From NCBI RefSeq assembly GCF_020150455.1, contig NZ_CP083740.1:1-64000 (forward strand): a DNA stretch of 64,000 bases, written 5' to 3'. A model generated the notes under the pieces. It did not search any database and had not been told where the DNA came from. It saw nothing but the letters and a program-made list of their open reading frames with translations. Made by a program: the position numbers and the translations under genes. The stretch comes from Bremerella sp. TYQ1 (GTDB lineage: Bacteria; Planctomycetota; Planctomycetia; Pirellulales; Pirellulaceae). This document shows positions 1-64,000 of this stretch, piece after piece. The first letter of the stretch is position 1. Every line of letters starts with the position of its first letter.

Positions 1-1
1 C

Positions 2-901
2 ATCTTGGGAAAGCGGCAGCAGGTCGTGTTCTCGCTGGTGGCTTGGCTTTCGGAGGGACATGTCCTGATGGAAGACGTTCCTGGTGTGGCCAAAACTATG
101 CTGGCAAGGGCGCTCGCCAAAAGCGTCGGCTGTACGTTGAAACGGGTTCAATGCACGCCTGACTTGTTGCCAAGCGATGTTACGGGGACGTCGATCTTCA
201 ATCAGAAGACATCTGAATTCGAGTTCCGCCGCGGTCCGGTGTTCACCAACATCCTTCTGGCCGACGAAATCAACCGGACGACCCCACGAACTCAGGCATC
301 TCTGCTGGAAGCCATGGCTGAGTCTCGTGTGACCATTGATGGTGAGACGTATTCACTTGAGCCACCGTTCCTTGTTTTAGCGACACAAAACCCAATTGAT
401 CACGAAGGGACGTTCCCGCTGCCGGAAGCGCAGCTCGATCGTTTCCTGATGAAGTTCAGCCTCGGCTACCCTAGTTTGGAAGACGAACTGAAGATGCTGA
501 CGGCATCGCGGAAGCAGCATCCGCTGGAAACGATCGACGCGGTGGTGACCAAAGAAGAACTGCGGGCCTGTCAAAAGGCGACGCGAAGCGTCAAGCTGCA
601 CGAGAAAGTGCAGCGTTACATCGTTGAATTGGTACACGCAACTCGCCGACACGATCAATTGCTGTTAGGAGCAAGTCCTCGAGCTTCGTTGGCATTGTTT
701 CGCACAAGTCAGTCGCTTGCGGCCATTCTGGGAAGAAACTACGTATTGCCAGATGACGTGAAACGGGTGCTCAGCCCTGTCATGGCGCATCGATTGATTC
801 TGCGACCAGAAAGCCGCCTGCGAAAAGTCACGTCGCAAGATGTGCTGGACGATATCTTGCAGGAAGTCCCAGTGCCGATGATCGAAGAGGCGACCGTCTG
901 A
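2..901 (+). CDS. MoxR-family AAA+ ATPase (5' end truncated by window)
   Basis: AAA+ ATPase of the MoxR family, thought to act as a chaperone-like ATPase on membrane or extracytoplasmic partner proteins. The Walker A motif reads DVPGVAKT near the visible N-terminus and the Walker B reads [10 protein letters not shown]. The typical MoxR segments [32 protein letters not shown] and the C-terminal lid all follow. About 298 residues are visible. The family normally has some 20-40 residues before this point and the frame is open to the window edge, so the start lies upstream. The stop overlaps the next ATG by one base (TGATG), indicating translational coupling with the DUF58 gene. MoxR-DUF58-DUF4129 is a well-known gene trio. 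The family call is firm; the substrate is unknown. Confidence 0.93.
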
Positions 902-2214
902 TGCGCTGGGTCTTGGGAGCATTGATCCTGCTGGCCATCTCCATCATGCTCGGGTTGGGGCTGATGGTTTATGCGATGTACGCTCTCGTCGCGGTCATCT
1001 TAGGATCGCGTGTTCTTGTTCGGTACTGGCTGCGACATCTTTCAGCATCGCGGCACGTCAGCCGACTTGATGTCGAGGAAGGAGACGTCATCACCGTGGG
1101 CTTGACACTGCGGTATACCGGGGCGATTCCCATGCCGTGGATGTTGGTCGAAGATCTCCTGCCGCGTCATGCGGTGATCACTCGGCCGCCGGCTTTGGAA
1201 GTCGATGGCAAACGAATTTTTCTGGCAATGCTGTGGCCACGGTCGACGAAGCTGCTCTCGTACAAGATTGTGTGCAATCGGCGAGGGTACTATCAAATTG
1301 GTCCTGCTGTTCTGGAGACCGGCGATGTCTTCGGGCTGTACAAACAATTCAAGATGATTGCGGAACCAGAGTTTATTACCGTCGAGCCAGCGATCATTTC
1401 TCTGGATGGATTCGATTTGGTTTCCAAGCGTCCGTTGGGCGAGATCAAAATGCAGTCGCGATTGTTTGAAGATCCGTCGCGGATAGCTGGGATTCGTCGT
1501 TATCAGTTGGGCGATCCGATGAATCGTGTCCATTGGGCGTCGACCGCACGAACCGGCGAACTGCACAGCAAACAGTTCGAGGCGACATGCATTGCCGGTG
1601 TGAGTATCCTGCTCGATCTGCACCCTGAGAGTTTCCCTGAGAAAGACGAGCCGATTCGCAGTGAGTTGGCGATCAAATGTGCGGTAGCGATTGCCAATTC
1701 GGTTCATTTAATGGATCAACAGGTAGGCATCTTCACTAACTCGGTCGATGCGGCACAAAGGATGAAATACGAAGGTTGGGATTTCGATACACGTACGCGT
1801 GATGCCGCACGTAAAAGTGCCGGTCGGCTCGATCGCGATCCGCGTCTTTCACCGCAAAAGGTGCGCACCAAGCGAGGATCGCATCAGTTTCAAGAGATCC
1901 GCCACATGATGGCCCGTAGCGAAAAGAACGAAGGGCTCACTCTTCCATCCCTCATCTTGGAGATTGAAAGCGACTTGCCCCGAGACGCAACGGTCGTGCC
2001 GATCCTCAGCAAAGTGACGCCTGAGATCGCGATGTCGTTGGGCAATCTCGTTCGTGGAGGGTACGCGGTTACGCCAATCGTCAACTGCTGGGACGAATAC
2101 GAATTCGCTCAGGCAGCCGGTATGCTGCTGGCCGAACGCATGATCGCCAAGCAATTGAAGTCACTCGAAACTATCAGCCAAATCTGCCAAGAACAGGCCT
2201 ATCCCTTGTTTTGA
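901..2214 (+). CDS. DUF58 domain membrane protein
   Basis: 437-residue protein with two closely spaced hydrophobic helices at the N-terminus (about residues 2-40), then a beta-rich cytoplasmic or periplasmic region. The DUF58 signature around residue 200, RRYQLGDPMNRVHWASTART, is clearly recognisable. DUF58 proteins accompany MoxR ATPases and have a von Willebrand A-like fold after the signature; their biochemical role is not settled. The start ATG overlaps the stop of the upstream moxR-like gene by one base. The region after the signature (about residues 290-350) is longer and more charged than the minimal domain. Family assignment rests on the signature and the neighbours. Confidence 0.88.
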   Translation: MRWVLGALILLAISIMLGLGLMVYAMYALVAVILGSRVLVRYWLRHLSASRHVSRLDVEEGDVITVGLTLRYTGAIPMPWMLVEDLLPRHAVITRPPALEVDGKRIFLAMLWPRSTKLLSYKIVCNRRGYYQIGPAVLETGDVFGLYKQFKMIAEPEFITVEPAIISLDGFDLVSKRPLGEIKMQSRLFEDPSRIAGIRRYQLGDPMNRVHWASTARTGELHSKQFEATCIAGVSILLDLHPESFPEKDEPIRSELAIKCAVAIANSVHLMDQQVGIFTNSVDAAQRMKYEGWDFDTRTRDAARKSAGRLDRDPRLSPQKVRTKRGSHQFQEIRHMMARSEKNEGLTLPSLILEIESDLPRDATVVPILSKVTPEIAMSLGNLVRGGYAVTPIVNCWDEYEFAQAAGMLLAERMIAKQLKSLETISQICQEQAYPLF

Positions 2215-2268
2215 TGAGCGTATCTATCCAACGTCACCACCCAATTTCCTGCTGAAAACTCTTAAGCC

Positions 2269-4158
2269 ATGCGTCCTCGACTTACCGAACTCGACTATGC
2301 CATCATCGCCGTTGCTCCGGCGTTGATCATGGTTTTGGTGGGTAGCTTGGTACTGTTTTCCGTTGGGATCTTCTACGAAGGCTCGCATGCTTGGCGATTG
2401 AACTTCATCATGTGCATGTTCGTGCTGGGTATCGTTGCCAACACGCGTGTCGGTATCGAAGAAGGTGGCGCGAAGGCGGTCATGCTCGGAGGCATTCTGG
2501 GTGTCTGTGTTTTATTTGCCGTCATGCGATTCGTTCCTGGCGGTACGATTTTGACGGTGATTCTGCTGGGAATCGTTTGGTGGCTTAGCACGCGGTTGGT
2601 CTACGACTGTACCGTTGTCGCCGGTTCGGTCGATGCCTCGAAAAAAGGCCTGATGGAATGGATTCGCAATGAGCCTTCCCAGGAAGCACCTGAACAGCAG
2701 CCGAATCCTGACGACGTCGACGAGCAAGGAGTTACCGGTCGCCGCGACGAAGAGTCGAATCAGCCGAAGTCGCTGCTGGAAAAGCTTGATGCTTGGATCA
2801 ATCCGACCAACACGCAGTTCGCTCCGGGGGCCTGGGTCGTTTACTTTTCGCTTGCCGCGCTGCCGATCTTTGGCCTCGGTCAGGCATTCGCCCCAAGCCA
2901 TGCCAAAGACCACCGTTGGTACTTGTTCACGCTCTTGGTTGCCTACGTCTTCGCCGCGCTGTCGCTGTTGGTGACGACCAGCTTTTTGGGACTACGTCGT
3001 TACCTGCAAACACGTGGGGTCGTTATGCCACTTAGCATGACCGGCACCTGGCTAGGCGTCGGCTTCAGTGTGGTAGCGTTGGTGTTGCTAGTCGTGTCGA
3101 TCTTGCCGCGACCGAATGCGGAGTACGAACTCGCTCAGTTGCCGTTCTATCAAGACGAACAACAACGCCAAGCCAATCAGGTCGCCGTCAATAAAGAGGG
3201 CACCAAAGACAATCGCGACGATCGTTCGAAGTCGACAGATAACCAAGATCAGACCGACGAAGACTCGCCGAAATCCAACGAGACTCGCAAGGATGGTAAG
3301 CAGCCAAGTGATCAGGACGATCCTAATTCGGACAAGAAAAAATCAGGCGAATCGAACGAGTCGGACAAGCAGCAAAGTAACTCGTCGAAGTCGGACAATG
3401 ACAATAAACAAGAGACCCAGAAACAGTCCGACTCTCAGGAGAAATCAGAAGAACAATCCGACTCGCAGCAGGGAGATACAGGAAAAGAGCAAGAGCAGGC
3501 CGATTCATCCAAGCAGCAAGAGAAAAGCGACGATACAAACAAAACGGAATCGAGTGAATCGGACGAACAGTCCTCACAGGAGGAATCTTCGGAAGAGACT
3601 TCGTCCGAGCAGCAGTCATCACAGCAGCCGCCACCTCCCCCTAGTTCTTCCTTTTCCAATCCATTGGCTTCCCTCGGGCAATGGTTGAAACTGCTCGTTT
3701 ATATCGCTGTGATTGCGACGATTCTGTTTTTCGTCTGGAAGTTCTGGGACGACATCGTCAAAGCTTGGAACGAATTCTGGGCGAGCCTCTTCGGCGGAAA
3801 GAAGGAGACGAAAGAAGCGGAAGTGACTCCAGCTGAACCGCAGCGGAAACCCCGCGTCGCTTTCTCCGCGTTCCGCAATCCGTTTCAAGACCCCAGTTGG
3901 AAAGGAAAGCCGCTGGAAGAATGGGTGCGATATAGTTTTGCCGCGCTAGAGGCTTGGGCCGCAGAGCAGGGGAGCGAGCGAGGCAACGAGCAGACGCCTG
4001 GCGAATTCGCCTCGATGCTCGAGCGGCAACACAACGAGCTGGCCAACGCAGTGCGTCCGACAGCTGATTTGTATGGCCAAGTTGCCTACGGTTCCGGGAA
4101 GGCCCCTAGGGAAACGCTCGAAATTCTGCGAAAACTGTGGGATAGCTTAAGAGGCTAG
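2269..4158 (+). CDS. Multi-pass membrane protein with polar low-complexity linker and DUF4129-like C-terminus
   Basis: 629-residue integral membrane protein. Residues about 8-115 form several hydrophobic helices, and two more lie near 190-240 and 255-280. Residues about 295-455 are an extreme Gln/Ser/Asp/Glu/Lys-rich stretch ending in a proline run. Another helix follows near 470-490, then a C-terminal globular part with the DUF4129-type pattern (PLEEWVRYSFAALEAWA, QTPGEFASML). DUF4129 domains usually sit beside MoxR and DUF58 genes, often fused to transglutaminase domains; no transglutaminase core is visible here. The low-complexity part is probably a flexible extracytoplasmic spacer. It lies 54 bases after the DUF58 stop, so it is probably in the same operon. 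Confidence 0.8.
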   Translation: MRPRLTELDYAIIAVAPALIMVLVGSLVLFSVGIFYEGSHAWRLNFIMCMFVLGIVANTRVGIEEGGAKAVMLGGILGVCVLFAVMRFVPGGTILTVILLGIVWWLSTRLVYDCTVVAGSVDASKKGLMEWIRNEPSQEAPEQQPNPDDVDEQGVTGRRDEESNQPKSLLEKLDAWINPTNTQFAPGAWVVYFSLAALPIFGLGQAFAPSHAKDHRWYLFTLLVAYVFAALSLLVTTSFLGLRRYLQTRGVVMPLSMTGTWLGVGFSVVALVLLVVSILPRPNAEYELAQLPFYQDEQQRQANQVAVNKEGTKDNRDDRSKSTDNQDQTDEDSPKSNETRKDGKQPSDQDDPNSDKKKSGESNESDKQQSNSSKSDNDNKQETQKQSDSQEKSEEQSDSQQGDTGKEQEQADSSKQQEKSDDTNKTESSESDEQSSQEESSEETSSEQQSSQQPPPPPSSSFSNPLASLGQWLKLLVYIAVIATILFFVWKFWDDIVKAWNEFWASLFGGKKETKEAEVTPAEPQRKPRVAFSAFRNPFQDPSWKGKPLEEWVRYSFAALEAWAAEQGSERGNEQTPGEFASMLERQHNELANAVRPTADLYGQVAYGSGKAPRETLEILRKLWDSLRG

Positions 4159-4218
4159 GCCGTCGGCTTTCCTCTATTTAGAAGTCCTATAATTTGTCTG
4201 ACCCCAACGCGATCGATC

Positions 4219-4869
4219 ATGTTTCAAGATCTCGACGAGCGGAAGAAGCAGGCCAGGAAGGTCGTGCGTCAACTGAAGAAAGATTACCCGGCCGCCGAGT
4301 GCGCGTTGAATTACGACACGCCCTTTCAGCTTTTGATCGCGACCATTTTGTCTGCTCAATGTACCGATGTGCGCGTCAACATCGTGACGAAGGATCTGTT
4401 TGCGAAATATCCCGATGCCGACTCGATGTCGCGAGCGTCGGTTAAAACACTTGAAGAACTGATCAAAACGACCGGTTTCTTCCGCAACAAAGCCAAGAAC
4501 ATTCATGCTGCGTCCATCGCTTTGGCAGACCAGTACGATGGCGAGGTACCGCAAGATCTGGACGCTTTGGTGGCTCTGCCAGGCGTGGGTCGCAAGACGG
4601 CGAACGTGGTTTTGGGAACGGCGTTTGGCATTCCTTCCGGCATTGTGGTCGATACGCACGTAGGAAGGCTTACCAAGCGAATGGGGCTGACCGATAAGGG
4701 AGATGCGGTCAAGATCGAGCGCGAACTGCTGGAAGTCGTTCCCAAGAAGGAGTGGATCGATTTTTCGCATCGGCTGATCCATCATGGCCGTGCGATTTGT
4801 GCCGCTCGCAAGCCGAAGTGCGAGAAGTGTCACTTCGAGAAATTTTGCCCTCAGATCGGTGTCGACTAG
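4219..4869 (+). CDS. nth: Endonuclease III (DNA glycosylase / AP lyase)
   Basis: Base-excision repair enzyme that removes oxidised pyrimidines and cleaves AP sites. The 216 residues match the usual length. The helix-hairpin-helix LPGVGRKTANVVLG contains the catalytic Lys (RKTA), and the catalytic Asp lies in VVDTHVGRL. The C-terminal 4Fe-4S loop has the exact Cys-x6-Cys-x2-Cys-x5-Cys spacing (CAARKPKCEKCHFEKFC), so it is the cluster-containing form. The start is the ATG following a GATCGATC stretch, and the N-terminus aligns with family members. It is a stand-alone gene between the membrane cluster and dcd. Confidence 0.96.
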   Translation: MFQDLDERKKQARKVVRQLKKDYPAAECALNYDTPFQLLIATILSAQCTDVRVNIVTKDLFAKYPDADSMSRASVKTLEELIKTTGFFRNKAKNIHAASIALADQYDGEVPQDLDALVALPGVGRKTANVVLGTAFGIPSGIVVDTHVGRLTKRMGLTDKGDAVKIERELLEVVPKKEWIDFSHRLIHHGRAICAARKPKCEKCHFEKFCPQIGVD

Positions 4870-4873
4870 CTTT

Positions 4874-4899
4874 CTGCAAATGGTGGCAGCGATTTGCAG
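4874..4899 (+). terminator. Hairpin after nth (weak terminator candidate)
   Basis: A perfect 8-bp stem (CTGCAAAT / ATTTGCAG) with a 10-base loop begins five bases after the nth stop codon. No clear U-run follows, so it may be only an mRNA 3'-end hairpin. Confidence 0.3.
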
Positions 4900-5071
4900 C
4901 CTCATTCGAGGGGAAAAACGACGTCATTTAGGGCGAATCGGACATCAACGTCGCGAAACAAGTCCGTTTTAATTTCTCGAAATCCCTTTATAATCAGCAG
5001 TTCGGCATTACTCAGGTTTTTTCGCCGGCGACGGTACATGATGGCCGCCGCCGACAACCCAAGGCCCATTT

Positions 5072-5644
5072 ATGATTCTTTCCGGTAATGAGATTCGGAA
5101 ACATCTCGGCAGCAAAATCTTTATCGAGCCTTATGACGAAAACCGGTTGAACCCCAACAGTTACAACCTGACCCTGAATGAAGAATTGATGACGTACGAG
5201 GAATTAATCCTCGACATGCGTCAACCGCACCGGATTCGGCGGATTACAATTCCAGAAGAAGGATATGTGCTGAATCCAAATCAGCTGTACTTGGCACGCA
5301 CCAACGAAATGACCGAAACGCACGGCTTTGTGCCGATGATCGAAGGTCGCAGCTCGATTGGTCGACTCGGTTTGTTTGTGCATGTGACCGCAGGTTTCGG
5401 CGATGTCGGTTTCAAGGGTTTCTGGACGCTCGAGATGTTTGCGGTCCAGCCAATTCGTATTTATCCGAACGTGCCGATTTGCCAGATCTTTTATCACGAG
5501 ATCACCGGCGACATCACCGAATATGTCAGCGATAAGTATCAGAACAACCAAGGGATTCAACCGAGCCTGCTTTTCAAAGAACTGAATCCCGAGGCGAAAG
5601 CGCCCGATGAATCGCAGATGGCGTTTCCTTTCGACAATCAATAA
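5072..5644 (+). CDS. dcd: dCTP deaminase
   Basis: Trimeric dUTPase-fold enzyme that deaminates dCTP to dUTP (or to dUMP in bifunctional forms) for thymidylate synthesis. The 190 residues are standard length. Seen directly: N-terminus MILSGNEIRKHL, substrate-binding segment EGRSSIGRLGLFVHVTAGFGD, and GFWTLEM holding the catalytic Glu. The usual RLGL-VHVTA motif is present, but GFGDVGFKG replaces the HRIDPGW version of the E. coli enzyme. This resembles the variant seen in bifunctional dCTP deaminase/dUTPase proteins, so direct dUMP formation is possible but unproven. The next gene starts 33 bases downstream. Confidence 0.92.
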   Translation: MILSGNEIRKHLGSKIFIEPYDENRLNPNSYNLTLNEELMTYEELILDMRQPHRIRRITIPEEGYVLNPNQLYLARTNEMTETHGFVPMIEGRSSIGRLGLFVHVTAGFGDVGFKGFWTLEMFAVQPIRIYPNVPICQIFYHEITGDITEYVSDKYQNNQGIQPSLLFKELNPEAKAPDESQMAFPFDNQ

Positions 5645-5677
5645 CACGCATCGTTTTCAGAAAGCGAGAGCACTGCC

Positions 5678-6607
5678 ATGCCTCAAGAACCATCCCATCT
5701 TTCGCGTCGAGATCTCTTACGAACTGCCGTCGGAACTTCCGTCGCCGGCGGTCTGGCCGTTACCGCAACTGCTTCAGCAGCCGAACCTGACGCTCAAACG
5801 AAGCTTCCACCAGAAGACTTCAAAGCCACCGGCAAGAATGTCAAGCAATCGGTCATGGCATGGTGCTTCAACCCAATGCCAATGGAAACGCTGATTCCGG
5901 CATGTGCGAACATGGGGCTGGTCGCCATGGAAGGGCTCGATAAGAAGTGGTATCCGCTGATGAAAGAGCACGGCTTGAAGGTCTCGCTCTGCTCAGGCCA
6001 CGGGTTCGCTGAAGGTCCTGTGAACCCTGAATATCAGCCGATGTGCCGCGAGACATTGAAGGAAGCGATCGATACCGCGGTGAAGTGGGATTGTAAGAAC
6101 GTCATCACATTCACCGGCATGGAAGTCAAAGGACAGACTTTCGAGCAGGGCACTAAAAACTGTGTCGACTTCTTCAAAAGCATTGTTCCTTACGCCGAAG
6201 AAAACGGCGTGACGCTGGTCATGGAGCACTTGAATACACGCGACGATTCGCACCCTATGAAGGGGCATCCTGGCTACTTTGGCGACGACGTCGATCATTG
6301 CATCGACATCATCAAACAAGTCGATTCGCCGAACTTCAAGTTGCTATTCGACTTCTACCACGTGCAAATCATGAATGGCGACGTGACGCGTCGGTTCCAC
6401 CAACTGCTGCCGTATATCGGCCACTTGCATACCGCTGGCAATCCTGGCCGCTGCGAGATTGATGAGAACCAGGAAATGAACTACGCCGCGATCATCCGCG
6501 CCGTGGCCGATTCCGATTACGATGGTTACGTTGTTCAGGAATACATCCCGACCTGGGACGACAAGATTGCCGCACTGCGACATGGCGTCGCCCTATGCGA
6601 CGTCTAA
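5678..6607 (+). CDS. Tat-exported hydroxypyruvate isomerase-like TIM-barrel protein
   Basis: 309-residue protein of the sugar-phosphate isomerase/epimerase (xylose isomerase-like TIM barrel) superfamily, closest in look to hydroxypyruvate isomerases. The N-terminus has a twin-arginine signal (SRRDLLRTAVGTSVAGG, with an Ala-x-Ala site near residue 34), so export after folding is predicted. Conserved metal-ligand positions are visible: Glu in LVMEHLN, Asp/His in LLFDFYHVQI, His in GHLHTAGNPGR and Glu in YVVQEYIP. Planctomycete genomes carry many such exported barrels of unproven substrate, so the name should be read as family level only. A strong terminator follows. Confidence 0.82.
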   Translation: MPQEPSHLSRRDLLRTAVGTSVAGGLAVTATASAAEPDAQTKLPPEDFKATGKNVKQSVMAWCFNPMPMETLIPACANMGLVAMEGLDKKWYPLMKEHGLKVSLCSGHGFAEGPVNPEYQPMCRETLKEAIDTAVKWDCKNVITFTGMEVKGQTFEQGTKNCVDFFKSIVPYAEENGVTLVMEHLNTRDDSHPMKGHPGYFGDDVDHCIDIIKQVDSPNFKLLFDFYHVQIMNGDVTRRFHQLLPYIGHLHTAGNPGRCEIDENQEMNYAAIIRAVADSDYDGYVVQEYIPTWDDKIAALRHGVALCDV

Positions 6608-6644
6608 TCGAACGAGCACATTCGATCAAATCGACAAACCATTG

Positions 6645-6674
6645 CGGGGTACGTTATCGTGCCCCGTTTTCTTT
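6645..6674 (+). terminator. Rho-independent terminator of the isomerase-like gene
   Basis: A 9-bp stem (CGGGGTACG / CGTGCCCCG, one G-U pair) with a TTAT loop is followed by TTTTCTTT. It begins 37 bases after the + strand stop and overlaps the last codons of the convergent gene that ends at 6654. Confidence 0.7.
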
Positions 6675-7493
6675 GAGGTTGTCCTGGAACGCGGTATAGA
6701 AATCTCGCTGCTGTTCGTACTGATCTTTCGGAATCTGATGTTGGAAGTAATCGAGATAGTCCAGCATCTGTTCGGTCAATTCCGTGTAGGAATAGCCAGG
6801 GTCGGCTTGCGGATTCACCCAATCCGGATCGCCAGGCTCGGTGTGGCTGACGTATCGGCCTTGGTCGTCGAGTTGAACATTGGCTAAAAGGGTCGGTAGC
6901 TTCATCTGCAAGCCGAAGAAGCTGCGTTCCATTTCATCCATGCCGGCGGTCGTTTCATTCCACGCATTGACAACCGCTTCCGGCGTGCGGCTATCGGGGA
7001 AACGAATCATGTACCCTTTGCCCACTTCAGTAAGCCCGTCGAAGTCGAGATCGACCTGGGCAGGCCGCGGCACCATGAGGTTCAACGCGCCTTCCTGCGT
7101 GAGCGAATCGACATCGATCGGGTCGGCTAATCGATTGACATGTTGCAGCGTCGCCATCTCTTCTTTGGAGAGGCCGTCGATAAAGCCTTTCGGATCGGCG
7201 TAGCCCCCTTCGTTGTAAGAACGAACAAGCAGCTTGGCGTAATCGGTTTGAAGCTGTTCCGATTTCACGCCGTCTGGATAGTTGCCGACATTGGCGAGCG
7301 TGAACCAGTCGTTCCAAGTTTGCTGGATATCGTCCTGAATGGCGTTGTCCGACTCATACGCTTCCGCCGAAGCGAAACCTGATTTGCCCGCACCGATCAA
7401 GATTTCATTGAACAGGTTTTGGATCTGTTCTCCGGCCGCATCCTGTTTTTGTAATCGGGTAACCGGCGGCGTGGTTTGCGTTTCAACACGCAT
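6654..7493 (-). CDS. Hypothetical protein, 279 aa
   Basis: I do not recognise this protein. It is 279 residues, acidic, without a signal peptide or membrane helix, and mostly predicted helical. Codon use matches its neighbours and the frame is uninterrupted, so it is probably a real gene. The first 20 residues are polar and flexible (TQTTPPVTRLQKQ). Segments such as DLDFDGLTEVGKGYMIRFPD resemble a calcium-loop-like pattern but do not make a clean EF-hand. It is convergent with the upstream isomerase gene and not obviously coupled to purEK. No clear Shine-Dalgarno precedes the ATG. Confidence 0.65.
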   Translation of the reverse strand: MRVETQTTPPVTRLQKQDAAGEQIQNLFNEILIGAGKSGFASAEAYESDNAIQDDIQQTWNDWFTLANVGNYPDGVKSEQLQTDYAKLLVRSYNEGGYADPKGFIDGLSKEEMATLQHVNRLADPIDVDSLTQEGALNLMVPRPAQVDLDFDGLTEVGKGYMIRFPDSRTPEAVVNAWNETTAGMDEMERSFFGLQMKLPTLLANVQLDDQGRYVSHTEPGDPDWVNPQADPGYSYTELTEQMLDYLDYFQHQIPKDQYEQQRDFYTAFQDNLKENGAR

Positions 7494-7589
7494 AGGGGAG
7501 GCTCGCTAAGTCGAGTGGGGCTAGTCGTTTCTAGCCTTCTCTTCGGTCACCATGTGAACCAGAGTTGAGTCGAATCCCCCTCTGCAGAA

Positions 7590-7615
7590 GACAGCCACCA
7601 AGCTGCGTGGCTGTC
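7590..7615 (-). terminator. Hairpin after purK
   Basis: A perfect 9-bp inverted repeat (GACAGCCAC / GTGGCTGTC, 8-base loop) lies 18 bases beyond the purK stop on the minus strand. Only a short T stretch follows, so termination strength is uncertain. Confidence 0.4.
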
Positions 7616-7632
7616 GCAAGTTAGGCAAGCTA

Positions 7633-8769
7633 TCACTTGGACTGCAAGCTTGCTTTCGCGGCATGGGCAGCGTCAATGGCGGCGTCGACGGTATCGGCGG
7701 TGACCGTCATATGCCCCATCTTACGACCGATGCGAGGCTCGTGCTTTCCGTACAAGTGCAGCTTCACATCAGGATTTTCGCACGCGGCTGCCCAGTTGGG
7801 TGTACCAGGCTCCCAGACGTCACCCAGAAGGTTGATCATCGCAGCTGGTCGCAACTGACGCGTCGATCCCAACGGCAGACCGCAGATCGTCCGAACCTGC
7901 TGCTCGAACTGACATGTCACGTGTGCGTCGATAGTCAGGTGCCCCGAATTGTGCGGACGTGGAGCCAACTCGTTGATCATCAGCGTATCGCCCGGTGCCA
8001 GGAAGAACTCGATACAAAGGACACCGACAACGTCCAGCTCGGTTAATACGGCCTTGGCGATGTCCATTGCCTCGGCACTTGCTTTTTCCGACAGTCGCCC
8101 CGGCGAAACCGAAACGTCCAGGATATGGTTCACATGAACGTTTTCGATCGGTGCATAACACTGCACCTGTCCGTCGAGACCTCGTGCGGCAACGACGGAG
8201 AATTCCATCTCGAAACCAACCAACTGTTCCAGGATGGCTTCCTGTTTCAGTTCTTCGGTCCAGGCCCGCTTGAGTTCTTCGCGGTTAGCAACTTTGACTT
8301 GCCCTTTGCCATCGTATCCCCACGCCGCCGTCTTCAATACTCCAGGCAGAAGTTCGTCCGGCACCGCATCCAAGTCGGCCGCTTCCCGAATCGCATGAAA
8401 CTTGGCGACCGGAAAACCATGATCCCGCAGAAACGTCTTTTCGCGGAGGCGATGTTGTGTCGTGTGGAGTACGCGACCTGCTGGTCGAACCGGTACTTTT
8501 TGATTCACGACATCGACGGTCGCCAGTGGAACATTCTCGAACTCGAACGTCACCACATCGACTTGTTCCGCAAAGCGAGCCACCGCATCTAAGTCGTCGT
8601 AGCTGGCCGTAATTTCAACGTCGGCCACTTGTCCGGTCGGCGTGTCGGTCTCGGGCGAAAGGACGTGCACACGGTAACCCATTCGCCGTGCGGCGATGGC
8701 AAACATGCGTCCGAGTTGACCGCTGCCAAGTACGCCAAGGGTTGCCCCAGGTAAGATTGGTTCGCTCAC
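7633..8769 (-). CDS. purK: 5-(carboxyamino)imidazole ribonucleotide synthase
   Basis: ATP-grasp enzyme that carboxylates AIR with bicarbonate and ATP to give N5-CAIR in purine synthesis. The 378 residues fit the family. The N-terminus [20 protein letters not shown] is the PurK Rossmann-like start. GYDGKGQ marks the ATP-grasp loop, and the metal-binding end reads [13 protein letters not shown], the family signature. Its ATG overlaps the purE stop by 4 bases, so purE-purK are translationally coupled and PurK supplies the PurE substrate directly. Confidence 0.96.
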
Positions 8770-9260
8770 AGTTGGGAATCCTCCAGCACTTTATCGGTTT
8801 GTTCTTGCTGGAATTGAGCCAGTTTCTTTTGTAGCTCTGAATCGGTCGTCGCGAGAATCCGAACGGCCAGCAGGCCGGCGTTCTTCGCCCCTGCGTCCCC
8901 GATGGCAAGCGTGCCGACAGGAATTCCGCCAGGCATTTGCACGATCGAAAGGAGCGAGTCGAGACCTGACAAAGCTCGGCTTTTCACCGGAACGCCCAAA
9001 ACAGGAAGCGTTGTTTGCGATGCAACCATTCCAGGAAGATGGGCCGCGCCGCCAGCACCGGCGATGATGATTTTGATGCCACGACTTTCGGCGGTGGTCG
9101 CATATTCGTTCATCCACGCCGGCGTGCGATGGGCGGAGACAACCCGCTTCTCGTAAGGGACATCGAACGATTCCAAAATATCACAGGCATTTTGCATCGT
9201 CTCCCAATCAGACTTGCTGCCCATGATGACGCCCACCAGCGGCTGATTTGCTTGGGACAT
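8766..9260 (-). CDS. purE: N5-carboxyaminoimidazole ribonucleotide mutase
   Basis: Class I PurE that converts N5-CAIR to CAIR. The 164 residues are the usual length. Key motifs are visible: GSKSDWETM near the N-terminus, the catalytic-His segment [18 protein letters not shown], and [14 protein letters not shown]. It is the first gene of a two-gene operon with purK (4-bp overlap). The roughly 260-base gap on its upstream side also holds the terminator of the preceding minus-strand unit. Confidence 0.96.
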
Positions 9261-9462
9261 TCCTGGCTCTCTCTTTCGTCGTGGTCGGACTCGTATCCCC
9301 GCAGACGGGGCGATACTCCAAAGGACAAATGGTAACCCGAATCGCGACTTTTCGCACCGGGATGACCTCGTCTGAGAAAGGAAAAACCAAGATGCGCCAG
9401 GCGTTTTTTACGGAAAACCGTTCAACTTGCCAGGCCGAAAACTTCCGATCGGCGCATAGAAA

Positions 9463-9493
9463 AGCGGCGAAGCTCGGGGGAAGCTTCGCCGCT
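9463..9493 (-). terminator. Rho-independent terminator of the oxidoreductase operon
   Basis: A perfect 12-bp inverted repeat (AGCGGCGAAGCT / AGCTTCGCCGCT, 7-base loop) followed on the minus strand by TTTTCT. It begins about 30 bases after the stop of the oxidoreductase gene that ends at 9523. Confidence 0.8.
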
Positions 9494-9522
9494 CCGGGGG
9501 GCTGAATCAATTTTTACGAATC

Positions 9523-10545
9523 TTACTCACTTGGCTGCTCGTCGTGCGGCATATCGCGAATGACGTGCAAAGCCAGTTTCCCGACGACATGCCCACCTTC
9601 GCTTTTGCGGTGGGCCGCGGCTACTTCGCTGAGCGGGAAGACCGTATCAAGAATCGTACGCAGCTTGCCTTCATTGGCCATCGCCGCGAGTGATTTGAGG
9701 ATGTCGCCGTCAGGGCGTGCGAGAACCATGTGGCATGACTGCTTTTGAAGCTTCGACAGCATCGAAAAGCCAACACGCTCGACCGAAGGTAGCGTCGCAA
9801 TGTAATGTCCGACCGGTTTCATAATTCGGCGACACTCTAGGAACGACGATTTGCTGACTGCGTCGAACACGATGTCGAACGATCGGCCGATGCGTGTGAA
9901 ATCGGTGGCGTGATAATCAATCACGTGATCAGCGCCCAAGTCTTCGACAAGGCCATGATTATCCGCACTGCAAACTGCCGTCACATTCGCGCCCAGCGCT
10001 TTGGCGATTTGGACAGCGTAAGTTCCGACGCCGCCTGATGCACCGTTGATCAGCACGTCATCGCCTGCGTGCAGCTTTCCAAGTTTCACGAGGGCTTTCC
10101 ACGCCGTTGTCCCAGCAAGTGGAATACATGCTGCTTCTTCAAACGACATGCTGTTTGGCTTCTTGGCAACGAACTTCGCATCGACCGATAGAAATTCCGC
10201 GTAGCCACCACCCATAATGTGGTTTGAAAACGCCATCACCTCATCGCCGACGTTCCAGCCTTGTTGCTTGGCACTGTACCCTACTTCCACAATCTCGCCA
10301 GCGACATCAAAGCCGAGAATGGCAGGCAGTTGTTCTGGAAGTACCCACTTCAACATTCCTTGGCGGATCTTCCAGTCGATCGGGTTGACGCTCGCGGCGT
10401 GAACTCGGATCAGTACGTCGTCAGCGGTGATTTTCGGACGGTCAACGCTGTCGATCTTCAGATATTCTTCTCCGCCGTAAGCTTCGAGGATGGCGGCTTG
10501 CATGGTTCCGGTTTTCACTTGAGGTTCTACTTCGGCGGTAGCCAT
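9523..10545 (-). CDS. NAD(P)-dependent oxidoreductase, quinone-oxidoreductase (MDR) type
   Basis: Medium-chain dehydrogenase/reductase of the zinc-independent quinone oxidoreductase type. The GroES-like N-terminal part contains DVLIRVHAASVNPIDWKIR. The Rossmann domain has the NADPH motif GASGGVGTYAVQIAKALGA. The Cys-rich structural zinc loop of true alcohol dehydrogenases is absent. I place the start at the ATG at 10545 (MATAEVEPQ), preceded by AAGGAG at proper spacing; a longer frame to 10659 exists but would run into the cupin gene. About 340 residues, the normal length. It lies 40 bases after the cupin gene, so the two probably form an operon. The natural substrate is unknown. Confidence 0.87.
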   Translation of the reverse strand: MATAEVEPQVKTGTMQAAILEAYGGEEYLKIDSVDRPKITADDVLIRVHAASVNPIDWKIRQGMLKWVLPEQLPAILGFDVAGEIVEVGYSAKQQGWNVGDEVMAFSNHIMGGGYAEFLSVDAKFVAKKPNSMSFEEAACIPLAGTTAWKALVKLGKLHAGDDVLINGASGGVGTYAVQIAKALGANVTAVCSADNHGLVEDLGADHVIDYHATDFTRIGRSFDIVFDAVSKSSFLECRRIMKPVGHYIATLPSVERVGFSMLSKLQKQSCHMVLARPDGDILKSLAAMANEGKLRTILDTVFPLSEVAAAHRKSEGGHVVGKLALHVIRDMPHDEQPSE

Positions 10546-10585
10546 ATTGCGTCTCCTTAATGTTCGGTTTCGATTGAGCGGTTGC

Positions 10586-11041
10586 TTAGCTGTGCGACGC
10601 GTTGTAGCTAGGTGGGTCGCTCGCGGGGAAAGATTCTTCCAAGGCTTCTTGAACCTCATCGAACTGACGTTCCTTTGGTTCGCTGATCGAGGGCGATTCG
10701 CGATGTCGAGTCGGCTCAGCCGTCAGCGATGTAATTAGCACCGCGCTGTCTTCTTTGGCTTCCAACCGAAATGGAGAGCCGGCCGAAACATGAATGATTT
10801 GGTTCGGTTGTAAACAGTGCTCATGCTCGTTTACGACAGCATCCACTTTTCCAGTCACGCAGAAGATCAGTACTTCGCCTGCGGAGGCGTGTGTTCCCAA
10901 GTGATCGTTCGCCTTCAGTGGCAAGTATCTAGCATCCGCACGAAAGGACGCGTTCGCATCGGATGGCAGCGCGACGACCGGCGTCGGCTCGCCGAGACCA
11001 GGCAGATCTCGTGTATCGATAGGATTGGATGCGGTGGACAT
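10586..11041 (-). CDS. Small cupin-domain protein
   Basis: Single-domain cupin of about 151 residues. The cupin core runs from PLKANDHLGTHASAGEVLIF through VVNEHEHCLQPNQIIHVSAG, with His residues that could hold a metal. The C-terminus ends with a tail (ALEESFPASDPPS) that I recognise as a recurrent short motif at the C-terminus of small bacterial proteins of unknown role. The start is the ATG at 11041, preceded by GAAGGAG at seven bases; a frame extending to 11098 lacks such a site. Likely co-transcribed with the downstream oxidoreductase. Probable small-molecule binding or stress role, inferred only. Confidence 0.75.
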   Translation of the reverse strand: MSTASNPIDTRDLPGLGEPTPVVALPSDANASFRADARYLPLKANDHLGTHASAGEVLIFCVTGKVDAVVNEHEHCLQPNQIIHVSAGSPFRLEAKEDSAVLITSLTAEPTRHRESPSISEPKERQFDEVQEALEESFPASDPPSYNASHS

Positions 11042-11277
11042 GGCAAACTCCTTCATTGAATTCGTATTCCAACCATGAAGGTGCACATCTCGTACCAATC
11101 TTAATGGCGAACGGCACTAGAGAGGGGAGAGTAGATCTTGCCGGAAAAATTAGCGTCTTTGGCGGCATGGAAGCCGAAAAGCAGTCCCTCAAAATCGAAA
11201 GAAATTGGACGCGGCAAGCGCATCGTGACCGGCGGCAAACCAATGAGCCAATTGGTTTGGATCAGATTCTAAGGCAG

Positions 11278-14200
11278 CTATTCCGGTTTCAGTCCCCAGC
11301 CACCTCCGCCGGGAGATTCGAGAATTAAAACATCGCCGGCACTGACCTGAACGCTGATTGTGTTCGGCAAAGGCTCGTCGGGCCGATTGGCTCGTCGCAG
11401 GTAATTTTGCCCGCAAGCTCCAGGCTCGCCCTGCTTCAAGCCGTAAGGAGCATAAGGGCCGCGACGCTGCGTCAGCAACGAAAGATCGAGCGGTTTGAGA
11501 AATTCGATCTCGCGGATAATGCCATCGCCGCCGCGGTGTTTGCCAGCGCCTCCCGAGCCACGCCGAATTGCAAACCGACGGATCCGAGCCGGAAAGCGAA
11601 GCTCGAAAACTTCCGCATCGGTTAAGCGCGTGTTCGTCATGTGCGTATGGACGGCCGAAGCCCCGTTGGCTTTCGGGGTGGCGCCGGCTCCACCGCAGAT
11701 TGTTTCGTAATAACCAAATGTCGCGTCGCCGAAAGTCAGGTTGTTCATCGTTCCCTGGCTTGCGGCCGCCATGCCGAGTGCACCCAGCAGAACATCAACG
11801 ATTCGTTGTGATGTCTCGACGTTGCCCCCTGCGACCGCCGCACACTGACGAGGTGTTTCCCGTCGGGGTGGATTGAGAAAGCATTCCGGCAGAATGATTG
11901 TCACCGGTTCAAGGACACCTTGGTTGAGCGGTATGTCTTCGTTCAACAAGCACCGCAAACAGTACATGACCGCTGCTGTAACGATCGCTCGATTGGCGTT
12001 CAAGTTGCCAGGCAAAACAGGACCTGTGCCGGTAAAATCGATCGTTGCTGTTTCCTCGTCCAGATCAATAACAACGCAAAGCGGTGAGCCATCGTCGAGG
12101 TGATCGGTGAATTGGTAGCGACCGGACGGAATGCCAGAAAGTGTCAGACGCGTCTTGCGTGCCGCGGCTGCTTGGATATGTCCGGCATAAGCAATCACCA
12201 TGTCCAAGCCATATTGATGGACCATCCGTTGAAGGTCTTCCAAGCCATGATGATTCGCCGCGATCTGAGCCGCGATATCGGCCAGGTTGTCCGAGGGCTT
12301 TCGCGAAGGGTAGGGAGCCTCGGTCAAAATCGTTTCCATTTCCTGCCACCGAGGAGTGCCCGCGTCGATTAACTTGAAGTTGTCGATCAGGACGCCTTCT
12401 TCCGCCAGGTTGGTCGAGCCAGACGGCATCGAACCGGCGGCGATGCCCCCGATCTCGGCATGATGGGCCCTGCTTGCTGCGAAGAAGCTTGGCGCGGAAT
12501 CTTTTTCGCCAACGAAAACCGGAGTGATCACCGTCACGTCCGGAAGGTGTGATCCACCATGGTAAGGATCGTTCGTCACGAACACATCGCCCAGACGCAT
12601 TTGCGGATGCTTGTCGATGGTTGCTTTCACCGTTTCCGACATCGCCCCCAAATGCACCGGAATATGAGGCGCGTTAGCAATCAGGTCACCAGCCGCGGTA
12701 AACAGCGCGCAGCTGAAATCGAGTCGTTCTTTCACGTTCACGCTGACGGATGTGTTTTGCAACGCGACACCCATCTGCTCGGCGATTGCCGCGAACTGAT
12801 TGTTTAAAATCTCGAGCAAGATCGGATCGGCCGTTGTCAAGTCGCTAGACGTCGGTGCGATCTGGCTAGAGGCGACATCGTTGTTGGCAACACGACGAGC
12901 AATCAGTTCGCCACCGCTGAGCATTTCGGCTTCCCAGCCAGGGTCGATCACTGTCGTCGCGAGCGGTTCCGAAATCAACGCGGGGCCCAGCAGTTTCGCG
13001 CCAGGGTGAAGCGTGTCTCGGTCGTACACACCGGTTTCGATCGGCTGGCCATCGAAAAGCAACGAGACGCTTCGAAGCGGTCGGGCTTCGTAAGTCTCGA
13101 CGGTGTGACTGAGTGGTTTCTCCTGGGCACCGCGACTGATCGCTTCGACCCTCGCCGCGACGACTTCAATGGTTTGCTCTTGGCGATCGTACCCATAACG
13201 CAGTCGGTGCTCGGCATGGTACCGACCAGCGAGCGTCTCAAGCGGTACGGCATCGATGACTAACGAAGACTCCAGCCCCCGATAACGTAGTTCGATCTGC
13301 TGCCGATAGCTGATCGTGTCGCAGGTAATGCCCTCTTGCTGCAGTTGGGCTGTGGCGGAGTCTTTCAATTGATCGAGTGCTGCGACGAGTTTGGAAGCTG
13401 CTACTTCCAGCGGCTGATAGAACGGAGACGTTGCGAACCGCGTGGTGTCAGCCGCTCCAATTCCGACGGCGCTTAAGATGCCGGCGCTGGGATGAAACAG
13501 CAGCTGTTCCGCCCCCAGGATATCCGCCACTGCACAAGCATGCTGCCCAGCGGCTCCGCCGAAAGGGACCAGTAGGTAAGCACGTGGGTCATAGCCTTTA
13601 GCGACTGAGATCGTACGAATCGCTTCCGCGATGTTGGCGTTGGCAATTTTCAGGAAGCCTGCCGCGAGCTCTTGCGGCGAATGTTCGATTCCAGTCGTCT
13701 CGCGGACTTGCTCACAAACTTCCTGCAAGCGTCGATTGACTGCCTCGGCATCCAGCGGGAAGGGGAGCCGGGCCGCCTGCAGTTTGCCGAGTGCGAAGTT
13801 AATGTCCGTCACTGTCAAAGGACCGCCTCGACCGTAACAAGCTGGCCCTGGATCGGCCCCGGCACTCGCTGGCCCGACAACCAGTTTGACGCCATCGAAT
13901 CCGCAAATCGAACCGCCACCGGCAGCGACCGTTTCGATGGCCATCATCGGCGTGACGATTCGGACGCCAGCTTTCTCCGTCTCAAACTGCCGCTCGTACG
14001 TTCCATCGAAACGTGAAACGTCGGTGCTGGTTCCCCCCATGTCAAAGCCGATTGCTTTCTCAAATCCGGCAATCTTTGCCGCGGCGGCAAAGCCGACAAC
14101 GCCCCCGGCCGGCCCCGACAAGATGCTGTCTTTGCCAGAGAATGAACCCGCTTCGATCAGTCCTCCGGCCGAAGTGAGCAGACGCAGGTGGCTACCTTCG

Positions 14201-15102
14201 CCCAGCTTGGACTGAATTCGAGCGATGTACGTTTGCAAAACCGGATTGAGATACGCATCGACGACGGTCGTATCGCCGCGCGAAACAATTTTGATCAGCG
14301 GAGCAACGTCGTGCGAAAGGCTGACCTCCTCGAAACCAACCTCCCTCGCAATCTCGGCAGCGCGTAGTTCATCCTTCGGCTCGCGATAGGCGTGCAGAAA
14401 GCAGATCGCCAGCGAACGAATTCCTTTCTGATGCAGCGCGATAAGCTTCCCACGAAGATCGTCTTCATCCAGTGGCAATAGCGTGTGACCGCTGGCGTCG
14501 AGACGCTGTTTCGCTTCGATAACTTGCGAGACAAGCGAGGTTGGTTTACGGATGTCGAGCTGAAACAAGTGAGGCCGGCTTTGCGTACCGATCTCGAGAA
14601 TGTCGGCGAAACCTTCGGTGATAACCAGGCCAACTTCCGCTCCGTTTCGAGTCAGCAGCGCGTTCGTGCCACGTGTCGTTCCCAGGCGGACGTTGACGTT
14701 AGGAATCGTTTCCGAGAGCGGAAGTCCCAGCAGGTAGCGTATCGCCAACAGGGGAGCTTCTTCGTTGCCGGTTAACTGGTAAACGGTTCCATTCAGGGGG
14801 AGTTCGCTGAGCGGTGTTTCCAGCTCGAGTGTGCCTGATTGGGGATCGAAGCGAGTCACCGTTCGCTGGTCGGTAATGCTTCCATCGGCCGCCAGCAGTT
14901 GCAAAGAATACCCACGCCAAACATCGGCTGGGTCAGCCATTCGCAGGGGATCGACAATTTCCGAAAGCGTGCTGCCTGCTTCGACGGTTCCTTGCATGCA
15001 CCCGGAACTAAGCACTTTCTGGCGTCGCTCCGGCTTGCCTGATAACGACATCAAGCAGTCGGTGAAAGTACCTCCGACGTCAATCCAAAACTCTGGTCGC
15101 AT
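11278..15102 (-). CDS. 5-oxoprolinase / hydantoinase, HyuA-HyuB fusion
   Basis: 1274-residue single-chain enzyme. Residues 1 to about 690 are the HyuA-type half, starting [13 protein letters not shown] with an actin-like phosphate motif, later [16 protein letters not shown] and [16 protein letters not shown]. Residues about 725-1274 are the HyuB-type half ([55 protein letters not shown]). Such fusions include the ATP-dependent 5-oxoprolinase that opens 5-oxoproline to glutamate (eukaryotic enzymes are similar in length and order). Bacterial homologues can also act on hydantoins, so the substrate is inferred. It is complete, stands alone, and has no adjacent transporter or glutathione gene. 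Confidence 0.9.
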
Positions 15103-15265
15103 TCGCTCGCCGCAATATCTACTGAAGTCTCAAAGAAGGGTTCTGCTTTGCATGATAAGCCAATTGGCATCGCTGGCGAAGTATGACGAATTATCAAATC
15201 CGTGGGTGGTCCCGGTTTTCAGATTAGTGTATCCATGAATTGTCGATCGGTTTCATTATCGAGCG

Positions 15266-15305
15266 CAAAAAAGAAGCTGGCAGCCGATCGATTCGACTGC
15301 CAGCT
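15266..15305 (-). terminator. Rho-independent terminator after the 15.3-16.4 kb gene
   Basis: A 9-bp stem (AGCTGGCAG / CTGCCAGCT, 13-base loop) is followed on the minus strand by TCTTTTTTG. It lies about 36 bases past the stop of the minus-strand gene ending at 15341. Confidence 0.78.
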
Positions 15306-15340
15306 CTTGCGACGCACGCATGAACTCGTTTAAGCAACGC

Positions 15341-16432
15341 CTACGGAGATGGATCTGCCGCGGAAGTGGCCACGTAAAGGCTCTTCGACATCTCGAACAG
15401 CTTTTGATAGGTGTTCTCATTGCCTGGTTCCGGCGGAGCGAATTCGACCCCGTTACGAACCATGTAGGAAAGGAGCGACGTCAGGTTCTTCCCGTCGACC
15501 GACGGATTGTAGCCATTCATCACCAACGCTCCGTCTGCTTTGCCGACACGCTTCAACCGGCGAACGGCATGCGAAAGGCTTTGCAGGTGCTGTTCCGATT
15601 CGCGATAGATGTAATATTCGGCGACCCCTTTACGAGCCATGGCCTGGCCATCAACTTCCTGCAGGAACTTGTTCGCCAACGCGAGGATCGAGTTTTCGAG
15701 TTTGTCGATCAGCTTCGGATCGATTTCCGTTTGTCGCGATGCGGCTTGGCGAACTTCTTCCAAGTTGGCCTCAATGGCCTGGCGGTCTTCTTTGAACTTT
15801 TCGTCTTGCAGCAAATGTGGCCACCACTGGAAGCTACCCAGCTTGCCGGTATCGGCGCGGAACGTGCCGGTCTCGCCGCGGACGTTGGTCAACTTCAAGT
15901 TGATGTTGGACAAGTCTTGCGGAGTAAGCTGGAATCGGGCCATCAGTTCTGCCACGTCGATGTCGTCGTTCAAGTAATCAAACGAAAGGACGCTCGATCG
16001 CAACGCTTCCTTCATGGTGTTCAGTGCGGCACCATTGGTGACTCCTTCCCCGGTCAGATCGGGGTGGTCGACAATTCTTCGCAGGGCCTTGGCTTTTTGC
16101 GAATCAGCTTCATCCAAGTGGTTCTTCAGAACTTTCGCGTCGCGAAGAGCTCGGCGGTCGAAGTAAATCTCGACCGCTTTCAGCGCGTTGTCGAGTTCTT
16201 TATCGTACGCTTCGGCCGCGATTTGCCGAGCCGTTTGATAATCGACGGCCGCTTCTCCCTGGGCGCGAATCAGTTCCGCTTGTCCGAAAACGAGGCCCAC
16301 TTCCATGTGCGGCGAACGCGAATAGTAGTAGGGGCGTACGTCATCTTCCACGACGACTTGTGCCTGAACGGCAGCCATCGGGGCAGCCAGCACGGCAACG
16401 GTCAAACAAAACTGAACGGCTCGGTGGGACAT
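15341..16432 (-). CDS. Secreted hypothetical protein
   Basis: About 363 residues with a clear Sec signal peptide (hydrophobic core FCLTVAVLAAPMAAVQAQ, cleavage near residue 25). The mature part is highly charged and mostly helical, with heptad-like stretches around EAYDKELDNALKAVEIYFDRR and QAIEANLEEVRQAASRQ, so a coiled-coil envelope protein is plausible. The start is the ATG at 16432, with AGAGGA eight bases upstream; a GTG at 16450 is less likely. I do not recognise the family. It follows the FHA-protein gene by 27 bases on the same strand, suggesting a three-gene unit with the FHA protein and FHA kinase. Confidence 0.75.
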   Translation of the reverse strand: MSHRAVQFCLTVAVLAAPMAAVQAQVVVEDDVRPYYYSRSPHMEVGLVFGQAELIRAQGEAAVDYQTARQIAAEAYDKELDNALKAVEIYFDRRALRDAKVLKNHLDEADSQKAKALRRIVDHPDLTGEGVTNGAALNTMKEALRSSVLSFDYLNDDIDVAELMARFQLTPQDLSNINLKLTNVRGETGTFRADTGKLGSFQWWPHLLQDEKFKEDRQAIEANLEEVRQAASRQTEIDPKLIDKLENSILALANKFLQEVDGQAMARKGVAEYYIYRESEQHLQSLSHAVRRLKRVGKADGALVMNGYNPSVDGKNLTSLLSYMVRNGVEFAPPEPGNENTYQKLFEMSKSLYVATSAADPSP

Positions 16433-16459
16433 CGATCGATTCCTCTGCACAGGACGAGT

Positions 16460-17833
16460 TTAGTTTTTCGAGAACTTGCGAATAAATGGCATGACGTCCG
16501 CAATCACCGTTGCGTCAAACGTTTGACCGGTTGGGGGCGAACCCAAGGTCATCTCCGGCGTAACACGCGAGTAAATTGCGACCATCTCTCCTTGCGAATT
16601 CAGCAGAGCGGATCCATTCCAATTGGTATCTAAGTGATCTTGGGCCGACATCGAAGCCAGCTTGGCAATCAGCAGTCGGGCATTTTCTTCCTCGCCTGCT
16701 TTGCCAAACGCTTGCTGGACGCGAACGGTTTCTTCGCTGACCGGCGTGTCGCTATTGGGCGGCAGATAAGGAGCGACCCGATCAAAGCCATGTCCGACCA
16801 ATGTCAGCTTGGCAAGGGGAGCCAGATTGGCTTCTTCCGCCAGGGGAATCCAGTGCGGCAACGTTTCGCGAACCTGCAAAACGGCCACGTCGTAATGATG
16901 CGGCTTTTCGGCGATCAGCATGAATTGGCGATAGGTGTCGTCCAGCTTCTTTTTCAATTCTGGCTCGATGTCTTTCATGTCGACTTGCGAGTAAAGATTG
17001 TGGAACTTCGCTTCCGCCCCATCTCCTTCTTGCATCGCCGACTCGTACGTCGGATGCGCGACAAACTGCGTGATGGTCAGCGGCTTCTCACCTAGAACGA
17101 CCAGTTTAGGAAGACGCTCTCGAGCGAGTTGCGCAATGGTTTTCACGGTACCAGTCGTCAGGATCGTATGAGGACCGATCGCGATTCCGGTTCCGATGCG
17201 GTACTGCTGCGAGAGATCCGCATTTGCGGCGGCCAACACGTAGATTGCCTCGGCCGGGTCATGCTGCTGGGCGGTTTCTACGGGAGCTGGCTGCGAGGTG
17301 TTTCTTGTAGGGGTGACTGGCGGCGTCGGTGTGACCGGATCGTTATCGATGGGGGCTACCGGGGTGGCGTCAGGGTTGTCGTTGTCGGCGACGTCTGGCT
17401 TGTCCTTCGAACCACCACTGAACGCGACAATTGCGAACAACACGATCAAAAGCAGAACGGTGGCTCCAACACCGCCGGCGATTAGCAGATGGGCGGGGAA
17501 GGGGGCTTCGTCGTCGGATGCCTGCGAAGTGGCAGAAGGAGAAGCTGCAGCTGGCTTCGGAGCGTTCGGAGGCGACTTTGGTCCGGACAACTGCGATGGC
17601 ATCGGCATCGTCACGTTCCGTCCGAGCGTTACCAATGCGTCGGGGTGGATCTGCTTCTTTTTGAAGATCTGTTCGCCGTTGACAAATGTTCCGTTGGTCG
17701 ATTGCAGGTCTTCGATAAAGACTCTGCCGTCCTCGAACTCTAGCCGGCAATGCTCGCCAGAGACCGTCGGCTGATCAATGACGATATCGCACGTATCGCG
17801 AGCCCCAACAATCCAGACCTTCTTCGACCCCAT
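16460..17833 (-). CDS. FHA-domain transmembrane protein with degenerate trypsin-like domain
   Basis: About 457 residues from the chosen ATG at 17833 (an ATG at 17848 overlapping the kinase stop is possible). Residues 1-75 are an FHA domain (VGARDTCDIVI, SGEHCRLEF, STNGTFVNG), which binds phosphothreonine. A Pro/Ala linker and one membrane helix (about 115-140) follow, then a Thr/Pro-rich spacer and a C-terminal domain with the layout of a trypsin-like protease. In that domain the His position reads Thr (ILTTGTVKT), the Asp is kept (HHYDVAVL) and the Ser loop is altered (NWNGSALLN instead of GNSGGP). Catalysis therefore looks lost. Adjacent to an FHA kinase, it is a candidate signalling or scaffold partner. 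Confidence 0.8.
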   Translation of the reverse strand: MGSKKVWIVGARDTCDIVIDQPTVSGEHCRLEFEDGRVFIEDLQSTNGTFVNGEQIFKKKQIHPDALVTLGRNVTMPMPSQLSGPKSPPNAPKPAAASPSATSQASDDEAPFPAHLLIAGGVGATVLLLIVLFAIVAFSGGSKDKPDVADNDNPDATPVAPIDNDPVTPTPPVTPTRNTSQPAPVETAQQHDPAEAIYVLAAANADLSQQYRIGTGIAIGPHTILTTGTVKTIAQLARERLPKLVVLGEKPLTITQFVAHPTYESAMQEGDGAEAKFHNLYSQVDMKDIEPELKKKLDDTYRQFMLIAEKPHHYDVAVLQVRETLPHWIPLAEEANLAPLAKLTLVGHGFDRVAPYLPPNSDTPVSEETVRVQQAFGKAGEEENARLLIAKLASMSAQDHLDTNWNGSALLNSQGEMVAIYSRVTPEMTLGSPPTGQTFDATVIADVMPFIRKFSKN

Positions 17834-17838
17834 CCGCT

Positions 17839-19422
17839 TTACAACCATCCTTCCTTTTTCATAACAACACGAAGCGCGTTTTGCATCTCGCGGGCATTGG
17901 GATATCGCTGGGCACATTCGGTCTGTAGCGAGGTATCCAATATCTCGGCCAGGCCGCTATGGAAGCCTGGGTACTTTTTGCGTAGCGGTTTGACTTCGCC
18001 ATTTAAAATCAAAGCCAACGAATCGGTCCCTTTTTCGTCGCCGCGAGGATAACGACCGGTAATGATTCGATAGAAACTGGCCCCCATGCTGAACACGTCG
18101 CTGGCCGGATTCACATACTTGTGGTCGGTCAGCTGTTCCCGAGGCATGTACGGCAAACTGCCGGTGTAGCTTCCCGTGGCGGTCATGCCGGCAAAGCCTG
18201 CTTTCTCGAAGTCTTTCGTCAAACCGAAATCGGAGATCTTCGGAATCCAGCGTTTGTTTCGTTTGGCGGCCAGCAAGTTGGAAGGCTTCAAATCACGATG
18301 GACGAGCCCTTTCTCGTGGGCATGAGCTAAACCGTCGAGCAGCAAGTACAACGAAACGGCGATATGCTTCGGCTGAATGTTCGATTTCTTTTGGCGGAAG
18401 AGCTTAGCCAACGGACCACCGTCACAAAACTCGTTGACCACATAAAATTCATTGCCGATGCTGCCGGCCCCGTACGACTGCACGATGTTGCGATGCCGTA
18501 GGCGACCACTGACGCTCAGGTCTTTCAGGAAGTCGTCCCGCGCGTTTTGCATCACGTTGACGTGCGATCGCAGGAATTTTACCGCGACGGCACTTTCGTC
18601 GATCGTTCGTTTGGCGAGATAAACTTCGCCCAAGCCCCCAGCGCCGAGGAACTCTTGAAACTCGAAACCATCGAGAACGGGGAATTCGCCTGGCTTGCGT
18701 TCCGGCGGAACGTACGCGGATTGCTGACCCTGGCCGATTCGACTGCCGAAAGCGCCGTTGGGTGAATTGCCCCCTTCGACCATGGTCGCACGTCCAGCAA
18801 TCGCGGCGATATCGTCCTGCTGCGGCGGGAACTCGTTGATCGTTTGGCGACCGACATTCGATGCCGGAGGCTGGGGAGGCAGTTCAACAATGGTATGCCG
18901 TCCGGCGCCGCCAGGCATCGCGGGAGGTGGCAGTTCGTTGATTGTTTGGCGGCCGACCGCTCCGCTGGACGGGGGCAGCTCGGTAATCGTCCGGCGAATG
19001 TCGCCACTAGGCTGAGGAGTCGGTTCTTCTCCGGGATATTTATCGAAGACGCACGTCGCGGTGATCGGCTGTTTCTCTTCAACGAAGACTTGAAAGACGG
19101 TCTTACCGGCCGTGATGACGTCGCCGCTGGTCAAGTCGACCGTGGGGCCGCCCACTTTGCCTTCGCTTTCGAGACTCGCGAACGAGACGCGGCCCCCATG
19201 TTTCTTACCATTAACGAACGTCCCGTTGCGGCTGCCCAAGTCACGCAGGCGAGAAAGTGGCGGATTGACTTCCAGCAGGAAGTGATGGCGCGAAACGAAC
19301 GGGTCTTCCTGAATCGACGCGTGGCAATGCTGCTCGTCGCGACCGAAGAGGAAGATATCGTGCCCCTCGAATTCGTAGACCCTGCCTTGCATGGGGCCTT
19401 TTTTCACTTCAATCCGAATCAA
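17839..19422 (-). CDS. FHA-domain Ser/Thr protein kinase
   Basis: 527 residues. An N-terminal FHA domain (about 1-115) keeps the phosphopeptide-binding residues (FGRDEQ, VSRHHF, GSRNGTFVNG). A linker (141-217) holds five repeats of R-x-T-hydrophobic-x-E. The kinase domain spans about 254-520: glycine loop GAGGLGEVY, Lys282 in VAVKFL, catalytic HRDLKPSN with Asp377, and DFG at 398-400. All catalytic residues are present, so it should be active. It has no membrane helix, unlike many planctomycete Hanks-type kinases. The next gene encodes an FHA membrane protein and starts within a few bases, indicating a shared operon and probable functional pairing. Confidence 0.92.
   Translation of the reverse strand: MIRIEVKKGPMQGRVYEFEGHDIFLFGRDEQHCHASIQEDPFVSRHHFLLEVNPPLSRLRDLGSRNGTFVNGKKHGGRVSFASLESEGKVGGPTVDLTSGDVITAGKTVFQVFVEEKQPITATCVFDKYPGEEPTPQPSGDIRRTITELPPSSGAVGRQTINELPPPAMPGGAGRHTIVELPPQPPASNVGRQTINEFPPQQDDIAAIAGRATMVEGGNSPNGAFGSRIGQGQQSAYVPPERKPGEFPVLDGFEFQEFLGAGGLGEVYLAKRTIDESAVAVKFLRSHVNVMQNARDDFLKDLSVSGRLRHRNIVQSYGAGSIGNEFYVVNEFCDGGPLAKLFRQKKSNIQPKHIAVSLYLLLDGLAHAHEKGLVHRDLKPSNLLAAKRNKRWIPKISDFGLTKDFEKAGFAGMTATGSYTGSLPYMPREQLTDHKYVNPASDVFSMGASFYRIITGRYPRGDEKGTDSLALILNGEVKPLRKKYPGFHSGLAEILDTSLQTECAQRYPNAREMQNALRVVMKKEGWL
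18772..19002 (-). repeat. Five-copy Thr-motif repeat in the kinase linker
   Basis: Codes for residues 141-217 of the FHA kinase. Five copies of R-[RQHA]-T-[IM]-[TNV]-E, the first four followed by [LF]PP, with Thr at 145, 160, 177, 194 and 213, are spaced 15-19 residues apart and separated by Pro/Ala/Gly spacers. They are candidate autophosphorylation and FHA-docking sites. Confidence 0.75.
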
Positions 19423-19893
19423 ATCATCGCCTCCGCTGGGAAGTTCTCACCTTTGGTGCACCGAACCCAAACAAGGCCCCGGCAGCGGCTCATCGGCATA
19501 GGACGCGGCAGAATGGTATCGGTCTGTCGCAGGCCCAATCGCAGGCATGCGTTTCCCGCTAATTCGACAAATCCGCCTACGTTATCGCGAGCTGCGCGCG
19601 GCGGTTGCCAAGAATCCCCACAATTGGTCAATAAATTGCCTTAGATCGATTATCATCAGCGACGACTTGCCCGATCGTGCCGATTTCCATGTGCCACGAG
19701 AATTGCGAAACATCCGCTCTCGTAAGACCTTAACGGTCGTCTACCCATAGATTTTAAATTGCACCAATCCAAAGATGCAAACCTATTTTGATATGAAAAA
19801 GTGGGCAAAAACGGTCCCCGTATCGTTGGGTAAGGGAACTTACACTTTCGTCCTGACTCATTTTCGAGGCCTGGGCCCACTCTGGGTGGAAAG
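19423..19893. other. Intergenic region, no gene seen
   Basis: About 470 bases between the start of the FHA kinase gene and the end of the PepSY gene, both minus strand. It should hold the promoter of the kinase unit. Short open frames here have no coding character, and I see no convincing terminator or RNA. Confidence 0.5.
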
Positions 19894-20511
19894 TCACGGC
19901 ACCCAAACGAACCACGCGACGACAAGCAGCACCGTGCCGATCAGGGTGACGACCAGCCCCGGCGTGCGCTGCTTTTTCAGGAAGAGAAGCAACACGAGCC
20001 CCGTCACGGAAACCAAGATCATTAAGATTGCCGAGACATCGATCACCCACGACCAGCCGGGGCCGGAATCTCTTCCTTTGTGCAGATCGTTCAGCACTGC
20101 GACTACGCCGCTGGCCGTTTCGGTCATCGTATAGGTGCCGCTCTCGCGATCGATGAAGACGTCCGCGACATATCCGGCCGTCTTGAAGGTGACCATACAA
20201 TCGAAGTCGGAAACCTCGAACTCGGTCACACGCCCTTTCAGATGATGCGTCGCGCGAAGCTGCTCGGCGATGGCCAGCTTGTCGAGATCGTCGGTCAACT
20301 GCGAAGTAGGAAGCGTTCCTTCTTCATCACGAACCACGGTGGTGTCGCCGCCTAGCCAGGTCGGATGATTGAGCGTCAGACCCGTCGCGGCAAAGAAGAG
20401 CAGCGTCGCGAAGCTGGTCATCGAGATGTAGGTGTGCAGCCAGCGCGTCCACTTGGCACTCGCGGCGTACCACGATCGGCTTCGCCGCGGTTTCGGATCG
20501 TCCGACCTCAT
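19894..20511 (-). CDS. PepSY-type transmembrane protein
   Basis: 205-residue membrane protein resembling small members of the PepSY-associated TM family. It has an N-terminal helix (residues about 27-48, WLHTYISMTSFATLLFFAATG), a periplasmic segment with PepSY-like beta/alpha pattern, then LNDLHKGRDSG leading into two C-terminal helices. The His in WLHTY and the LHKG motif are typical of PepSY_TM proteins, some of which handle iron-chelate reduction or electron transfer. Its ATG overlaps the stop of the ApbE-like gene (ATGA), so the two are tightly coupled. It is the last gene of the five-gene minus-strand operon. The function is inferred from context. Confidence 0.78.
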   Translation of the reverse strand: MRSDDPKPRRSRSWYAASAKWTRWLHTYISMTSFATLLFFAATGLTLNHPTWLGGDTTVVRDEEGTLPTSQLTDDLDKLAIAEQLRATHHLKGRVTEFEVSDFDCMVTFKTAGYVADVFIDRESGTYTMTETASGVVAVLNDLHKGRDSGPGWSWVIDVSAILMILVSVTGLVLLLFLKKQRTPGLVVTLIGTVLLVVAWFVWVP

Positions 20512-22031
20512 GAGGCCTCGTTCTTATCGCCGGTCGTCGGGATGAAACGATACGACATCGCTCCGACTTCCACGTTTCCTTTTAGTTTCTTTTCGGCGAC
20601 GGCCTGATCGCCCCACGTAATCGGTTCGCGGATGATCTGGTACGTGCCATGCTCCCTGGCCACTTCCAGGCACAATGTATATTGCCCTGCCGAGAGCGGT
20701 TTGCCAAGGTTATCGGTCCCGTCAAAATGTGCTTGGTACTCGCCGGGGCCACGTGTTGCCCCAGAGATCGTCTTGATCAGGTCCGACTTTTCGACCGTCT
20801 TTCGCAAACGATCGTTACGGTACCAACGCGTCAAGTCGCGATGCCAACGGGGGCCTGGCTGTTCGGTTTGCAGCCACAAAATCTCGGTCTTCACCGGAAA
20901 GCCGTCGGCATCTTCCAGCCACATCGCCACGTAAGGACGACGGTATCGCCCTCCTTTGGGTCGATCGATCGTGAAGTCCACGAACAATCCGGTTTCCGCT
21001 GGCACGGCATCGTTCATCACGACCAACTTCTGCGAATCGAGACGATCCGTTCCGAGCGGCCAACCGCTTGATGTAAGTACCAATCCATCCGCGGTCACCA
21101 CGCACGCTTCCGTCTGCGGCAAGCTTTCAATCAGTGCCAAGCCTTCGTTCGCACCAAGTACGCTGACGGCGGTTGCCAACGCGTCGGCATCGATTGCGGC
21201 AGTGCTGACCACCGTAGCCGAAGGTAGCTGCTTGGCCGGCAAGCCACTCCGCGGATCAAAGATATGGGAAACCTCGCGATCGCCAATCGTCATCGTCCGG
21301 CGGTAATCGCCACTGGTTGCCATCGCCATAGGTCGAGCCACGACGAACGTCTCAAGCGGCGCCGCCCCTTCGGTAGCCGTGGCGGGGTTCTCGATGGAAA
21401 CTTCCAGCGGAGCATCACCCAGCTTGCGGAGATCGCCACCAATGTTGATCACGAAGTCGGTCGTTCCGGGGAAATCACGCTCAATCATCTCGCACACGCA
21501 ATCGAGCACGTATCCCTTGGCCAGCCCGTCCAAGCTAAACGCCAGGTTATCGTTCCGCTTGACCGAATCGTTTTCGACGAACGTGTAGGGAGCCTCTTGA
21601 AGCTGCTCGATCAATCGTTGACGGGCGCCGTCGCTGGGAAGTTCGCCCCGCTCGGCCGATGCTTGCCATAACTGGGCGATCGCCCCGGCGCGGACATCGA
21701 AGGCCTGCTTCGTGTCGTGTCGCCATTGTTCGGCTTGCTTTAACACATGGGTCAGGTCGGCCGAAAGAGTTGACGTTTCACCACGCTGCCAACGCATTAG
21801 TTCGCTCTCAGGCGAATAGCGACTCAAGATCGCGTCGAGCCGGTCGATCTCTTCCAGAACACGCTGCTCGATTGCGTTTGCTTGCTCGCGATTATCGCTT
21901 GTAAACGCAAGCTGCAGCGACGTGCCGAGAACATGTTCGTGTTGAAAGTGAAAGTCTTCCGCCGACACACTCGGCCCTGCAAACAGAAGAAACAGCAGGA
22001 CCGCAAGCGTCCCAAGTTGGAGGTTTCGCAT
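20508..22031 (-). CDS. ApbE-like FAD:protein FMN transferase fused to DUF2271
   Basis: About 507 residues, exported (signal core LAVLLFLLFAGPSVSA). Residues about 30-330 are an ApbE domain, which attaches FMN to Thr/Ser of target proteins using FAD and Mg. Motifs seen are LDAILSRYSPESEL, FSLDGLAKGYVLD, FVINIGGDLR, HIFDPRSGLP and IDADALATAV. Residues about 345-507 are a DUF2271-like domain that contains SGAT (423-426), the consensus-type core of FMN acceptor sites. The start is the ATG at 22031; the frame extends upstream but the signal peptide fits this start. DUF2271, PepSY and ApbE genes recur together in periplasmic redox clusters. The fusion suggests self-flavinylation, a testable inference. 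Confidence 0.85.
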   Translation of the reverse strand: MRNLQLGTLAVLLFLLFAGPSVSAEDFHFQHEHVLGTSLQLAFTSDNREQANAIEQRVLEEIDRLDAILSRYSPESELMRWQRGETSTLSADLTHVLKQAEQWRHDTKQAFDVRAGAIAQLWQASAERGELPSDGARQRLIEQLQEAPYTFVENDSVKRNDNLAFSLDGLAKGYVLDCVCEMIERDFPGTTDFVINIGGDLRKLGDAPLEVSIENPATATEGAAPLETFVVARPMAMATSGDYRRTMTIGDREVSHIFDPRSGLPAKQLPSATVVSTAAIDADALATAVSVLGANEGLALIESLPQTEACVVTADGLVLTSSGWPLGTDRLDSQKLVVMNDAVPAETGLFVDFTIDRPKGGRYRRPYVAMWLEDADGFPVKTEILWLQTEQPGPRWHRDLTRWYRNDRLRKTVEKSDLIKTISGATRGPGEYQAHFDGTDNLGKPLSAGQYTLCLEVAREHGTYQIIREPITWGDQAVAEKKLKGNVEVGAMSYRFIPTTGDKNEAS

Positions 22032-22113
22032 CAAGGTATTCCCAGGGATGAAATCAAACCGCGCGTGATGAATGGACGAACCATAGTCGCTTACTCTCAA
22101 AAGGAGCATGCGT

Positions 22114-24996
22114 TTAAGCTTCGTCATCTTCGCCTTCGGAAGCATCCTCTTGTTCCGCTTCGGCTTCCTGTTTCTTCAACGCTTCGATCAGTTCGCTTTT
22201 CGTCAGCAGACCATCGTTGTCGGCGTCTCCCAGTTCGATCAACGAACCGAGACGTTCGCCCAGTTCTGCGGCGGAAAGCTTGCCATCTTTGTCGGCGTCT
22301 TTTCGCAGCATGGCCTTGGCGTTGGCACTTGCTTCGCCACCACGACGACGACCGGAGAAGCTCATTCCCGCCACTTCCGCAGGGGCTTCGTGCGGGTTCG
22401 GATCGAGGAGAACGAAGTTGGCCTGGCCATCCTTTTCTTTGTCGATTCCGTAGAACAGAAGACGACCCCCGAAGCCGAACAGGCTCATCGAGGCATCCAC
22501 TCCATCCAGCTTCGATGACAACACGGTCCAGCGATCTGCCTGCGGATCGTACACTTCCAGCGTCGTTTCTGGCTGGAAATGCCCATCCGCGTTGGAGAAC
22601 CCACCGTACAAGAAAAGCTTGCCGCCGGTGCTGACGAGGCTCGGGAAGACACGATGCTTATTCGGCGAAGCAATCGTTCGCCAGGTACGGTCCTCGAAGT
22701 GGAAGACATCGACGGTATCCGCAATCTTGTTTCCTTCGCCTAAACCGCCGACGAGGAAGTATTCGCCTTCAAGCTCGGCACCGCCGAACGATCGGCGTGG
22801 ATGAGGCAGCGAAACCTCAGGCAACGCAGCAATCGCCGTTTCGTCGCCCCACCAATGCAGGACGTTGGCATTGAGTCCTCCCCCGTGCCCCGCAGCACTA
22901 CCGCCGAAACACCAGATGGCGTCGTCGTGCGTCACCGCATGGAACATGCCGCGAGCTTTCGGCAGCGTCGACTTGGCAGTTGTCCATTTCTTCGACTCGG
23001 GATTGAACGAGAGAACCTGCTTCAGTGAACCGAACTTTTCGTCCGGCATGCCTAGCCCGCCAAGGACGACCAACTGGCGATGTTCGCTCGTTTGGGCGTG
23101 ACTTACGGCGGCTCCGGCTTGTAGTGCGTGCGGCATATCTGGCAGTCGCTCGACCGTTTGATCGGCGATGTCAAAGACGTACGCTTCTTTCAGAATCGTT
23201 TCTTCGGTGAAGTTGTGCGGGGCTCGGCTGGCGTTGCCACCAAAGGCATACAGATTTGTTCCAGAAAGAACAAACGTTTGGCTTTGTTTCACTTTGCCAT
23301 CGAAGGGAACCGACCAGCGAACGACGTTGGGGGCCTTGGTTTCCGCACGAACGGGAACCGATTCGACTACCGCCATTCGGCCGCCAAGCATCGATGTGCC
23401 ACCGAGGGCCAACAGCCGCGATTCGGAAACCGGCAGTAAGCGAAGGAACATGCGTGGATAGACCAGACGCGTTTCCACTTCCCAGTCGTTACCGTCTTCG
23501 CTCAGGCGATAGACAATGCCGGAACCGCCGGTAACGTAGAGATGATCTCCGGCCGCGAACGAGCTGGTCGCGAAACCTGCGGCACCACTGTCGGCTTTCA
23601 GCTCCGGAGCGGCTGACCAGCTCTCCGACTTCGGATCGTAGACCGAAACTTTCCGTGTGATTCCCTTCGGCGTGATGCCGCCGAACAGGTAGATCTTGCC
23701 GTCGTGGGCGGCGAGCGAGATGGCTCGCGTTTTGTAGCCTGGGCCTGGGAGCGATTCCCAACCCTTTTCAGGGTTGTCCAAGTCGAAGCGGAGCATGTCT
23801 TCGTGCCAAGGGGCGTCGTTGGACGATTCCCCTTGCAAGTCCCAGCCGGCGGCGACATAGATGTGCCGTCCGAGGACCGCCGCGTCGAGCGACGAGCGAG
23901 ACTGTGGCAGCGGAGCTAAGTCAGTCCACTCGTTTTTCTCGGCATCGTACCGCGCGAAGTGCGTGGTCGACTTGAAGTTGGTTTCTTCCTCGCCGGAGTT
24001 CAGGAACGTCAAGCCACCGATGCGGTAAAGGTATTCGCCGTCGGTTACCAAGGCCGTGCTTTGGGCTGGCTCGTGCTTGGCGAGTTCTTCCCACTGGGCG
24101 TCGGGATCGTCGAACTTGATGCGACGGAAATGATCGGCAAGGACATCCTTACCAAAACCATGGGCGTCGCCATCATGACCGCTGAAGACATACAGGTAGT
24201 CTCCCATGACTGCGGCACCGAAACTGGTGAGCGGTTCCGACAGCGGTTTGTGCAGCTTCACGATCTGCGGCGAAGCGAGGTGCAGTTGGTGATTGGTGAA
24301 CTGTAATTTGCGAACCGATCGTTGCCCGTTGTCGCCTGTTTTGACGGTGTAACAGCTTTCCGGCAGATAGAATTCGCCGACTTTCGTCCAGGTAAAGTGG
24401 TTGCTGAGGTTCGACTCAATGTCGCCACTTTCTGGATTGCGGAACGTCACCGACGTGGTCTGCGGAAGGACTTTGCCGGTCGGCGTGGTGAAGTTTTCAA
24501 GCGTGGTGATCTCGAACCAGGAAGATTCGTTGCGGCGAATGATTTCCCTGATCTGACCATCTTGAATGCGGAAGATGCCGGAGCCGTCGTTCTCGGCAAT
24601 CAGTTGGCCGCCGACATGGTTTCCTGATTCTTCCTGAAACGCAACGTCGTACTTCTGGGGTGCAGCGTGCGGCTCGCGATGAGCGATGACCGACCGCAGC
24701 TTCGACTTCAGCCAAGGCTTCTTGGCTTCGTCGGCGATTTCCAATTGGTACTCGAAATCGTTCCCGACGCGGATCACTCCGTCCCACTGCTGAGCATCTT
24801 CCCCGATCGTCACGTTGGCGGTGAAACCAGGAAAGTTGTGCCACACTTCGCGGCTATCGTGCGCGGCCTGACGCAGACTCGCTGCGGTGGGCTCGGACGT
24901 TTTGCTGGTGGTCTTCGTTTCTGTCTCGTTTGCCCAAAGCGGCGAAACGATCAGCAGTGACAGCATCGCCGCGAGGGCAGGGAAGGTGGTACGCAT
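22114..24996 (-). CDS. Secreted DUF3386-like, Kelch-repeat, EF-hand protein
   Basis: 960 residues with a Sec signal (AALAAMLSLLIVSPLWA). Residues about 35-245 look like a DUF3386-type domain (REVWHNFPGFTANVTI, TTSVTFRNPESGDIESN). The middle part, about 250-880, carries a dozen or so Kelch-type blades with GG doublets and spaced Tyr/Trp (YVFSGHDGDAHGFG, YVAAGWDLQG, YLFGGITPKG, FLYGGFSNADG). Near 895-945 are two EF-hand loops, DADKDGKLSAAE and DADNDGLLTKSE. It is probably a calcium-binding propeller at the cell surface or in the periplasm. It sits between the DUF4198-like and ApbE genes in the same operon, so it may be part of the same redox/metal process. Confidence 0.85.
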   Translation of the reverse strand: MRTTFPALAAMLSLLIVSPLWANETETKTTSKTSEPTAASLRQAAHDSREVWHNFPGFTANVTIGEDAQQWDGVIRVGNDFEYQLEIADEAKKPWLKSKLRSVIAHREPHAAPQKYDVAFQEESGNHVGGQLIAENDGSGIFRIQDGQIREIIRRNESSWFEITTLENFTTPTGKVLPQTTSVTFRNPESGDIESNLSNHFTWTKVGEFYLPESCYTVKTGDNGQRSVRKLQFTNHQLHLASPQIVKLHKPLSEPLTSFGAAVMGDYLYVFSGHDGDAHGFGKDVLADHFRRIKFDDPDAQWEELAKHEPAQSTALVTDGEYLYRIGGLTFLNSGEEETNFKSTTHFARYDAEKNEWTDLAPLPQSRSSLDAAVLGRHIYVAAGWDLQGESSNDAPWHEDMLRFDLDNPEKGWESLPGPGYKTRAISLAAHDGKIYLFGGITPKGITRKVSVYDPKSESWSAAPELKADSGAAGFATSSFAAGDHLYVTGGSGIVYRLSEDGNDWEVETRLVYPRMFLRLLPVSESRLLALGGTSMLGGRMAVVESVPVRAETKAPNVVRWSVPFDGKVKQSQTFVLSGTNLYAFGGNASRAPHNFTEETILKEAYVFDIADQTVERLPDMPHALQAGAAVSHAQTSEHRQLVVLGGLGMPDEKFGSLKQVLSFNPESKKWTTAKSTLPKARGMFHAVTHDDAIWCFGGSAAGHGGGLNANVLHWWGDETAIAALPEVSLPHPRRSFGGAELEGEYFLVGGLGEGNKIADTVDVFHFEDRTWRTIASPNKHRVFPSLVSTGGKLFLYGGFSNADGHFQPETTLEVYDPQADRWTVLSSKLDGVDASMSLFGFGGRLLFYGIDKEKDGQANFVLLDPNPHEAPAEVAGMSFSGRRRGGEASANAKAMLRKDADKDGKLSAAELGERLGSLIELGDADNDGLLTKSELIEALKKQEAEAEQEDASEGEDDEA

Positions 24997-25059
24997 CGGT
25001 GGTTCTTACGAAGGTTGGGGGAGAAAGAATGTCCGGAAATTCCGCCGTGAATCGTCTGA

Positions 25060-25773
25060 CTACTTCTTCTCGAAGTCTTGCGGATCGTGGAAGGTGACCG
25101 TCAGGTAATGCGAAGCCGATTCGTACTTTTTGTCGTCCAGCTCGCCACTTTCGTAGGCAGCGGTCAGCCCGACCATGATGCCGTTCAAGCCATCTTCGAC
25201 TTCCTTATCGGTGAACGAAACTTTACCGTTTTCGTCGGTCTTCTTGCTGGCTTCTTCATGACCTTCTTCGCAGTAAAGAAGAACGTCGGCGTCGGTCAGG
25301 GGCTTTCCTTTCCAGGTGACGTAAGCGTCGACCCCTTCCGCCGTATCGACCAATTCCGCTTTCAGATCGAGATTGGCGGACTTCTTCTGAGCGTCTTCCC
25401 GCGACGTCGGTAGCTTGCCGCCGTAGTGGACGGTGTAGTAATCGAGACGCGAACCGTGATAGATGCCAAACGTCGCTTTCGACTGCAGTAGCGAATCCTT
25501 GGCGATGGATTCGCTCGAGGACCGACCAACGAAGTCGTCCGTTTCGACCGCGACCAGGTCAAGCTTCTCCGAGGTCCCCTTTGGCGTAACGATCGCGACT
25601 TCCGACTTGGCGATACTGCCAGGCAGTTTGTAGGTGCAGTCGGCGGGGTTTTCGCCGAAGAAGTATTGCACTTTGCCATCGTCGTCAATGGTGACCCACG
25701 GGAAGTGAGCATAAGCAGGCGAAGCGGTGGCCAACAGGGCAAGCGTCAGCAGTGCGGTCGTAAGCATCTTCAT
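25060..25773 (-). CDS. Periplasmic DUF4198-like protein
   Basis: 237 residues with a clear signal peptide ending SPAYAHFPW; the His right after the cleavage site is typical of proteins whose mature N-terminal His binds metal. The mature protein is beta-rich. Its C-terminal half looks like an Ig/carboxypeptidase-regulatory type domain (DAYVTWKGKPLTDADVLLYCEEG, TDENGKVSFTDKEV). This layout matches the DUF4198 group, which is often found with metal uptake or copper-related genes. It lies between the PQQ propeller and the Kelch protein, 50-65 bases from each, in one operon. The role is inferred as periplasmic metal or ligand handling. Confidence 0.75.
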   Translation of the reverse strand: MKMLTTALLTLALLATASPAYAHFPWVTIDDDGKVQYFFGENPADCTYKLPGSIAKSEVAIVTPKGTSEKLDLVAVETDDFVGRSSSESIAKDSLLQSKATFGIYHGSRLDYYTVHYGGKLPTSREDAQKKSANLDLKAELVDTAEGVDAYVTWKGKPLTDADVLLYCEEGHEEASKKTDENGKVSFTDKEVEDGLNGIMVGLTAAYESGELDDKKYESASHYLTVTFHDPQDFEKK

Positions 25774-25823
25774 GGGATATGGCTTTCTCGAATGAGGGGG
25801 AAATTTGATGGTTGGTAGGGACG

Positions 25824-27164
25824 TTACTTCGACGTCTCTTCCTTGATCGCAACCAGGCGGCTGCCGGTGCGAATCAGCAGGTACGGTGGCACGGCAACCG
25901 CCGAGTAAATGATCTCGCCGCCGGAGGATCGTTCTCCTTCGGCAGGCTCATCAGCGGTCCAAAGGGCGTTTTCGGCGATCGAATCTCCTTCGGTCATGTC
26001 GATAATCGAAGTCGTTCCTTTCGAGCCGAATACATACAGCAGCTTGTCATTTTGCAGAGGTGTCGCCCAAACGCCGCCGGTGGCCAGGCGAGACGAAGCA
26101 GTCTGCTCGCCTGACTTCAAGTCGACGCCAAACAGCACGCCGCTGCGGTTCACGAACCAGGCGTGCCCATCGGCGGCAATCGGGCTACCGAAGCTCGACT
26201 TCGCCTTCTCTGCTTGCCAGGCAAACTTCGCGGCGTACTTTCCGTCGGCGTCTTTTTGAATCTGGATCACGCCATTCGATGTGCCATCGGTCTGAGCAGC
26301 CGTTTCACCGCGGCCATCCGACGCACCGATAAGAAATCTTCCGTCACCCAACGGCATCGGCGTGCAGGTCGTGTTGTTCGAGATTTGATCGAAGTCCCAC
26401 AGTCGCTCGCCGGTCGCGGGATCGAAGCCGGCAATCTTGCCGCTCGAGCTACATACCAGCTGCTCTTGGCCATCGACGGGAATCAAACGGGGCGAACTCC
26501 ACGAGGTGCTGCCGAGCCCGGGCACTTTCCACAGCGGCGATCCGTCCGACTTTTTCAGTGCTAAAAGGTACGGTTCTTCCGACCGTTCTACCCACACAAA
26601 GACGGCGTCGTCGGTTTGTTCCAAGGAAGAAGCGAGTCCATGTCGCGACTCGATCTTGCCATATTCGTCGACCAGATTCTTCTGCCAACGGACCGAGCCA
26701 TCTTGCTTCAGCGCGGCGACCACGCCACCCTCGAAGTAAGCGATGATGCCATCTGCATCGAGGATCGGCGTCGGAGCGGCCCGGCTGACGTAGGCGTTGT
26801 TCTCGACAGGGCTTGGGTTGGCGAAATCTTGCTGCCAAAGCTTCTCGCCGGAAGCGAGGGCAAACGCGGCTACGTGATAGTTCTCTTTGTTGGGGCCGCT
26901 CGTCGACGTGACGATAATCTGCTGATCGGAGGAAACGACCGGGGTCGATTGTCCGTAGCCTTCAATGTCTGCCTGCCAGGCAATGTTCTCGTCGGCCGAC
27001 CACTTCGTCGGCAGCTTGCCGCCGGACACGCTCAAGTGGCCACCATTCTGAAACGAAGGCCATACAGCTGTGCGAAGCTCTTCGGCGGAAACCGCATCGA
27101 GCGAAACCATCCCCAGCAGGGCAATCAAAGCAGTCAAAGCAATAGGGCGAAGCAGGGGCATCAT
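25824..27164 (-). CDS. Exported PQQ-like beta-propeller protein
   Basis: About 446 residues from the ATG at 27164, which has GGAGA ten bases upstream. A signal peptide (LTALIALLGMVSLDAVSA) is followed by repeated PQQ-type blades (WSADENIAWQADIEGYGQSTPV, GEKLWQQDF, GSVRWQKNL, GSPLWKVPGLG, TGERLWDFD). These blades occur in PQQ dehydrogenases and in BamB-like scaffolds; I see no dehydrogenase active-site Cys pair or cytochrome motif, so a binding or scaffold role is more likely. It is the first gene of the minus-strand operon running to 19894. Confidence 0.85.
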   Translation of the reverse strand: MMPLLRPIALTALIALLGMVSLDAVSAEELRTAVWPSFQNGGHLSVSGGKLPTKWSADENIAWQADIEGYGQSTPVVSSDQQIIVTSTSGPNKENYHVAAFALASGEKLWQQDFANPSPVENNAYVSRAAPTPILDADGIIAYFEGGVVAALKQDGSVRWQKNLVDEYGKIESRHGLASSLEQTDDAVFVWVERSEEPYLLALKKSDGSPLWKVPGLGSTSWSSPRLIPVDGQEQLVCSSSGKIAGFDPATGERLWDFDQISNNTTCTPMPLGDGRFLIGASDGRGETAAQTDGTSNGVIQIQKDADGKYAAKFAWQAEKAKSSFGSPIAADGHAWFVNRSGVLFGVDLKSGEQTASSRLATGGVWATPLQNDKLLYVFGSKGTTSIIDMTEGDSIAENALWTADEPAEGERSSGGEIIYSAVAVPPYLLIRTGSRLVAIKEETSK

Positions 27165-27197
27165 GTTAGCTCGATCTCCACTTTCCAAGCGATACAA

Positions 27198-27573
27198 CCA
27201 ATGAACCTGAAAACTGGACGATATTCTAGGACAAAATCAAACGGGAAATCGGTCCTTTGCGCCACAGTACGACGTCTTACCGTCAGACCGAAAAACAACG
27301 GCATCCTCAATAGATGTTCGTTCGCACTTGGCATGTGGTTCAGCACGTGTGCGGGGCCGGGATGCTGGCAAAGAAAGCTGGCAGGCTCGTGTTGATATTG
27401 AATCTCAGTACGCAATAAAGGATACCAAGGCTCTCGGCACTTGCAAGAACCCTGCTCCGATTCTGTTCAAGAAAAAAGGACTTCCAGTGAATCACTGTAC
27501 GTCCTTTGCGATGTTGTAGTTGTGCTGACTGCCGGGCGAAGTGCGGACCAAGTCTGCCTCGCCGAAAATCAGG
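27198..27573. other. Intergenic region holding one terminator
   Basis: About 375 bases between the PQQ gene start and the aldolase stop. It contains the aldolase terminator at 27472-27507 and presumably the promoter of the five-gene operon; I see no gene. Confidence 0.5.
27472..27507 (-). terminator. Rho-independent terminator of the pgi-aldolase operon
   Basis: A 7-bp outer stem (AAAGGAC / GTCCTTT) and a 5-bp inner stem (CAGTG / CACTG) are followed on the minus strand by TTTTTTC. It lies about 67 bases past the aldolase stop. Confidence 0.78.
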
Positions 27574-28476
27574 CTAGGTAATCGATGCGTCGTAGATGCT
27601 TTGAATCGAAGCATCCAGCATGGTGTTGAACTGCTCGTCGGTTTGCTGGGCGGTCAAGCCTTCGGCAAGGGCTCGGGAAAAGCTGGCAATCACGCCATGA
27701 TTACGGCTCAGCTTTTCGTTTCCTTCTTCGCGCGAGTACCCGCCAGACAAGGCCACCACTTTCAGCACGCGCGGATAGTCGACCAACTCTTGATAAAAGT
27801 TGTCCTCTTCCGGCAGTGTCAGCTTCAGCATGACGAAGTCTCCTTCCGGAAGCTGGCTCAAATGACTGGCCAGGTTCTCCTTCAAGATCGCTTCCGCTTC
27901 CGCTTTTTGAGGGCTGTTGATGTCGATCTCTGGTTCGACAATCGGAACAAGCCCTGCCGCGAGAATCTGATCTGCGACGGCGAACTGCTGATTAACAACT
28001 TCCTTAATACCAATCGTGTCGGCCAACTTAATGACCGAACGCATCTTGGTACCGAAGATGCCCTTCGATTTCGCTTTCTGTAAAAGTTCTGGCAGTTGCG
28101 GCATCGGCTTCATCAGTTGGACACCGTTCGCTTCGACCGCCAGGCCTTTGTCGACTTTGAGAATCGGCACAACGTTTTTGACGTTCCACAAATAGTCAGG
28201 CGTCGGCTTGCCTTCAATGTCGCGGTCCATCGTGTTCTCGAACAAGATCGCCGCCAAGATTCGATCGCCATCAAAAGCAGGGCTAGTGATGATCCGCGAA
28301 CGCATCTCGTGCACCAGGGCAAACATCTCTTCGTCGTTGGACCAAGCGTCAGGCTCAATGCCGTAGGCATGCAAAGCCTTCGGGGTGCTGCCGCCACTTT
28401 GATCGAGGGCGGCAATGAAGCCAGGGGCACTTTTGATTTTCTGAAACTGGGCAGTGCTGCTGTCGATACGTGACAT
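27574..28476 (-). CDS. Class I fructose-bisphosphate aldolase
   Basis: 300-residue aldolase of the short bacterial class I type, which cleaves fructose 1,6-bisphosphate through a Schiff-base Lys and needs no metal. Seen: N-terminal [29 protein letters not shown], the [10 protein letters not shown] lysine segment, GIFGTKMRS and the glycine-rich phosphate site [13 protein letters not shown]. Its ATG overlaps the pgi stop (TAATG), so both enzymes of upper glycolysis are translationally coupled. A terminator follows. The family is clear; the sugar-phosphate preference is assumed from context with pgi. Confidence 0.93.
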
Positions 28477-30116
28477 TACTTTCCCTTTGCGGCTCGGAAA
28501 CGACGAATCAGATTGTTGGTCGAGCTATCATGCTTCAGCTCAGGCATCTCGGCACTTTCCAGTTCCGGAATGATTTGCTTGGCGAGCTGCTTGCCTAGTT
28601 CGACGCCCCATTGATCAAACGAATTGATCTGCCAGATGACCCCTTGGGTGTAAACGCAATGCTCGTAAAGAGCAATCAGCTGACCAAGAACCGAAGGAGA
28701 AAGCTCGTCGGCGAAGATCGTATTGGAAGGTCGGTTGCCTTCAAAGACACGATGCGGAACGAGCCACTCTTCCGTTCCTTCCGCTTTGACTTGCTCTTCG
28801 GTTTTACCAAACGCGAGGGCTTCCGATTGGGCAAGCACATTAGCGATCAGCATATCGTGATGACGACCGAGCGGATTGAGCGACTTGCCAAAAGCGATGA
28901 AGTCGCAAGGAATCAGTTCCGTTCCTTGGTGGATCAACTGATAGAACGAATGCTGCCCGTTGGTGCCTGGTTCGCCGAAGTAAACGGTTCCGGTCGTGTA
29001 GTCGACACGGCTGCCGCTCAGGGTGATGGTTTTGCCGTTGCTCTCCATGGTCAGCTGTTGCAGGTACGCCGGAAAACGCTTCAGGTACTGTTCATACGGC
29101 AGCACGGCAATCGTTTCGGAACCGAAGAAGTTGCTATACCAGATGGACAAAAGCGCCATCAGCACGGGAACGTTCTTTTCAAACGGAGCGGTGCGGTAAT
29201 GCTCGTCCATCTTGTGGAAACCGGCCAGCATCTCGCGGAAGTTGTCTGGTCCGATCGCCAGCATCGTCGACAGACCGATCGCGGAATCCATGGAATAACG
29301 GCCGCCGACCCAATCCCAGAAGCCGAACATGTTGGCCGTATCGATACCGAACTCCGAAACCTTTTCGGCATTGGTCGAAACAGCCACAAAGTGCTTGGCA
29401 ACCGCGGCATTGTCGCCGCCAAATGCTTGAAGCAGCCAATCGCGAGCGGTGGTGGCGTTGGTCATCGTTTCAAGCGTGGTGAATGTCTTCGACGCCACGA
29501 TGAAAAGCGTTTCGGCCGGATCGAGATCTTGCACCGCTTCGGCAAAGTCGGTGCCGTCGACGTTGGAAACAAAACGGAACGTCATCGATCGTTCGCTGAA
29601 ATGCTTCAGCGCTTCGTACGCCATCACAGGACCAAGATCCGATCCGCCGATGCCGATGTTCACGACGTTGACGATTCGTTTGCCGGTGTGTCCTTTCCAG
29701 TCGCCGCTTCGTACGCGATCGGAAAACTGGCTCATGCGGTCCAGCACTTCATGCACAGCCGGAACGACGTTTTCGCCATCGACAGTAATCGTGGCATCTT
29801 TCGGTGCACGCAAAGCGGTGTGCAGCACGGCGCGATCTTCAGTGATGTTGATCTTCTCGCCGCTGAACATCGCATCGATTCGCCCGCGAAGGTCGGACTC
29901 TTCAGCAAGTTCCAAAAGCAGCTTCAGCGTCTGATCGTTGACGCGGTTCTTCGAGTAGTCAAAGAACAGATCGCCCCCTTCGGCAGTCAGCATCTCGCCA
30001 CGGCTGGGATCTTCGGCAAAGAGGTCGCGGAGGTGCGTGCTTTGAATGGTCGAGAAATGATCTGCCAGACTTTTCCAAGCCTTCATTTGCGTCAGGGGAG
30101 TCTTCGTCGCGGTCAT
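28476..30116 (-). CDS. pgi: Glucose-6-phosphate isomerase
   Basis: Interconverts glucose 6-phosphate and fructose 6-phosphate. The 546 residues match the long bacterial form. Family motifs are visible: [20 protein letters not shown], the phosphate site [31 protein letters not shown], the catalytic-Glu segment [18 protein letters not shown], and the C-terminal Lys region. It is the first gene of a two-gene unit with the class I aldolase (one-base overlap). The 520-base upstream gap presumably holds the promoter. Confidence 0.97.
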
Positions 30117-30636
30117 GCAAAATTCCTTGGGGGCTAAGCCTTGGCGTTTATCCTAGTTGGCAGGGCGAGTTGACCGATTGGTAGGCCAGCATCAACTTGC
30201 TGAAATTCGTGTCTCTCACCATCAACTACCAGGATAACCTTTGTACGGCACCATGCCAGTAGCGGTGGAGTGGTGGGGGGAGGCTGCCTAAGAGATTTTT
30301 TCGCCCGGCGATGCTTATCTTGCCTAAGCCCACATGAAGTTTCGAAGTGGGGAGGAGGATCTTCGAATGGCGAATGGAACGCCTTAAAAATTCGCGAAGG
30401 GGCAAAACCGAGCGAAGAATGCGCATTGTAAGGAAGTCTGCGCACACTTTGCAAGAAGTATTGCCAAGATGTACGCGAAACAGGATCGTTTTGAGTCAAC
30501 GTTTGTCCCGAATGTCCGTTGCCTGTGGGCAAAAATAAGGGGGCGTTTTTACACCCCTTTGTTTTTTAACAATCGGTAAGACAAATGGACATACCTTTGC
30601 GATAATGCATGACGAGTGTATCCCGGCGGCAAAGCA
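30117..30636. other. Intergenic region between malQ and pgi
   Basis: About 520 bases. It holds a terminator-like hairpin after malQ (30535-30566). The remaining open frames are short, biased to Arg/Ser/Pro and look non-coding. The promoter of pgi is expected here but I cannot point to one with confidence. Confidence 0.5.
30535..30566 (-). terminator. Terminator-like hairpin after malQ
   Basis: On the minus strand, AAGGGG, a short loop and CCCCTT are followed by ATTTTT. It lies about 70 bases past the malQ stop; the inner part can extend the stem with one bulged C. Confidence 0.5.
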
Positions 30637-32175
30637 TTACGAAGCCAGTCGCCCTGTCGCGTGCGTTAGGCCTTTAAGACGCAAGAAGTTAGGGCTATCG
30701 AGCATTTCGGCCGTGCAGCGCCAGTTCCAATTGTCGTCTGCTTCGCCAGGAACATTCATCCGAGCCTCGCCACCCAAATTCAGCACATCCTGCAGCGGAG
30801 CAATCGCCAGGGCAGCCTTACTCCCCCAGGCAACATCCAGCAGCCGCCACGCAACTTCTTCTGGTGGAAGGGGTTCGGAGTTGAGCATTTTCCAAACGGT
30901 CTCGCGAGCCGACTCGGTCAGCTCTTCGTACCACTGACGCGTCGTGGCGTTATCGTGCGTGCCGGTGTAAACGGCCGCGTTTTCGACATAGTTTTCCGGC
31001 AGGTACGTGTTGTTCGGATCGCCATCGAACGCGAATTGAAGCACCAACGTGCCAGGCAATTCAAACTGATCCCGCAGCTGATAGACGTCCTCGGTGATCG
31101 TGCCTAGGTCTTCCACGATATAAGGTAACGACCCGAGCTTGTTTTGGACCGCCTCGAACAGTTCGGCACCGGGGCCATCGACCCATTTGCCATCCACGGC
31201 GGTCTCGGCATCCGCAGGCACATTCCACGCGGCAGCAAATCCGCGGAAGTGGTCCAGCCGGATCGAGTCGACGTAGGTCAACAATGAATGGAGGCGATCG
31301 ATAAACCAGCGAAAACCGCTACGTCGATGGGCTTCCCAGTTATAAACCGGATTGCCCCACAATTGGCCGTCGGCACTGAAGTAGTCCGGCGGAACCCCGG
31401 CGACGAACTGGGGCCGCTTGTTTTCGTCGAGCATAAATAGCTCGGGATTCGCCCAGGTATCGCTAGACTCGGCCGATACGTAAATCGGGACATCCCCGAT
31501 CAAGCGAACGCCCTGCGATTTTGCATGCTGCTGAACGCGCGAAGCATGGTCGGCGACGACATATTGATAGAACCGGAACTTGTCGAACAGTTCGGCAACA
31601 TCCTGACGTGCTTCGGCCAGGGCTGTGGGGTCGCGATCGACCAATGGCTGCGGCCAGGTAAGAAAGTCGGCGTCGTCGAACTTGATTTTTAAAGCACGAA
31701 ACAACGCATAGTCGTCCAGCCAGTGTACGTTGACTTCGCAGAACGACTGGAAATTCGCCTTCTGAGTTTCACTGGTGTTCTGCTGAAAGCGGTTCCAAGC
31801 TTTATCAAGCAGAGCAAACTTAAACGGCGTGACTACCTCGAAGTCGACTTTGACCAACTCGATCGAGGCTTCGCAGTCGGCTGGTTCGATCAGGTTGTCT
31901 TCGAGCAGCCACTGTGGACTGACCAGAATTTCATTCAGCGCGAAAGAAGACAATGGAAGGTAGGGGGATCCGCCACGTCCGGTTGGACCCAGCGGAAGCA
32001 CTTGCCACCACGATTGACCACTTTCATGTAGCAGATCGATCCAGCGAATCGACTCTGGGCCGAAGTCGCCAATGCCAAATCGACTCGGCAACGAGGTCAC
32101 ATGCAACAGCAATCCGGAGCCACGGTACCCGGCCGGAAAGGGAGGAATCGCGCCCAACGCTTGATCTTCACTCAT
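30637..32175 (-). CDS. malQ: 4-alpha-glucanotransferase (amylomaltase)
   Basis: GH77 enzyme that transfers maltooligosaccharide units in starch/glycogen metabolism. The 512 residues are typical. Visible motifs: N-terminal GSGLLLHVTSLPSRFGIGD, GDVPIYVSAESSDTWANPELF, the nucleophile region IRLDHFRGF, the acid/base region VEDLGTITEDV, and YTGTHDNATTRQWY. The product should generate longer glucans plus glucose that enters glycolysis through neighbouring pgi. The start ATG at 32175 fits the family N-terminus. It is a monocistronic gene. Confidence 0.96.
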   Translation of the reverse strand: MSEDQALGAIPPFPAGYRGSGLLLHVTSLPSRFGIGDFGPESIRWIDLLHESGQSWWQVLPLGPTGRGGSPYLPLSSFALNEILVSPQWLLEDNLIEPADCEASIELVKVDFEVVTPFKFALLDKAWNRFQQNTSETQKANFQSFCEVNVHWLDDYALFRALKIKFDDADFLTWPQPLVDRDPTALAEARQDVAELFDKFRFYQYVVADHASRVQQHAKSQGVRLIGDVPIYVSAESSDTWANPELFMLDENKRPQFVAGVPPDYFSADGQLWGNPVYNWEAHRRSGFRWFIDRLHSLLTYVDSIRLDHFRGFAAAWNVPADAETAVDGKWVDGPGAELFEAVQNKLGSLPYIVEDLGTITEDVYQLRDQFELPGTLVLQFAFDGDPNNTYLPENYVENAAVYTGTHDNATTRQWYEELTESARETVWKMLNSEPLPPEEVAWRLLDVAWGSKAALAIAPLQDVLNLGGEARMNVPGEADDNWNWRCTAEMLDSPNFLRLKGLTHATGRLAS

Positions 32176-32661
32176 CAGTGCCCATTCTCAAATCAAACCA
32201 CCCGGCACCGCCAATGCCCGGGAAGCCAATCAACGGAAGTTTCAACGAATCGAGAGGGTGTTAGGAGAGGAGAACGCCACACCGCCGTTACCTACCCCTA
32301 CACAAGATCAGATGAATCGACCGAGCGAAAGGTGCTAGCTTAAGAAATTCCAAGAAAGGGAAGCCTGATGATTGTATGGGTTCTAGGGCGAGAGTGATCA
32401 GGCCGCGAATTGCCCCAATGATTTTGTGACACGTGAAAAGCCTTTCGCTCTATTATTGCTGGACCGAATGAGGATGAACCATGGAAAAAAATCGTGGTTA
32501 GTCCATGCGGCGAATCCACCCTCCAAGATAATCACGTTTTTGATGCCTGCGGGCTGAAAGATGCTCACGCCGATTGCAAAGTGGGCCCCGCTTAGGCTGC
32601 GATCGTGGGTCAATTCGCCTATGTGGTGGGAGTGCGATCAATGGTGACGGCATCTCGTCGA
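32176..32661. other. Intergenic region with a gene remnant
   Basis: About 485 bases between malQ and the epimerase gene. It contains the rhodanese-like remnant at 32398-32628 and, near 32176-32340, probably the malQ promoter. Nothing else is supported. Confidence 0.45.
32398..32628 (-). pseudogene. Possible rhodanese-domain remnant
   Basis: A short minus-strand frame whose middle, AGIKNVIILEGGFAAWTNHDF, looks like the C-terminal third of a rhodanese domain (the usual pattern is a Gly, NV-x-L-x-GG, Trp). The upstream HDRSLSGAHFA segment sits where the active-site loop would be, but the catalytic Cys is missing. The N-terminal half of the domain is absent, with a stop codon just upstream. No clear ribosome-binding site. 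I read it as a decayed gene fragment at the left edge of the polysaccharide locus; it could also be chance similarity. Confidence 0.35.
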
Positions 32662-33750
32662 TTACGGCCTTTGGAGTTCGATTAGAGCTTCGCAGATTCG
32701 GTTCGTTGCATTCCCTCCACCATATAGCTGAGGTGCATCTTTTCTAGGTAATTCGACGAATTCTTCAACGATTGAATCTAGTTGGAGCATCTCTGTTGCA
32801 CTGACAAGGCGATTCCAGCCAGCGTCAACTAGCTCGACCCATTCTGTTTCATCGCGCAGAGTCAGACAGGGAACCTGAGCGAAAAACGCTTCTTTCTGAA
32901 CGCCACCGGAGTCGGTAACAATGGCAGCAGCGTTCTTTTGAAGCTGTAGCATGTCCAAATATCCCACGGGATCGATCAGGCGTACGTTCTCAGGTGGCGT
33001 TAGTTCCATGCGATTCATTGCTGCTTTGGTCCGTGGATGAAGCGGCAAAATGACTTCCCATTTGCGACCTAGTGAGGCGAGGCCGTTGAATACTTGACGG
33101 AGACGTTCTGGATCGTCGACGTTTTCAGCGCGATGAACCGTCGCGAGAATGTACGCACCGCCAGTAAGTTTCCATGTGTCAACGATGTTTTCTCCATGGA
33201 TAGGTCGACTCGCGTAGTACTGAAAGACGTCTTGCATGACATCTCCGACAACACGAATTTTTGAGTCGTCGATCCCTTCTCGCTGCAAATTGCGAAGGGC
33301 TTGTTCTGTGGGCGCGAAAAGGATGTCAGAGATATGGTCTGTAAGTATCCGATTCGTTTCTTCAGGCATTCTTTTATTGAAAGAGCGTAACCCTGCTTCT
33401 ACGTGAGCAATCGGTATGTGTAATTTCGAAGCTGCCAATGCACCAGCTAGAGTTGAGTTTGTATCACCGTACACCAGCATCCAGTCTGGTCGATTATCCA
33501 GAAGGATCTCTTCGATTCGTTCAAGCATTCTACCGGTCTGCAGGCCATGACTGCCTGAGCCGATGTCGAGATTGTAGTCTGGAATGGGAATGTCGAGCTC
33601 TCGAAAAAACACGCCTGACAAATTGTCGTCATAGTGCTGCCCTGTGTGAACAAGTCTCTCCTGAATGTCAGGAAATGTGCGTAATACACGTGACAATGCG
33701 GCCGCTTTAACAAACTGAGGTCTCGCGCCAACGATCGTAACGATATTCAC
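32662..33750 (-). CDS. UDP-N-acetylglucosamine 2-epimerase family, likely WbpI-type
   Basis: Non-hydrolysing 2-epimerase of the WecB fold, 362 residues. Motifs: N-terminal IVTIVGARPQFVKAAAL, HTGQHYDDNLSGVFF, YGDTNSTLAGALAASKL, HVEAGLRSFNKRMPEETNR, TVHRAENVD and VTDSGGVQKEAFF. Because WbpB, WbpE and WbpD homologues lie on the same strand a few kilobases away, the substrate is probably UDP-2,3-diacetamido-2,3-dideoxy-glucuronate, turned to the manno form (WbpI activity), rather than plain UDP-GlcNAc. The start is GTG with GAGGA about ten bases upstream. This distinction is inferred from context only. Confidence 0.85.
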   Translation of the reverse strand: MNIVTIVGARPQFVKAAALSRVLRTFPDIQERLVHTGQHYDDNLSGVFFRELDIPIPDYNLDIGSGSHGLQTGRMLERIEEILLDNRPDWMLVYGDTNSTLAGALAASKLHIPIAHVEAGLRSFNKRMPEETNRILTDHISDILFAPTEQALRNLQREGIDDSKIRVVGDVMQDVFQYYASRPIHGENIVDTWKLTGGAYILATVHRAENVDDPERLRQVFNGLASLGRKWEVILPLHPRTKAAMNRMELTPPENVRLIDPVGYLDMLQLQKNAAAIVTDSGGVQKEAFFAQVPCLTLRDETEWVELVDAGWNRLVSATEMLQLDSIVEEFVELPRKDAPQLYGGGNATNRICEALIELQRP

Positions 33751-33900
33751 TCTTGCTCATTCCTCGACGAATTCAAATTGTTTCAGACGTAAAACGTGAT
33801 CAGTAACTATTGGGAAAATGTCAGGTCATTGATCGCATGGTAGATACGAGCGATACATTACGTGAAAGCCGTTCAACGCCGATGGTCCTCTTGTCTAAAA

Positions 33901-35028
33901 TTATCGAGAATTGATGGATGGCTCTAAAATCACGCCCAGTTCTCGATAAAGTTCAATATAGTTTGTCGCGACCGATTCCCAGGTATACTCGATGCCCAGA
34001 GCTGAACTGGCCTTCTTCATGGTTTTCAGTTCTTTTTGATTGCCTAACAGACCTTCCATTCGCTTGACCAAATCTTCCGCAGAGATCCCGGCTGGGACAG
34101 TAATTCCAGATCCTGTTTCGCGAACTCTTTCCGCAATGGAAAAACCGTCCGTCGCAACGATGCCAAGCCCAGCAGCAAGGTATTGGAAAATCTTATTGGG
34201 ACTGGCATTTGGGACTTCTTCTTTGAGGAACCAGATGCCGATGTCAGCTCTCGCCGTTCTCTCGAAAACTTCGCCTTGAGGGATCTCATGAAGCCATTCG
34301 AATCGACAACCAAACTCTTGCGATAGCTCCGTGAGTTGAGCATCGTAATGTTCCGACTTGGGTCCTCGCAATTTGCCTGCGATTTGGAAACCGATCGTTG
34401 GATAGGCACGAAGCAAGAGCCAAGCAATGTTGATCATTAGCTCGACATCACGATCATGCGTGTCGAGACTGCCAAAATAGATGATCGTTAAGAGGTCGCT
34501 AGGGGTTTCGTCGGATTGGAATACCTCGGATCGCTGATAGTTCGGAACGATCTTGTAAGGCACTTTCTCTGATGGAAGGACATCTCGGCAAACGCCCACT
34601 GCGCCGTCTAAAAGCGGATAGAAAAGTCGGTAGTAAAGCTTGGCAATCGTTCCAAAGAAGCCGGGCATTTGTGAGAAGTATTCGTGAACGTCAAACACGA
34701 CTTTCGAGCCAAGCCCGTACTTTAGGAACGGTACAAGAGGAAGCAATGGCAAGTCGTGAATGTGAACGAGATCCGGCCGGGAACGCCGGGCTTCAAAAAA
34801 GCACCACCTCAAGAAATTCAAGTATCGAAACACATTCGTTCCAAATACCTGAGACTTAGTGCGATGAACTAACGTTACGTGGTCTTCGTGAGACAGCGGC
34901 CAGGCATAGTCGTCGGGCGATTGGTTGATGTAAGTCAACTCGCAGTCGTATTTCGACAGAGTGTGTGCGTGATTAAAAATCCGAGTATCGTACAGCGGGT
35001 GTACACTCAGAAGGACGACCTTCTGCAT
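33901..35028 (-). CDS. Glycosyltransferase, GT4-like
   Basis: 375-residue GT-B fold glycosyltransferase. The N-terminal domain starts VVLLSVHPLYDTRIFNHAHTLSK and contains RPDLVHIHDLPLLP. The C-terminal nucleotide-sugar domain contains IGIWFLKEEVPNASPNKIFQYLAAGLGIVATDG, with the typical PNKIFEYMA-type Glu-x7-Glu-like pattern (the second acidic position is weak). No membrane helix. It is expected to add a sugar to the surface polysaccharide at the cytoplasmic face. Divergent from the next glycosyltransferase at 35211, with 180 bases between for promoters. Confidence 0.85.
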   Translation of the reverse strand: MQKVVLLSVHPLYDTRIFNHAHTLSKYDCELTYINQSPDDYAWPLSHEDHVTLVHRTKSQVFGTNVFRYLNFLRWCFFEARRSRPDLVHIHDLPLLPLVPFLKYGLGSKVVFDVHEYFSQMPGFFGTIAKLYYRLFYPLLDGAVGVCRDVLPSEKVPYKIVPNYQRSEVFQSDETPSDLLTIIYFGSLDTHDRDVELMINIAWLLLRAYPTIGFQIAGKLRGPKSEHYDAQLTELSQEFGCRFEWLHEIPQGEVFERTARADIGIWFLKEEVPNASPNKIFQYLAAGLGIVATDGFSIAERVRETGSGITVPAGISAEDLVKRMEGLLGNQKELKTMKKASSALGIEYTWESVATNYIELYRELGVILEPSINSR

Positions 35029-35210
35029 CAGCTTTCTGGCGAAATAGAACTCTCGAAAATAGCTCGCTCCGGCACCCTACCAGTACGAGATTCCCAGTGG
35101 TAGTTTAGCATCTTAGGGTGATGATCCGTCTGTCGACAAGCCTGCTGAACGTCGGCTGACTACAGAATTATTATTGCATAAGTGTTGCGTGTGTTGTAAG
35201 GGAAGTTTCC

Positions 35211-36323
35211 ATGAAAATTGGTATCGCGGCGCTGCTGATCCACCCAAAGCGTCAAGGGGGACCTGAGACATACGCCCGTCGATTACTAGAGGGACTGCAG
35301 CGAGTTGATCGACGGAACCAATACGTGGTTTTTGTGGCAAGCGGTTCCGATTTCAAACCGGAGGCTGACAACTTTCGAGTGCAGTTTGTTCCAGCGCCGG
35401 TTGCGAATCCCTATCTGAGGGTGGCCTGGGATCATACATTTTTCAGTCGGTATTTGATGCAGCATGATCTCGACCTTACGCATTTCCTGGGATCGATTCT
35501 GCCACGCAATTATCGAAGGGACTCCGTAGTCACGATTCATGACACTCTGAGGTTTCAGGTTCCCAAGGCCTCGCCATATTTGTTGGCTCGCTATTACGAC
35601 TGGAATCATGACTTAATTCGACACCGCGAAACGCCTGTCATTTCTGTGTCGCACGCGGACTGCGCTGTGATGGCAGAGAACTGTCAAATAAGTACCGACC
35701 GGATGTACGTTACACCCTTGGGCGTGGATGAGCGGTTTCTTCAGCTTAAAGAAGCGGATAACGAAAAGTCCGGAATTGTGTGGATTGGAAAGAACTACGT
35801 CCATAAAAACGTGCGGACATTGATCGAGGCGTATGCGTTATTGAACAAACGACGAAGGGCACCTCGGCTTCGTTTAATTGGCCTTTCTGATGCCGAAGTG
35901 AATCAAGTGAGGAAATGGTGCCTCGAGTCTGAGATTCCTGACGAGCAGGTAAGCCTGGAGGGACCGGTTCAGCATGATGAAGTTCCTGGCATTCTTCGAA
36001 GTGCTGAGTTGCTATGTTTCCCTTCGATTTATGAAAGCTTTGGGTTGCCTGTGATCGAGGCAATGGCAAGCGGCACTGCTGTGGTGTGCAGCTCGCTGCC
36101 ATGCTTTCGAGAGTTGTTTGGGAGTCACGTGGAATACTGCGAACCAACGTCAGCGCAACAATACGCGGACGCTATGGAGCGGCTGCTTGTCGACAAAGAT
36201 TTCCGCAAGATGCGAGAAAAGGCTGGCTTGCATCACGCGGCAAATTTCACTTGGGACGCGTGTGCGAAGAAAACTGTCGAAGTTTACGAGGCAATTGGAG
36301 AGCGAAGTACAAGCAACGGGTGA
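35211..36323 (+). CDS. Glycosyltransferase, GT4 family
   Basis: 370-residue GT-B glycosyltransferase. Start ATG preceded by AAGGGAAG. N-terminal part: KIGIAALLIHPKRQGGPETYARRLLEGL, with the acceptor-side GGPETY loop. C-terminal GT4 motifs: IVWIGKNYVHKNVRTLIEAY, VSLEGPVQHDEVPGILRSAELLCFPSIYESFGLPVIEAMASGTAVV, the last being the diagnostic E-x7-E. It probably transfers a hexose or uronic acid during repeat-unit assembly. It converges on the aminotransferase gene 19 bases away. The family call is firm, the sugar is unknown. Confidence 0.92.
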   Translation: MKIGIAALLIHPKRQGGPETYARRLLEGLQRVDRRNQYVVFVASGSDFKPEADNFRVQFVPAPVANPYLRVAWDHTFFSRYLMQHDLDLTHFLGSILPRNYRRDSVVTIHDTLRFQVPKASPYLLARYYDWNHDLIRHRETPVISVSHADCAVMAENCQISTDRMYVTPLGVDERFLQLKEADNEKSGIVWIGKNYVHKNVRTLIEAYALLNKRRRAPRLRLIGLSDAEVNQVRKWCLESEIPDEQVSLEGPVQHDEVPGILRSAELLCFPSIYESFGLPVIEAMASGTAVVCSSLPCFRELFGSHVEYCEPTSAQQYADAMERLLVDKDFRKMREKAGLHHAANFTWDACAKKTVEVYEAIGERSTSNG

Positions 36324-36342
36324 GCAAGCTATGTACTTTTCG

Positions 36343-37509
36343 CTATTGATAGAATCGCGAGATTTTACGAACGATTCTTTCAACTTTCCGTTCACTGAGG
36401 CCAGGGTAAATAGGAAGAGCAAGCGTTTCCTGAGATGCTTGCCAGGAAACGTCACAGGGTTCGGCTCGGCACTTTCCGAAAAAGCACGGCTGTCTGTCTA
36501 ACGGGAGGGGATAGTAGATTCCGGTTTGAATTTGTGCTGTTTGCAGGGAAGCTCTCAATGCATCTCGGTTCTCGGCACGAATCACGAATTGGTTGTAAAC
36601 ATGTTTGCAATTGGAAGCTTCACCAGGAAGAGCAACTTTATCCTGCAGGACTGGACCGGCCTCTTCAAAGTAACGTCGATAGCTCGTCGCGATGGCTTGA
36701 CGCTGCTCTGTCCATGCATCGAGATGACTTAGTTTGACTTTCAGGATTGCCGCCTGAACGGAATCGAGGCGAAAATTACCTCCAAGGTATTCGTGAAAGT
36801 ACTTTCGGTGAGCTCCATGAGTTCGTATTGCTCGAACTCGATCGGCTTTAGTTTCATCTGACGTCGTTACAAGGCCGCCATCCCCGATGCCTCCCAGGTT
36901 TTTAGAGGGGAAAAAACTAAAGCAACCGTAGTCGCCGTGGGCTCCAACGCGACGTGAATCATGATCTGCTCCCATGGCCTGCGCGGCGTCTTCGATGACC
37001 GTCAAGTCATGTTCACGAGCGATCTTCATGATGGATGTCATATCTGCGGATTGTCCATAAAGATGGACAGGCACGATCGCTTTCGTGCGTTCGGTGATTG
37101 CTTGCTCGATACGGTTGGGATCGATATTAAAGGTTTTCGGGCAGATGTCGACAAAGACAGGAGTCGCACCAACACGAGTAATCGCACTGCCTGTGGCGAT
37201 GAAAGAGTAGGCTGGAGCAATGACTTCATCGCCAGGCCCGATTTCTTCAGCCATCAATGCAACTAAGATCGCATCGGTGCCTGAGGAAACACCGATTGCG
37301 TGAGTTACGCCGCAATAATTTGAAATAAGATTCTCAAACTCCGTAACCTCTTGGCCCAAGATGAACTGGTCTGAATCAAGCACTCTGTTGAAAGCGGTCA
37401 GGAATTCATCACGAAGAAAAGCATGCTGATAGGACAGATCCAACAGTGGGATCCCGTGTTCGCTTTCGTTTTTCGCTTCTGCTTTCGAATCGACCCGCAG
37501 TGTGCTCAT
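36343..37509 (-). CDS. DegT/DnrJ/EryC1/StrS aminotransferase, WbpE-like
   Basis: PLP-dependent sugar aminotransferase, about 388 residues from the ATG at 37509 (GGAG nine bases upstream; the earlier in-frame ATG at 37527 has none). The PLP Lys is in FSFFPSKNLGGIGDGG; other family motifs are GVSSGTDAILVALMA, VPVHLYGQSADM, VIEDAAQAMGA and HVYNQFVIR. With WbpB- and WbpD-like genes directly upstream it most likely makes the 3-amino intermediate UDP-GlcNAc(3NH2)A using glutamate, as WbpE does in Pseudomonas B-band O-antigen synthesis. Confidence 0.92.
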   Translation of the reverse strand: MSTLRVDSKAEAKNESEHGIPLLDLSYQHAFLRDEFLTAFNRVLDSDQFILGQEVTEFENLISNYCGVTHAIGVSSGTDAILVALMAEEIGPGDEVIAPAYSFIATGSAITRVGATPVFVDICPKTFNIDPNRIEQAITERTKAIVPVHLYGQSADMTSIMKIAREHDLTVIEDAAQAMGADHDSRRVGAHGDYGCFSFFPSKNLGGIGDGGLVTTSDETKADRVRAIRTHGAHRKYFHEYLGGNFRLDSVQAAILKVKLSHLDAWTEQRQAIATSYRRYFEEAGPVLQDKVALPGEASNCKHVYNQFVIRAENRDALRASLQTAQIQTGIYYPLPLDRQPCFFGKCRAEPCDVSWQASQETLALPIYPGLSERKVERIVRKISRFYQ

Positions 37510-37533
37510 TTCAGGATTCTCCACCATTTGAGG

Positions 37534-38112
37534 CTACGATTGAAGCACGACGCCATGGCTGTTCAACAGGTAAGTCGATTCGCACTTTTCACACGTCGCT
37601 ACGCCATCGTGGAAAGTCAATTTCGCTTCGGCGCAGCGACACATCCACCCAGTTTGCTTTGCGGGAACTCCCGTGACTAAAGCAAAGTCAGGAACGTCTT
37701 TGGTGATGACCGCCCCAGCACCCACAAACGCATAAGTCCCTATCGTTGCACCACAGACGATGGTGCAATTGGCTCCCAGGGTGGCCCCTTTTTTAATCAG
37801 TGTCTTGCGATACTCATTCTTTCGTGAGATCTCGCTTCTTGGATTCACGACGTTCGTGAATACGACAGATGGCCCGCAAAAGACATCATTCTCAATCGTT
37901 ACACCATCGTAGACAGAAACGTTGTTCTGTATCTTGACTCTGTCGCCGATCTTCACGCTGTCGCTTACAAAAACGTTCTGGCCCAAAGAGCAGTTCTCGC
38001 CGATTTCAGCGTTGGGCATGACATGGGAGAAGTGCCAAATCTTTGTGCCTCTTCCAATTTTTGCTCCGTCATCAATGCATGATGTGTTGTGAGCGTAGTA
38101 GTCGCCATTCAT
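37534..38112 (-). CDS. Left-handed beta-helix N-acetyltransferase, WbpD-like
   Basis: 192 residues with hexapeptide repeats ([88 protein letters not shown]). This is the WbpD/WlbB-type acetyl-CoA dependent transferase that acetylates the 3-amino group of UDP-GlcNAc(3NH2)A. The C-terminal tail has two Cys pairs, Cys-x-Cys and Cys-x2-Cys (MCRC, CEKC), which look like a small zinc ribbon, a feature I associate with this subfamily. It is 24 bases before the aminotransferase gene and 19 after the dehydrogenase, in one operon. Confidence 0.92.
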
Positions 38113-38131
38113 GGCATTGATCGTGTTTTAC

Positions 38132-39088
38132 TTAAGAGGCAACGATGGGATGAACAACTTCGTCCGGCTTTGATACTTTTTGGTGACGAATACTGTGCAC
38201 TAACTCAATCCCAGGGCGAGCATCGTCAAGGCCGTAGCCTTCGCCATCGAGTACGCCTTGATAGACTCGCGTATGAAGGTCGGTAAATCCAGAGGATAAG
38301 TCAATTTCATTGCCATCAACGGTAATTGAGCGATAGGCATACTTGCCTGCCTCCACATGTCCGGCAGGAAGATCGCGTTGATCAACCGATAAAAACCATC
38401 GTACGGTGGCAGACTTGAGTCGAAGTACCCCAGACATGCGATTGGGCTCTGCGACATGCACATCAATTGTTTCTGCTTTGCCGAAAACCCACATCAGGAA
38501 GTCAAAGAAGTGGATTCCGATATTCATGGCCAAGCCACCAGAGCGTTCTTCGGTTCCTTTCCAGGAAGAATGATACCATGCTCCTCGGCGGGTCACGTAG
38601 GTCAAGCAAACATCATGCACTTGGGAGTTCTCTTCGCTTTGAATTTGATCGCGAAGTTCAACGACCGCCGGATGGTATCGAAGCTGAAGGACTGTATTGA
38701 CTTTACAGCCAAATTCGTCTTCTAGACCCTGAAGTGCATCAAGGTTCCAGGGATTGATCACCAACGGTTTTTCGCAAATGGCATGGGCATGTATTCGCAA
38801 AGCCATGCGAACATGGGCATCGTGTAAGTAATTCGGAGAGCAAATAGAAACGTATTTTGCGGGTTCCTGATTTGTTTCGCGACGGAGTTTTTCAAGGTAC
38901 CGATCGAACCGTTCGATCTCAGTAAAAAAGCGAGCTTGGGGGAAATAGCTGTCCAGGACACCGACAGAATCGTGCGGATCGACCGCGGCCAAAAGCTTTC
39001 CGCCGACCGCCTTAATGGCTGCGAGGTGTCGAGGTGCCACGAAACCAGCAGCACCGATCAATGCGAACGTTGGCGTACTGTCACTCAT
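38132..39088 (-). CDS. Gfo/Idh/MocA oxidoreductase, WbpB-like UDP-GlcNAcA 3-dehydrogenase
   Basis: 318-residue NAD-dependent dehydrogenase. The Rossmann N-terminus FALIGAAGFVAPRHLAAIKAVGG and AAVDPHDSVGVLDSYFPQARFFTE closely follow the WbpB/WlbA pattern. CEKPLVINPWNLDAL is the Gfo/Idh/MocA EKP motif, and GGLAMNIGIHFFDFLMWVFG follows. Predicted reaction: oxidation of UDP-GlcNAcA at C3, feeding the WbpE-like aminotransferase. It is the first gene of a three-gene minus-strand operon (dehydrogenase, acetyltransferase, aminotransferase). The UDP-GlcNAc 6-dehydrogenase that would produce its substrate is not in the window. Confidence 0.92.
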   Translation of the reverse strand: MSDSTPTFALIGAAGFVAPRHLAAIKAVGGKLLAAVDPHDSVGVLDSYFPQARFFTEIERFDRYLEKLRRETNQEPAKYVSICSPNYLHDAHVRMALRIHAHAICEKPLVINPWNLDALQGLEDEFGCKVNTVLQLRYHPAVVELRDQIQSEENSQVHDVCLTYVTRRGAWYHSSWKGTEERSGGLAMNIGIHFFDFLMWVFGKAETIDVHVAEPNRMSGVLRLKSATVRWFLSVDQRDLPAGHVEAGKYAYRSITVDGNEIDLSSGFTDLHTRVYQGVLDGEGYGLDDARPGIELVHSIRHQKVSKPDEVVHPIVAS

Positions 39089-39612
39089 AGGAAGCCTTGT
39101 TGGCGAAGCGTCGACTGAAAATCGTCTAATGTGAATTGATCTATGGATACTACCGAAAAGACGAGTCGTGTTAATGTGATGGATACGACAGTGTGCTTAC
39201 CGGGATCCTACGGCTATAGAGAGTGGCTGATCATAGCCAAGCAAATTCAGCTCCTCAATCGCTCGCCGCGGAAGTCATTAAATCTTCATCTTCGTAGCCA
39301 CCGGAAGTACTGAGCTCTTAACTTTCCTCGCCTCAAAACTCACGATTTCTTCATGCGGGCTTAATGTGATTCACGTCGACTCGAGAACAATTGGCATTTT
39401 GGAAAGGGGCGATTAACGTCGACGGTATAAACTCCGAACTACGCGGTTGATGCGTAGGCACTGCTGAGTGAATTATCCCAAGTGTGCCACGATGTTTCAG
39501 GGACAGTTGAGCATATTCCTTGTTGTGCAGTTCTCATCGCGGCACCAACTGATCGATCGTCATGGAGACTTGCAGCGAAGTGTTTTCATTGGACTGGCAA
39601 CTAGTTTAGATC
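39089..39612. promoter_or_regulatory. Divergent intergenic region with TAATGTGA repeats
   Basis: About 520 bases between the divergent wbpB-like and wzm-like genes, without a credible gene. It should contain promoters for both directions. The 8-mer TAATGTGA occurs at 39127, 39172 and 39362, and the 10-mer TTAATGTGAT is exact at 39171 and 39361. At the last copy it continues into GTGATTCAC, a small palindrome. This could be an operator set. Confidence 0.4.
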
Positions 39613-40500
39613 ATGGCAACCGACGCAGATGTCATTAGACCGACGCCCGAAGAAGCGATTTCAGTAACCGTTATTGAGTCTAACGCAGGTTGGTTCGATC
39701 TCGACTTTAAAGAGCTTTGGCGATACCGAGAATTGCTGCTTCTCCTTGCATGGCGCGATGTCGCAGTTCGCTACAAGCAAACCGAGCTTGGGATTGTCTG
39801 GGTGCTTTTACAGCCACTGCTCACTACTGGAATTTTTGCAGTGCTGTTCCAGTTGCTATTAGGTGTTGGGGACAAGATGAGTCCCAGTGGTGTGCCGTAC
39901 TTCGTGTCAACATTTTGTGCGATGTTGCCATGGCAGTTGTTTGCCGAATCACTAACCCGATCAGGTACGTGCATCATTCAAAACGCGAGCATGCTTCAGA
40001 AGATTTATTTTCCACGGTTAGTGCTTCCGCTTTCTGCAACGATTGGCTGCTTGGTAGACTTCGCGATCGCATTGTTAGCACTTGCATGCCTGATGGCCTT
40101 TTATGGTGTTGTGCCATCGATCGCGGTACTGACTCTTCCATTCTTTATTCTATTGGCTTTGATGGCATCGATGGCGATGGGATTATGGCTCTCCTCGCTA
40201 TCCGCGATGTACCGCGACTTTTTGTACGTACAGCCATTTCTTATTCGAGTCGGCATGTTTGTCAGTCCAGTGATTTATTCCACCGCGTCGCTCGAACAAA
40301 AGCTACCTGGCTGGGCTTTGGTCATTTACGGCCTGAACCCCATGGCCGGAGCGATTGAAGGGTTTCGTTGGGCTCTTCTCGGTCATGGTCAATTTTCCCC
40401 GTTGGTGATCATTCCCTCGGTCATTTCCACGTTGTTTGTGCTGCTAAGTGGCATGTGGTACTTCAGTCGCATGGAACAACAAGTTGTTGATGTGGTTTAG
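39613..40500 (+). CDS. wzm: Polysaccharide ABC exporter permease (Wzm-like)
   Basis: 295-residue ABC-2 type permease with about six membrane helices. The N-terminal cytoplasmic LWRYRELLLLLAWRDVAVRYKQTELGIVWVLLQPL is the characteristic Wzm/KpsM/TagG amphipathic-helix signature. It forms the membrane channel that moves undecaprenyl-linked O-antigen or capsule chains across the inner membrane. The Wzt-like ATPase gene follows after 50 bases. The symbol is used in the family sense. Confidence 0.92.
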   Translation: MATDADVIRPTPEEAISVTVIESNAGWFDLDFKELWRYRELLLLLAWRDVAVRYKQTELGIVWVLLQPLLTTGIFAVLFQLLLGVGDKMSPSGVPYFVSTFCAMLPWQLFAESLTRSGTCIIQNASMLQKIYFPRLVLPLSATIGCLVDFAIALLALACLMAFYGVVPSIAVLTLPFFILLALMASMAMGLWLSSLSAMYRDFLYVQPFLIRVGMFVSPVIYSTASLEQKLPGWALVIYGLNPMAGAIEGFRWALLGHGQFSPLVIIPSVISTLFVLLSGMWYFSRMEQQVVDVV

Positions 40501-40550
40501 TTGTTTGGTTATCTGCCTACTCGTCACTAATTTTGGGAAGTTGCTTTTTT

Positions 40551-41876
40551 ATGTCAGATGTCGTCATTCAAGCTGAACACCTAAGCAAAAGGTATCAGCT
40601 TGGGCAAAGACAATCTTATGCAACTTTTAGGGAGCTCATTCGGTGGGGAGCTCAAATGCCTACACGTGCGTTACGTAAAAGCGTAGACGGAATTCGCGGC
40701 CAAAATTCCGTAGATGAAACGCACAGTAAGCGTGAAGTATGGGCGCTGAAGGATGCCACGTTTCAGATTCGTCGCGGCGAAGTTGTTGGAGTAATTGGAA
40801 GAAACGGTGCCGGAAAAAGTACGTTACTAAAAATCCTCACTCGTATTACGAAGCCAACAAGCGGTAGGGCTGAAATCCGCGGCCGTGTCGGCAGTTTGCT
40901 TGAGGTAGGGACAGGCTTCCATCCAGAACTTTCGGGACGCGAAAACATTTTTTTTAACGGCGTTATTCTTGGGATGCGACGCCAGGAAATCATTCAAAAG
41001 TTCGACGAGATCGTTGAGTTCTCAGGTGTTGAAAAGTTCCTCGATACGCCTGTTAAACGATATTCCAGCGGAATGCGAGTTCGCTTGGCGTTTGCCGTTG
41101 CTGCGCATCTTCATCCAGAGATTCTTTTAATTGATGAAGTCTTGGCGGTAGGGGATGCCGAATTTCAAAAGCGTTGCCTCGGAAAGATGCAAGACGTGGC
41201 TACAAGCGGGCGAACCGTAATTTTCGTCAGCCATAACATGGGAGCCATACAGTCGCTTTGCTCGCGATGCTTTACACTAAAAAATGGTTCTATCGATTTC
41301 GTTGGTGAACCTATAGAAGCAGTTGATCGTTACTTGGCCAATTCTCAAGAGTTTGAATCTGAAATTGATTTAGCTATTTTGCCTCGCGACTCTAGGTCAA
41401 CGTCTTCCGTTTTTCAGCGGGTGTCGATCGCAGTAAATGGAGTTAGGTCCGGATATATGAACACCGGCGACTCTATTTCATTCAAACTAAAGCTGAGAAT
41501 CCCAGATCAAACCCTCGGCGCTCGATTAGCAATTGGAATTTCGAATTTTGCAGGTCATCGGATTTTCACTCTTGATACACGGTCTTCTGATGTGTCAGTA
41601 GAGTTTACGCCCGGCGAAACGTGCATCGAATGTGACTTGCCTTCGCTCTTTCTGGCGCCAGGTGCGTACACGGCAACTCTCTATTTTAACACTTCCGCTG
41701 GTCACTGCGATCATCTAGTCGATGTGATCGGGTTTGGCGTTCGCGCAGTTAAATCGCAGGCATCTACGGTAATTCCTAAACTGGTAGGTGATTGGTTAAT
41801 TCCAGCGAATTGGCATTTAGCGTCGGATGTGATCAGTCGCTCAAGTCCTAGTGCTGCCAAAACAAATTCCAGGTAA
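40551..41876 (+). CDS. wzt: Polysaccharide ABC exporter ATPase with carbohydrate-binding C-terminus (Wzt-like)
   Basis: About 441 residues from ATG 40551 (an in-frame TTG at 40533 is less likely). The ATPase domain has Walker A GRNGAGKST, signature RYSSGMRVRLAFAVAAH and Walker B ILLIDEVLAVGDAEF. Residues about 275-430 form a beta-sandwich like the C-terminal domain of Wzt proteins that recognise a modified non-reducing end of the O-antigen before export. Its presence implies capped chains and export coupled to termination. The capping enzyme is not evident nearby. Confidence 0.92.
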   Translation: MSDVVIQAEHLSKRYQLGQRQSYATFRELIRWGAQMPTRALRKSVDGIRGQNSVDETHSKREVWALKDATFQIRRGEVVGVIGRNGAGKSTLLKILTRITKPTSGRAEIRGRVGSLLEVGTGFHPELSGRENIFFNGVILGMRRQEIIQKFDEIVEFSGVEKFLDTPVKRYSSGMRVRLAFAVAAHLHPEILLIDEVLAVGDAEFQKRCLGKMQDVATSGRTVIFVSHNMGAIQSLCSRCFTLKNGSIDFVGEPIEAVDRYLANSQEFESEIDLAILPRDSRSTSSVFQRVSIAVNGVRSGYMNTGDSISFKLKLRIPDQTLGARLAIGISNFAGHRIFTLDTRSSDVSVEFTPGETCIECDLPSLFLAPGAYTATLYFNTSAGHCDHLVDVIGFGVRAVKSQASTVIPKLVGDWLIPANWHLASDVISRSSPSAAKTNSR

Positions 41877-41935
41877 ATAAAGAAGCCAAAGCTGCCCATA
41901 GGCCAGTCGTCAGACATCTGCAGAAGATAACATCC

Positions 41936-43159
41936 ATGCAATTGCCTCAGCCCCTTACCGATCAAGTTGAAGAGGCAATTAAGAAACTGGACCTATGGGT
42001 AAGGCGACGTGATTTCAAAGGATACGATCCTTATGACCTCGCCGAATTGCAACGCTGTTGGGGTAATCGCGTCTCTCGCATTCCCTTGGCGGACCGGATT
42101 TCCGGCATTGTTATTCGATTAATGTGGCCCTATGAAGCCGGACGAAGGGTTTTAGGGGCAAAGCCCACATATAACGCCAAAGGCTTGGGGCTTTTTTTGC
42201 AGGCTTACTGCAATCTATTTCGCGTCACGCAGATCAACGAGTTTCGTGACGTAGCTATCACCATTGGTGAGAAACTACTCGAGCTAAGTCTTGCACCTAA
42301 GTATCCTTTTGGCTGGGGGCATACTTTTGACTGGCAAAGCCGTGTGTTTTTTCCAGCAGGTACGCCATTCGGCACGATCTGTTGCGAAGTTGGGCAGGGG
42401 TTCTGCGAATTATTCGCAATCACCAACGACGAACAATGGCTGGATACGGTTGTTGGCATTTCGAAGCACCTGACAACGAACCATCGTATGGACTACTCGG
42501 TGGAGCAAGATGCTGTTTGCTTTAGTTATTCACCAATTGATGACTTTCACGTTCACAACGCCAATCTGTTAATTGGCAGTTTCCTGGCTCGCGTCGGAAA
42601 ATTGACATCGAATGCGCACTTTACGAATGTTTCACGGATGTGCGTTAACTATGCATTGAATGAAATGGACGAGGATGGCGGTCTCAATTATTGGGCGAAA
42701 GACCAGACAATTAAGAATCATCAGGACAACTATCATACAGGATTTGAGGTAAGAAGTTTGCTGATGATTGGTCAGCAATCCAATGACCGAAATGCGTTTC
42801 AAGCAGCCCTCCGGAGATATGACTACTATGTCGCGAATTTCATTGGACGAGAAGGGCAGCCGAGGCGAAGTCCACAATTGGACGAGTTAATTGACATACA
42901 TGGATGTGCAGAAGCATTACTTGTTCATACTGCCATGTTGCATTTTCACGAAGATGCGTACGGCCATCTGCTGAATTCACTCCGATGGGTTCTCCACAAT
43001 ACGCAGAATCGCGACGGGTCGTATTGTTATCAATTGGTTCGCAAAAAAACGCATCACAGGTACGTTGCCAATCGAATGCCGTATATGCGATGGGGTCAGG
43101 CATGGATGTTGCTTGCATTGTCAAAGGTTCTAGAAGTCAATGCATGTAGTGATGGGTAG
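41936..43159 (+). CDS. Alpha/alpha-barrel protein in polysaccharide locus, function unknown
   Basis: 407 residues, no signal peptide, rich in Trp/Tyr/His. The alternation of helical hairpins with conserved aromatic turns (YPFGWGHTFDWQSRVFFPAGTP, FHVHNANLLIGSFLARVG, NYHTGFEVRSLLMIG, DIHGCAEALLVHTA, RMPYMRWGQAWMLLAL) is what six-hairpin glycosidase-like folds look like. It could be a lyase, hydrolase or epimerase acting on the polymer or a lipid-linked precursor, but I cannot name a family with confidence. Being between wzt and a glycosyltransferase, and cytoplasmic, a role in chain synthesis or repair fits better than degradation. Confidence 0.7.
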   Translation: MQLPQPLTDQVEEAIKKLDLWVRRRDFKGYDPYDLAELQRCWGNRVSRIPLADRISGIVIRLMWPYEAGRRVLGAKPTYNAKGLGLFLQAYCNLFRVTQINEFRDVAITIGEKLLELSLAPKYPFGWGHTFDWQSRVFFPAGTPFGTICCEVGQGFCELFAITNDEQWLDTVVGISKHLTTNHRMDYSVEQDAVCFSYSPIDDFHVHNANLLIGSFLARVGKLTSNAHFTNVSRMCVNYALNEMDEDGGLNYWAKDQTIKNHQDNYHTGFEVRSLLMIGQQSNDRNAFQAALRRYDYYVANFIGREGQPRRSPQLDELIDIHGCAEALLVHTAMLHFHEDAYGHLLNSLRWVLHNTQNRDGSYCYQLVRKKTHHRYVANRMPYMRWGQAWMLLALSKVLEVNACSDG

Positions 43160-43275
43160 GGTAAAGCAGGAATAGTATGGGTATGTATATGGTAGTAGGT
43201 GGTTTTTGTGGGTTCTGTTAAGTTGTAATGAGTTATTGTTTGGCCACGCGATGTGTACTTGAAGAATGGAATTCG

Positions 43276-44496
43276 ATGTCCAGGATAGTTGTTTTTTCTC
43301 GTTCCGATCTTTCTCGTGATCCCAGGGTCAAGCGGCAATTAAGCACGCTCTGCAACAGCCACGAAGTTATTCCGGTTGGATTCAATCCCCCTGTCGATGA
43401 GTTCAAGGAGGCGATAGACATCTCGGATGTCGTGATATTAGAGATCGCTGGAAAAAACAGGATTGAGAAGATTCGTTCTTTAGTGAAAGCGAAAGGGCTT
43501 TGGTCAGCGGGCAATATGTTGCTTGGGATTGTTTCCGAGCAATGGCTGATGGCGTTGCCGGTGATTGGATTTCATCTGCATACTCTTATCGAGACCCAAA
43601 TTGTTCGCAGATCGCTGGTAAGGAAGTTACGGAGTAATAAGGCTGATTTAATTTTGGCAAATGACCTTTCGGCTTTGGCTGTCTGCGTTTGTGCTAAGGG
43701 GCATTCCAAGCTTCTGTTTGACGCCCACGAGTTTTCGCCTGAGCAGTTTCCCGGCGGACAGAAAGCAAGTGTGCAGAATCGCTACGCCACTTGGCTTCTT
43801 AAGAGGTATCTTCCCAAATGCGATCAAATAACAACTGTGTCGGAGGGCATCGCAGATGAGTACAGTCGGGTCTTTGGCATTGAACAGCCGCCGCTGATCA
43901 AGAATGCGAGAGGCTTTGAATCTTTAGAGCCGAAATTAACTCCAGGAGAAAAAATACGACTAGTCCATCATGGCGCAGCAAGCCGACATCGCAGCATTGA
44001 GCTATTGATCCAAGCAATGTCGCATTTGGATGAACGTTTCACTTTGGATTTATTTCTCGTCGGAAGTGATTCACAGTATCTCAATGAATTGAAATCCTTA
44101 GCCAGCGATGACCCAAGAATTCACTTTCAAGATCCAGTCAAATTCGATGATATTCCCAGAGTGCTGAATGGTTATGACTGCGGAATATCTTTATTGCCGC
44201 CGGTGTCTTTTAATCATGAGCATGCCCTGCCCAACAAGTTCTTTGAATTTGTACAGGGGCGGCTCTGTCTTGCCGTAGGGCCATCGCCGGAAATGGCACG
44301 ACTTGTCAAGAGTTATGACTTGGGAGTTGTTACAGACGACTTTACGCCGCAGTCTCTGGCCACATCTCTTTCACAACTTAACGCCGAAAAGGTGATGCGT
44401 TACAAAGAAAATTCACATCGCGCCGCAAGAGAGTTGAGCGCTGAGCACGATATGAAGCGTTTGCGTGAGATCGTAGAGGGAGTACTCGCGGAATAG
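43276..44496 (+). CDS. Glycosyltransferase, GT4-like
   Basis: About 406 residues from ATG 43276 (MSRIVVFSRSDLSRDPRVKRQL); the frame extends to 43228 without a good ribosome-binding site. GT-B fold: the N-terminal domain has KLLFDAHEFSPEQFPGG, typical of several capsule glycosyltransferases. The C-terminal domain has IRLVHHGAASRHRSIELLIQAM and DCGISLLPPVSFNHEHALPNKFFEFVQGRLCLAVG, where the usual E-x7-E has become a PNKFFEF motif. Last gene of the + strand export/assembly unit. The sugar specificity is unknown. Confidence 0.85.
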   Translation: MSRIVVFSRSDLSRDPRVKRQLSTLCNSHEVIPVGFNPPVDEFKEAIDISDVVILEIAGKNRIEKIRSLVKAKGLWSAGNMLLGIVSEQWLMALPVIGFHLHTLIETQIVRRSLVRKLRSNKADLILANDLSALAVCVCAKGHSKLLFDAHEFSPEQFPGGQKASVQNRYATWLLKRYLPKCDQITTVSEGIADEYSRVFGIEQPPLIKNARGFESLEPKLTPGEKIRLVHHGAASRHRSIELLIQAMSHLDERFTLDLFLVGSDSQYLNELKSLASDDPRIHFQDPVKFDDIPRVLNGYDCGISLLPPVSFNHEHALPNKFFEFVQGRLCLAVGPSPEMARLVKSYDLGVVTDDFTPQSLATSLSQLNAEKVMRYKENSHRAARELSAEHDMKRLREIVEGVLAE

Positions 44497-44948
44497 GCAA
44501 ATTGCTGTGAGCAGGTGACGAATGAACGCCGTTTTCCGATTGTCTCGGAATACTTCCTCATTGTTACGCGGTCAGATGCCTGGATGAGTTAAAATATGAG
44601 CAAGTCATTCGTGCGATTGCAAAAAAATAAGGCTCGCCGCAAAGCCTTCCAGTTGAAGACCTTACGGCGAGCCTTATTTCAAAAGCGGAGAGAACGGGAT
44701 TCGTTCGAGCCGTTCGCGCAAGTCGTTGTAAACAAGTGACTTAGGTCGAAGCTCTTGCCCCTGCAAGGATTTAGGGCTTATCAGCTGTTATGGCATAGAA
44801 TACCGTCCTCTCACCTCTTGCGACGTGTTTTGGCACACTGTGCCATTCACTCTGTACTGGACGACTACGGGAATCATCCTGCCATAGGCGAGATGCAAGT
44901 AGCGTGAAGGGAAGGGTAGTCATGGACATAATCTCTTGGGAGATCTCC
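44497..44948. other. Intergenic region left of the recombinase
   Basis: About 450 bases containing the 15-bp inverted repeat at 44625-44679 and probably the recombinase promoter. If the island is an integrated element, one attachment site is expected in or near this stretch; the short core of serine-recombinase sites cannot be recognised by eye. Confidence 0.45.
44625..44679. terminator. Perfect 15-bp inverted repeat between polysaccharide locus and recombinase
   Basis: AAATAAGGCTCGCCG and its exact complement flank a 25-base loop. On the minus strand it is followed by TTTTTTT, a strong terminator reading leftward. On the plus strand it closes the glycosyltransferase transcript 130 bases after its stop, with a weaker U-run. 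It therefore works as a bidirectional insulator at the left side of the island. Confidence 0.7.
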
Positions 44949-46883
44949 ATGATTTCTTTTTCCGGTGGAATTCCTTCACCAAAGAATGGCCTCACATACT
45001 TGGTCCTGATCGTGGCCCGCATCTCGACGGTCCATCAGGATACGCGTAGCCTTGAAGATCAGATCGCAATCTGTTCCAAATGGTGTGAAGACAACCTTGA
45101 TCAGAAATTCGTAGTCAAGGTCATTCAAAGCCGGGGAAGTGGCGAACTGCTTGATCGCACGGAACTGAATGAAATCGAAGAGGCGATCGAGTCAGGCCGA
45201 TTTGATCTGTTCATGGCGGAGGACTTGGCTCGAATCTGTCGCCGAAATCGGGCGATTGATTTCTTGGAATTGGCCGAAGACCACGATACTCGGGTCGTAA
45301 TGCTAAACGACAACTTAGACACCGTTAACGAGGATTGGCGCCTGAAAGCCAGCTTCGCGACGATGCACCATGAACAGTCGAATTCGGATACCTCTAAACG
45401 AATTACGCGAAGTATTCGAAACCGATTTCTTCAGGGGATGATCCAAACGGTACCGAAGGGGTATATCAAGCCTTTTCCCAAAGCTCTCGATGCGGATGTG
45501 ACGAAGGATCCCGATGCAGAGCCGATCGTTATGGAGATCATTTCGCGACTTGAGAAGGGAGAGTCCTACTCGATGGTGGCGGATTTTCTCAACGAGAATC
45601 AAGTCCCGAAAGGTCCGTTTGGTCGCTCGAAAAAATGGACTGCAGCTGCTGTCTCGGGACTGATTCACAATCCAATTCTGAAGGGTATCCGGGAAGCAGG
45701 CCGTAAGATGGCCAAGCGGAACAATAAGTCTGGTAAACGACGCTCCGTAAAGGCTCCGCCAGAGAATCTTCAAGTCCGAAAAGTTCCGCATTTGGCTTAC
45801 ATTGATGCCGAGCGATATGACCGTCTCCTCCGAAAGCTCGACGCAAAGAACGCACCGTTTCGGCGCAAGAAGGTGAACGGCCGCGATTCTCGAGCCAACG
45901 TTCCCAAGAAACGCACGCGTTTTCCTGGTCAGCAAGTGTTCTGCGCTGTCTGCGGTCATCCAATGCAGTGGGGAGGGCATGGCCAAGTGGACCACATGGT
46001 TTGCAAGGGGGCTCGTGACTACCATTGCTGGCAAAGTGCGACCTTCGATGGGCTTCTTGCATCTGCGAAGATTCTGACGGCTGTCTATGAAGTATGCGAC
46101 AAGTTGCCGAATTTCCCAGAAACGCTTCAGAACCAAGTGCGAGATGAATTTCAAGCTCTGACTAACACGCGAGAGTCAGAGCGGAACCAGATTGAAAAGC
46201 GGATCGACAAGCTTACACGTGACCTGAATCGCTTGGTCGAGTTCATTCTGAATGGCAAGGGCTCTGACTTTGTTTCCCAGAAGATTGCTGAAACCGAGGC
46301 CGAGTTGGAGCAGGCGAAGTTAGAACTGCAAGAACTAGAGTCACGTCCTAGCGTGGCGCCGGTGCTTCCGACTTCCGATCAGGTACGAGAACTAGCCAAG
46401 GAGGCGATCGCCAAAGGTTCGGTGTGTCCATATGAACTTAGCCGAGTGATGCGCAAGTTGATCCCACGTATCGAGGCTCATCCCATGCGTCTCTGCGACG
46501 GCGGGGCGATCGTCATTCGCGCGAAGTTTCAGCTGAATCTATGTTCGTTGGTTCCTGGATTGAACGACCTTACGTTGGCGCGAGAAGTCATGACGCCGTC
46601 GCTTGAGGTGGACCTGTTCGAGCCAGTTCAGCGTGAAGCGTTTCGAGAGCGTGTTATCGCGCTCCGAGACGGGGGCATGAAACAACGCGACATTGCCGCC
46701 GAACTAGGGATCACCCTGCCAGCGGTGCAGAATGCAGCCAAATTGCAGGCTGAAATGGATTCAATGGGCCTGCAAGATCCATACATCCCGGTGACCGAGG
46801 CTCCGATGAACCTCAATCGTATGCGACGGCACTTGCATCCGCGATTTGAGTTTCAAACCTATGAACCTGGCAATCAGGACTAA
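44949..46883 (+). CDS. Large serine site-specific recombinase
   Basis: About 644 residues from ATG 44949 (GGGAG six bases upstream; ATG 44922 is an alternative with AAGGG). Resolvase-type catalytic domain: VARISTVHQDTRSLEDQ with the nucleophilic Ser, LLDRTELNEIEEAI, and DLFMAEDLARICRRN. The recombinase domain follows, then a zinc ribbon (FCAVCGHPMQW and CKGARDYHC), then a long coiled coil (about residues 395-465). Near the C-terminus is a helix-turn-helix like MKQRDIAAELGITLPAVQNAAK. Large serine recombinases integrate phages and mobile islands using short att sites. It is intact, and is the main evidence that the downstream block is mobile or once was. Confidence 0.93.
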   Translation: MISFSGGIPSPKNGLTYLVLIVARISTVHQDTRSLEDQIAICSKWCEDNLDQKFVVKVIQSRGSGELLDRTELNEIEEAIESGRFDLFMAEDLARICRRNRAIDFLELAEDHDTRVVMLNDNLDTVNEDWRLKASFATMHHEQSNSDTSKRITRSIRNRFLQGMIQTVPKGYIKPFPKALDADVTKDPDAEPIVMEIISRLEKGESYSMVADFLNENQVPKGPFGRSKKWTAAAVSGLIHNPILKGIREAGRKMAKRNNKSGKRRSVKAPPENLQVRKVPHLAYIDAERYDRLLRKLDAKNAPFRRKKVNGRDSRANVPKKRTRFPGQQVFCAVCGHPMQWGGHGQVDHMVCKGARDYHCWQSATFDGLLASAKILTAVYEVCDKLPNFPETLQNQVRDEFQALTNTRESERNQIEKRIDKLTRDLNRLVEFILNGKGSDFVSQKIAETEAELEQAKLELQELESRPSVAPVLPTSDQVRELAKEAIAKGSVCPYELSRVMRKLIPRIEAHPMRLCDGGAIVIRAKFQLNLCSLVPGLNDLTLAREVMTPSLEVDLFEPVQREAFRERVIALRDGGMKQRDIAAELGITLPAVQNAAKLQAEMDSMGLQDPYIPVTEAPMNLNRMRRHLHPRFEFQTYEPGNQD

Positions 46884-46914
46884 TCTCTTTGCCAAACAAT
46901 TCGATGTTTCCTCT

Positions 46915-46947
46915 AAGCCCACGGTGAACTTCTCCGGGGGCTTTTTT
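46915..46947 (+). terminator. Rho-independent terminator of the recombinase gene
   Basis: AAGCCC-a-CGG and CCG-g-GGGCTT form a 9-bp stem with one mismatch, followed by a run of T. It begins 31 bases after the recombinase stop and separates it from the small gene that follows. Confidence 0.82.
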
Positions 46948-46973
46948 ATGCGCATAATTCAGTTGGAGGACCT

Positions 46974-47135
46974 ATGTCAGAGAACAGGCCGAATAATTCG
47001 ACCGACAACAGTCATGCCACAGAACCCATTGCGAACGCAATGTCGCAGTTTATTCAACTGATTGCTAAGACGGTAGCTCGCCAGCTAAGCGAAGAGTTAG
47101 TCGCTGGCGATGATGATCAATTTGAACAATTGTAG
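46974..47135 (+). CDS. Small 53-aa protein downstream of the recombinase
   Basis: A short gene with an excellent Shine-Dalgarno (TTGGAGGACCT then ATG). The product has a polar N-terminus (SENRPNNSTDNSH), one amphipathic helix (EPIANAMSQFIQLIAKTVARQL) and an acidic tail (EELVAGDDDQFEQL). It starts 26 bases after the recombinase terminator. I do not know the family. The position next to the recombinase suggests a recombination directionality factor or a regulator, but excisionases are usually basic and this is acidic, so the role is open. Confidence 0.6.
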   Translation: MSENRPNNSTDNSHATEPIANAMSQFIQLIAKTVARQLSEELVAGDDDQFEQL

Positions 47136-47604
47136 CTGAAGACGCCATTCGACAGCAGAACTTGTTTTGTGGTATTCACCGCGATGATCGACATTCCCGC
47201 GGCCGGTTACCAGATGATTCATATCGCTTCCCTGGAACGATCTTAGATAGTAGACTTGGGGGATGGCGAGCAACTATCTTGCTACGTCCATTTTAACACA
47301 TTAATGGAATACGTTATTCATGAACGGCTGACCCAACGTCGGCCAGACATCTCGATATGACGCGTGAGCGTTGGAAAACTGCTTCGTCCCGAAACCGCCA
47401 ACTTGAGCCCTCGGGCTCTCGAACGACAGAAAGCAGCAACCTGTACCGCGTCCCCGAAAGGGGACGTCGGCCGGGTGCTGTTCTGTCGTGCCTCTTGGCG
47501 GAGGTCGGGACGAGCGGACTTGGTTCGGCGTCCCTTTTTCTATGCGTCGAGCCATCTTCCTCCGCTTGCGTGATCCCTAACTCTCTTATCCTTGAGGAGC
47601 GATC
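47136..47604 (+). other. Intergenic region with structured leader
   Basis: About 470 bases between the 53-aa gene and the secreted-protein gene. The first 260 bases show no gene. From about 47405 to 47540 the sequence is strongly self-complementary (listed separately). A good GAGGAG ribosome-binding site precedes the gene at 47605. Confidence 0.5.
47405..47539 (+). ncRNA. Putative structured leader or small RNA with terminator/antiterminator halves
   Basis: Three hairpins in a row. (1) 47405-47418: GAGCC / GGCTC. (2) 47423-47489: a long stem with outer ACGACAGAA / TTCTGTCGT, middle CAGCA / TGCTG, and a tip CGTCCCC-GAAA-GGGGACG closing on a GNRA tetraloop. (3) 47507-47539: GGGACG / CGTCCC followed by TTTTT, a terminator shape. 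GGGACG and CGTCCC each occur twice, so the second arm of hairpin 2 can instead pair with the last arm of hairpin 3, which would break the terminator. This is the layout of an attenuator, 65 bases before the gene at 47605; it could equally be a free small RNA. Confidence 0.55.
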
Positions 47605-48849
47605 ATGCGAAACAATTGGGTGCCTGCGGGCCATGAGTCTTACCTGGCCAGATCGATGGCTTTGCTTTTGGGGGCCCTGGGGGGCATTGCCAGTCTGCTT
47701 GTTTCGGAGCCGGTCGTGGCCGCGCCACCGGCACTTCCCCAGGAGTACCGAACGCTGGCTGGCCACCTGGCCATGACCTTGAAGACGTCTCCTGACGAGT
47801 TCGAGGGACCCGGCAACCTGACCGAGACGCTGTCATCAGGGCATACGACGATCTTGTCCTTGAAGGACATCAAGTCTTCCGATCGGCAGATTGAATACAT
47901 CACGCGGCAGACGGAAGCGTCGCTGGTGGAATGCCTTCAGCGGGCAGAGCGTCTTAATGCGCTTCCCAAGCCGCCAGGAACTGGGGAACTGATGGCCAAT
48001 TCATTCATCGATGGGTTCATGGGGAATCCTGGTGGAGGATACGCTCGTGGGCTGGAAGCTGAGCAGATGCAGACAGCGATCAAGAATGAACTCTATCCCT
48101 TGTTTGCGGCGATGGAAAAGTTGGATGCCACCCACCAGATGTTGGTGCCAGTTGCCAAAAAGTATGCCGCGAATCTGACCTATCCCGCCAACCGCATCAC
48201 GGTTGACCTGGATGAGTCCTGGGGACCGGTGGGCCCTTTTGATTGGCTTTACGTTCACAACCAAGGCCCGGCAATTCGCGACGCGACGGTGGTCGTGAAA
48301 CTGACCGGTGCCGATGGCGCGACGCGTACGAACGTCCACTTCGTTCCAAACTGGGACGCCAATACCTGGCTCTATGGCCGCTATGAGGCAGGACTCCAAG
48401 CCCTGGGGAAGTCCGTTGGGAACACTACAGTCCCCGGGGTGAAGAAAGTCGAGGTGACCGTTTATTCTCCCAGTTTTTCGACGGCGGTCAGCTACACGTA
48501 TGAAGGGGATGCCAGAGATAGCGATATCGCCAAGTACTGTAAGTCGTTGACGTTTACCGGACGGTATCAGCCCTACGTCACCAAGCGTTATTGGCCGGAT
48601 ACGAAGCGGGGTGTGGAGTTCACGCTGGATGGCCTAGAAGGCATTCCGCATTGCCAAGTCAAAGTGACCTTCTGGAAGGGGCTGCTCCAAAAAACCGAAA
48701 CGTGGGAATTCGACGATTGGAAACGAGGCGACAAGAAGATGTTTCGCCCGAAACAGCCGCTGGAATCGGATCCTACCATGGCGACGATGGAAATTTCTTT
48801 TCCTGGGACGTCTTACCAGCATCGCTACTCCTACTACGTGACTCCCTAG
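47605..48849 (+). CDS. Secreted hypothetical protein, first gene of island operon
   Basis: 414 residues. The start has GAGGAG six bases upstream. A signal peptide with a long n-region ends near EPVVAAPPA (about residue 41). The mature N-terminal half is helical (IEYITRQTEASLVECLQRAERLN and a long helix near 150-185). The C-terminal half is beta-rich with WGPVGPFDWLYVHNQGPAIRDATVVVKLTG and ends in a YRYSYYV-like strand, suggesting Ig-like or sandwich domains. I do not recognise a family. It leads the same-strand block of the island and is the only fully secreted product in it. Confidence 0.72.
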   Translation: MRNNWVPAGHESYLARSMALLLGALGGIASLLVSEPVVAAPPALPQEYRTLAGHLAMTLKTSPDEFEGPGNLTETLSSGHTTILSLKDIKSSDRQIEYITRQTEASLVECLQRAERLNALPKPPGTGELMANSFIDGFMGNPGGGYARGLEAEQMQTAIKNELYPLFAAMEKLDATHQMLVPVAKKYAANLTYPANRITVDLDESWGPVGPFDWLYVHNQGPAIRDATVVVKLTGADGATRTNVHFVPNWDANTWLYGRYEAGLQALGKSVGNTTVPGVKKVEVTVYSPSFSTAVSYTYEGDARDSDIAKYCKSLTFTGRYQPYVTKRYWPDTKRGVEFTLDGLEGIPHCQVKVTFWKGLLQKTETWEFDDWKRGDKKMFRPKQPLESDPTMATMEISFPGTSYQHRYSYYVTP

Positions 48850-48945
48850 CGGGGAGTATGGGGGCTTGGCGTTCTGCTTTGGGCCAGCAGAAAGGCGAAC
48901 GCTCTGTCGTCCAATTTCATTCAGAGCACTCTTTAGGGGCGAGTA

Positions 48946-50385
48946 ATGGAAGATGATTCGAAGAGGCAATGGTATGTAAAAACCCCGCAGGGGATTTACG
49001 GGCCATATACCTCGCTGCAGCTTAAGCAGTTTGGTGAGAAGGGCGATGTGCATGCCGGTTACCAGGTACGCAAAGGCCCGGATGGCGAATGGGTTGCTGC
49101 CGATAAGATTCGGGGCTTGAAAACGCGCGTTCCAGTCGCTGAGCCTGTGAAACCTCCGGTACCACCAGCACCTCATCCGTCGAGGGTGGCAAACCGTGCC
49201 CGTGCGTCGAGTACTTCTCCGTTGGCCTGGCTGGCCATTGTGGGCGTTCCGGTAGGTGCCGCACTGCTTGTTGGGACGATCATCGCCGTCACCAGTCAGT
49301 CGAATTCCAACTCGGAGGTGCCGGGAGTTAGCCGAAATACTGGGCAGCCCGTAGCGACCGATGAGCGTTCCTGGGCTCGTGATCGACAGGTGTCTTCGTC
49401 ACCAGCCACGGTTGACGGAAACAACTCACCGATGTCGGTCCGCGAAATCGTTCAGGCGAATGAGCAGTCGGTCGTGCTTTTGCGTGGCGCTGTGGGAAGT
49501 GGAACCGGCTTCATTGTCGGGGATCAACTGCTGGTAACCAACAGTCATGTGGTCGCTGTCGCGGCACTCAATCCCGCCACCGGCGAGTTTAAGGATTTGC
49601 GAGCTTATAGCCCAGCAGCAAGTGCAGACCGTCGCGGTCCTTATCGCGTATCGCTTCTGTACGAGGATCCCGACTGGGACCTTGCCGTTCTCCGGATCTT
49701 GGATCGAGTCGACTTTCGCCCAGTAGTGATGGCCAAGAATTACCAGTTTCAGCGTGGGGAAGCGGTCACCATTATCGGAAACCCGGGTTTGTTCAACGGA
49801 GTCGAAACACTCGAGACAGCAGTAAGCACGGGCATTCTCAGTACAACGCATCCGCTCCAGGGGCGTGAGCACTATCAACTGGGAGCGTCCGTGAATGGAG
49901 GCAACTCGGGCGGTCCCGTTTTTGGCGAGGCGGGACAGGTGATTGGTGTGGTGAATGCCAAGTCCGTGTCCGAAGACGAGATCTCCTTCTGCATTCCCGT
50001 GCGTGAGGCGATTAGGGCGACAGCGGAAGCTCGCAGTATATCAGCAAGATCGCAACAGCTTATGTGGAAGGAGCATGAGAGCCGTGTCCCGAAGGCCATC
50101 GCCAATCTCGCGGTCCCTTCGGGATCCATTGTGACCATTGCCAACCCTCCTTGGTCCTTTGTATTTATTGCCAGTACGCCCGACGATCTCATCGCGGCTT
50201 CCGAATACGCTTACGCAGGCAACACGATCGGCATGCAGCAGATGATCGCTTCAGGACGGGTGATGATGGTCGATTCGGGGACGAAAGTGGAGGTCATCGA
50301 CTCGAATATGTTCTGCGCCGTCAAGATTTTGAATGGCCTGTATGCCGGTCGAACCGGACTGGTTTCCATTAAATGTTTGAAGTAA
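48946..50385 (+). CDS. GYF-domain, transmembrane, trypsin-like serine protease
   Basis: 479 residues. Residues 7-57 form a GYF_2-type domain (QWYVKTPQGIYGPYTSLQLKQF and the WVAADKI end). A Pro-rich linker and one membrane helix (about 93-116) follow. A trypsin-like domain (about 165-360) has an intact triad: His201 in VTNSHVV, Asp245 in DWDLAVL, Ser321 in GGNSGGPVFG. The C-terminal 100 residues look like an SH3-like module (GTKVEVIDSN, LYAGRTGLVSI). No PDZ domain, unlike HtrA. Topology should put GYF in the cytoplasm and the protease outside. It is 96 bases after the secreted-protein gene and 63 before the next membrane gene. Confidence 0.88.
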   Translation: MEDDSKRQWYVKTPQGIYGPYTSLQLKQFGEKGDVHAGYQVRKGPDGEWVAADKIRGLKTRVPVAEPVKPPVPPAPHPSRVANRARASSTSPLAWLAIVGVPVGAALLVGTIIAVTSQSNSNSEVPGVSRNTGQPVATDERSWARDRQVSSSPATVDGNNSPMSVREIVQANEQSVVLLRGAVGSGTGFIVGDQLLVTNSHVVAVAALNPATGEFKDLRAYSPAASADRRGPYRVSLLYEDPDWDLAVLRILDRVDFRPVVMAKNYQFQRGEAVTIIGNPGLFNGVETLETAVSTGILSTTHPLQGREHYQLGASVNGGNSGGPVFGEAGQVIGVVNAKSVSEDEISFCIPVREAIRATAEARSISARSQQLMWKEHESRVPKAIANLAVPSGSIVTIANPPWSFVFIASTPDDLIAASEYAYAGNTIGMQQMIASGRVMMVDSGTKVEVIDSNMFCAVKILNGLYAGRTGLVSIKCLK

Positions 50386-50448
50386 GGGGAACACGGATGA
50401 TGGATTTTTGGCAGGGATGTCTTCACTTTGTTTTGAGAAGGAGGATGT

Positions 50449-51519
50449 ATGAAATCAATGCAACCTGGGAAATGGACACTGCAAATTGCCGGAGTCCTTA
50501 GCTTGGCTTGTCTATTCGGGGCGATCAGCTATCTCACGCTCAAGTCGGGACCAAGTCCTCCCGAGCTATCGACGGAGTCGACCTCACCAGAGGCGTCTCA
50601 GCGATCGGAGTCTGAGATGCGACAAGAGTTGTTCGACGATCATGTTTTCCCTGTCATTCGCCAGGCAGATTTGGCAAATCGTGCTGCCGCGGAGCGTTGT
50701 CTCGCCCGAATCCAGGAGTCATTTCAACGCTATCGACAAGGGGTAAAGCCATTTGCGGAAGATGTGACTGGGCTGGGAAGTAAGTGGGGGGTACTGCGAC
50801 GGATGCCAGGCGATTGGATGACCGGATCGAATTCAGTCGAGGCATTCATCTCGGGCCAATTGGAAAAGCATGTATTCTCAGCGCAGGAGATCCAACGCGA
50901 TATCGATGCTTCATTGGCCTTGTTTCGCGAAGATGTCGAAGCCAATCGCAATGTCATGCTCAGGAAGGTAAAAACAGCGACAGCGGGGCTTTCCTTGCCT
51001 GCGATACAGAATCTGAACACCCGGACGTTCTCGCAGCAGGTCACAGAGAAGGTTCGGGAGTTTTCCACGGAAACGGCGGCGGATGGCGTTACGGATTTGG
51101 TGGTGATTGAAGTGACCTCGGGTGTAGGCGGTTATGCCGTGGAACAAGTCTTCATGGCCATGCTGGTACGGATTGGCACGACCGCAGGAGGAGCGACCGT
51201 CGGAAGTGCTTCGGCGGGAAGTGCCCTCGGATCAACAGTCGGTCCATTGGGTACCGGTGTTGGTGTGGTCGCTGGTTTGATCGCGGGGCTGATCATTGAC
51301 CAAGTGTTGGGGGAATACGCCAGGTCCGATGTTAGCAAGCAATTGTTGGAACTAATCGATCAAATCGAAGTCGCCGCGATTCATGGTCTCCCAGAATGTA
51401 CGAATTCCGCGATAGATGCCTACCCTGGCCTGAAGCATGTTCTGCAAAATACATGTGACGAACTCAACCGGGCCAACCTGGAAATCTTAAAGCAATCGAT
51501 TCTGGAGGTGAAAGCGTGA
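50449..51519 (+). CDS. Membrane-anchored helical protein with Gly-rich hydrophobic segment
   Basis: 356 residues, family not recognised. An N-terminal helix (about 11-32, LQIAGVLSLACLFGAISYL) anchors it. A long helical extracytoplasmic region follows (HVFPVIRQADLANRAAAERCLARIQESFQRY, then KHVFSAQEIQRDIDASL). Residues about 235-300 are a Gly/Ala/Ser-rich hydrophobic stretch (GTTAGGATVGSASAGSALG, GVGVVAGLIAGLIIDQVL) that could insert in a membrane as two packed helices, resembling glycine-zipper segments. The stop overlaps the next gene by four bases. The overall shape recalls membrane-inserting or scaffold proteins; no function is claimed. Confidence 0.7.
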   Translation: MKSMQPGKWTLQIAGVLSLACLFGAISYLTLKSGPSPPELSTESTSPEASQRSESEMRQELFDDHVFPVIRQADLANRAAAERCLARIQESFQRYRQGVKPFAEDVTGLGSKWGVLRRMPGDWMTGSNSVEAFISGQLEKHVFSAQEIQRDIDASLALFREDVEANRNVMLRKVKTATAGLSLPAIQNLNTRTFSQQVTEKVREFSTETAADGVTDLVVIEVTSGVGGYAVEQVFMAMLVRIGTTAGGATVGSASAGSALGSTVGPLGTGVGVVAGLIAGLIIDQVLGEYARSDVSKQLLELIDQIEVAAIHGLPECTNSAIDAYPGLKHVLQNTCDELNRANLEILKQSILEVKA

Positions 51520-52439
51520 GAACTCGCCCCGTCTTGATTTTGGGCGTGGTACTTCTCGTTCTGCTTCTCGCGTCTCCTTGGCTTTTAGCGTCGCCCGCAT
51601 CGACAATCTCTAAAACACTCATGCGGTTCTTCTCGAAAGAAGCGGTCGAAGAAGGATCCGAAAAACTCGCCAAAGAGGTTGGCCCGGAATTGCTACAGCG
51701 AGTTTCTGCCAAACTGGCTCGTGACGGGCGTGAGTCTGCAGTCGCCAAAGCGTCGGAATTGGCGGCGAAACATGGTCCTGATGTGGTCCGTGCTCTCGAC
51801 AATGCTCCGGTACCCGCCAAGATCGTTCAGGCCCTTGGGGAATTACCTACGGAAGAAGTTTCGACAGCGGCTGCCCGACTGGCGAGTGGTCGTCGCGGTC
51901 AACAACTGGCCGAAGCGACTGAAGAGCTTGGTGCCCAGATGCTTCAGGCCGAAATCAAACATCCCGGCGTTGGAATGGAACTGGTCCGAGTTTGGCCAGA
52001 CAGTGGAGCAGCGCTGGCGCGCCAGCTGAGTCGGGAAGAAGCTCTCACACTGGGAAAACACCTAGATGATTTGCAGAGCGTACCGCAAGAGCAGCGAGCA
52101 GGCCTCTTACAAGTCATTCAGAGCGACAAAGAGCGTTTCTTTGGCTGGCTCGGGAAATTCATCGAGGAGCATCCTGGCAAAACGATTGGATCAGCGACCT
52201 TCCTGGCGGCGTTCCTACCGAATTCGGAGCGAATTCTCGGTGGGGATCAAATCATCTTCGATGACAGCGGGAGTCCCATCGTGGTTCGAAAACCGGGACT
52301 TCTGGAAGCACCGCTCAATAAGCTCGCAGATTCCTTGGCGTTTGGTGCCCTATGGCTCGTCGGCGGAATCGGCGTCGTCGTAACCCTTTGGCTTGCCTTG
52401 AATCTCATTCTTCCTGCTTGGCAAAGCAACCGTCCGTAG
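51516..52439 (+). CDS. Two-helix membrane protein with helical-repeat middle
   Basis: 307 residues, starting with GTG overlapping the previous stop by four bases, so the two are translationally coupled. N-terminal helix about 5-26 (VLILGVVLLVLLLASPWLLA) and C-terminal helix about 278-300 (LWLVGGIGVVVTLWLALNLIL). Between them are short repeated amphipathic helices rich in Ala, Glu and Leu (KEAVEEGSEKLAKEVGPELL, VAKASELAAKHGPDVVRAL, IVQALGELPTEEVSTAAARL), resembling helical repeats. Both ends are in the membrane, so the middle forms one loop domain. Family not recognised. Probably a partner of the preceding protein. Confidence 0.7.
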   Translation: MRTRPVLILGVVLLVLLLASPWLLASPASTISKTLMRFFSKEAVEEGSEKLAKEVGPELLQRVSAKLARDGRESAVAKASELAAKHGPDVVRALDNAPVPAKIVQALGELPTEEVSTAAARLASGRRGQQLAEATEELGAQMLQAEIKHPGVGMELVRVWPDSGAALARQLSREEALTLGKHLDDLQSVPQEQRAGLLQVIQSDKERFFGWLGKFIEEHPGKTIGSATFLAAFLPNSERILGGDQIIFDDSGSPIVVRKPGLLEAPLNKLADSLAFGALWLVGGIGVVVTLWLALNLILPAWQSNRP

Positions 52440-52666
52440 CAGAACTTGGCAAATCCGAGTGCGGAATTGTGGGTGATCGCTTTGCTGATTTGTCTTGCTA
52501 AATTTTCGGATCAAACGTGGCATAACTAAGTGAGGGATATTATCTCCCGACATGTTTATGCCACCTCTGCCTTGGCTGAAATCAGGGGCTGGATTGGGCC
52601 GCCATCATTTCTCATTTGTCAGATCACCGCTGTGATCTTTGTCAATAGTTTTCAAAAGGAGGTTCT
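52440..52666 (+). other. Gap between membrane arm and cytoplasmic arm of the island
   Basis: About 227 bases, the largest gap inside the same-strand block, ending in a near-perfect Shine-Dalgarno (AAAAGGAGGTTCT then ATG). A separate promoter for the DUF1257 gene and those after it is likely here, but I cannot define it. Confidence 0.4.
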
Positions 52667-53035
52667 ATGTCACATGTTGTCACGGTTCAGACAGAAGTAC
52701 GCGATCTAGAGGCAATTCGCCAAGCAACGCGGCGTCTGCAATTACCAGAACCCACATTCGGTGAAGTCCAACTGTTTAGCGAACGCAAAACCGGTTGGGC
52801 GATCCAACTGCGAGACTGGCGATACCCTGTCGTCGCCAATCTTGAATGTGGTCGCCTCGACTATGACAACTATGCGGGCCGCTGGGGGCGGCAGCAAGAG
52901 CTCGACCAGTTTATCCAGCGGTACGCCGTCGAGGCCGCGGTCTTGCAGGCTCGTAAACAGGGTTACACGACCACCGAGCAGCCATTAACTGATGGCAGCA
53001 TCAAACTTCTCATTCAAGTTGGAGGCGAAAATTAA
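52667..53035 (+). CDS. DUF1257 (Ycf35-like) protein
   Basis: 122 residues. The start MSHVVTVQTEVRDLEAIRQATRRL matches the DUF1257/Ycf35 beginning (MSH-x-T-x-x-T-x-x-x-x-L). The middle has the family's WAIQLRDWRYPVVANLECGRLDYDNYAGRWG, and the end EAAVLQARKQGYTTTEQPLTDGSIKLLIQV is also typical. Ycf35 is conserved in cyanobacteria and red-algal plastids without a known biochemical role. Here it lies three bases before a DUF2997 gene and close to a Ycf46-like ATPase, so this is a Ycf35/Ycf46 context outside photosynthetic organisms. Confidence 0.85.
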   Translation: MSHVVTVQTEVRDLEAIRQATRRLQLPEPTFGEVQLFSERKTGWAIQLRDWRYPVVANLECGRLDYDNYAGRWGRQQELDQFIQRYAVEAAVLQARKQGYTTTEQPLTDGSIKLLIQVGGEN

Positions 53036-53038
53036 TCC

Positions 53039-53233
53039 GTGAAAGTGATCGAAATCATTGTCTCTCCCGAAGGAGAGTCCAAGCTGGAAACCCGGGGCTT
53101 TCAAGGGGCCGAGTGCCAGGAAGCCAGCCGCTTTCTGGAACTTGCCTTGGGCAGGAAAACGTCCGACACGGCAACGTCGGAATTTCATCAAACGAGCGTC
53201 CAGCAGCAAACCCAGCTGGAGCAGAAAGAGTAG
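53039..53233 (+). CDS. DUF2997 small protein
   Basis: 64 residues, starting with GTG three bases after the DUF1257 stop. MKVIEIIVSPEGESKLETRGFQGAECQEASRFLELALG follows the DUF2997 pattern (short beta strands, then GF-x-G-x-x-C and a helix). The C-terminal tail is Gln/Ser/Thr-rich (FHQTSVQQQTQLEQ). DUF2997 genes are usual partners of DUF1257 genes, so the pair likely works together. The function is unknown; the single conserved Cys is a point to test. Confidence 0.78.
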   Translation: MKVIEIIVSPEGESKLETRGFQGAECQEASRFLELALGRKTSDTATSEFHQTSVQQQTQLEQKE

Positions 53234-53240
53234 GTAACCA

Positions 53241-53903
53241 TTGACCGAGTTTCACAATCATAAACCACCCGATAACCAGGCATTGATCGATCGAGCACGC
53301 GTACTGGTGATCGTCGAAGGCACCAATGACATTGAGTTCTTGCGAAGGATCTCACTGACGCTTCATGTGATCAGTTCCGACCTGCCTAATCTGGCCGAGA
53401 TGGAACAGCAAGGTCAACTCATTTTTGTTCCGTTCGGTGGCAATAACCTGCCAAGTTGGACCCACCGCTTCGCCGCTCTCGGTAAACCGGAGTTCTTCCT
53501 GTTGGACCATGAAGTCTCACCGGAGACCGAATCTCGCCAGGAAGCGGCCGAGATCATCAATCGGCGGCCTGGTTGCCGGGCTATCGTTACCCGCAAACGC
53601 AGTCTCGAAAACTACCTGCATCCGGATGCCATTCGCGATGCCGGAAAGATCGATGTGACGTTTGGCGACTTCGATCCCGTGGGAACGGTCGTCGCCAAAG
53701 CACTGTTTGAGTCGGGCATTTCCGACGAGCCATGGGAACTCCTCTCGCGGCGATCGAAAAGTCGTCTCACGAGCCGAGCGAAACGCTGGCTCAATACTAC
53801 GGTTGCCAGCCAAATAACGGCAGAATTCCTTGAGCAGCGAGATCCCGATGGGGAAATCGCTTCTTGGCTCACCACCATCGGGCAATTGGCCCATTCTGTC
53901 TAA
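53241..53903 (+). CDS. Stand-alone TOPRIM-domain protein (OLD-like)
   Basis: 220 residues, TTG start seven bases after the DUF2997 stop. The TOPRIM fold is suggested by VLVIVEGTNDIEFLRRIS (the catalytic Glu motif), a middle FGGNNLPSW region, and FFLLDHEVSPETESR with acidic residues that can bind Mg. RKRSLENYLHPDAI matches the R-x-x-x-ENYL segment seen after TOPRIM in OLD-type nucleases and related proteins. There is no fused ABC ATPase, so it may depend on the AAA+ protein encoded next. It could be a nuclease or an inactive nucleotide-binding version. Confidence 0.75.
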   Translation: MTEFHNHKPPDNQALIDRARVLVIVEGTNDIEFLRRISLTLHVISSDLPNLAEMEQQGQLIFVPFGGNNLPSWTHRFAALGKPEFFLLDHEVSPETESRQEAAEIINRRPGCRAIVTRKRSLENYLHPDAIRDAGKIDVTFGDFDPVGTVVAKALFESGISDEPWELLSRRSKSRLTSRAKRWLNTTVASQITAEFLEQRDPDGEIASWLTTIGQLAHSV

Positions 53904-53924
53904 CGCTTGCTCTAGCGAGCGTTG
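53903..53924 (+). other. Hairpin between TOPRIM and AAA+ genes
   Basis: AACGCTTGCT and AGCGAGCGTT form a 10-bp stem (one G-U pair) with a two-base loop, starting at the TOPRIM stop codon. No U-run, so it is more likely to tune mRNA stability than to terminate. Confidence 0.4.
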
Positions 53925-53958
53925 TTCTACTTGTTACTTCAATCCATAAGGAATCCGT

Positions 53959-55449
53959 ATGCGCTTAGCAGACGAAATACAGGAACTGGTACGGGCCGGC
54001 TTCAGCGGCCTCTGGGTTCAGAGTTGTGAGCCTGACGATGCCTTGGCCGAACTAGCCCAAATGTGTCAGACGGAGAACTGGCGGCTGGCAACTTGGGATA
54101 TCGACGTAGGTCTCAGCGGACAGGCGTCGACCGAAGGTGTAGCGGTAACCGATCCGCTATCGGCGGTTCGGTCACTGGCCTCTGTCCCCAGTGATGGTCA
54201 TCCTACGCTCCTGGTCTTGGCAAACTTTCATCGGTTTCTCGGATCGGCGGAAGTGATCCAAGCACTCCTCCACCAAGTGGGTCAAGGCAAGATTCATCAG
54301 CGGCATCTGATTATCCTGTCGCCCGTAGTTCAATTGCCGGTCGAACTGGAACGCGTCATTACCGTGATCGAGCATGCCCTACCGACTCGCCAGCAGTTGG
54401 AAGAAATCGCGGCTTCGATAGCGGCAGACGCGGAAGAATTCCCGGAAGGTTCGCAGCGGGAGCGAATTCTCGATGCGGTTTGTGGCCTGAGTCGATACGA
54501 GGCAGAAAACGCGTTCGCGTTGTCTTTAGTACGCCATGGCCGCATTGAACCATCGGCGATCTGGCAACTCAAATCTCAGGCTCTCCTGAAAGGAGGTCTG
54601 CTCTCGCTTCATCGCGGAGGCGAAACGTTTGCCGATTTGGGAGGCCTGGATTCGCTGAAGGAGTTTTGCCTCCGAGCACTTCGCCCAAGCCCATCTACGA
54701 ACAACTCCGTCAAGGCAAAAGGTGTCTTACTCCTCGGTGTGCCTGGCACGGGCAAATCGGCACTGGCGAAAGCTTTGGGGGCGGAAGTCGGCAGGCCCAC
54801 CTTGACGCTCGATGTCGGCACGCTCATGGGCGGCATCGTGGGTGAAACGGAGGCAAGAACACGCCGCGCGTTGAAGGTGATCGACGCGATGGCCCCCGCC
54901 GTGCTTTTTGTTGATGAACTGGAGAAGAGTCTCAGCGGATCGACCGGTTCAGGAAAAACGGATAGCGGTGTCGGCAGTCGTATGCTTGGGACCTTGTTGA
55001 CATGGCTTGCGGATCATGAATCCGACATCTTCGTGATCGCAACGAGCAACGACATCTCGAAGCTTCCGCCTGAACTAACCCGCGCCGAGAGATTTGACGC
55101 GATTTTCTTTTTGGACCTGCCAGGGCGATCGCAGAAGCACGCGATCTGGCAGATGTATTTGCGGCGGTTCGAACTCGATCCTTCGCAAGTGTTACCGGCG
55201 GACGAGTCATGGACAGGGGCTGAGGTTCGCGCCTGTTGCCGCCTGGCAGCACTGCTTGATGTTTCGCTCTTAGAGGCGGCCAAAAACGTTGTTCCGGTTG
55301 CCGCGACTTCCGCCGAATCGGTCCAGCGACTACGAAGCTGGAGCAGCGGACGTTGTCTGTCGGCAGAGTCTGGCGGCATTTATCGAGCAGAAAATACGCC
55401 GTCTTCCAAGTCACGACGGCGACTGTCCCCCACCCCAGAAACCAACTAA
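53959..55449 (+). CDS. Ycf46-like AAA+ ATPase
   Basis: 496 residues. Residues 1 to about 200 look like a degenerate AAA-like half (GLWVQSCEPDDAL, LATWDIDVGL, LLVLANFHRFL), as in Ycf46 proteins. The active half begins FADLGGLDSLKEFC. Walker A GVPGTGKS is at 260-267, Walker B VLFVDE at 315-320, sensor Asn364 in ATSND, and candidate Arg fingers in LTRAERFD at 375/378. A basic, Ser-rich tail ends the protein. Ycf46 is a conserved cyanobacterial/plastid ATPase of unclear role. In this block it is the only obvious energy source and probably remodels or loads the DUF1257/DUF2997/TOPRIM partners. Confidence 0.88.
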   Translation: MRLADEIQELVRAGFSGLWVQSCEPDDALAELAQMCQTENWRLATWDIDVGLSGQASTEGVAVTDPLSAVRSLASVPSDGHPTLLVLANFHRFLGSAEVIQALLHQVGQGKIHQRHLIILSPVVQLPVELERVITVIEHALPTRQQLEEIAASIAADAEEFPEGSQRERILDAVCGLSRYEAENAFALSLVRHGRIEPSAIWQLKSQALLKGGLLSLHRGGETFADLGGLDSLKEFCLRALRPSPSTNNSVKAKGVLLLGVPGTGKSALAKALGAEVGRPTLTLDVGTLMGGIVGETEARTRRALKVIDAMAPAVLFVDELEKSLSGSTGSGKTDSGVGSRMLGTLLTWLADHESDIFVIATSNDISKLPPELTRAERFDAIFFLDLPGRSQKHAIWQMYLRRFELDPSQVLPADESWTGAEVRACCRLAALLDVSLLEAAKNVVPVAATSAESVQRLRSWSSGRCLSAESGGIYRAENTPSSKSRRRLSPTPETN

Positions 55450-55482
55450 TCCAGTCAATTTCACATTATCCAGGAGGTCTCT

Positions 55483-56430
55483 ATGACGGCGACAACCTTA
55501 GAACCGCCCGTTCAACGAACCGAATCATCGGCAGCGGATCGATTGCGATCCACCATGTGTGCGACCCGAGTCAGCTTTGTCTGGTTCGGAACCCAGAAGA
55601 CACTCACCCGTGCTCAGAAAGATCAGGCAGCTGAGTCGTTCGATGCCCAGGGGGAATTCCTACGGGCAGAGAAAAAACTGCTCGATACCCGGAATCCTCG
55701 CTTCAAAGCCGTCAACTCGGTGCGTAGCCAGATCCGCTCAATCTGGGAGATGACGAGCTTGCCGTATCCCGAACCTGGGATTCGACTGATTCGCCAAGAC
55801 ATGGTGCAAACATTTGAGGGCTGGATGGAAGAGCGACGCCAGCAACTACGAGAGGCGGTCCAGAAATTGGATGAGGAGTACGCCTCGCTGAGAGACGCAG
55901 CGCGCGAGCGACTAGGTGCTTTGTACAACAGCGCCGATTACCCTCGCACGCTCCTAGGACTATTTGACGTCTCTTGGTCATTTCCAAATATTGAAGTCCC
56001 ACCCTATCTTCGGTTGGTGAACCCGGACGTGTATCAGGCCGAATGTGAACGCGTTCAGGCACGCTTCGACGAGGCCATTGAGCTTGCAGAGTCCGCATTC
56101 ATTGAAGAGCTGTCCGGGCTCGTGTCCCATCTCACGGAACGGCTATCCGGGAGTCACGATGGAAGAGCAAAGATCTTTCGTGATACGGCGATCTCGAACT
56201 TGAATGAGTTCTTCGATCGATTTCGGTCCTTGAATATTCGCTCGAACGATCAGCTAGATTCGCTGGTGTCCCAGTGCCAAGAGATTGTTCATGGTGTCCA
56301 GCCGCAGTCTTTACGTGACAGTGCTCAGCTACGTCAGGCCGTCAGTCGGGAATTGTCGAGCGTCCAGAATTTGCTCGACGACTTACTTGTCGATCGCCCG
56401 CGTCGTCGGATTATTCGTTCACCGAAGTGA
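55483..56430 (+). CDS. Coiled-coil protein, weakly DUF3150-like
   Basis: 315 residues preceded by a strong AGGAGGT ribosome-binding site. Cytoplasmic and mostly helical. The N-terminal part (RVSFVWFGTQKTLTRAQKDQAAESF) and the order of helices around a YPEPGIRLIRQDMV turn remind me of DUF3150-type proteins that travel with MoxR/vWA or AAA genes on phages and plasmids, but the match is by eye only. Helices at about 115-150 and 205-250 are coiled-coil-like. The stop overlaps an in-frame GTG of the following small gene. Probably a structural partner of the AAA+ ATPase. Confidence 0.7.
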   Translation: MTATTLEPPVQRTESSAADRLRSTMCATRVSFVWFGTQKTLTRAQKDQAAESFDAQGEFLRAEKKLLDTRNPRFKAVNSVRSQIRSIWEMTSLPYPEPGIRLIRQDMVQTFEGWMEERRQQLREAVQKLDEEYASLRDAARERLGALYNSADYPRTLLGLFDVSWSFPNIEVPPYLRLVNPDVYQAECERVQARFDEAIELAESAFIEELSGLVSHLTERLSGSHDGRAKIFRDTAISNLNEFFDRFRSLNIRSNDQLDSLVSQCQEIVHGVQPQSLRDSAQLRQAVSRELSSVQNLLDDLLVDRPRRRIIRSPK

Positions 56431-56438
56431 GGTTGGCC

Positions 56439-56687
56439 ATGCAAATCGTGATTGCACCTGGCGGCGGGATCCGTTGTGTCTATGACGAAGCGATTGACCT
56501 GAGTTTGCTTGGCAAAGTTCAGATTTCACGTGGTTCCCACGTGGAGCCCAACAAGAGAGGTTATTGGTTCGCCGACCTGGCACCCGTTGGCGGCCCGAGA
56601 CTTGGACCATTTCTAAGGCGAACGGAAGCCTTGGCTGCTGAGGTAGCCTGGCTGGAAGCAAACTGGTTGTCCGCCAGCGAAGGCTGA
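56439..56687 (+). CDS. Small conserved-looking protein in island
   Basis: About 82 residues from ATG 56439 (GAGG upstream; a GTG at 56427 overlapping the previous stop is an alternative). The sequence MQIVIAPGGGIRCVYDEAID and then RGSHVEPNKRGYWFADLAPVGGP, LGPFLRRTEALAAEVAWL has the look of a small single domain that recurs in mobile gene clusters: a beta-hairpin start, a WFADL-x-PVGGP core and a C-terminal helix. Function unknown. It closes the main island transcript; a strong terminator follows 33 bases later. Confidence 0.65.
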   Translation: MQIVIAPGGGIRCVYDEAIDLSLLGKVQISRGSHVEPNKRGYWFADLAPVGGPRLGPFLRRTEALAAEVAWLEANWLSASEG

Positions 56688-56719
56688 CGACAGTCGAACA
56701 ATTGTGAACTGAATAGTTA

Positions 56720-56763
56720 GCCCCATGGAAAGGCATGACCGTCTTTCCGTGGGGCATTTTTAT
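56720..56763 (+). terminator. Strong rho-independent terminator of the island operon
   Basis: GCCCCA-x-GGAAAG and CTTTCC-x-TGGGGC form a 12-bp stem around one mismatch, with a 10-base loop, followed by ATTTTTATTT. Confidence 0.88.
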
Positions 56764-56785
56764 TTCTTGTAGAGAGGAAATACAC

Positions 56786-57001
56786 ATGCATGCATCCGAA
56801 CTATGCCAACAAGTCGCTCACGCAACCGGCGAGAGCATCCAAACCATTCGGAGATTGGGTTTCTCGCTCGTAGAAGAGTTCCCGGCGGAGATCGATGATG
56901 AGATGTTATTCGGCCCCAACATGGTCGATTGGGATGAGGTGGAAGTCGCACGCACTCAACTCCAAGATGGGATTGAACGAAATGTTCCGTCGGCTGCTTA
57001 G
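56786..57001 (+). CDS. Small acidic protein after the island terminator
   Basis: 71 residues from ATG 56786, with AGAGGAAA upstream; a longer frame to 56735 would read through the terminator. MHASELCQQVAHATGESIQTIRRLGFSLVEEFP has an MerR/phage-regulator-like helix-turn-helix feel (helix, turn GESI, helix), then an acidic C-terminus (DDEMLFGPNMVDWDEVEVA). The position right after a terminator parallels the 53-aa gene behind the recombinase. It could be a small DNA-binding or antirepressor-type protein; not recognised. Confidence 0.6.
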   Translation: MHASELCQQVAHATGESIQTIRRLGFSLVEEFPAEIDDEMLFGPNMVDWDEVEVARTQLQDGIERNVPSAA

Positions 57002-57299
57002 GACTCAAAAAACGATTAAATGGTTGCGACGCTTCCTCGATCATCGCCAAATTCGAGGTGGCCAGCGCCGAGGACGGCGAGAGATGAGAGCTTGCCGTTG
57101 TCGACCAAGATGCCGCTACGTACGCAATACTGATTAAATTGTGTTTGACGACAAACGAGGGGGCGTCCGGATGGACGCCCCTTGGACCATTTTCTTAGCT
57201 TTTGGAAGCCTGCAAGAAAGGTTGAGCTGGGTGTGATGAAAAGTAACCCAGGTCGGTTCGTCCTGGGCAAGTTCTGCACGAGCATTGCGCACAGTCCTT
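57002..57299. other. Convergent gap at right end of island
   Basis: About 300 bases between the last island gene and the stop of the RND operon. It contains a hairpin at 57158-57183 (listed separately). On the minus strand 57016-57135 reads as a gene-like tail (SGILVDNGKLSSLAVLGAGH, ending in TAA), possibly the last 40 codons of a lost gene, but without a start. Confidence 0.35.
57158..57183. terminator. GC-rich hairpin between convergent transcripts
   Basis: GGGGCGTCC and GGACGCCCC form a perfect 9-bp stem with a GGAT loop, extendable by A-T and G-T pairs. The U-runs on both sides are poor. It lies between the island end and the RND operon end, so it may serve both. Confidence 0.5.
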
Positions 57300-57794
57300 C
57301 TAACGACTAAGAGATGCCGAGGATGTAGGGCTAATCATTCGGCGTAGTTTTGGTGCAAGATTTGACAGTTCGTCGGTGCCGATAATCCGTTCCTCCACCT
57401 GGCCGTCTACCATGACCAGAAACGTTGGATATTGAGAGATGTCGTACTTCTCGGCCAGAAACGTATTTCGTTCGACGTCGACTTCACGAAAGCGGACTTT
57501 GCCCTTAAGTTGATCGGCAAGTTCTTGGAGGTGGGGTTTCGCTTTTTGGCATTCGGGGCACCACCTGGTGCTCATGATGACGACGACCGGGTTGGGATGC
57601 TTCAGGACTTCTTGTGCAAACGTTTCGTCGGTAGCTTGGACGAAGGTGGAGGCCACGGACCTATCATCATCGTTCGACAGTGTCTTGTCGAGCCCGTGAT
57701 CACAGCCCACGATGACAAAAGCAAGTATCACACTCCAACAGCAAAAGCAGCGTGGAAGAACGGAGCGAACAATCATCGGAACTGGAAGTTTCAT
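57300..57794 (-). CDS. Thioredoxin-like lipoprotein
   Basis: About 164 residues from ATG 57794 (an ATG at 57776 is also possible). A lipoprotein signal with Cys after VILAFVIVG is followed by a thioredoxin fold: VVVIMSTRWCPECQKAKPHLQELA with a Cys-Pro-Glu-Cys active site, VRFREVDVERNTFLAEKYDISQYPTFLVMVDG with the cis-Pro, and a final helix. It should be a membrane-anchored periplasmic thiol-disulfide enzyme. As last gene of the heavy-metal efflux operon it may keep the many Cys residues of its neighbours reduced, an inference from context. Confidence 0.8.
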   Translation of the reverse strand: MKLPVPMIVRSVLPRCFCCWSVILAFVIVGCDHGLDKTLSNDDDRSVASTFVQATDETFAQEVLKHPNPVVVIMSTRWCPECQKAKPHLQELADQLKGKVRFREVDVERNTFLAEKYDISQYPTFLVMVDGQVEERIIGTDELSNLAPKLRRMISPTSSASLSR

Positions 57795-57906
57795 AGGGTT
57801 ATCCAAAAACGTCAGTCGACGGCTAGCTGCTCTAGGCGACAGCCAGCCGTCGTATCTGACGAGCGGAAGGTAACCTGCGACGATAACCTCCGCTAGAGAC
57901 GATACG

Positions 57907-58335
57907 TTAGGAATCGGAGTCCTTCTTGAGGACCTCTGGCGTTGGTGGGTCTTCTCCATTCTTGGCCTTATACCGGGCGGCAAACCTTTCGAAGAGTTCC
58001 GGCGAACAGATGAAGCATTGCGAATCGGGACGATTGTGATCTTCACACCAATCCCCTTTTTCTTTGAACTCAGCTATCAGCTTGGTATCACACTGAGCAC
58101 AGATTTCTTCGGGGACGCCATGTTCGGCGCACCACCATTCGCCATGGACATGGCCGTGTTCGTCACCGTGCTCATGCTCGTCGCCATGTTCATGTCCATG
58201 GTCGTCGTGGGCTACTTCCGAGTGCTCGTCGGAATCCCCCATCGCCGATTCACTGGTGCCGCAGCCCGTCAGTGTAAGAGCGGCGATCGCCAAAAGGCCA
58301 ACGGCCAAACTCGAAAAACCAAACATCCACTTCAT
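57907..58335 (-). CDS. His-rich, Cys-containing metal-binding lipoprotein
   Basis: 142 residues with lipobox LTLTGC (Cys25). Residues 39-66 are a His/Asp/Glu/Gly stretch (HGHEHGDEHEHGDEHGHVHG), a likely zinc/nickel/copper-binding tail. Residues 67-112 carry a module with WCAEHGVPEEICAQC and a second WCEDHNRPDSQCFIC. A nearly identical pair of motifs occurs in the N-terminal periplasmic region of the CzcB-like adaptor in the same operon. It probably acts as periplasmic metal carrier or buffer for the pump. It lies 38 bases after the pump gene. Confidence 0.8.
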   Translation of the reverse strand: MKWMFGFSSLAVGLLAIAALTLTGCGTSESAMGDSDEHSEVAHDDHGHEHGDEHEHGDEHGHVHGEWWCAEHGVPEEICAQCDTKLIAEFKEKGDWCEDHNRPDSQCFICSPELFERFAARYKAKNGEDPPTPEVLKKDSDS

Positions 58336-58373
58336 TAGATTCTCCTTTTCAATTCTTGATGACTGAATTCTAG

Positions 58374-61577
<3,204 letters not shown>

Positions 61578-61589
61578 CCATACTCCCCT

Positions 61590-63251
61590 TTATTCTTCCA
61601 CGCAGCAGCCAGCACCCAAACCGTTTTTCAGCAGTTGGGCTCGCAACACATCGCTGCCGGACGTGGCGACCACTTCGCCCGGCAAAACACCAGCAACCAC
61701 TTCCGTGAAGCCGTTGTGCGATGCTCCCAGACGTACGGATCGAACATGAAAGACTTTGGGGCTATCAGGGCTATCAAAATAGTGCTTGTCTCGTACGAAT
61801 ACGATTCGGCAGCAGCCTTCCCAGTGAGCTGACTCAGAAGGAATCGCGATCGCATTAGGTTCCTCACGCAATATGATCTCGCCAGTGCCATATGTTTTGT
61901 CTCGCAGTCGACCATCTGGATTAGGAAGTACAGCTCTGATCTTAACCATGCGAGTCTGTGCGTCGGCACCCGTACTGATCCAGTCAACACGGCCTAATAC
62001 TTCGTGGGAACTACCATCGGCATGAAAGCGAACTGGCTGACCCGTCTTCACGTTTTCCAGATCCTCCAAAGGAATATCCAGCATCAGCCACATTTGGCTC
62101 GTATCGGCCACGCGGAAAAGGGCACGGTGCGTGTCGACGACTTCTCCTTGGGTTACATTTCGCTCGACAACCACTCCAGAGATTGACGACCGAACCGGCA
62201 ATAGGTTGGCAGTCGAACCTTGAGACTTCACACGCGACGTGAGTTCCTGCGGAATTCCGAGAAAGCGAAGCTGCTCGAACGCCTCGCGTTCGGATAGCTG
62301 AGCCAAAGACTGAATATCGACCGACAGTCCCAGGTTTTCCAAGGACTGAGTAATGCTCAAGACTTCCGCTTCGGCCTTTGCCAAGTCTGCGTCCGCCTCC
62401 AAGAGCCGAACGCCTGCTACGGCTTCTTTGGCGATATTCAGTCGCTTAACGTTCTGACGCTGAAGGGATTGTTCTGCCAGGGCACGGATAAGGCTCGACT
62501 TGAGTGCACCGACTTGTTCGGCCTCGACCAGGGCCAGAACATCTCCCTTTTGCACCTGATCGCCAACATTTTTCTCGACGCCCCAAACGCTACCGGACGT
62601 ACGCGAAGCGAAGCTGGCCGTACGAGTCGGGTCGTAGAGAATCTCTCCGCTTCCCGAGACCGATTGCTCGATGGGACGACGTTCGACCAATTCGACATCA
62701 ACGCCTGCCTGAGCAACGGCATCTACCGAGGCGAACTGAATTCGCTTTGTATAAGTGGAACAGCCGCTGTTATTTACTTTGGAAACTGGCATTGTCATTG
62801 CCAGTTCTGCCCGCACCTTATCCTCGGTTGAAATGGACGGTGGATCGCTCAGTTGGGCCAATTCGGGGTGATCGAGTACGCAGTTATGAATGCCATGTTT
62901 CGAGCACCAACCGAAATCTGGCGTCTTAGGCATGAGAGTTTCATCGCACTCGACGCAGATCGATTCCGGGACACCGTGTTCGTCACACCAGTCTGCGACA
63001 ACGGGTTCGGATTGGCCGGTCAGCTCGGCAAACTTTGGCATCTTCCAGTCGTAATGGTGACCAAAGGCAAAGATGCCTGCGAAGGCCAACAGCACCAAGA
63101 ACGGACCAATGCTGCCTAGCGCGAATGTCCAGACTCTTTGCAGGAAAGATCTTGATTGCGCTTGCTTAGCAGTTGCGGTACTGGAAGCACCGAGATGCCC
63201 TTGTCCGCTCCCTGCACTAGATTGTTGAGTGTCGATTACGGATTGGCTCAT
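61590..63251 (-). CDS. RND efflux periplasmic adaptor (CzcB-like) with N-terminal Cys/His module
   Basis: 553 residues, longer than usual adaptors. A polar N-terminus and one membrane helix (about 43-64) lead into residues 86-132 with WCDEHGVPESICVECD and FGWCSKHGIHNCVLDHP, the same type of module as in the downstream lipoprotein. After that comes the normal HlyD/CzcB body: barrel-sandwich halves (RTASFASRTSGSVWGVEKNVGDQVQKGDVLALVE and SSISGVVVERNVTQGEVV), an alpha-hairpin between them, and a C-terminal membrane-proximal domain. It links CzcA to an outer-membrane channel and may collect metal through its extra module. Confidence 0.9.
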   Translation of the reverse strand: MSQSVIDTQQSSAGSGQGHLGASSTATAKQAQSRSFLQRVWTFALGSIGPFLVLLAFAGIFAFGHHYDWKMPKFAELTGQSEPVVADWCDEHGVPESICVECDETLMPKTPDFGWCSKHGIHNCVLDHPELAQLSDPPSISTEDKVRAELAMTMPVSKVNNSGCSTYTKRIQFASVDAVAQAGVDVELVERRPIEQSVSGSGEILYDPTRTASFASRTSGSVWGVEKNVGDQVQKGDVLALVEAEQVGALKSSLIRALAEQSLQRQNVKRLNIAKEAVAGVRLLEADADLAKAEAEVLSITQSLENLGLSVDIQSLAQLSEREAFEQLRFLGIPQELTSRVKSQGSTANLLPVRSSISGVVVERNVTQGEVVDTHRALFRVADTSQMWLMLDIPLEDLENVKTGQPVRFHADGSSHEVLGRVDWISTGADAQTRMVKIRAVLPNPDGRLRDKTYGTGEIILREEPNAIAIPSESAHWEGCCRIVFVRDKHYFDSPDSPKVFHVRSVRLGASHNGFTEVVAGVLPGEVVATSGSDVLRAQLLKNGLGAGCCVEE

Positions 63252-63396
63252 GACAGAACTCCCGCAAAATGAATATCGATGGATTGAGAACTTGGCGGTC
63301 GGAATTGTGATGCCGAGAGATGCAGCTACGGATTTATGCTGACAAATTCAGCCCGCGGATTTCCGGCCTAGAAGCACGACTGTGAAGATCAGGTGC

Positions 63397-63810
63397 TTAA
63401 ATGAGAAGAGAAGCGAAAGCTAAGCGCAGGGAACGACCCGGGGTTATGCCCGTCGATCGCGTGCTCGCTAAATCGATGAGAGTTCGATTCTCAGCGACCT
63501 GCCATCGGTCCTGACTTGGAAAATAGGCCTCCCATACGGACGAAGACATATCATCCAAATCGACTTTCATCCCAACGATCGCGGACTGACTGCAAAAGCA
63601 GTCGCAGTCTGGACAGGAGTGCGTCGGGCTGTTCTCTGACGCTGGTGCAGTAGGTTCTAAGGCACAATGACTACAGCACGTGTCATGATGTGTCGCCAGG
63701 TTTTGATCTTCACTAAGAAGGGCGCGCATCGGCGTACATCCCTGCACTTCGCACAAGAGCGGGCAGAAGATAACGCGTAGCGCGATCAAAATAGTGAAGA
63801 AGTGGCTCAT
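63397..63810 (-). CDS. Cys/His-rich exported protein at head of metal operon
   Basis: About 137 residues from ATG 63810. The hydrophobic N-terminus (SHFFTILIALRVIFCPLLCEVQGC) acts as signal or anchor. Then follow THHDTCCSHCALEP and SCPDCDCFCSQ, a dense Cys/His set suited to metal binding. The C-terminal third is ordinary. The family is not recognised; small Cys-rich proteins of this kind often precede metal efflux genes. A frame extending upstream to 63930 exists but lacks a ribosome-binding site. It lies 145 bases before the adaptor gene, so probably in the same operon or sharing its regulation. Confidence 0.65.
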   Translation of the reverse strand: MSHFFTILIALRVIFCPLLCEVQGCTPMRALLSEDQNLATHHDTCCSHCALEPTAPASENSPTHSCPDCDCFCSQSAIVGMKVDLDDMSSSVWEAYFPSQDRWQVAENRTLIDLASTRSTGITPGRSLRLAFASLLI

Positions 63811-64000
63811 GCCAAGAGTATATCTAAAAAAAGAGTAAGGTTGCTCGATTGAATGATAGGTGACTGAGTGTCCTGTTTCAAGTCGAGTCAACAAAACCAA
63901 AAGAACTGAAGATGAATGCCGAGGCTTCAAGCCTAGCGTTATAAAGGAGTTAGGATACGTTAGAGCCTCACGCGTGTGGTCAAATACTATTGTCGAAGGA

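Follow-up and report, generated by a model that had tools for sequence, protein, structure and literature searches.

A recurrent AAA+-centred gene module on integrative elements of Planctomycetota as a candidate conflict system

DUF1257 (Ycf35), DUF2997 and Ycf46 are protein families also known from cyanobacteria, where nothing ties them to defence, which counts against a conflict role; a control search with DUF1257 gave a match in Synechococcus. The same three families belong to the core of the planctomycete module described here, which was found in a window of 64,000 nucleotides from Bremerella sp. TYQ1 (the whole stretch of DNA analysed). A Pseudanabaena plasmid likewise has DUF1257, DUF2997 and an AAA+ gene together; unlike the window, it has no TOPRIM gene annotated in 13.5 kb, and host and context differ. 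Bacterial ubiquitin-like operons include those named BIL or Bub. Types 6a-6e, in the part of the account drawn on here (Iyer 2006, PMC1779556), have adjacent Ubl, E2, JAB and E1 genes, as do 18 of 46 loci related to the window's, 3' of the core; in the relatives, by contrast, the putative E2 ends in a Cys-rich tail, and an AAA+ core operon precedes the set.

The nearest described kinds are PRTRC neighbourhoods and the MoxR-vWA/FtsH ternary systems, yet the locus belongs to neither by profile score. GYF-trypsin and GYF-TM fusions are known from planctomycete conflict operons (Kaur et al. 2020, PMC7159879), and the MoxR-vWA/FtsH systems, in the parts of that text drawn on here, share with the locus an AAA+ core with exchangeable effectors, trypsin and GYF-TM/GYF-trypsin partners in planctomycetes and, in some, a Ubl tri-ligase plus JAB; the terms DUF2997, Ycf and DUF3150 are absent from its main text. 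The window's AAA+ protein is instead Ycf46-like with a DUF3150-type partner; bpMoxR reached 10.8 bits against a cut-off of 27 and vWA was absent among ten proteins, so that membership is rejected. PRTRC (the ParB-related, ThiF-related cassette) is similar in that relatives outside the window's family have an adjacent Ubl-E2-JAB-ThiF set, and in that a Manganitrophus plasmid has PRTRC C, A and ThiF genes about 11 kb away from its AAA+, DUF1257, DUF2997 and DUF3150 genes. Against NCBIfam cut-offs, with one relative's protein each, the planctomycete E1 scored 33.2 bits (PRTRC_ThiF cut-off 144.75) and neither Ubl nor JAB matched PRTRC_C or PRTRC_A, and PRTRC membership is likewise rejected; the window copy lacks the Ubl set altogether, and a general family scan of its gene set returned no ParB-related protein. 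The window's TOPRIM protein resembles the TOPRIM region of GajA but stands alone, and Gabija was dismissed on a match to that part of GajA only (20.5 bits), GajB being absent among the ten proteins scanned. IetAS was also rejected (IetA 54.1 bits against a cut-off of 510; IetS not matched). Judged by titles and the beginnings of abstracts, none of the open-licence PubMed Central papers among the matches listed describes the module.

The locus consists of two gene sets 3' of a large serine recombinase, as follows.

44622..57263, + strand: 12.6 kb unit, from the recombinase to beyond g11, common to another species (G381, locus L140)
44904..46883, + strand: large serine recombinase (Resolvase 1e-12, Recombinase 1.1e-14)
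46974..47135, + strand: small 53 aa ORF 3' of the recombinase; no Pfam match
47605..48849, + strand: g1, exported protein, recurrent partner upstream of the core
48946..50385, + strand: g2, GYF - one TM helix - trypsin-like serine protease (Trypsin_2, motifs)
50449..51519, + strand: g3, membrane protein with two hydrophobic segments
51516..52439, + strand: g4, membrane protein with two hydrophobic segments, overlapping g3 by 4 bases
52667..53035, + strand: g5, DUF1257 (Ycf35-like) protein (Pfam profile)
53039..53233, + strand: g6, DUF2997 protein (Pfam profile)
53241..53903, + strand: g7, stand-alone TOPRIM-like protein, optional (GajA profile, invariant acidic residues)
53959..55449, + strand: g8, Ycf46-like AAA+ ATPase (AAA profile, PDB comparison)
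55483..56430, + strand: g9, DUF3150-type protein, likely partner of the AAA+ ATPase (fold and sequence similarity)
56427..56687, + strand: g10, small conserved core protein (46/46 fully flanked loci)
56735..57001, + strand: g11, small conserved core protein (43/46 fully flanked loci)
57160..57181, no strand assigned: GC-rich hairpin closing the unit (9 pairs, 8 of them GC)

A preliminary description, made from the letters alone, had placed ten same-strand genes at 47605-57001, behind a large serine recombinase. The recombinase has both its domains, and the reading frames and strands stand; the number of genes becomes eleven, as both 56427-56687 and 56735-57001 are taken to be real genes because homologues of each recur in relatives. 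Successive spacings from g1 to g11 are 96, 63, -4, 227, 3, 7, 55, 33, -4 and 47 bases, the 227 bases separating the two sets.

The families named in that description (DUF1257, DUF2997, AAA+, TOPRIM and a GYF-protease with intact triad) were upheld. The g2 protein matches Trypsin_2 at 2.7e-24 with complete TNSHVV, DWDLAVL and GNSGGPV motifs, has a single TM helix at about residues 91-109, and matches GYF_2 at 5.6e-4, under that profile's cut-off; several homologues of g1 have a lipoprotein-like start, judged by eye. DUF1257 in g5 scores 23.7 bits (cut-off 22.2) and DUF2997 in g6 has an E-value of 1.2e-12. The g8 protein matches AAA at 2.3e-27 with intact Walker motifs, its AAA module has Cdc48/p97 as nearest PDB structures, and it is similar over nearly its full length to AAA proteins from cyanobacterial plasmids, one of them beside DUF1257/DUF2997; we call it Ycf46-like, as did the preliminary description. 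For g7, Pfam gave no match and a TOPRIM alignment searched against PDB sequences gave a single chance-level match (E 0.47); the assignment comes from a PADLOC GajA profile match at residues 19-104 (4.4e-5) and from E26, D30, D89 and E91, invariant across 19 sequences including the window's. The g9 protein, previously called a coiled-coil protein, keeps its place in the module with a corrected identity: it is DUF3150-type by fold (BFVD, E 1.5e-13, TM about 0.7) and by sequence (30% identity over 84% to plasmid proteins annotated DUF3150), with no Pfam match at E up to 1 and nothing among solved structures at E 0.001 or better. When the ten proteins g1-g10 were scanned with PADLOC 2.0.0 (g11 left out), g1, g4, g5, g6, g9 and g10 had no match and g2, g3, g7 and g8 gave weak or domain-level matches only; its models of curated defence systems do not cover the core genes scanned.

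By sequence comparison the second set (g5 to g11) is one conserved module, as had been proposed: its seven-gene order is repeated three more times in the window's own genome (G000) and occurs in other genomes. The constant core comprises the Ycf46-type AAA+ ATPase, the DUF3150-type protein, DUF1257, DUF2997, g10 and g11, all six being present in 42 of the 46 loci counted as fully flanked, those with 8 kb or more upstream of g9 and 5 kb or more downstream; the loci are mutually related. These loci were selected by g9, and the counts for g9 therefore hold by construction; relatives' genes were called with a simple greedy script that may miss small genes, and some alignment rows are match ranges rather than whole ORFs. 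Distribution is patchy, with g9 in 29 of 392 Planctomycetota genomes (over 300 bits in 24 of the 29) and in multiple copies in some, five in G000 and seven in G238.

Around this core the other parts are exchangeable. Cytoplasmic arms include TOPRIM (16/46 loci), a DnaN-like clamp with or without a PD-(D/E)XK nuclease, and the ubiquitin-like E1/E2/JAB set; the clamp gene lies 3' of the core in 14/46 loci and occurs together with the ubiquitin-like set in one. Envelope arms are g1-type exported proteins, GYF-TM proteins and, in the window, the GYF-TM-trypsin protease with g3 and g4. Downstream of the window copy there is neither ubiquitin-like set nor clamp, and a search for both kinds of gene found none in the window. 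In its genome an E2 search was empty and an E1 search gave one weak match of 50 residues, and none of the 16 fully flanked loci of the window's family has the ubiquitin-like set; the set or the clamp is often part of the module in other families, invisible from the window alone. The relatives' JAB is a JAMM/JAB peptidase by its JAMM motif (E, H-x-H, S, D), invariant in 14/14, with Prok-JAB at 22.5 bits slightly below the cut-off of 25. Their DnaN-like clamp matches 7rzm at 2.3e-8 in two stretches, in keeping with repeated clamp domains, and a single sequence had no Pfam or NCBIfam match; an alignment of their putative E2 gave only matches of the Cys-rich part and chance helical ones among PDB sequences.

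Several observations bear on mobility. The recombinase, g1-g4 and a core without TOPRIM recur in another species (G381, L140) with 91.4% DNA identity to the window over 8614 bp and 87.0% over 3441 bp, between flanks unlike the window's, thus at an unrelated site; since the right flank there is hardly conserved in four relatives, proof of an empty site was dropped and only unrelated flanks are shown. A third genome (G327) carries g1-g11, and the window's right flank begins abruptly at 57297 elsewhere in that genome. Other cores are carried with serine recombinases (23-27% identical to the window's), tyrosine integrases or TniB/TniQ. With three query recombinases and a reach of 10.5 kb upstream, a serine recombinase lies near the core in 13/46 loci, a count that overlooks those just past that reach, the window's own among them. 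Short ORFs after recombinases in other loci resemble, by eye, the window's 53 aa ORF. Insertion at a tRNA was considered for the left end, tRNA-like by eye, and rejected: neither the window nor any of 13 loci gave a tRNA with ARAGORN. No exact 9-base repeat is shared by stretches at the unit's two ends.

The cores of relatives cluster with genes of DISARM, BREX, Hma, type I R-M and Gabija, the neighbours being HmaA, DrmD, PglW, type I R-M and GajA/GajB, and further DrmA/DrmB, BrxC-PglY/PglZ/BrxHI and HmaB/HmaC. Under a null of uniform placement (not island-matched, with rounded genome sizes), a core is found at 25 kb or less from 8 of 18 defence SNF2 helicases, where 0.35 would be expected, and from 7 of 35 N6_Mtase genes, where 0.63 would be; a 108-residue g9 remnant (G121:C4:1796863) and genomes with weak g9 were left out. 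These two families were picked after the first neighbours were known, and a second count therefore leaves those out, giving 4/14 for SNF2 (P about 7e-5) and 4/31 for N6_Mtase (P about 0.002). Such clustering places the cores in defence islands but does not establish what they do. The window copy has no gene of either family within 25 kb. Of ten large flanking proteins of the window scanned with PADLOC, nine had no match at 1e-5 and one, at 40533-41876, is a partial match to mad3.

The co-occurrence that the preliminary description had proposed as a check was thus borne out, the genes recurring at other loci, on mobile elements of several kinds and close to defence genes; its defence or conflict reading is partly supported, with the joining of the two sets in need of correction. 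The protease set travels with the core as a unit in one genus (complete g2, g3 and g4 with a core in only three species) and is separable elsewhere. That the two sets might be independent islands, adjacent by chance, fits the 227-base gap, the absence of g1-g4 from the other four copies in G000 and from most core loci elsewhere, and a recombinase-g3-g4 arrangement in G121 that is not seen joined to a core, although the ends of both g4 and g9 fall there at contig ends and the join is perhaps only unassembled. The recurrence of recombinase, g1-g4 and core in G381 and of g1-g11 in G327 makes this very improbable, and for g1 plus core, with g1 close to a core in 8 of 10 cases across genera in 392 genomes, it is largely refuted. 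Also improbable, if less so, is an accessory or regulatory role for the core in the service of a neighbouring DISARM, BREX, Hma, R-M or Gabija system: at L113, L114, L115, L118, L030 and L142 it is head-to-head divergent with such genes, but the neighbours belong to several unrelated kinds of system, and for 42 of 57 copies, among them the window's, no gene of the two families tested occurs within 25 kb, some of these copies being on short contigs.

A stronger rival, unlikely in our judgement, is that the core helps a mobile element with integration, replication or partition of the carrier, as PRTRC or DUF3150/AAA+/vWA genes might. The core is multi-copy and near recombinases; on the Manganitrophus plasmid the AAA+, DUF1257, DUF2997 and DUF3150 genes are also about 8.5 kb from a ParB-family gene; two proteobacterial plasmids have a g9-like gene between AAA+/ATP-binding and vWA-like genes; and the TOPRIM and clamp arms suggest DNA as the substrate. 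Against it stand the dissimilarity of the carriers, the many loci with no recombinase resembling the query set in reach (other kinds could escape) and the enrichment of defence genes. Because the module is mobile and often lies beside anti-virus systems in relatives, it is a possible immune machine of bacteria, so far unrecognised, and we consider it somewhat probable, from sequence, that it is a modular AAA+-centred conflict system, most likely anti-phage, carried as cargo by integrative elements.

How such a conflict system would work can be sketched, the order of steps being a guess. The AAA+ protein and its DUF3150-type partner would assemble into a remodelling ring, driven by ATP, which recognises or dismantles foreign nucleoprotein complexes, with target engagement or cleavage supplied by TOPRIM, by clamp plus nuclease, or by ubiquitin-like tagging. 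In the window copy, the cytoplasmic GYF domain might relay activation to the trypsin domain on the exported side, leading to envelope damage or cell arrest; the predicted topology allows sensing inside and cleavage outside. A bolder version, which we hold only tentatively, is a new class of immune machine in bacteria, a Cdc48-like Ycf46/DUF3150 unfoldase with alternative target modules and envelope effectors, akin to a ubiquitin/p97 segregase pathway turned against invaders; that its target modules would be TOPRIM, a sliding-clamp mimic with nuclease and a complete ubiquitin-like tagging and de-tagging set is similarly doubtful. If true, Ycf35, DUF2997 and Ycf46, mainly plastid and cyanobacterial hypotheticals, would gain a testable role against mobile DNA, bacterial ubiquitin-like conjugation would gain a genetic link to a Cdc48-like ATPase, and the near-alternation of ubiquitin-like set and sliding-clamp mimic would point to a common target step. 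The 12.6 kb unit is a defined, movable object for testing.

Signals around the 3' end were also scanned. Terminator-like sites numbered 20 against 11.3 in shuffles, and promoter-like sites showed no excess over shuffles. The strong terminator proposed to close the genes is partly supported: the hairpin at 57160-57181 is present, but the scan reports it for the minus strand only. A stronger terminator-like hairpin at 56720-56755 (15 pairs, T-rich tail, plus strand) precedes a possible inner ATG of g11, which may be the true start as homology begins at about residue 8-18, and g11 may for that reason be partly separate. To the right of the unit, the window continues into a locus of thioredoxin and metal-efflux-like type.

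Eleven genes, all on one strand, follow a large serine recombinase in this part of the Bremerella sp. TYQ1 contig:

44904-46883, large serine recombinase
47605-57001, plus strand, eleven genes (g1 to g11)

The preliminary description had the shared strand and the recombinase right but counted ten genes. The first gene, g1, has a hydrophobic segment at its N-terminus and is probably exported. Its neighbor g2 carries, in order, a GYF domain, a single transmembrane helix and a trypsin domain with intact catalytic motifs, as had been read from the bare sequence, and g3 and g4 have two hydrophobic segments each. A spacing of 227 bases separates g4 from a second set encoding, in order, DUF1257 (g5), DUF2997 (g6), a TOPRIM-like protein (g7), a Ycf46-like AAA+ ATPase (g8), g9, g10 and g11. 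Directly 3' of the recombinase is a small ORF (46974-47135), with similar ones in three other fetched loci (L034:4720-4905, L028:2826-3050 and L046:2428-2670). In several elements such a 50-80 residue ORF, by eye with a similar helical motif, comes immediately after the serine recombinase, and its product could be a directionality factor.

The second set is a constant core that recurs well beyond this window. A TOPRIM search of the genome (one contig of 6.66 Mb) found three more sites, each carrying the complete second set (46-77% identical at the protein level) but not g1-g4; a fifth g9 copy, at 3.47 Mb, lacks both TOPRIM and g1-g4. Two of the copies share 94.7% identity across 12.6 kb, a stretch that takes in their integrases and recombinase, so these elements move or duplicate. 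A genome scan with g9-alignment patterns, whose reach is limited to close relatives, gave 52 loci, and g9 was matched in 29 of 392 Planctomycetota genomes (above 300 bits in 24). Among named records, the close homologues come from planctomycetes, except for a few MAGs that are otherwise or vaguely labeled. Counting only loci with at least 8 kb 5' and at least 5 kb 3' of g9 leaves 46, the window among them. All of these have the AAA+ gene and g10, 44 have DUF1257, 44 DUF2997 and 43 g11, and the six core genes occur together in 42. Two loci hold core genes in pieces. L027:6113-9444 has one near-complete DUF1257 copy, a second that is truncated, and its C-terminal part once more by itself; between them, on the opposite strand, is a recombinase-like gene, and DUF1257 may be a site of insertion. 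At L070:6200-8008 two pieces of the AAA+ gene lie on either side of a reverse transcriptase of group II intron type with HNH.

Around this core the partner genes are exchangeable. TOPRIM is present in 16 of the 46 loci, and the genes for Ubl, E2, JAB and E1 are found as a set, in one and the same group of 18 loci. A DnaN-like clamp gene (2.3e-8), followed in some loci by a PD-(D/E)XK nuclease (3.1e-31), is found in 14 and coincides with the Ubl set in L048 alone; neither is present in 14 further loci or in the window, where the DnaN-like gene was looked for and not found. The Ubl set is also missing from all 16 fully flanked loci of the window's own family. The g9 tree calls for 5 changes in TOPRIM and 7 in the Ubl set, and both have therefore been repeatedly gained or lost, though they are clustered. 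In the relatives E1 is a ThiF protein (6.7e-23), Ubl is ThiS-like (8.6e-6), and the JAB motif is invariant (14/14). The putative E2 is assigned from an invariant HPH and cysteine (16/16) and from E2 enzymes topping the fold list for its predicted structure, though at E-values of only about 0.1 and a pTM of 0.49. Other recurrent upstream partners are GYF-TM proteins (5/46) and a coiled-coil lipoprotein-like gene (16/46). Structure prediction for g9 (mean pLDDT 82) gave a fold that had no match among solved structures and matches phage proteins, the best being named DUF3150 (E 1.5e-13, TM about 0.7); plasmid proteins with the same annotation match g9 in sequence.

The protease set and the core also occur jointly elsewhere. 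The stretch 44622-57263, recombinase included, recurs in genome G381 (91% and 87% match, TOPRIM missing) between unrelated flanks, and stands as a unit at unrelated sites. Its left end (44622-44720) has, by eye, hairpin-like complementary arms in both. Genome G327 has g1-g11 at 85% DNA identity, with no similar recombinase in the 3.6 kb fetched upstream. Homologues of g1 number ten genes in nine of the 392 genomes, one of them in two pieces. Eight lie within about 8 kb of g9 (the window genome, G327, G381, G069, two in G238, G385 and G321), so the g1-core link is general; the G321 homologue, however, lies on the opposite strand rather than upstream. The homologues in G003 and G051 are in genomes without a g9 match in the 392-genome search. 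The complete g2-g4 set together with a core has turned up in just three species, all of a single genus.

Relatives of the module lie near known defense systems. Genes divergent from the core encode full-length HmaA (L113, 1984 bits), DrmD (L118, 1082), PglW (L115, 1539), the MTase and REase of a type I system (L114), and the pair GajA and GajB (L030); farther out, past L118, L115 and L124, are DISARM (DrmA, DrmB), BREX (BrxC-PglY, PglZ, BrxHI) and Hma (HmaB, HmaC) genes. Across 57 cores in 24 core-bearing genomes, 8 of 18 SNF2 defense helicases (>200 bits) fall within 25 kb of a core against 0.35 expected, and 7 of 35 N6 methylases (>100 bits) against 0.63; with previously seen neighbors excluded the counts are 4/14 and 4/31. 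The core thus sits in defense islands, though a role in defense does not follow from location alone. Fifteen of the 57 cores have such a helicase or methylase neighbor, the window copy not among them. Its flanks are glycosyltransferase-like genes (by eye) on one side and a thioredoxin and metal-efflux-like locus (the latter by eye) on the other, and ten large flanking proteins gave a single, partial match to PADLOC. The protein with that match is the 447-residue product of 40533-41876, near the unit and probably some ATPase, which aligns to a portion of the mad3 profile (72.9 bits). The thioredoxin/metal-efflux-like flank (57297-61577) has a conserved counterpart in G327 (L165, G327:C9), at a distance of about 22 kb from that genome's core unit; a second, diverged thioredoxin-like stretch adjoins the unit there.

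The carriers vary. Serine recombinases, in some cases sharing just 23-27% identity with that of the window, are found upstream of cores, as are tyrosine integrases; L067 has TniB and TniQ there, and L061 and L070 have homologues of these. Beyond the planctomycetes, genes for AAA+, a small ORF, DUF1257, DUF2997 and DUF3150 are consecutive on plasmid CP114554 of Manganitrophus (Nitrospirota), where the PRTRC genes C, A and ThiF start about 11 kb away; on a Paraburkholderia plasmid ATP-binding and vWA-like genes flank a g9-like gene, with PRTRC genes at a similar distance (about 11 kb). Membership of PRTRC was rejected for the planctomycete E1, JAB and Ubl, since those tested fail the NCBIfam models. 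A viral-collection contig (L156, IMGVR_UViG_3300045391_007588) contains every core gene plus TOPRIM, Ubl, E2, JAB and E1, with two serine-recombinase-like genes upstream. It may represent a copy carried by a phage, or else a bacterial element wrongly classed as viral.

The module is real and recurrent, and literature searches on its gene families found no published description of it. Defense is its best reading, one we favor by a modest degree, very slightly lowered by the PADLOC result for the window's flanking proteins; any particular mechanism is much less certain. Together g8 and g9 would form an ATP-driven remodeler, with cytoplasmic arms that may act on DNA or attach tags to proteins. 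The GYF domain of the window copy would connect this machine to an exported trypsin, g2 having a predicted N-in, protease-out topology because its single helix precedes the protease domain. Kaur et al. (PMC7159879) report that conflict operons of planctomycetes encode fusions of the GYF-trypsin and GYF-TM kinds, and an effector role for g2 fits that report.
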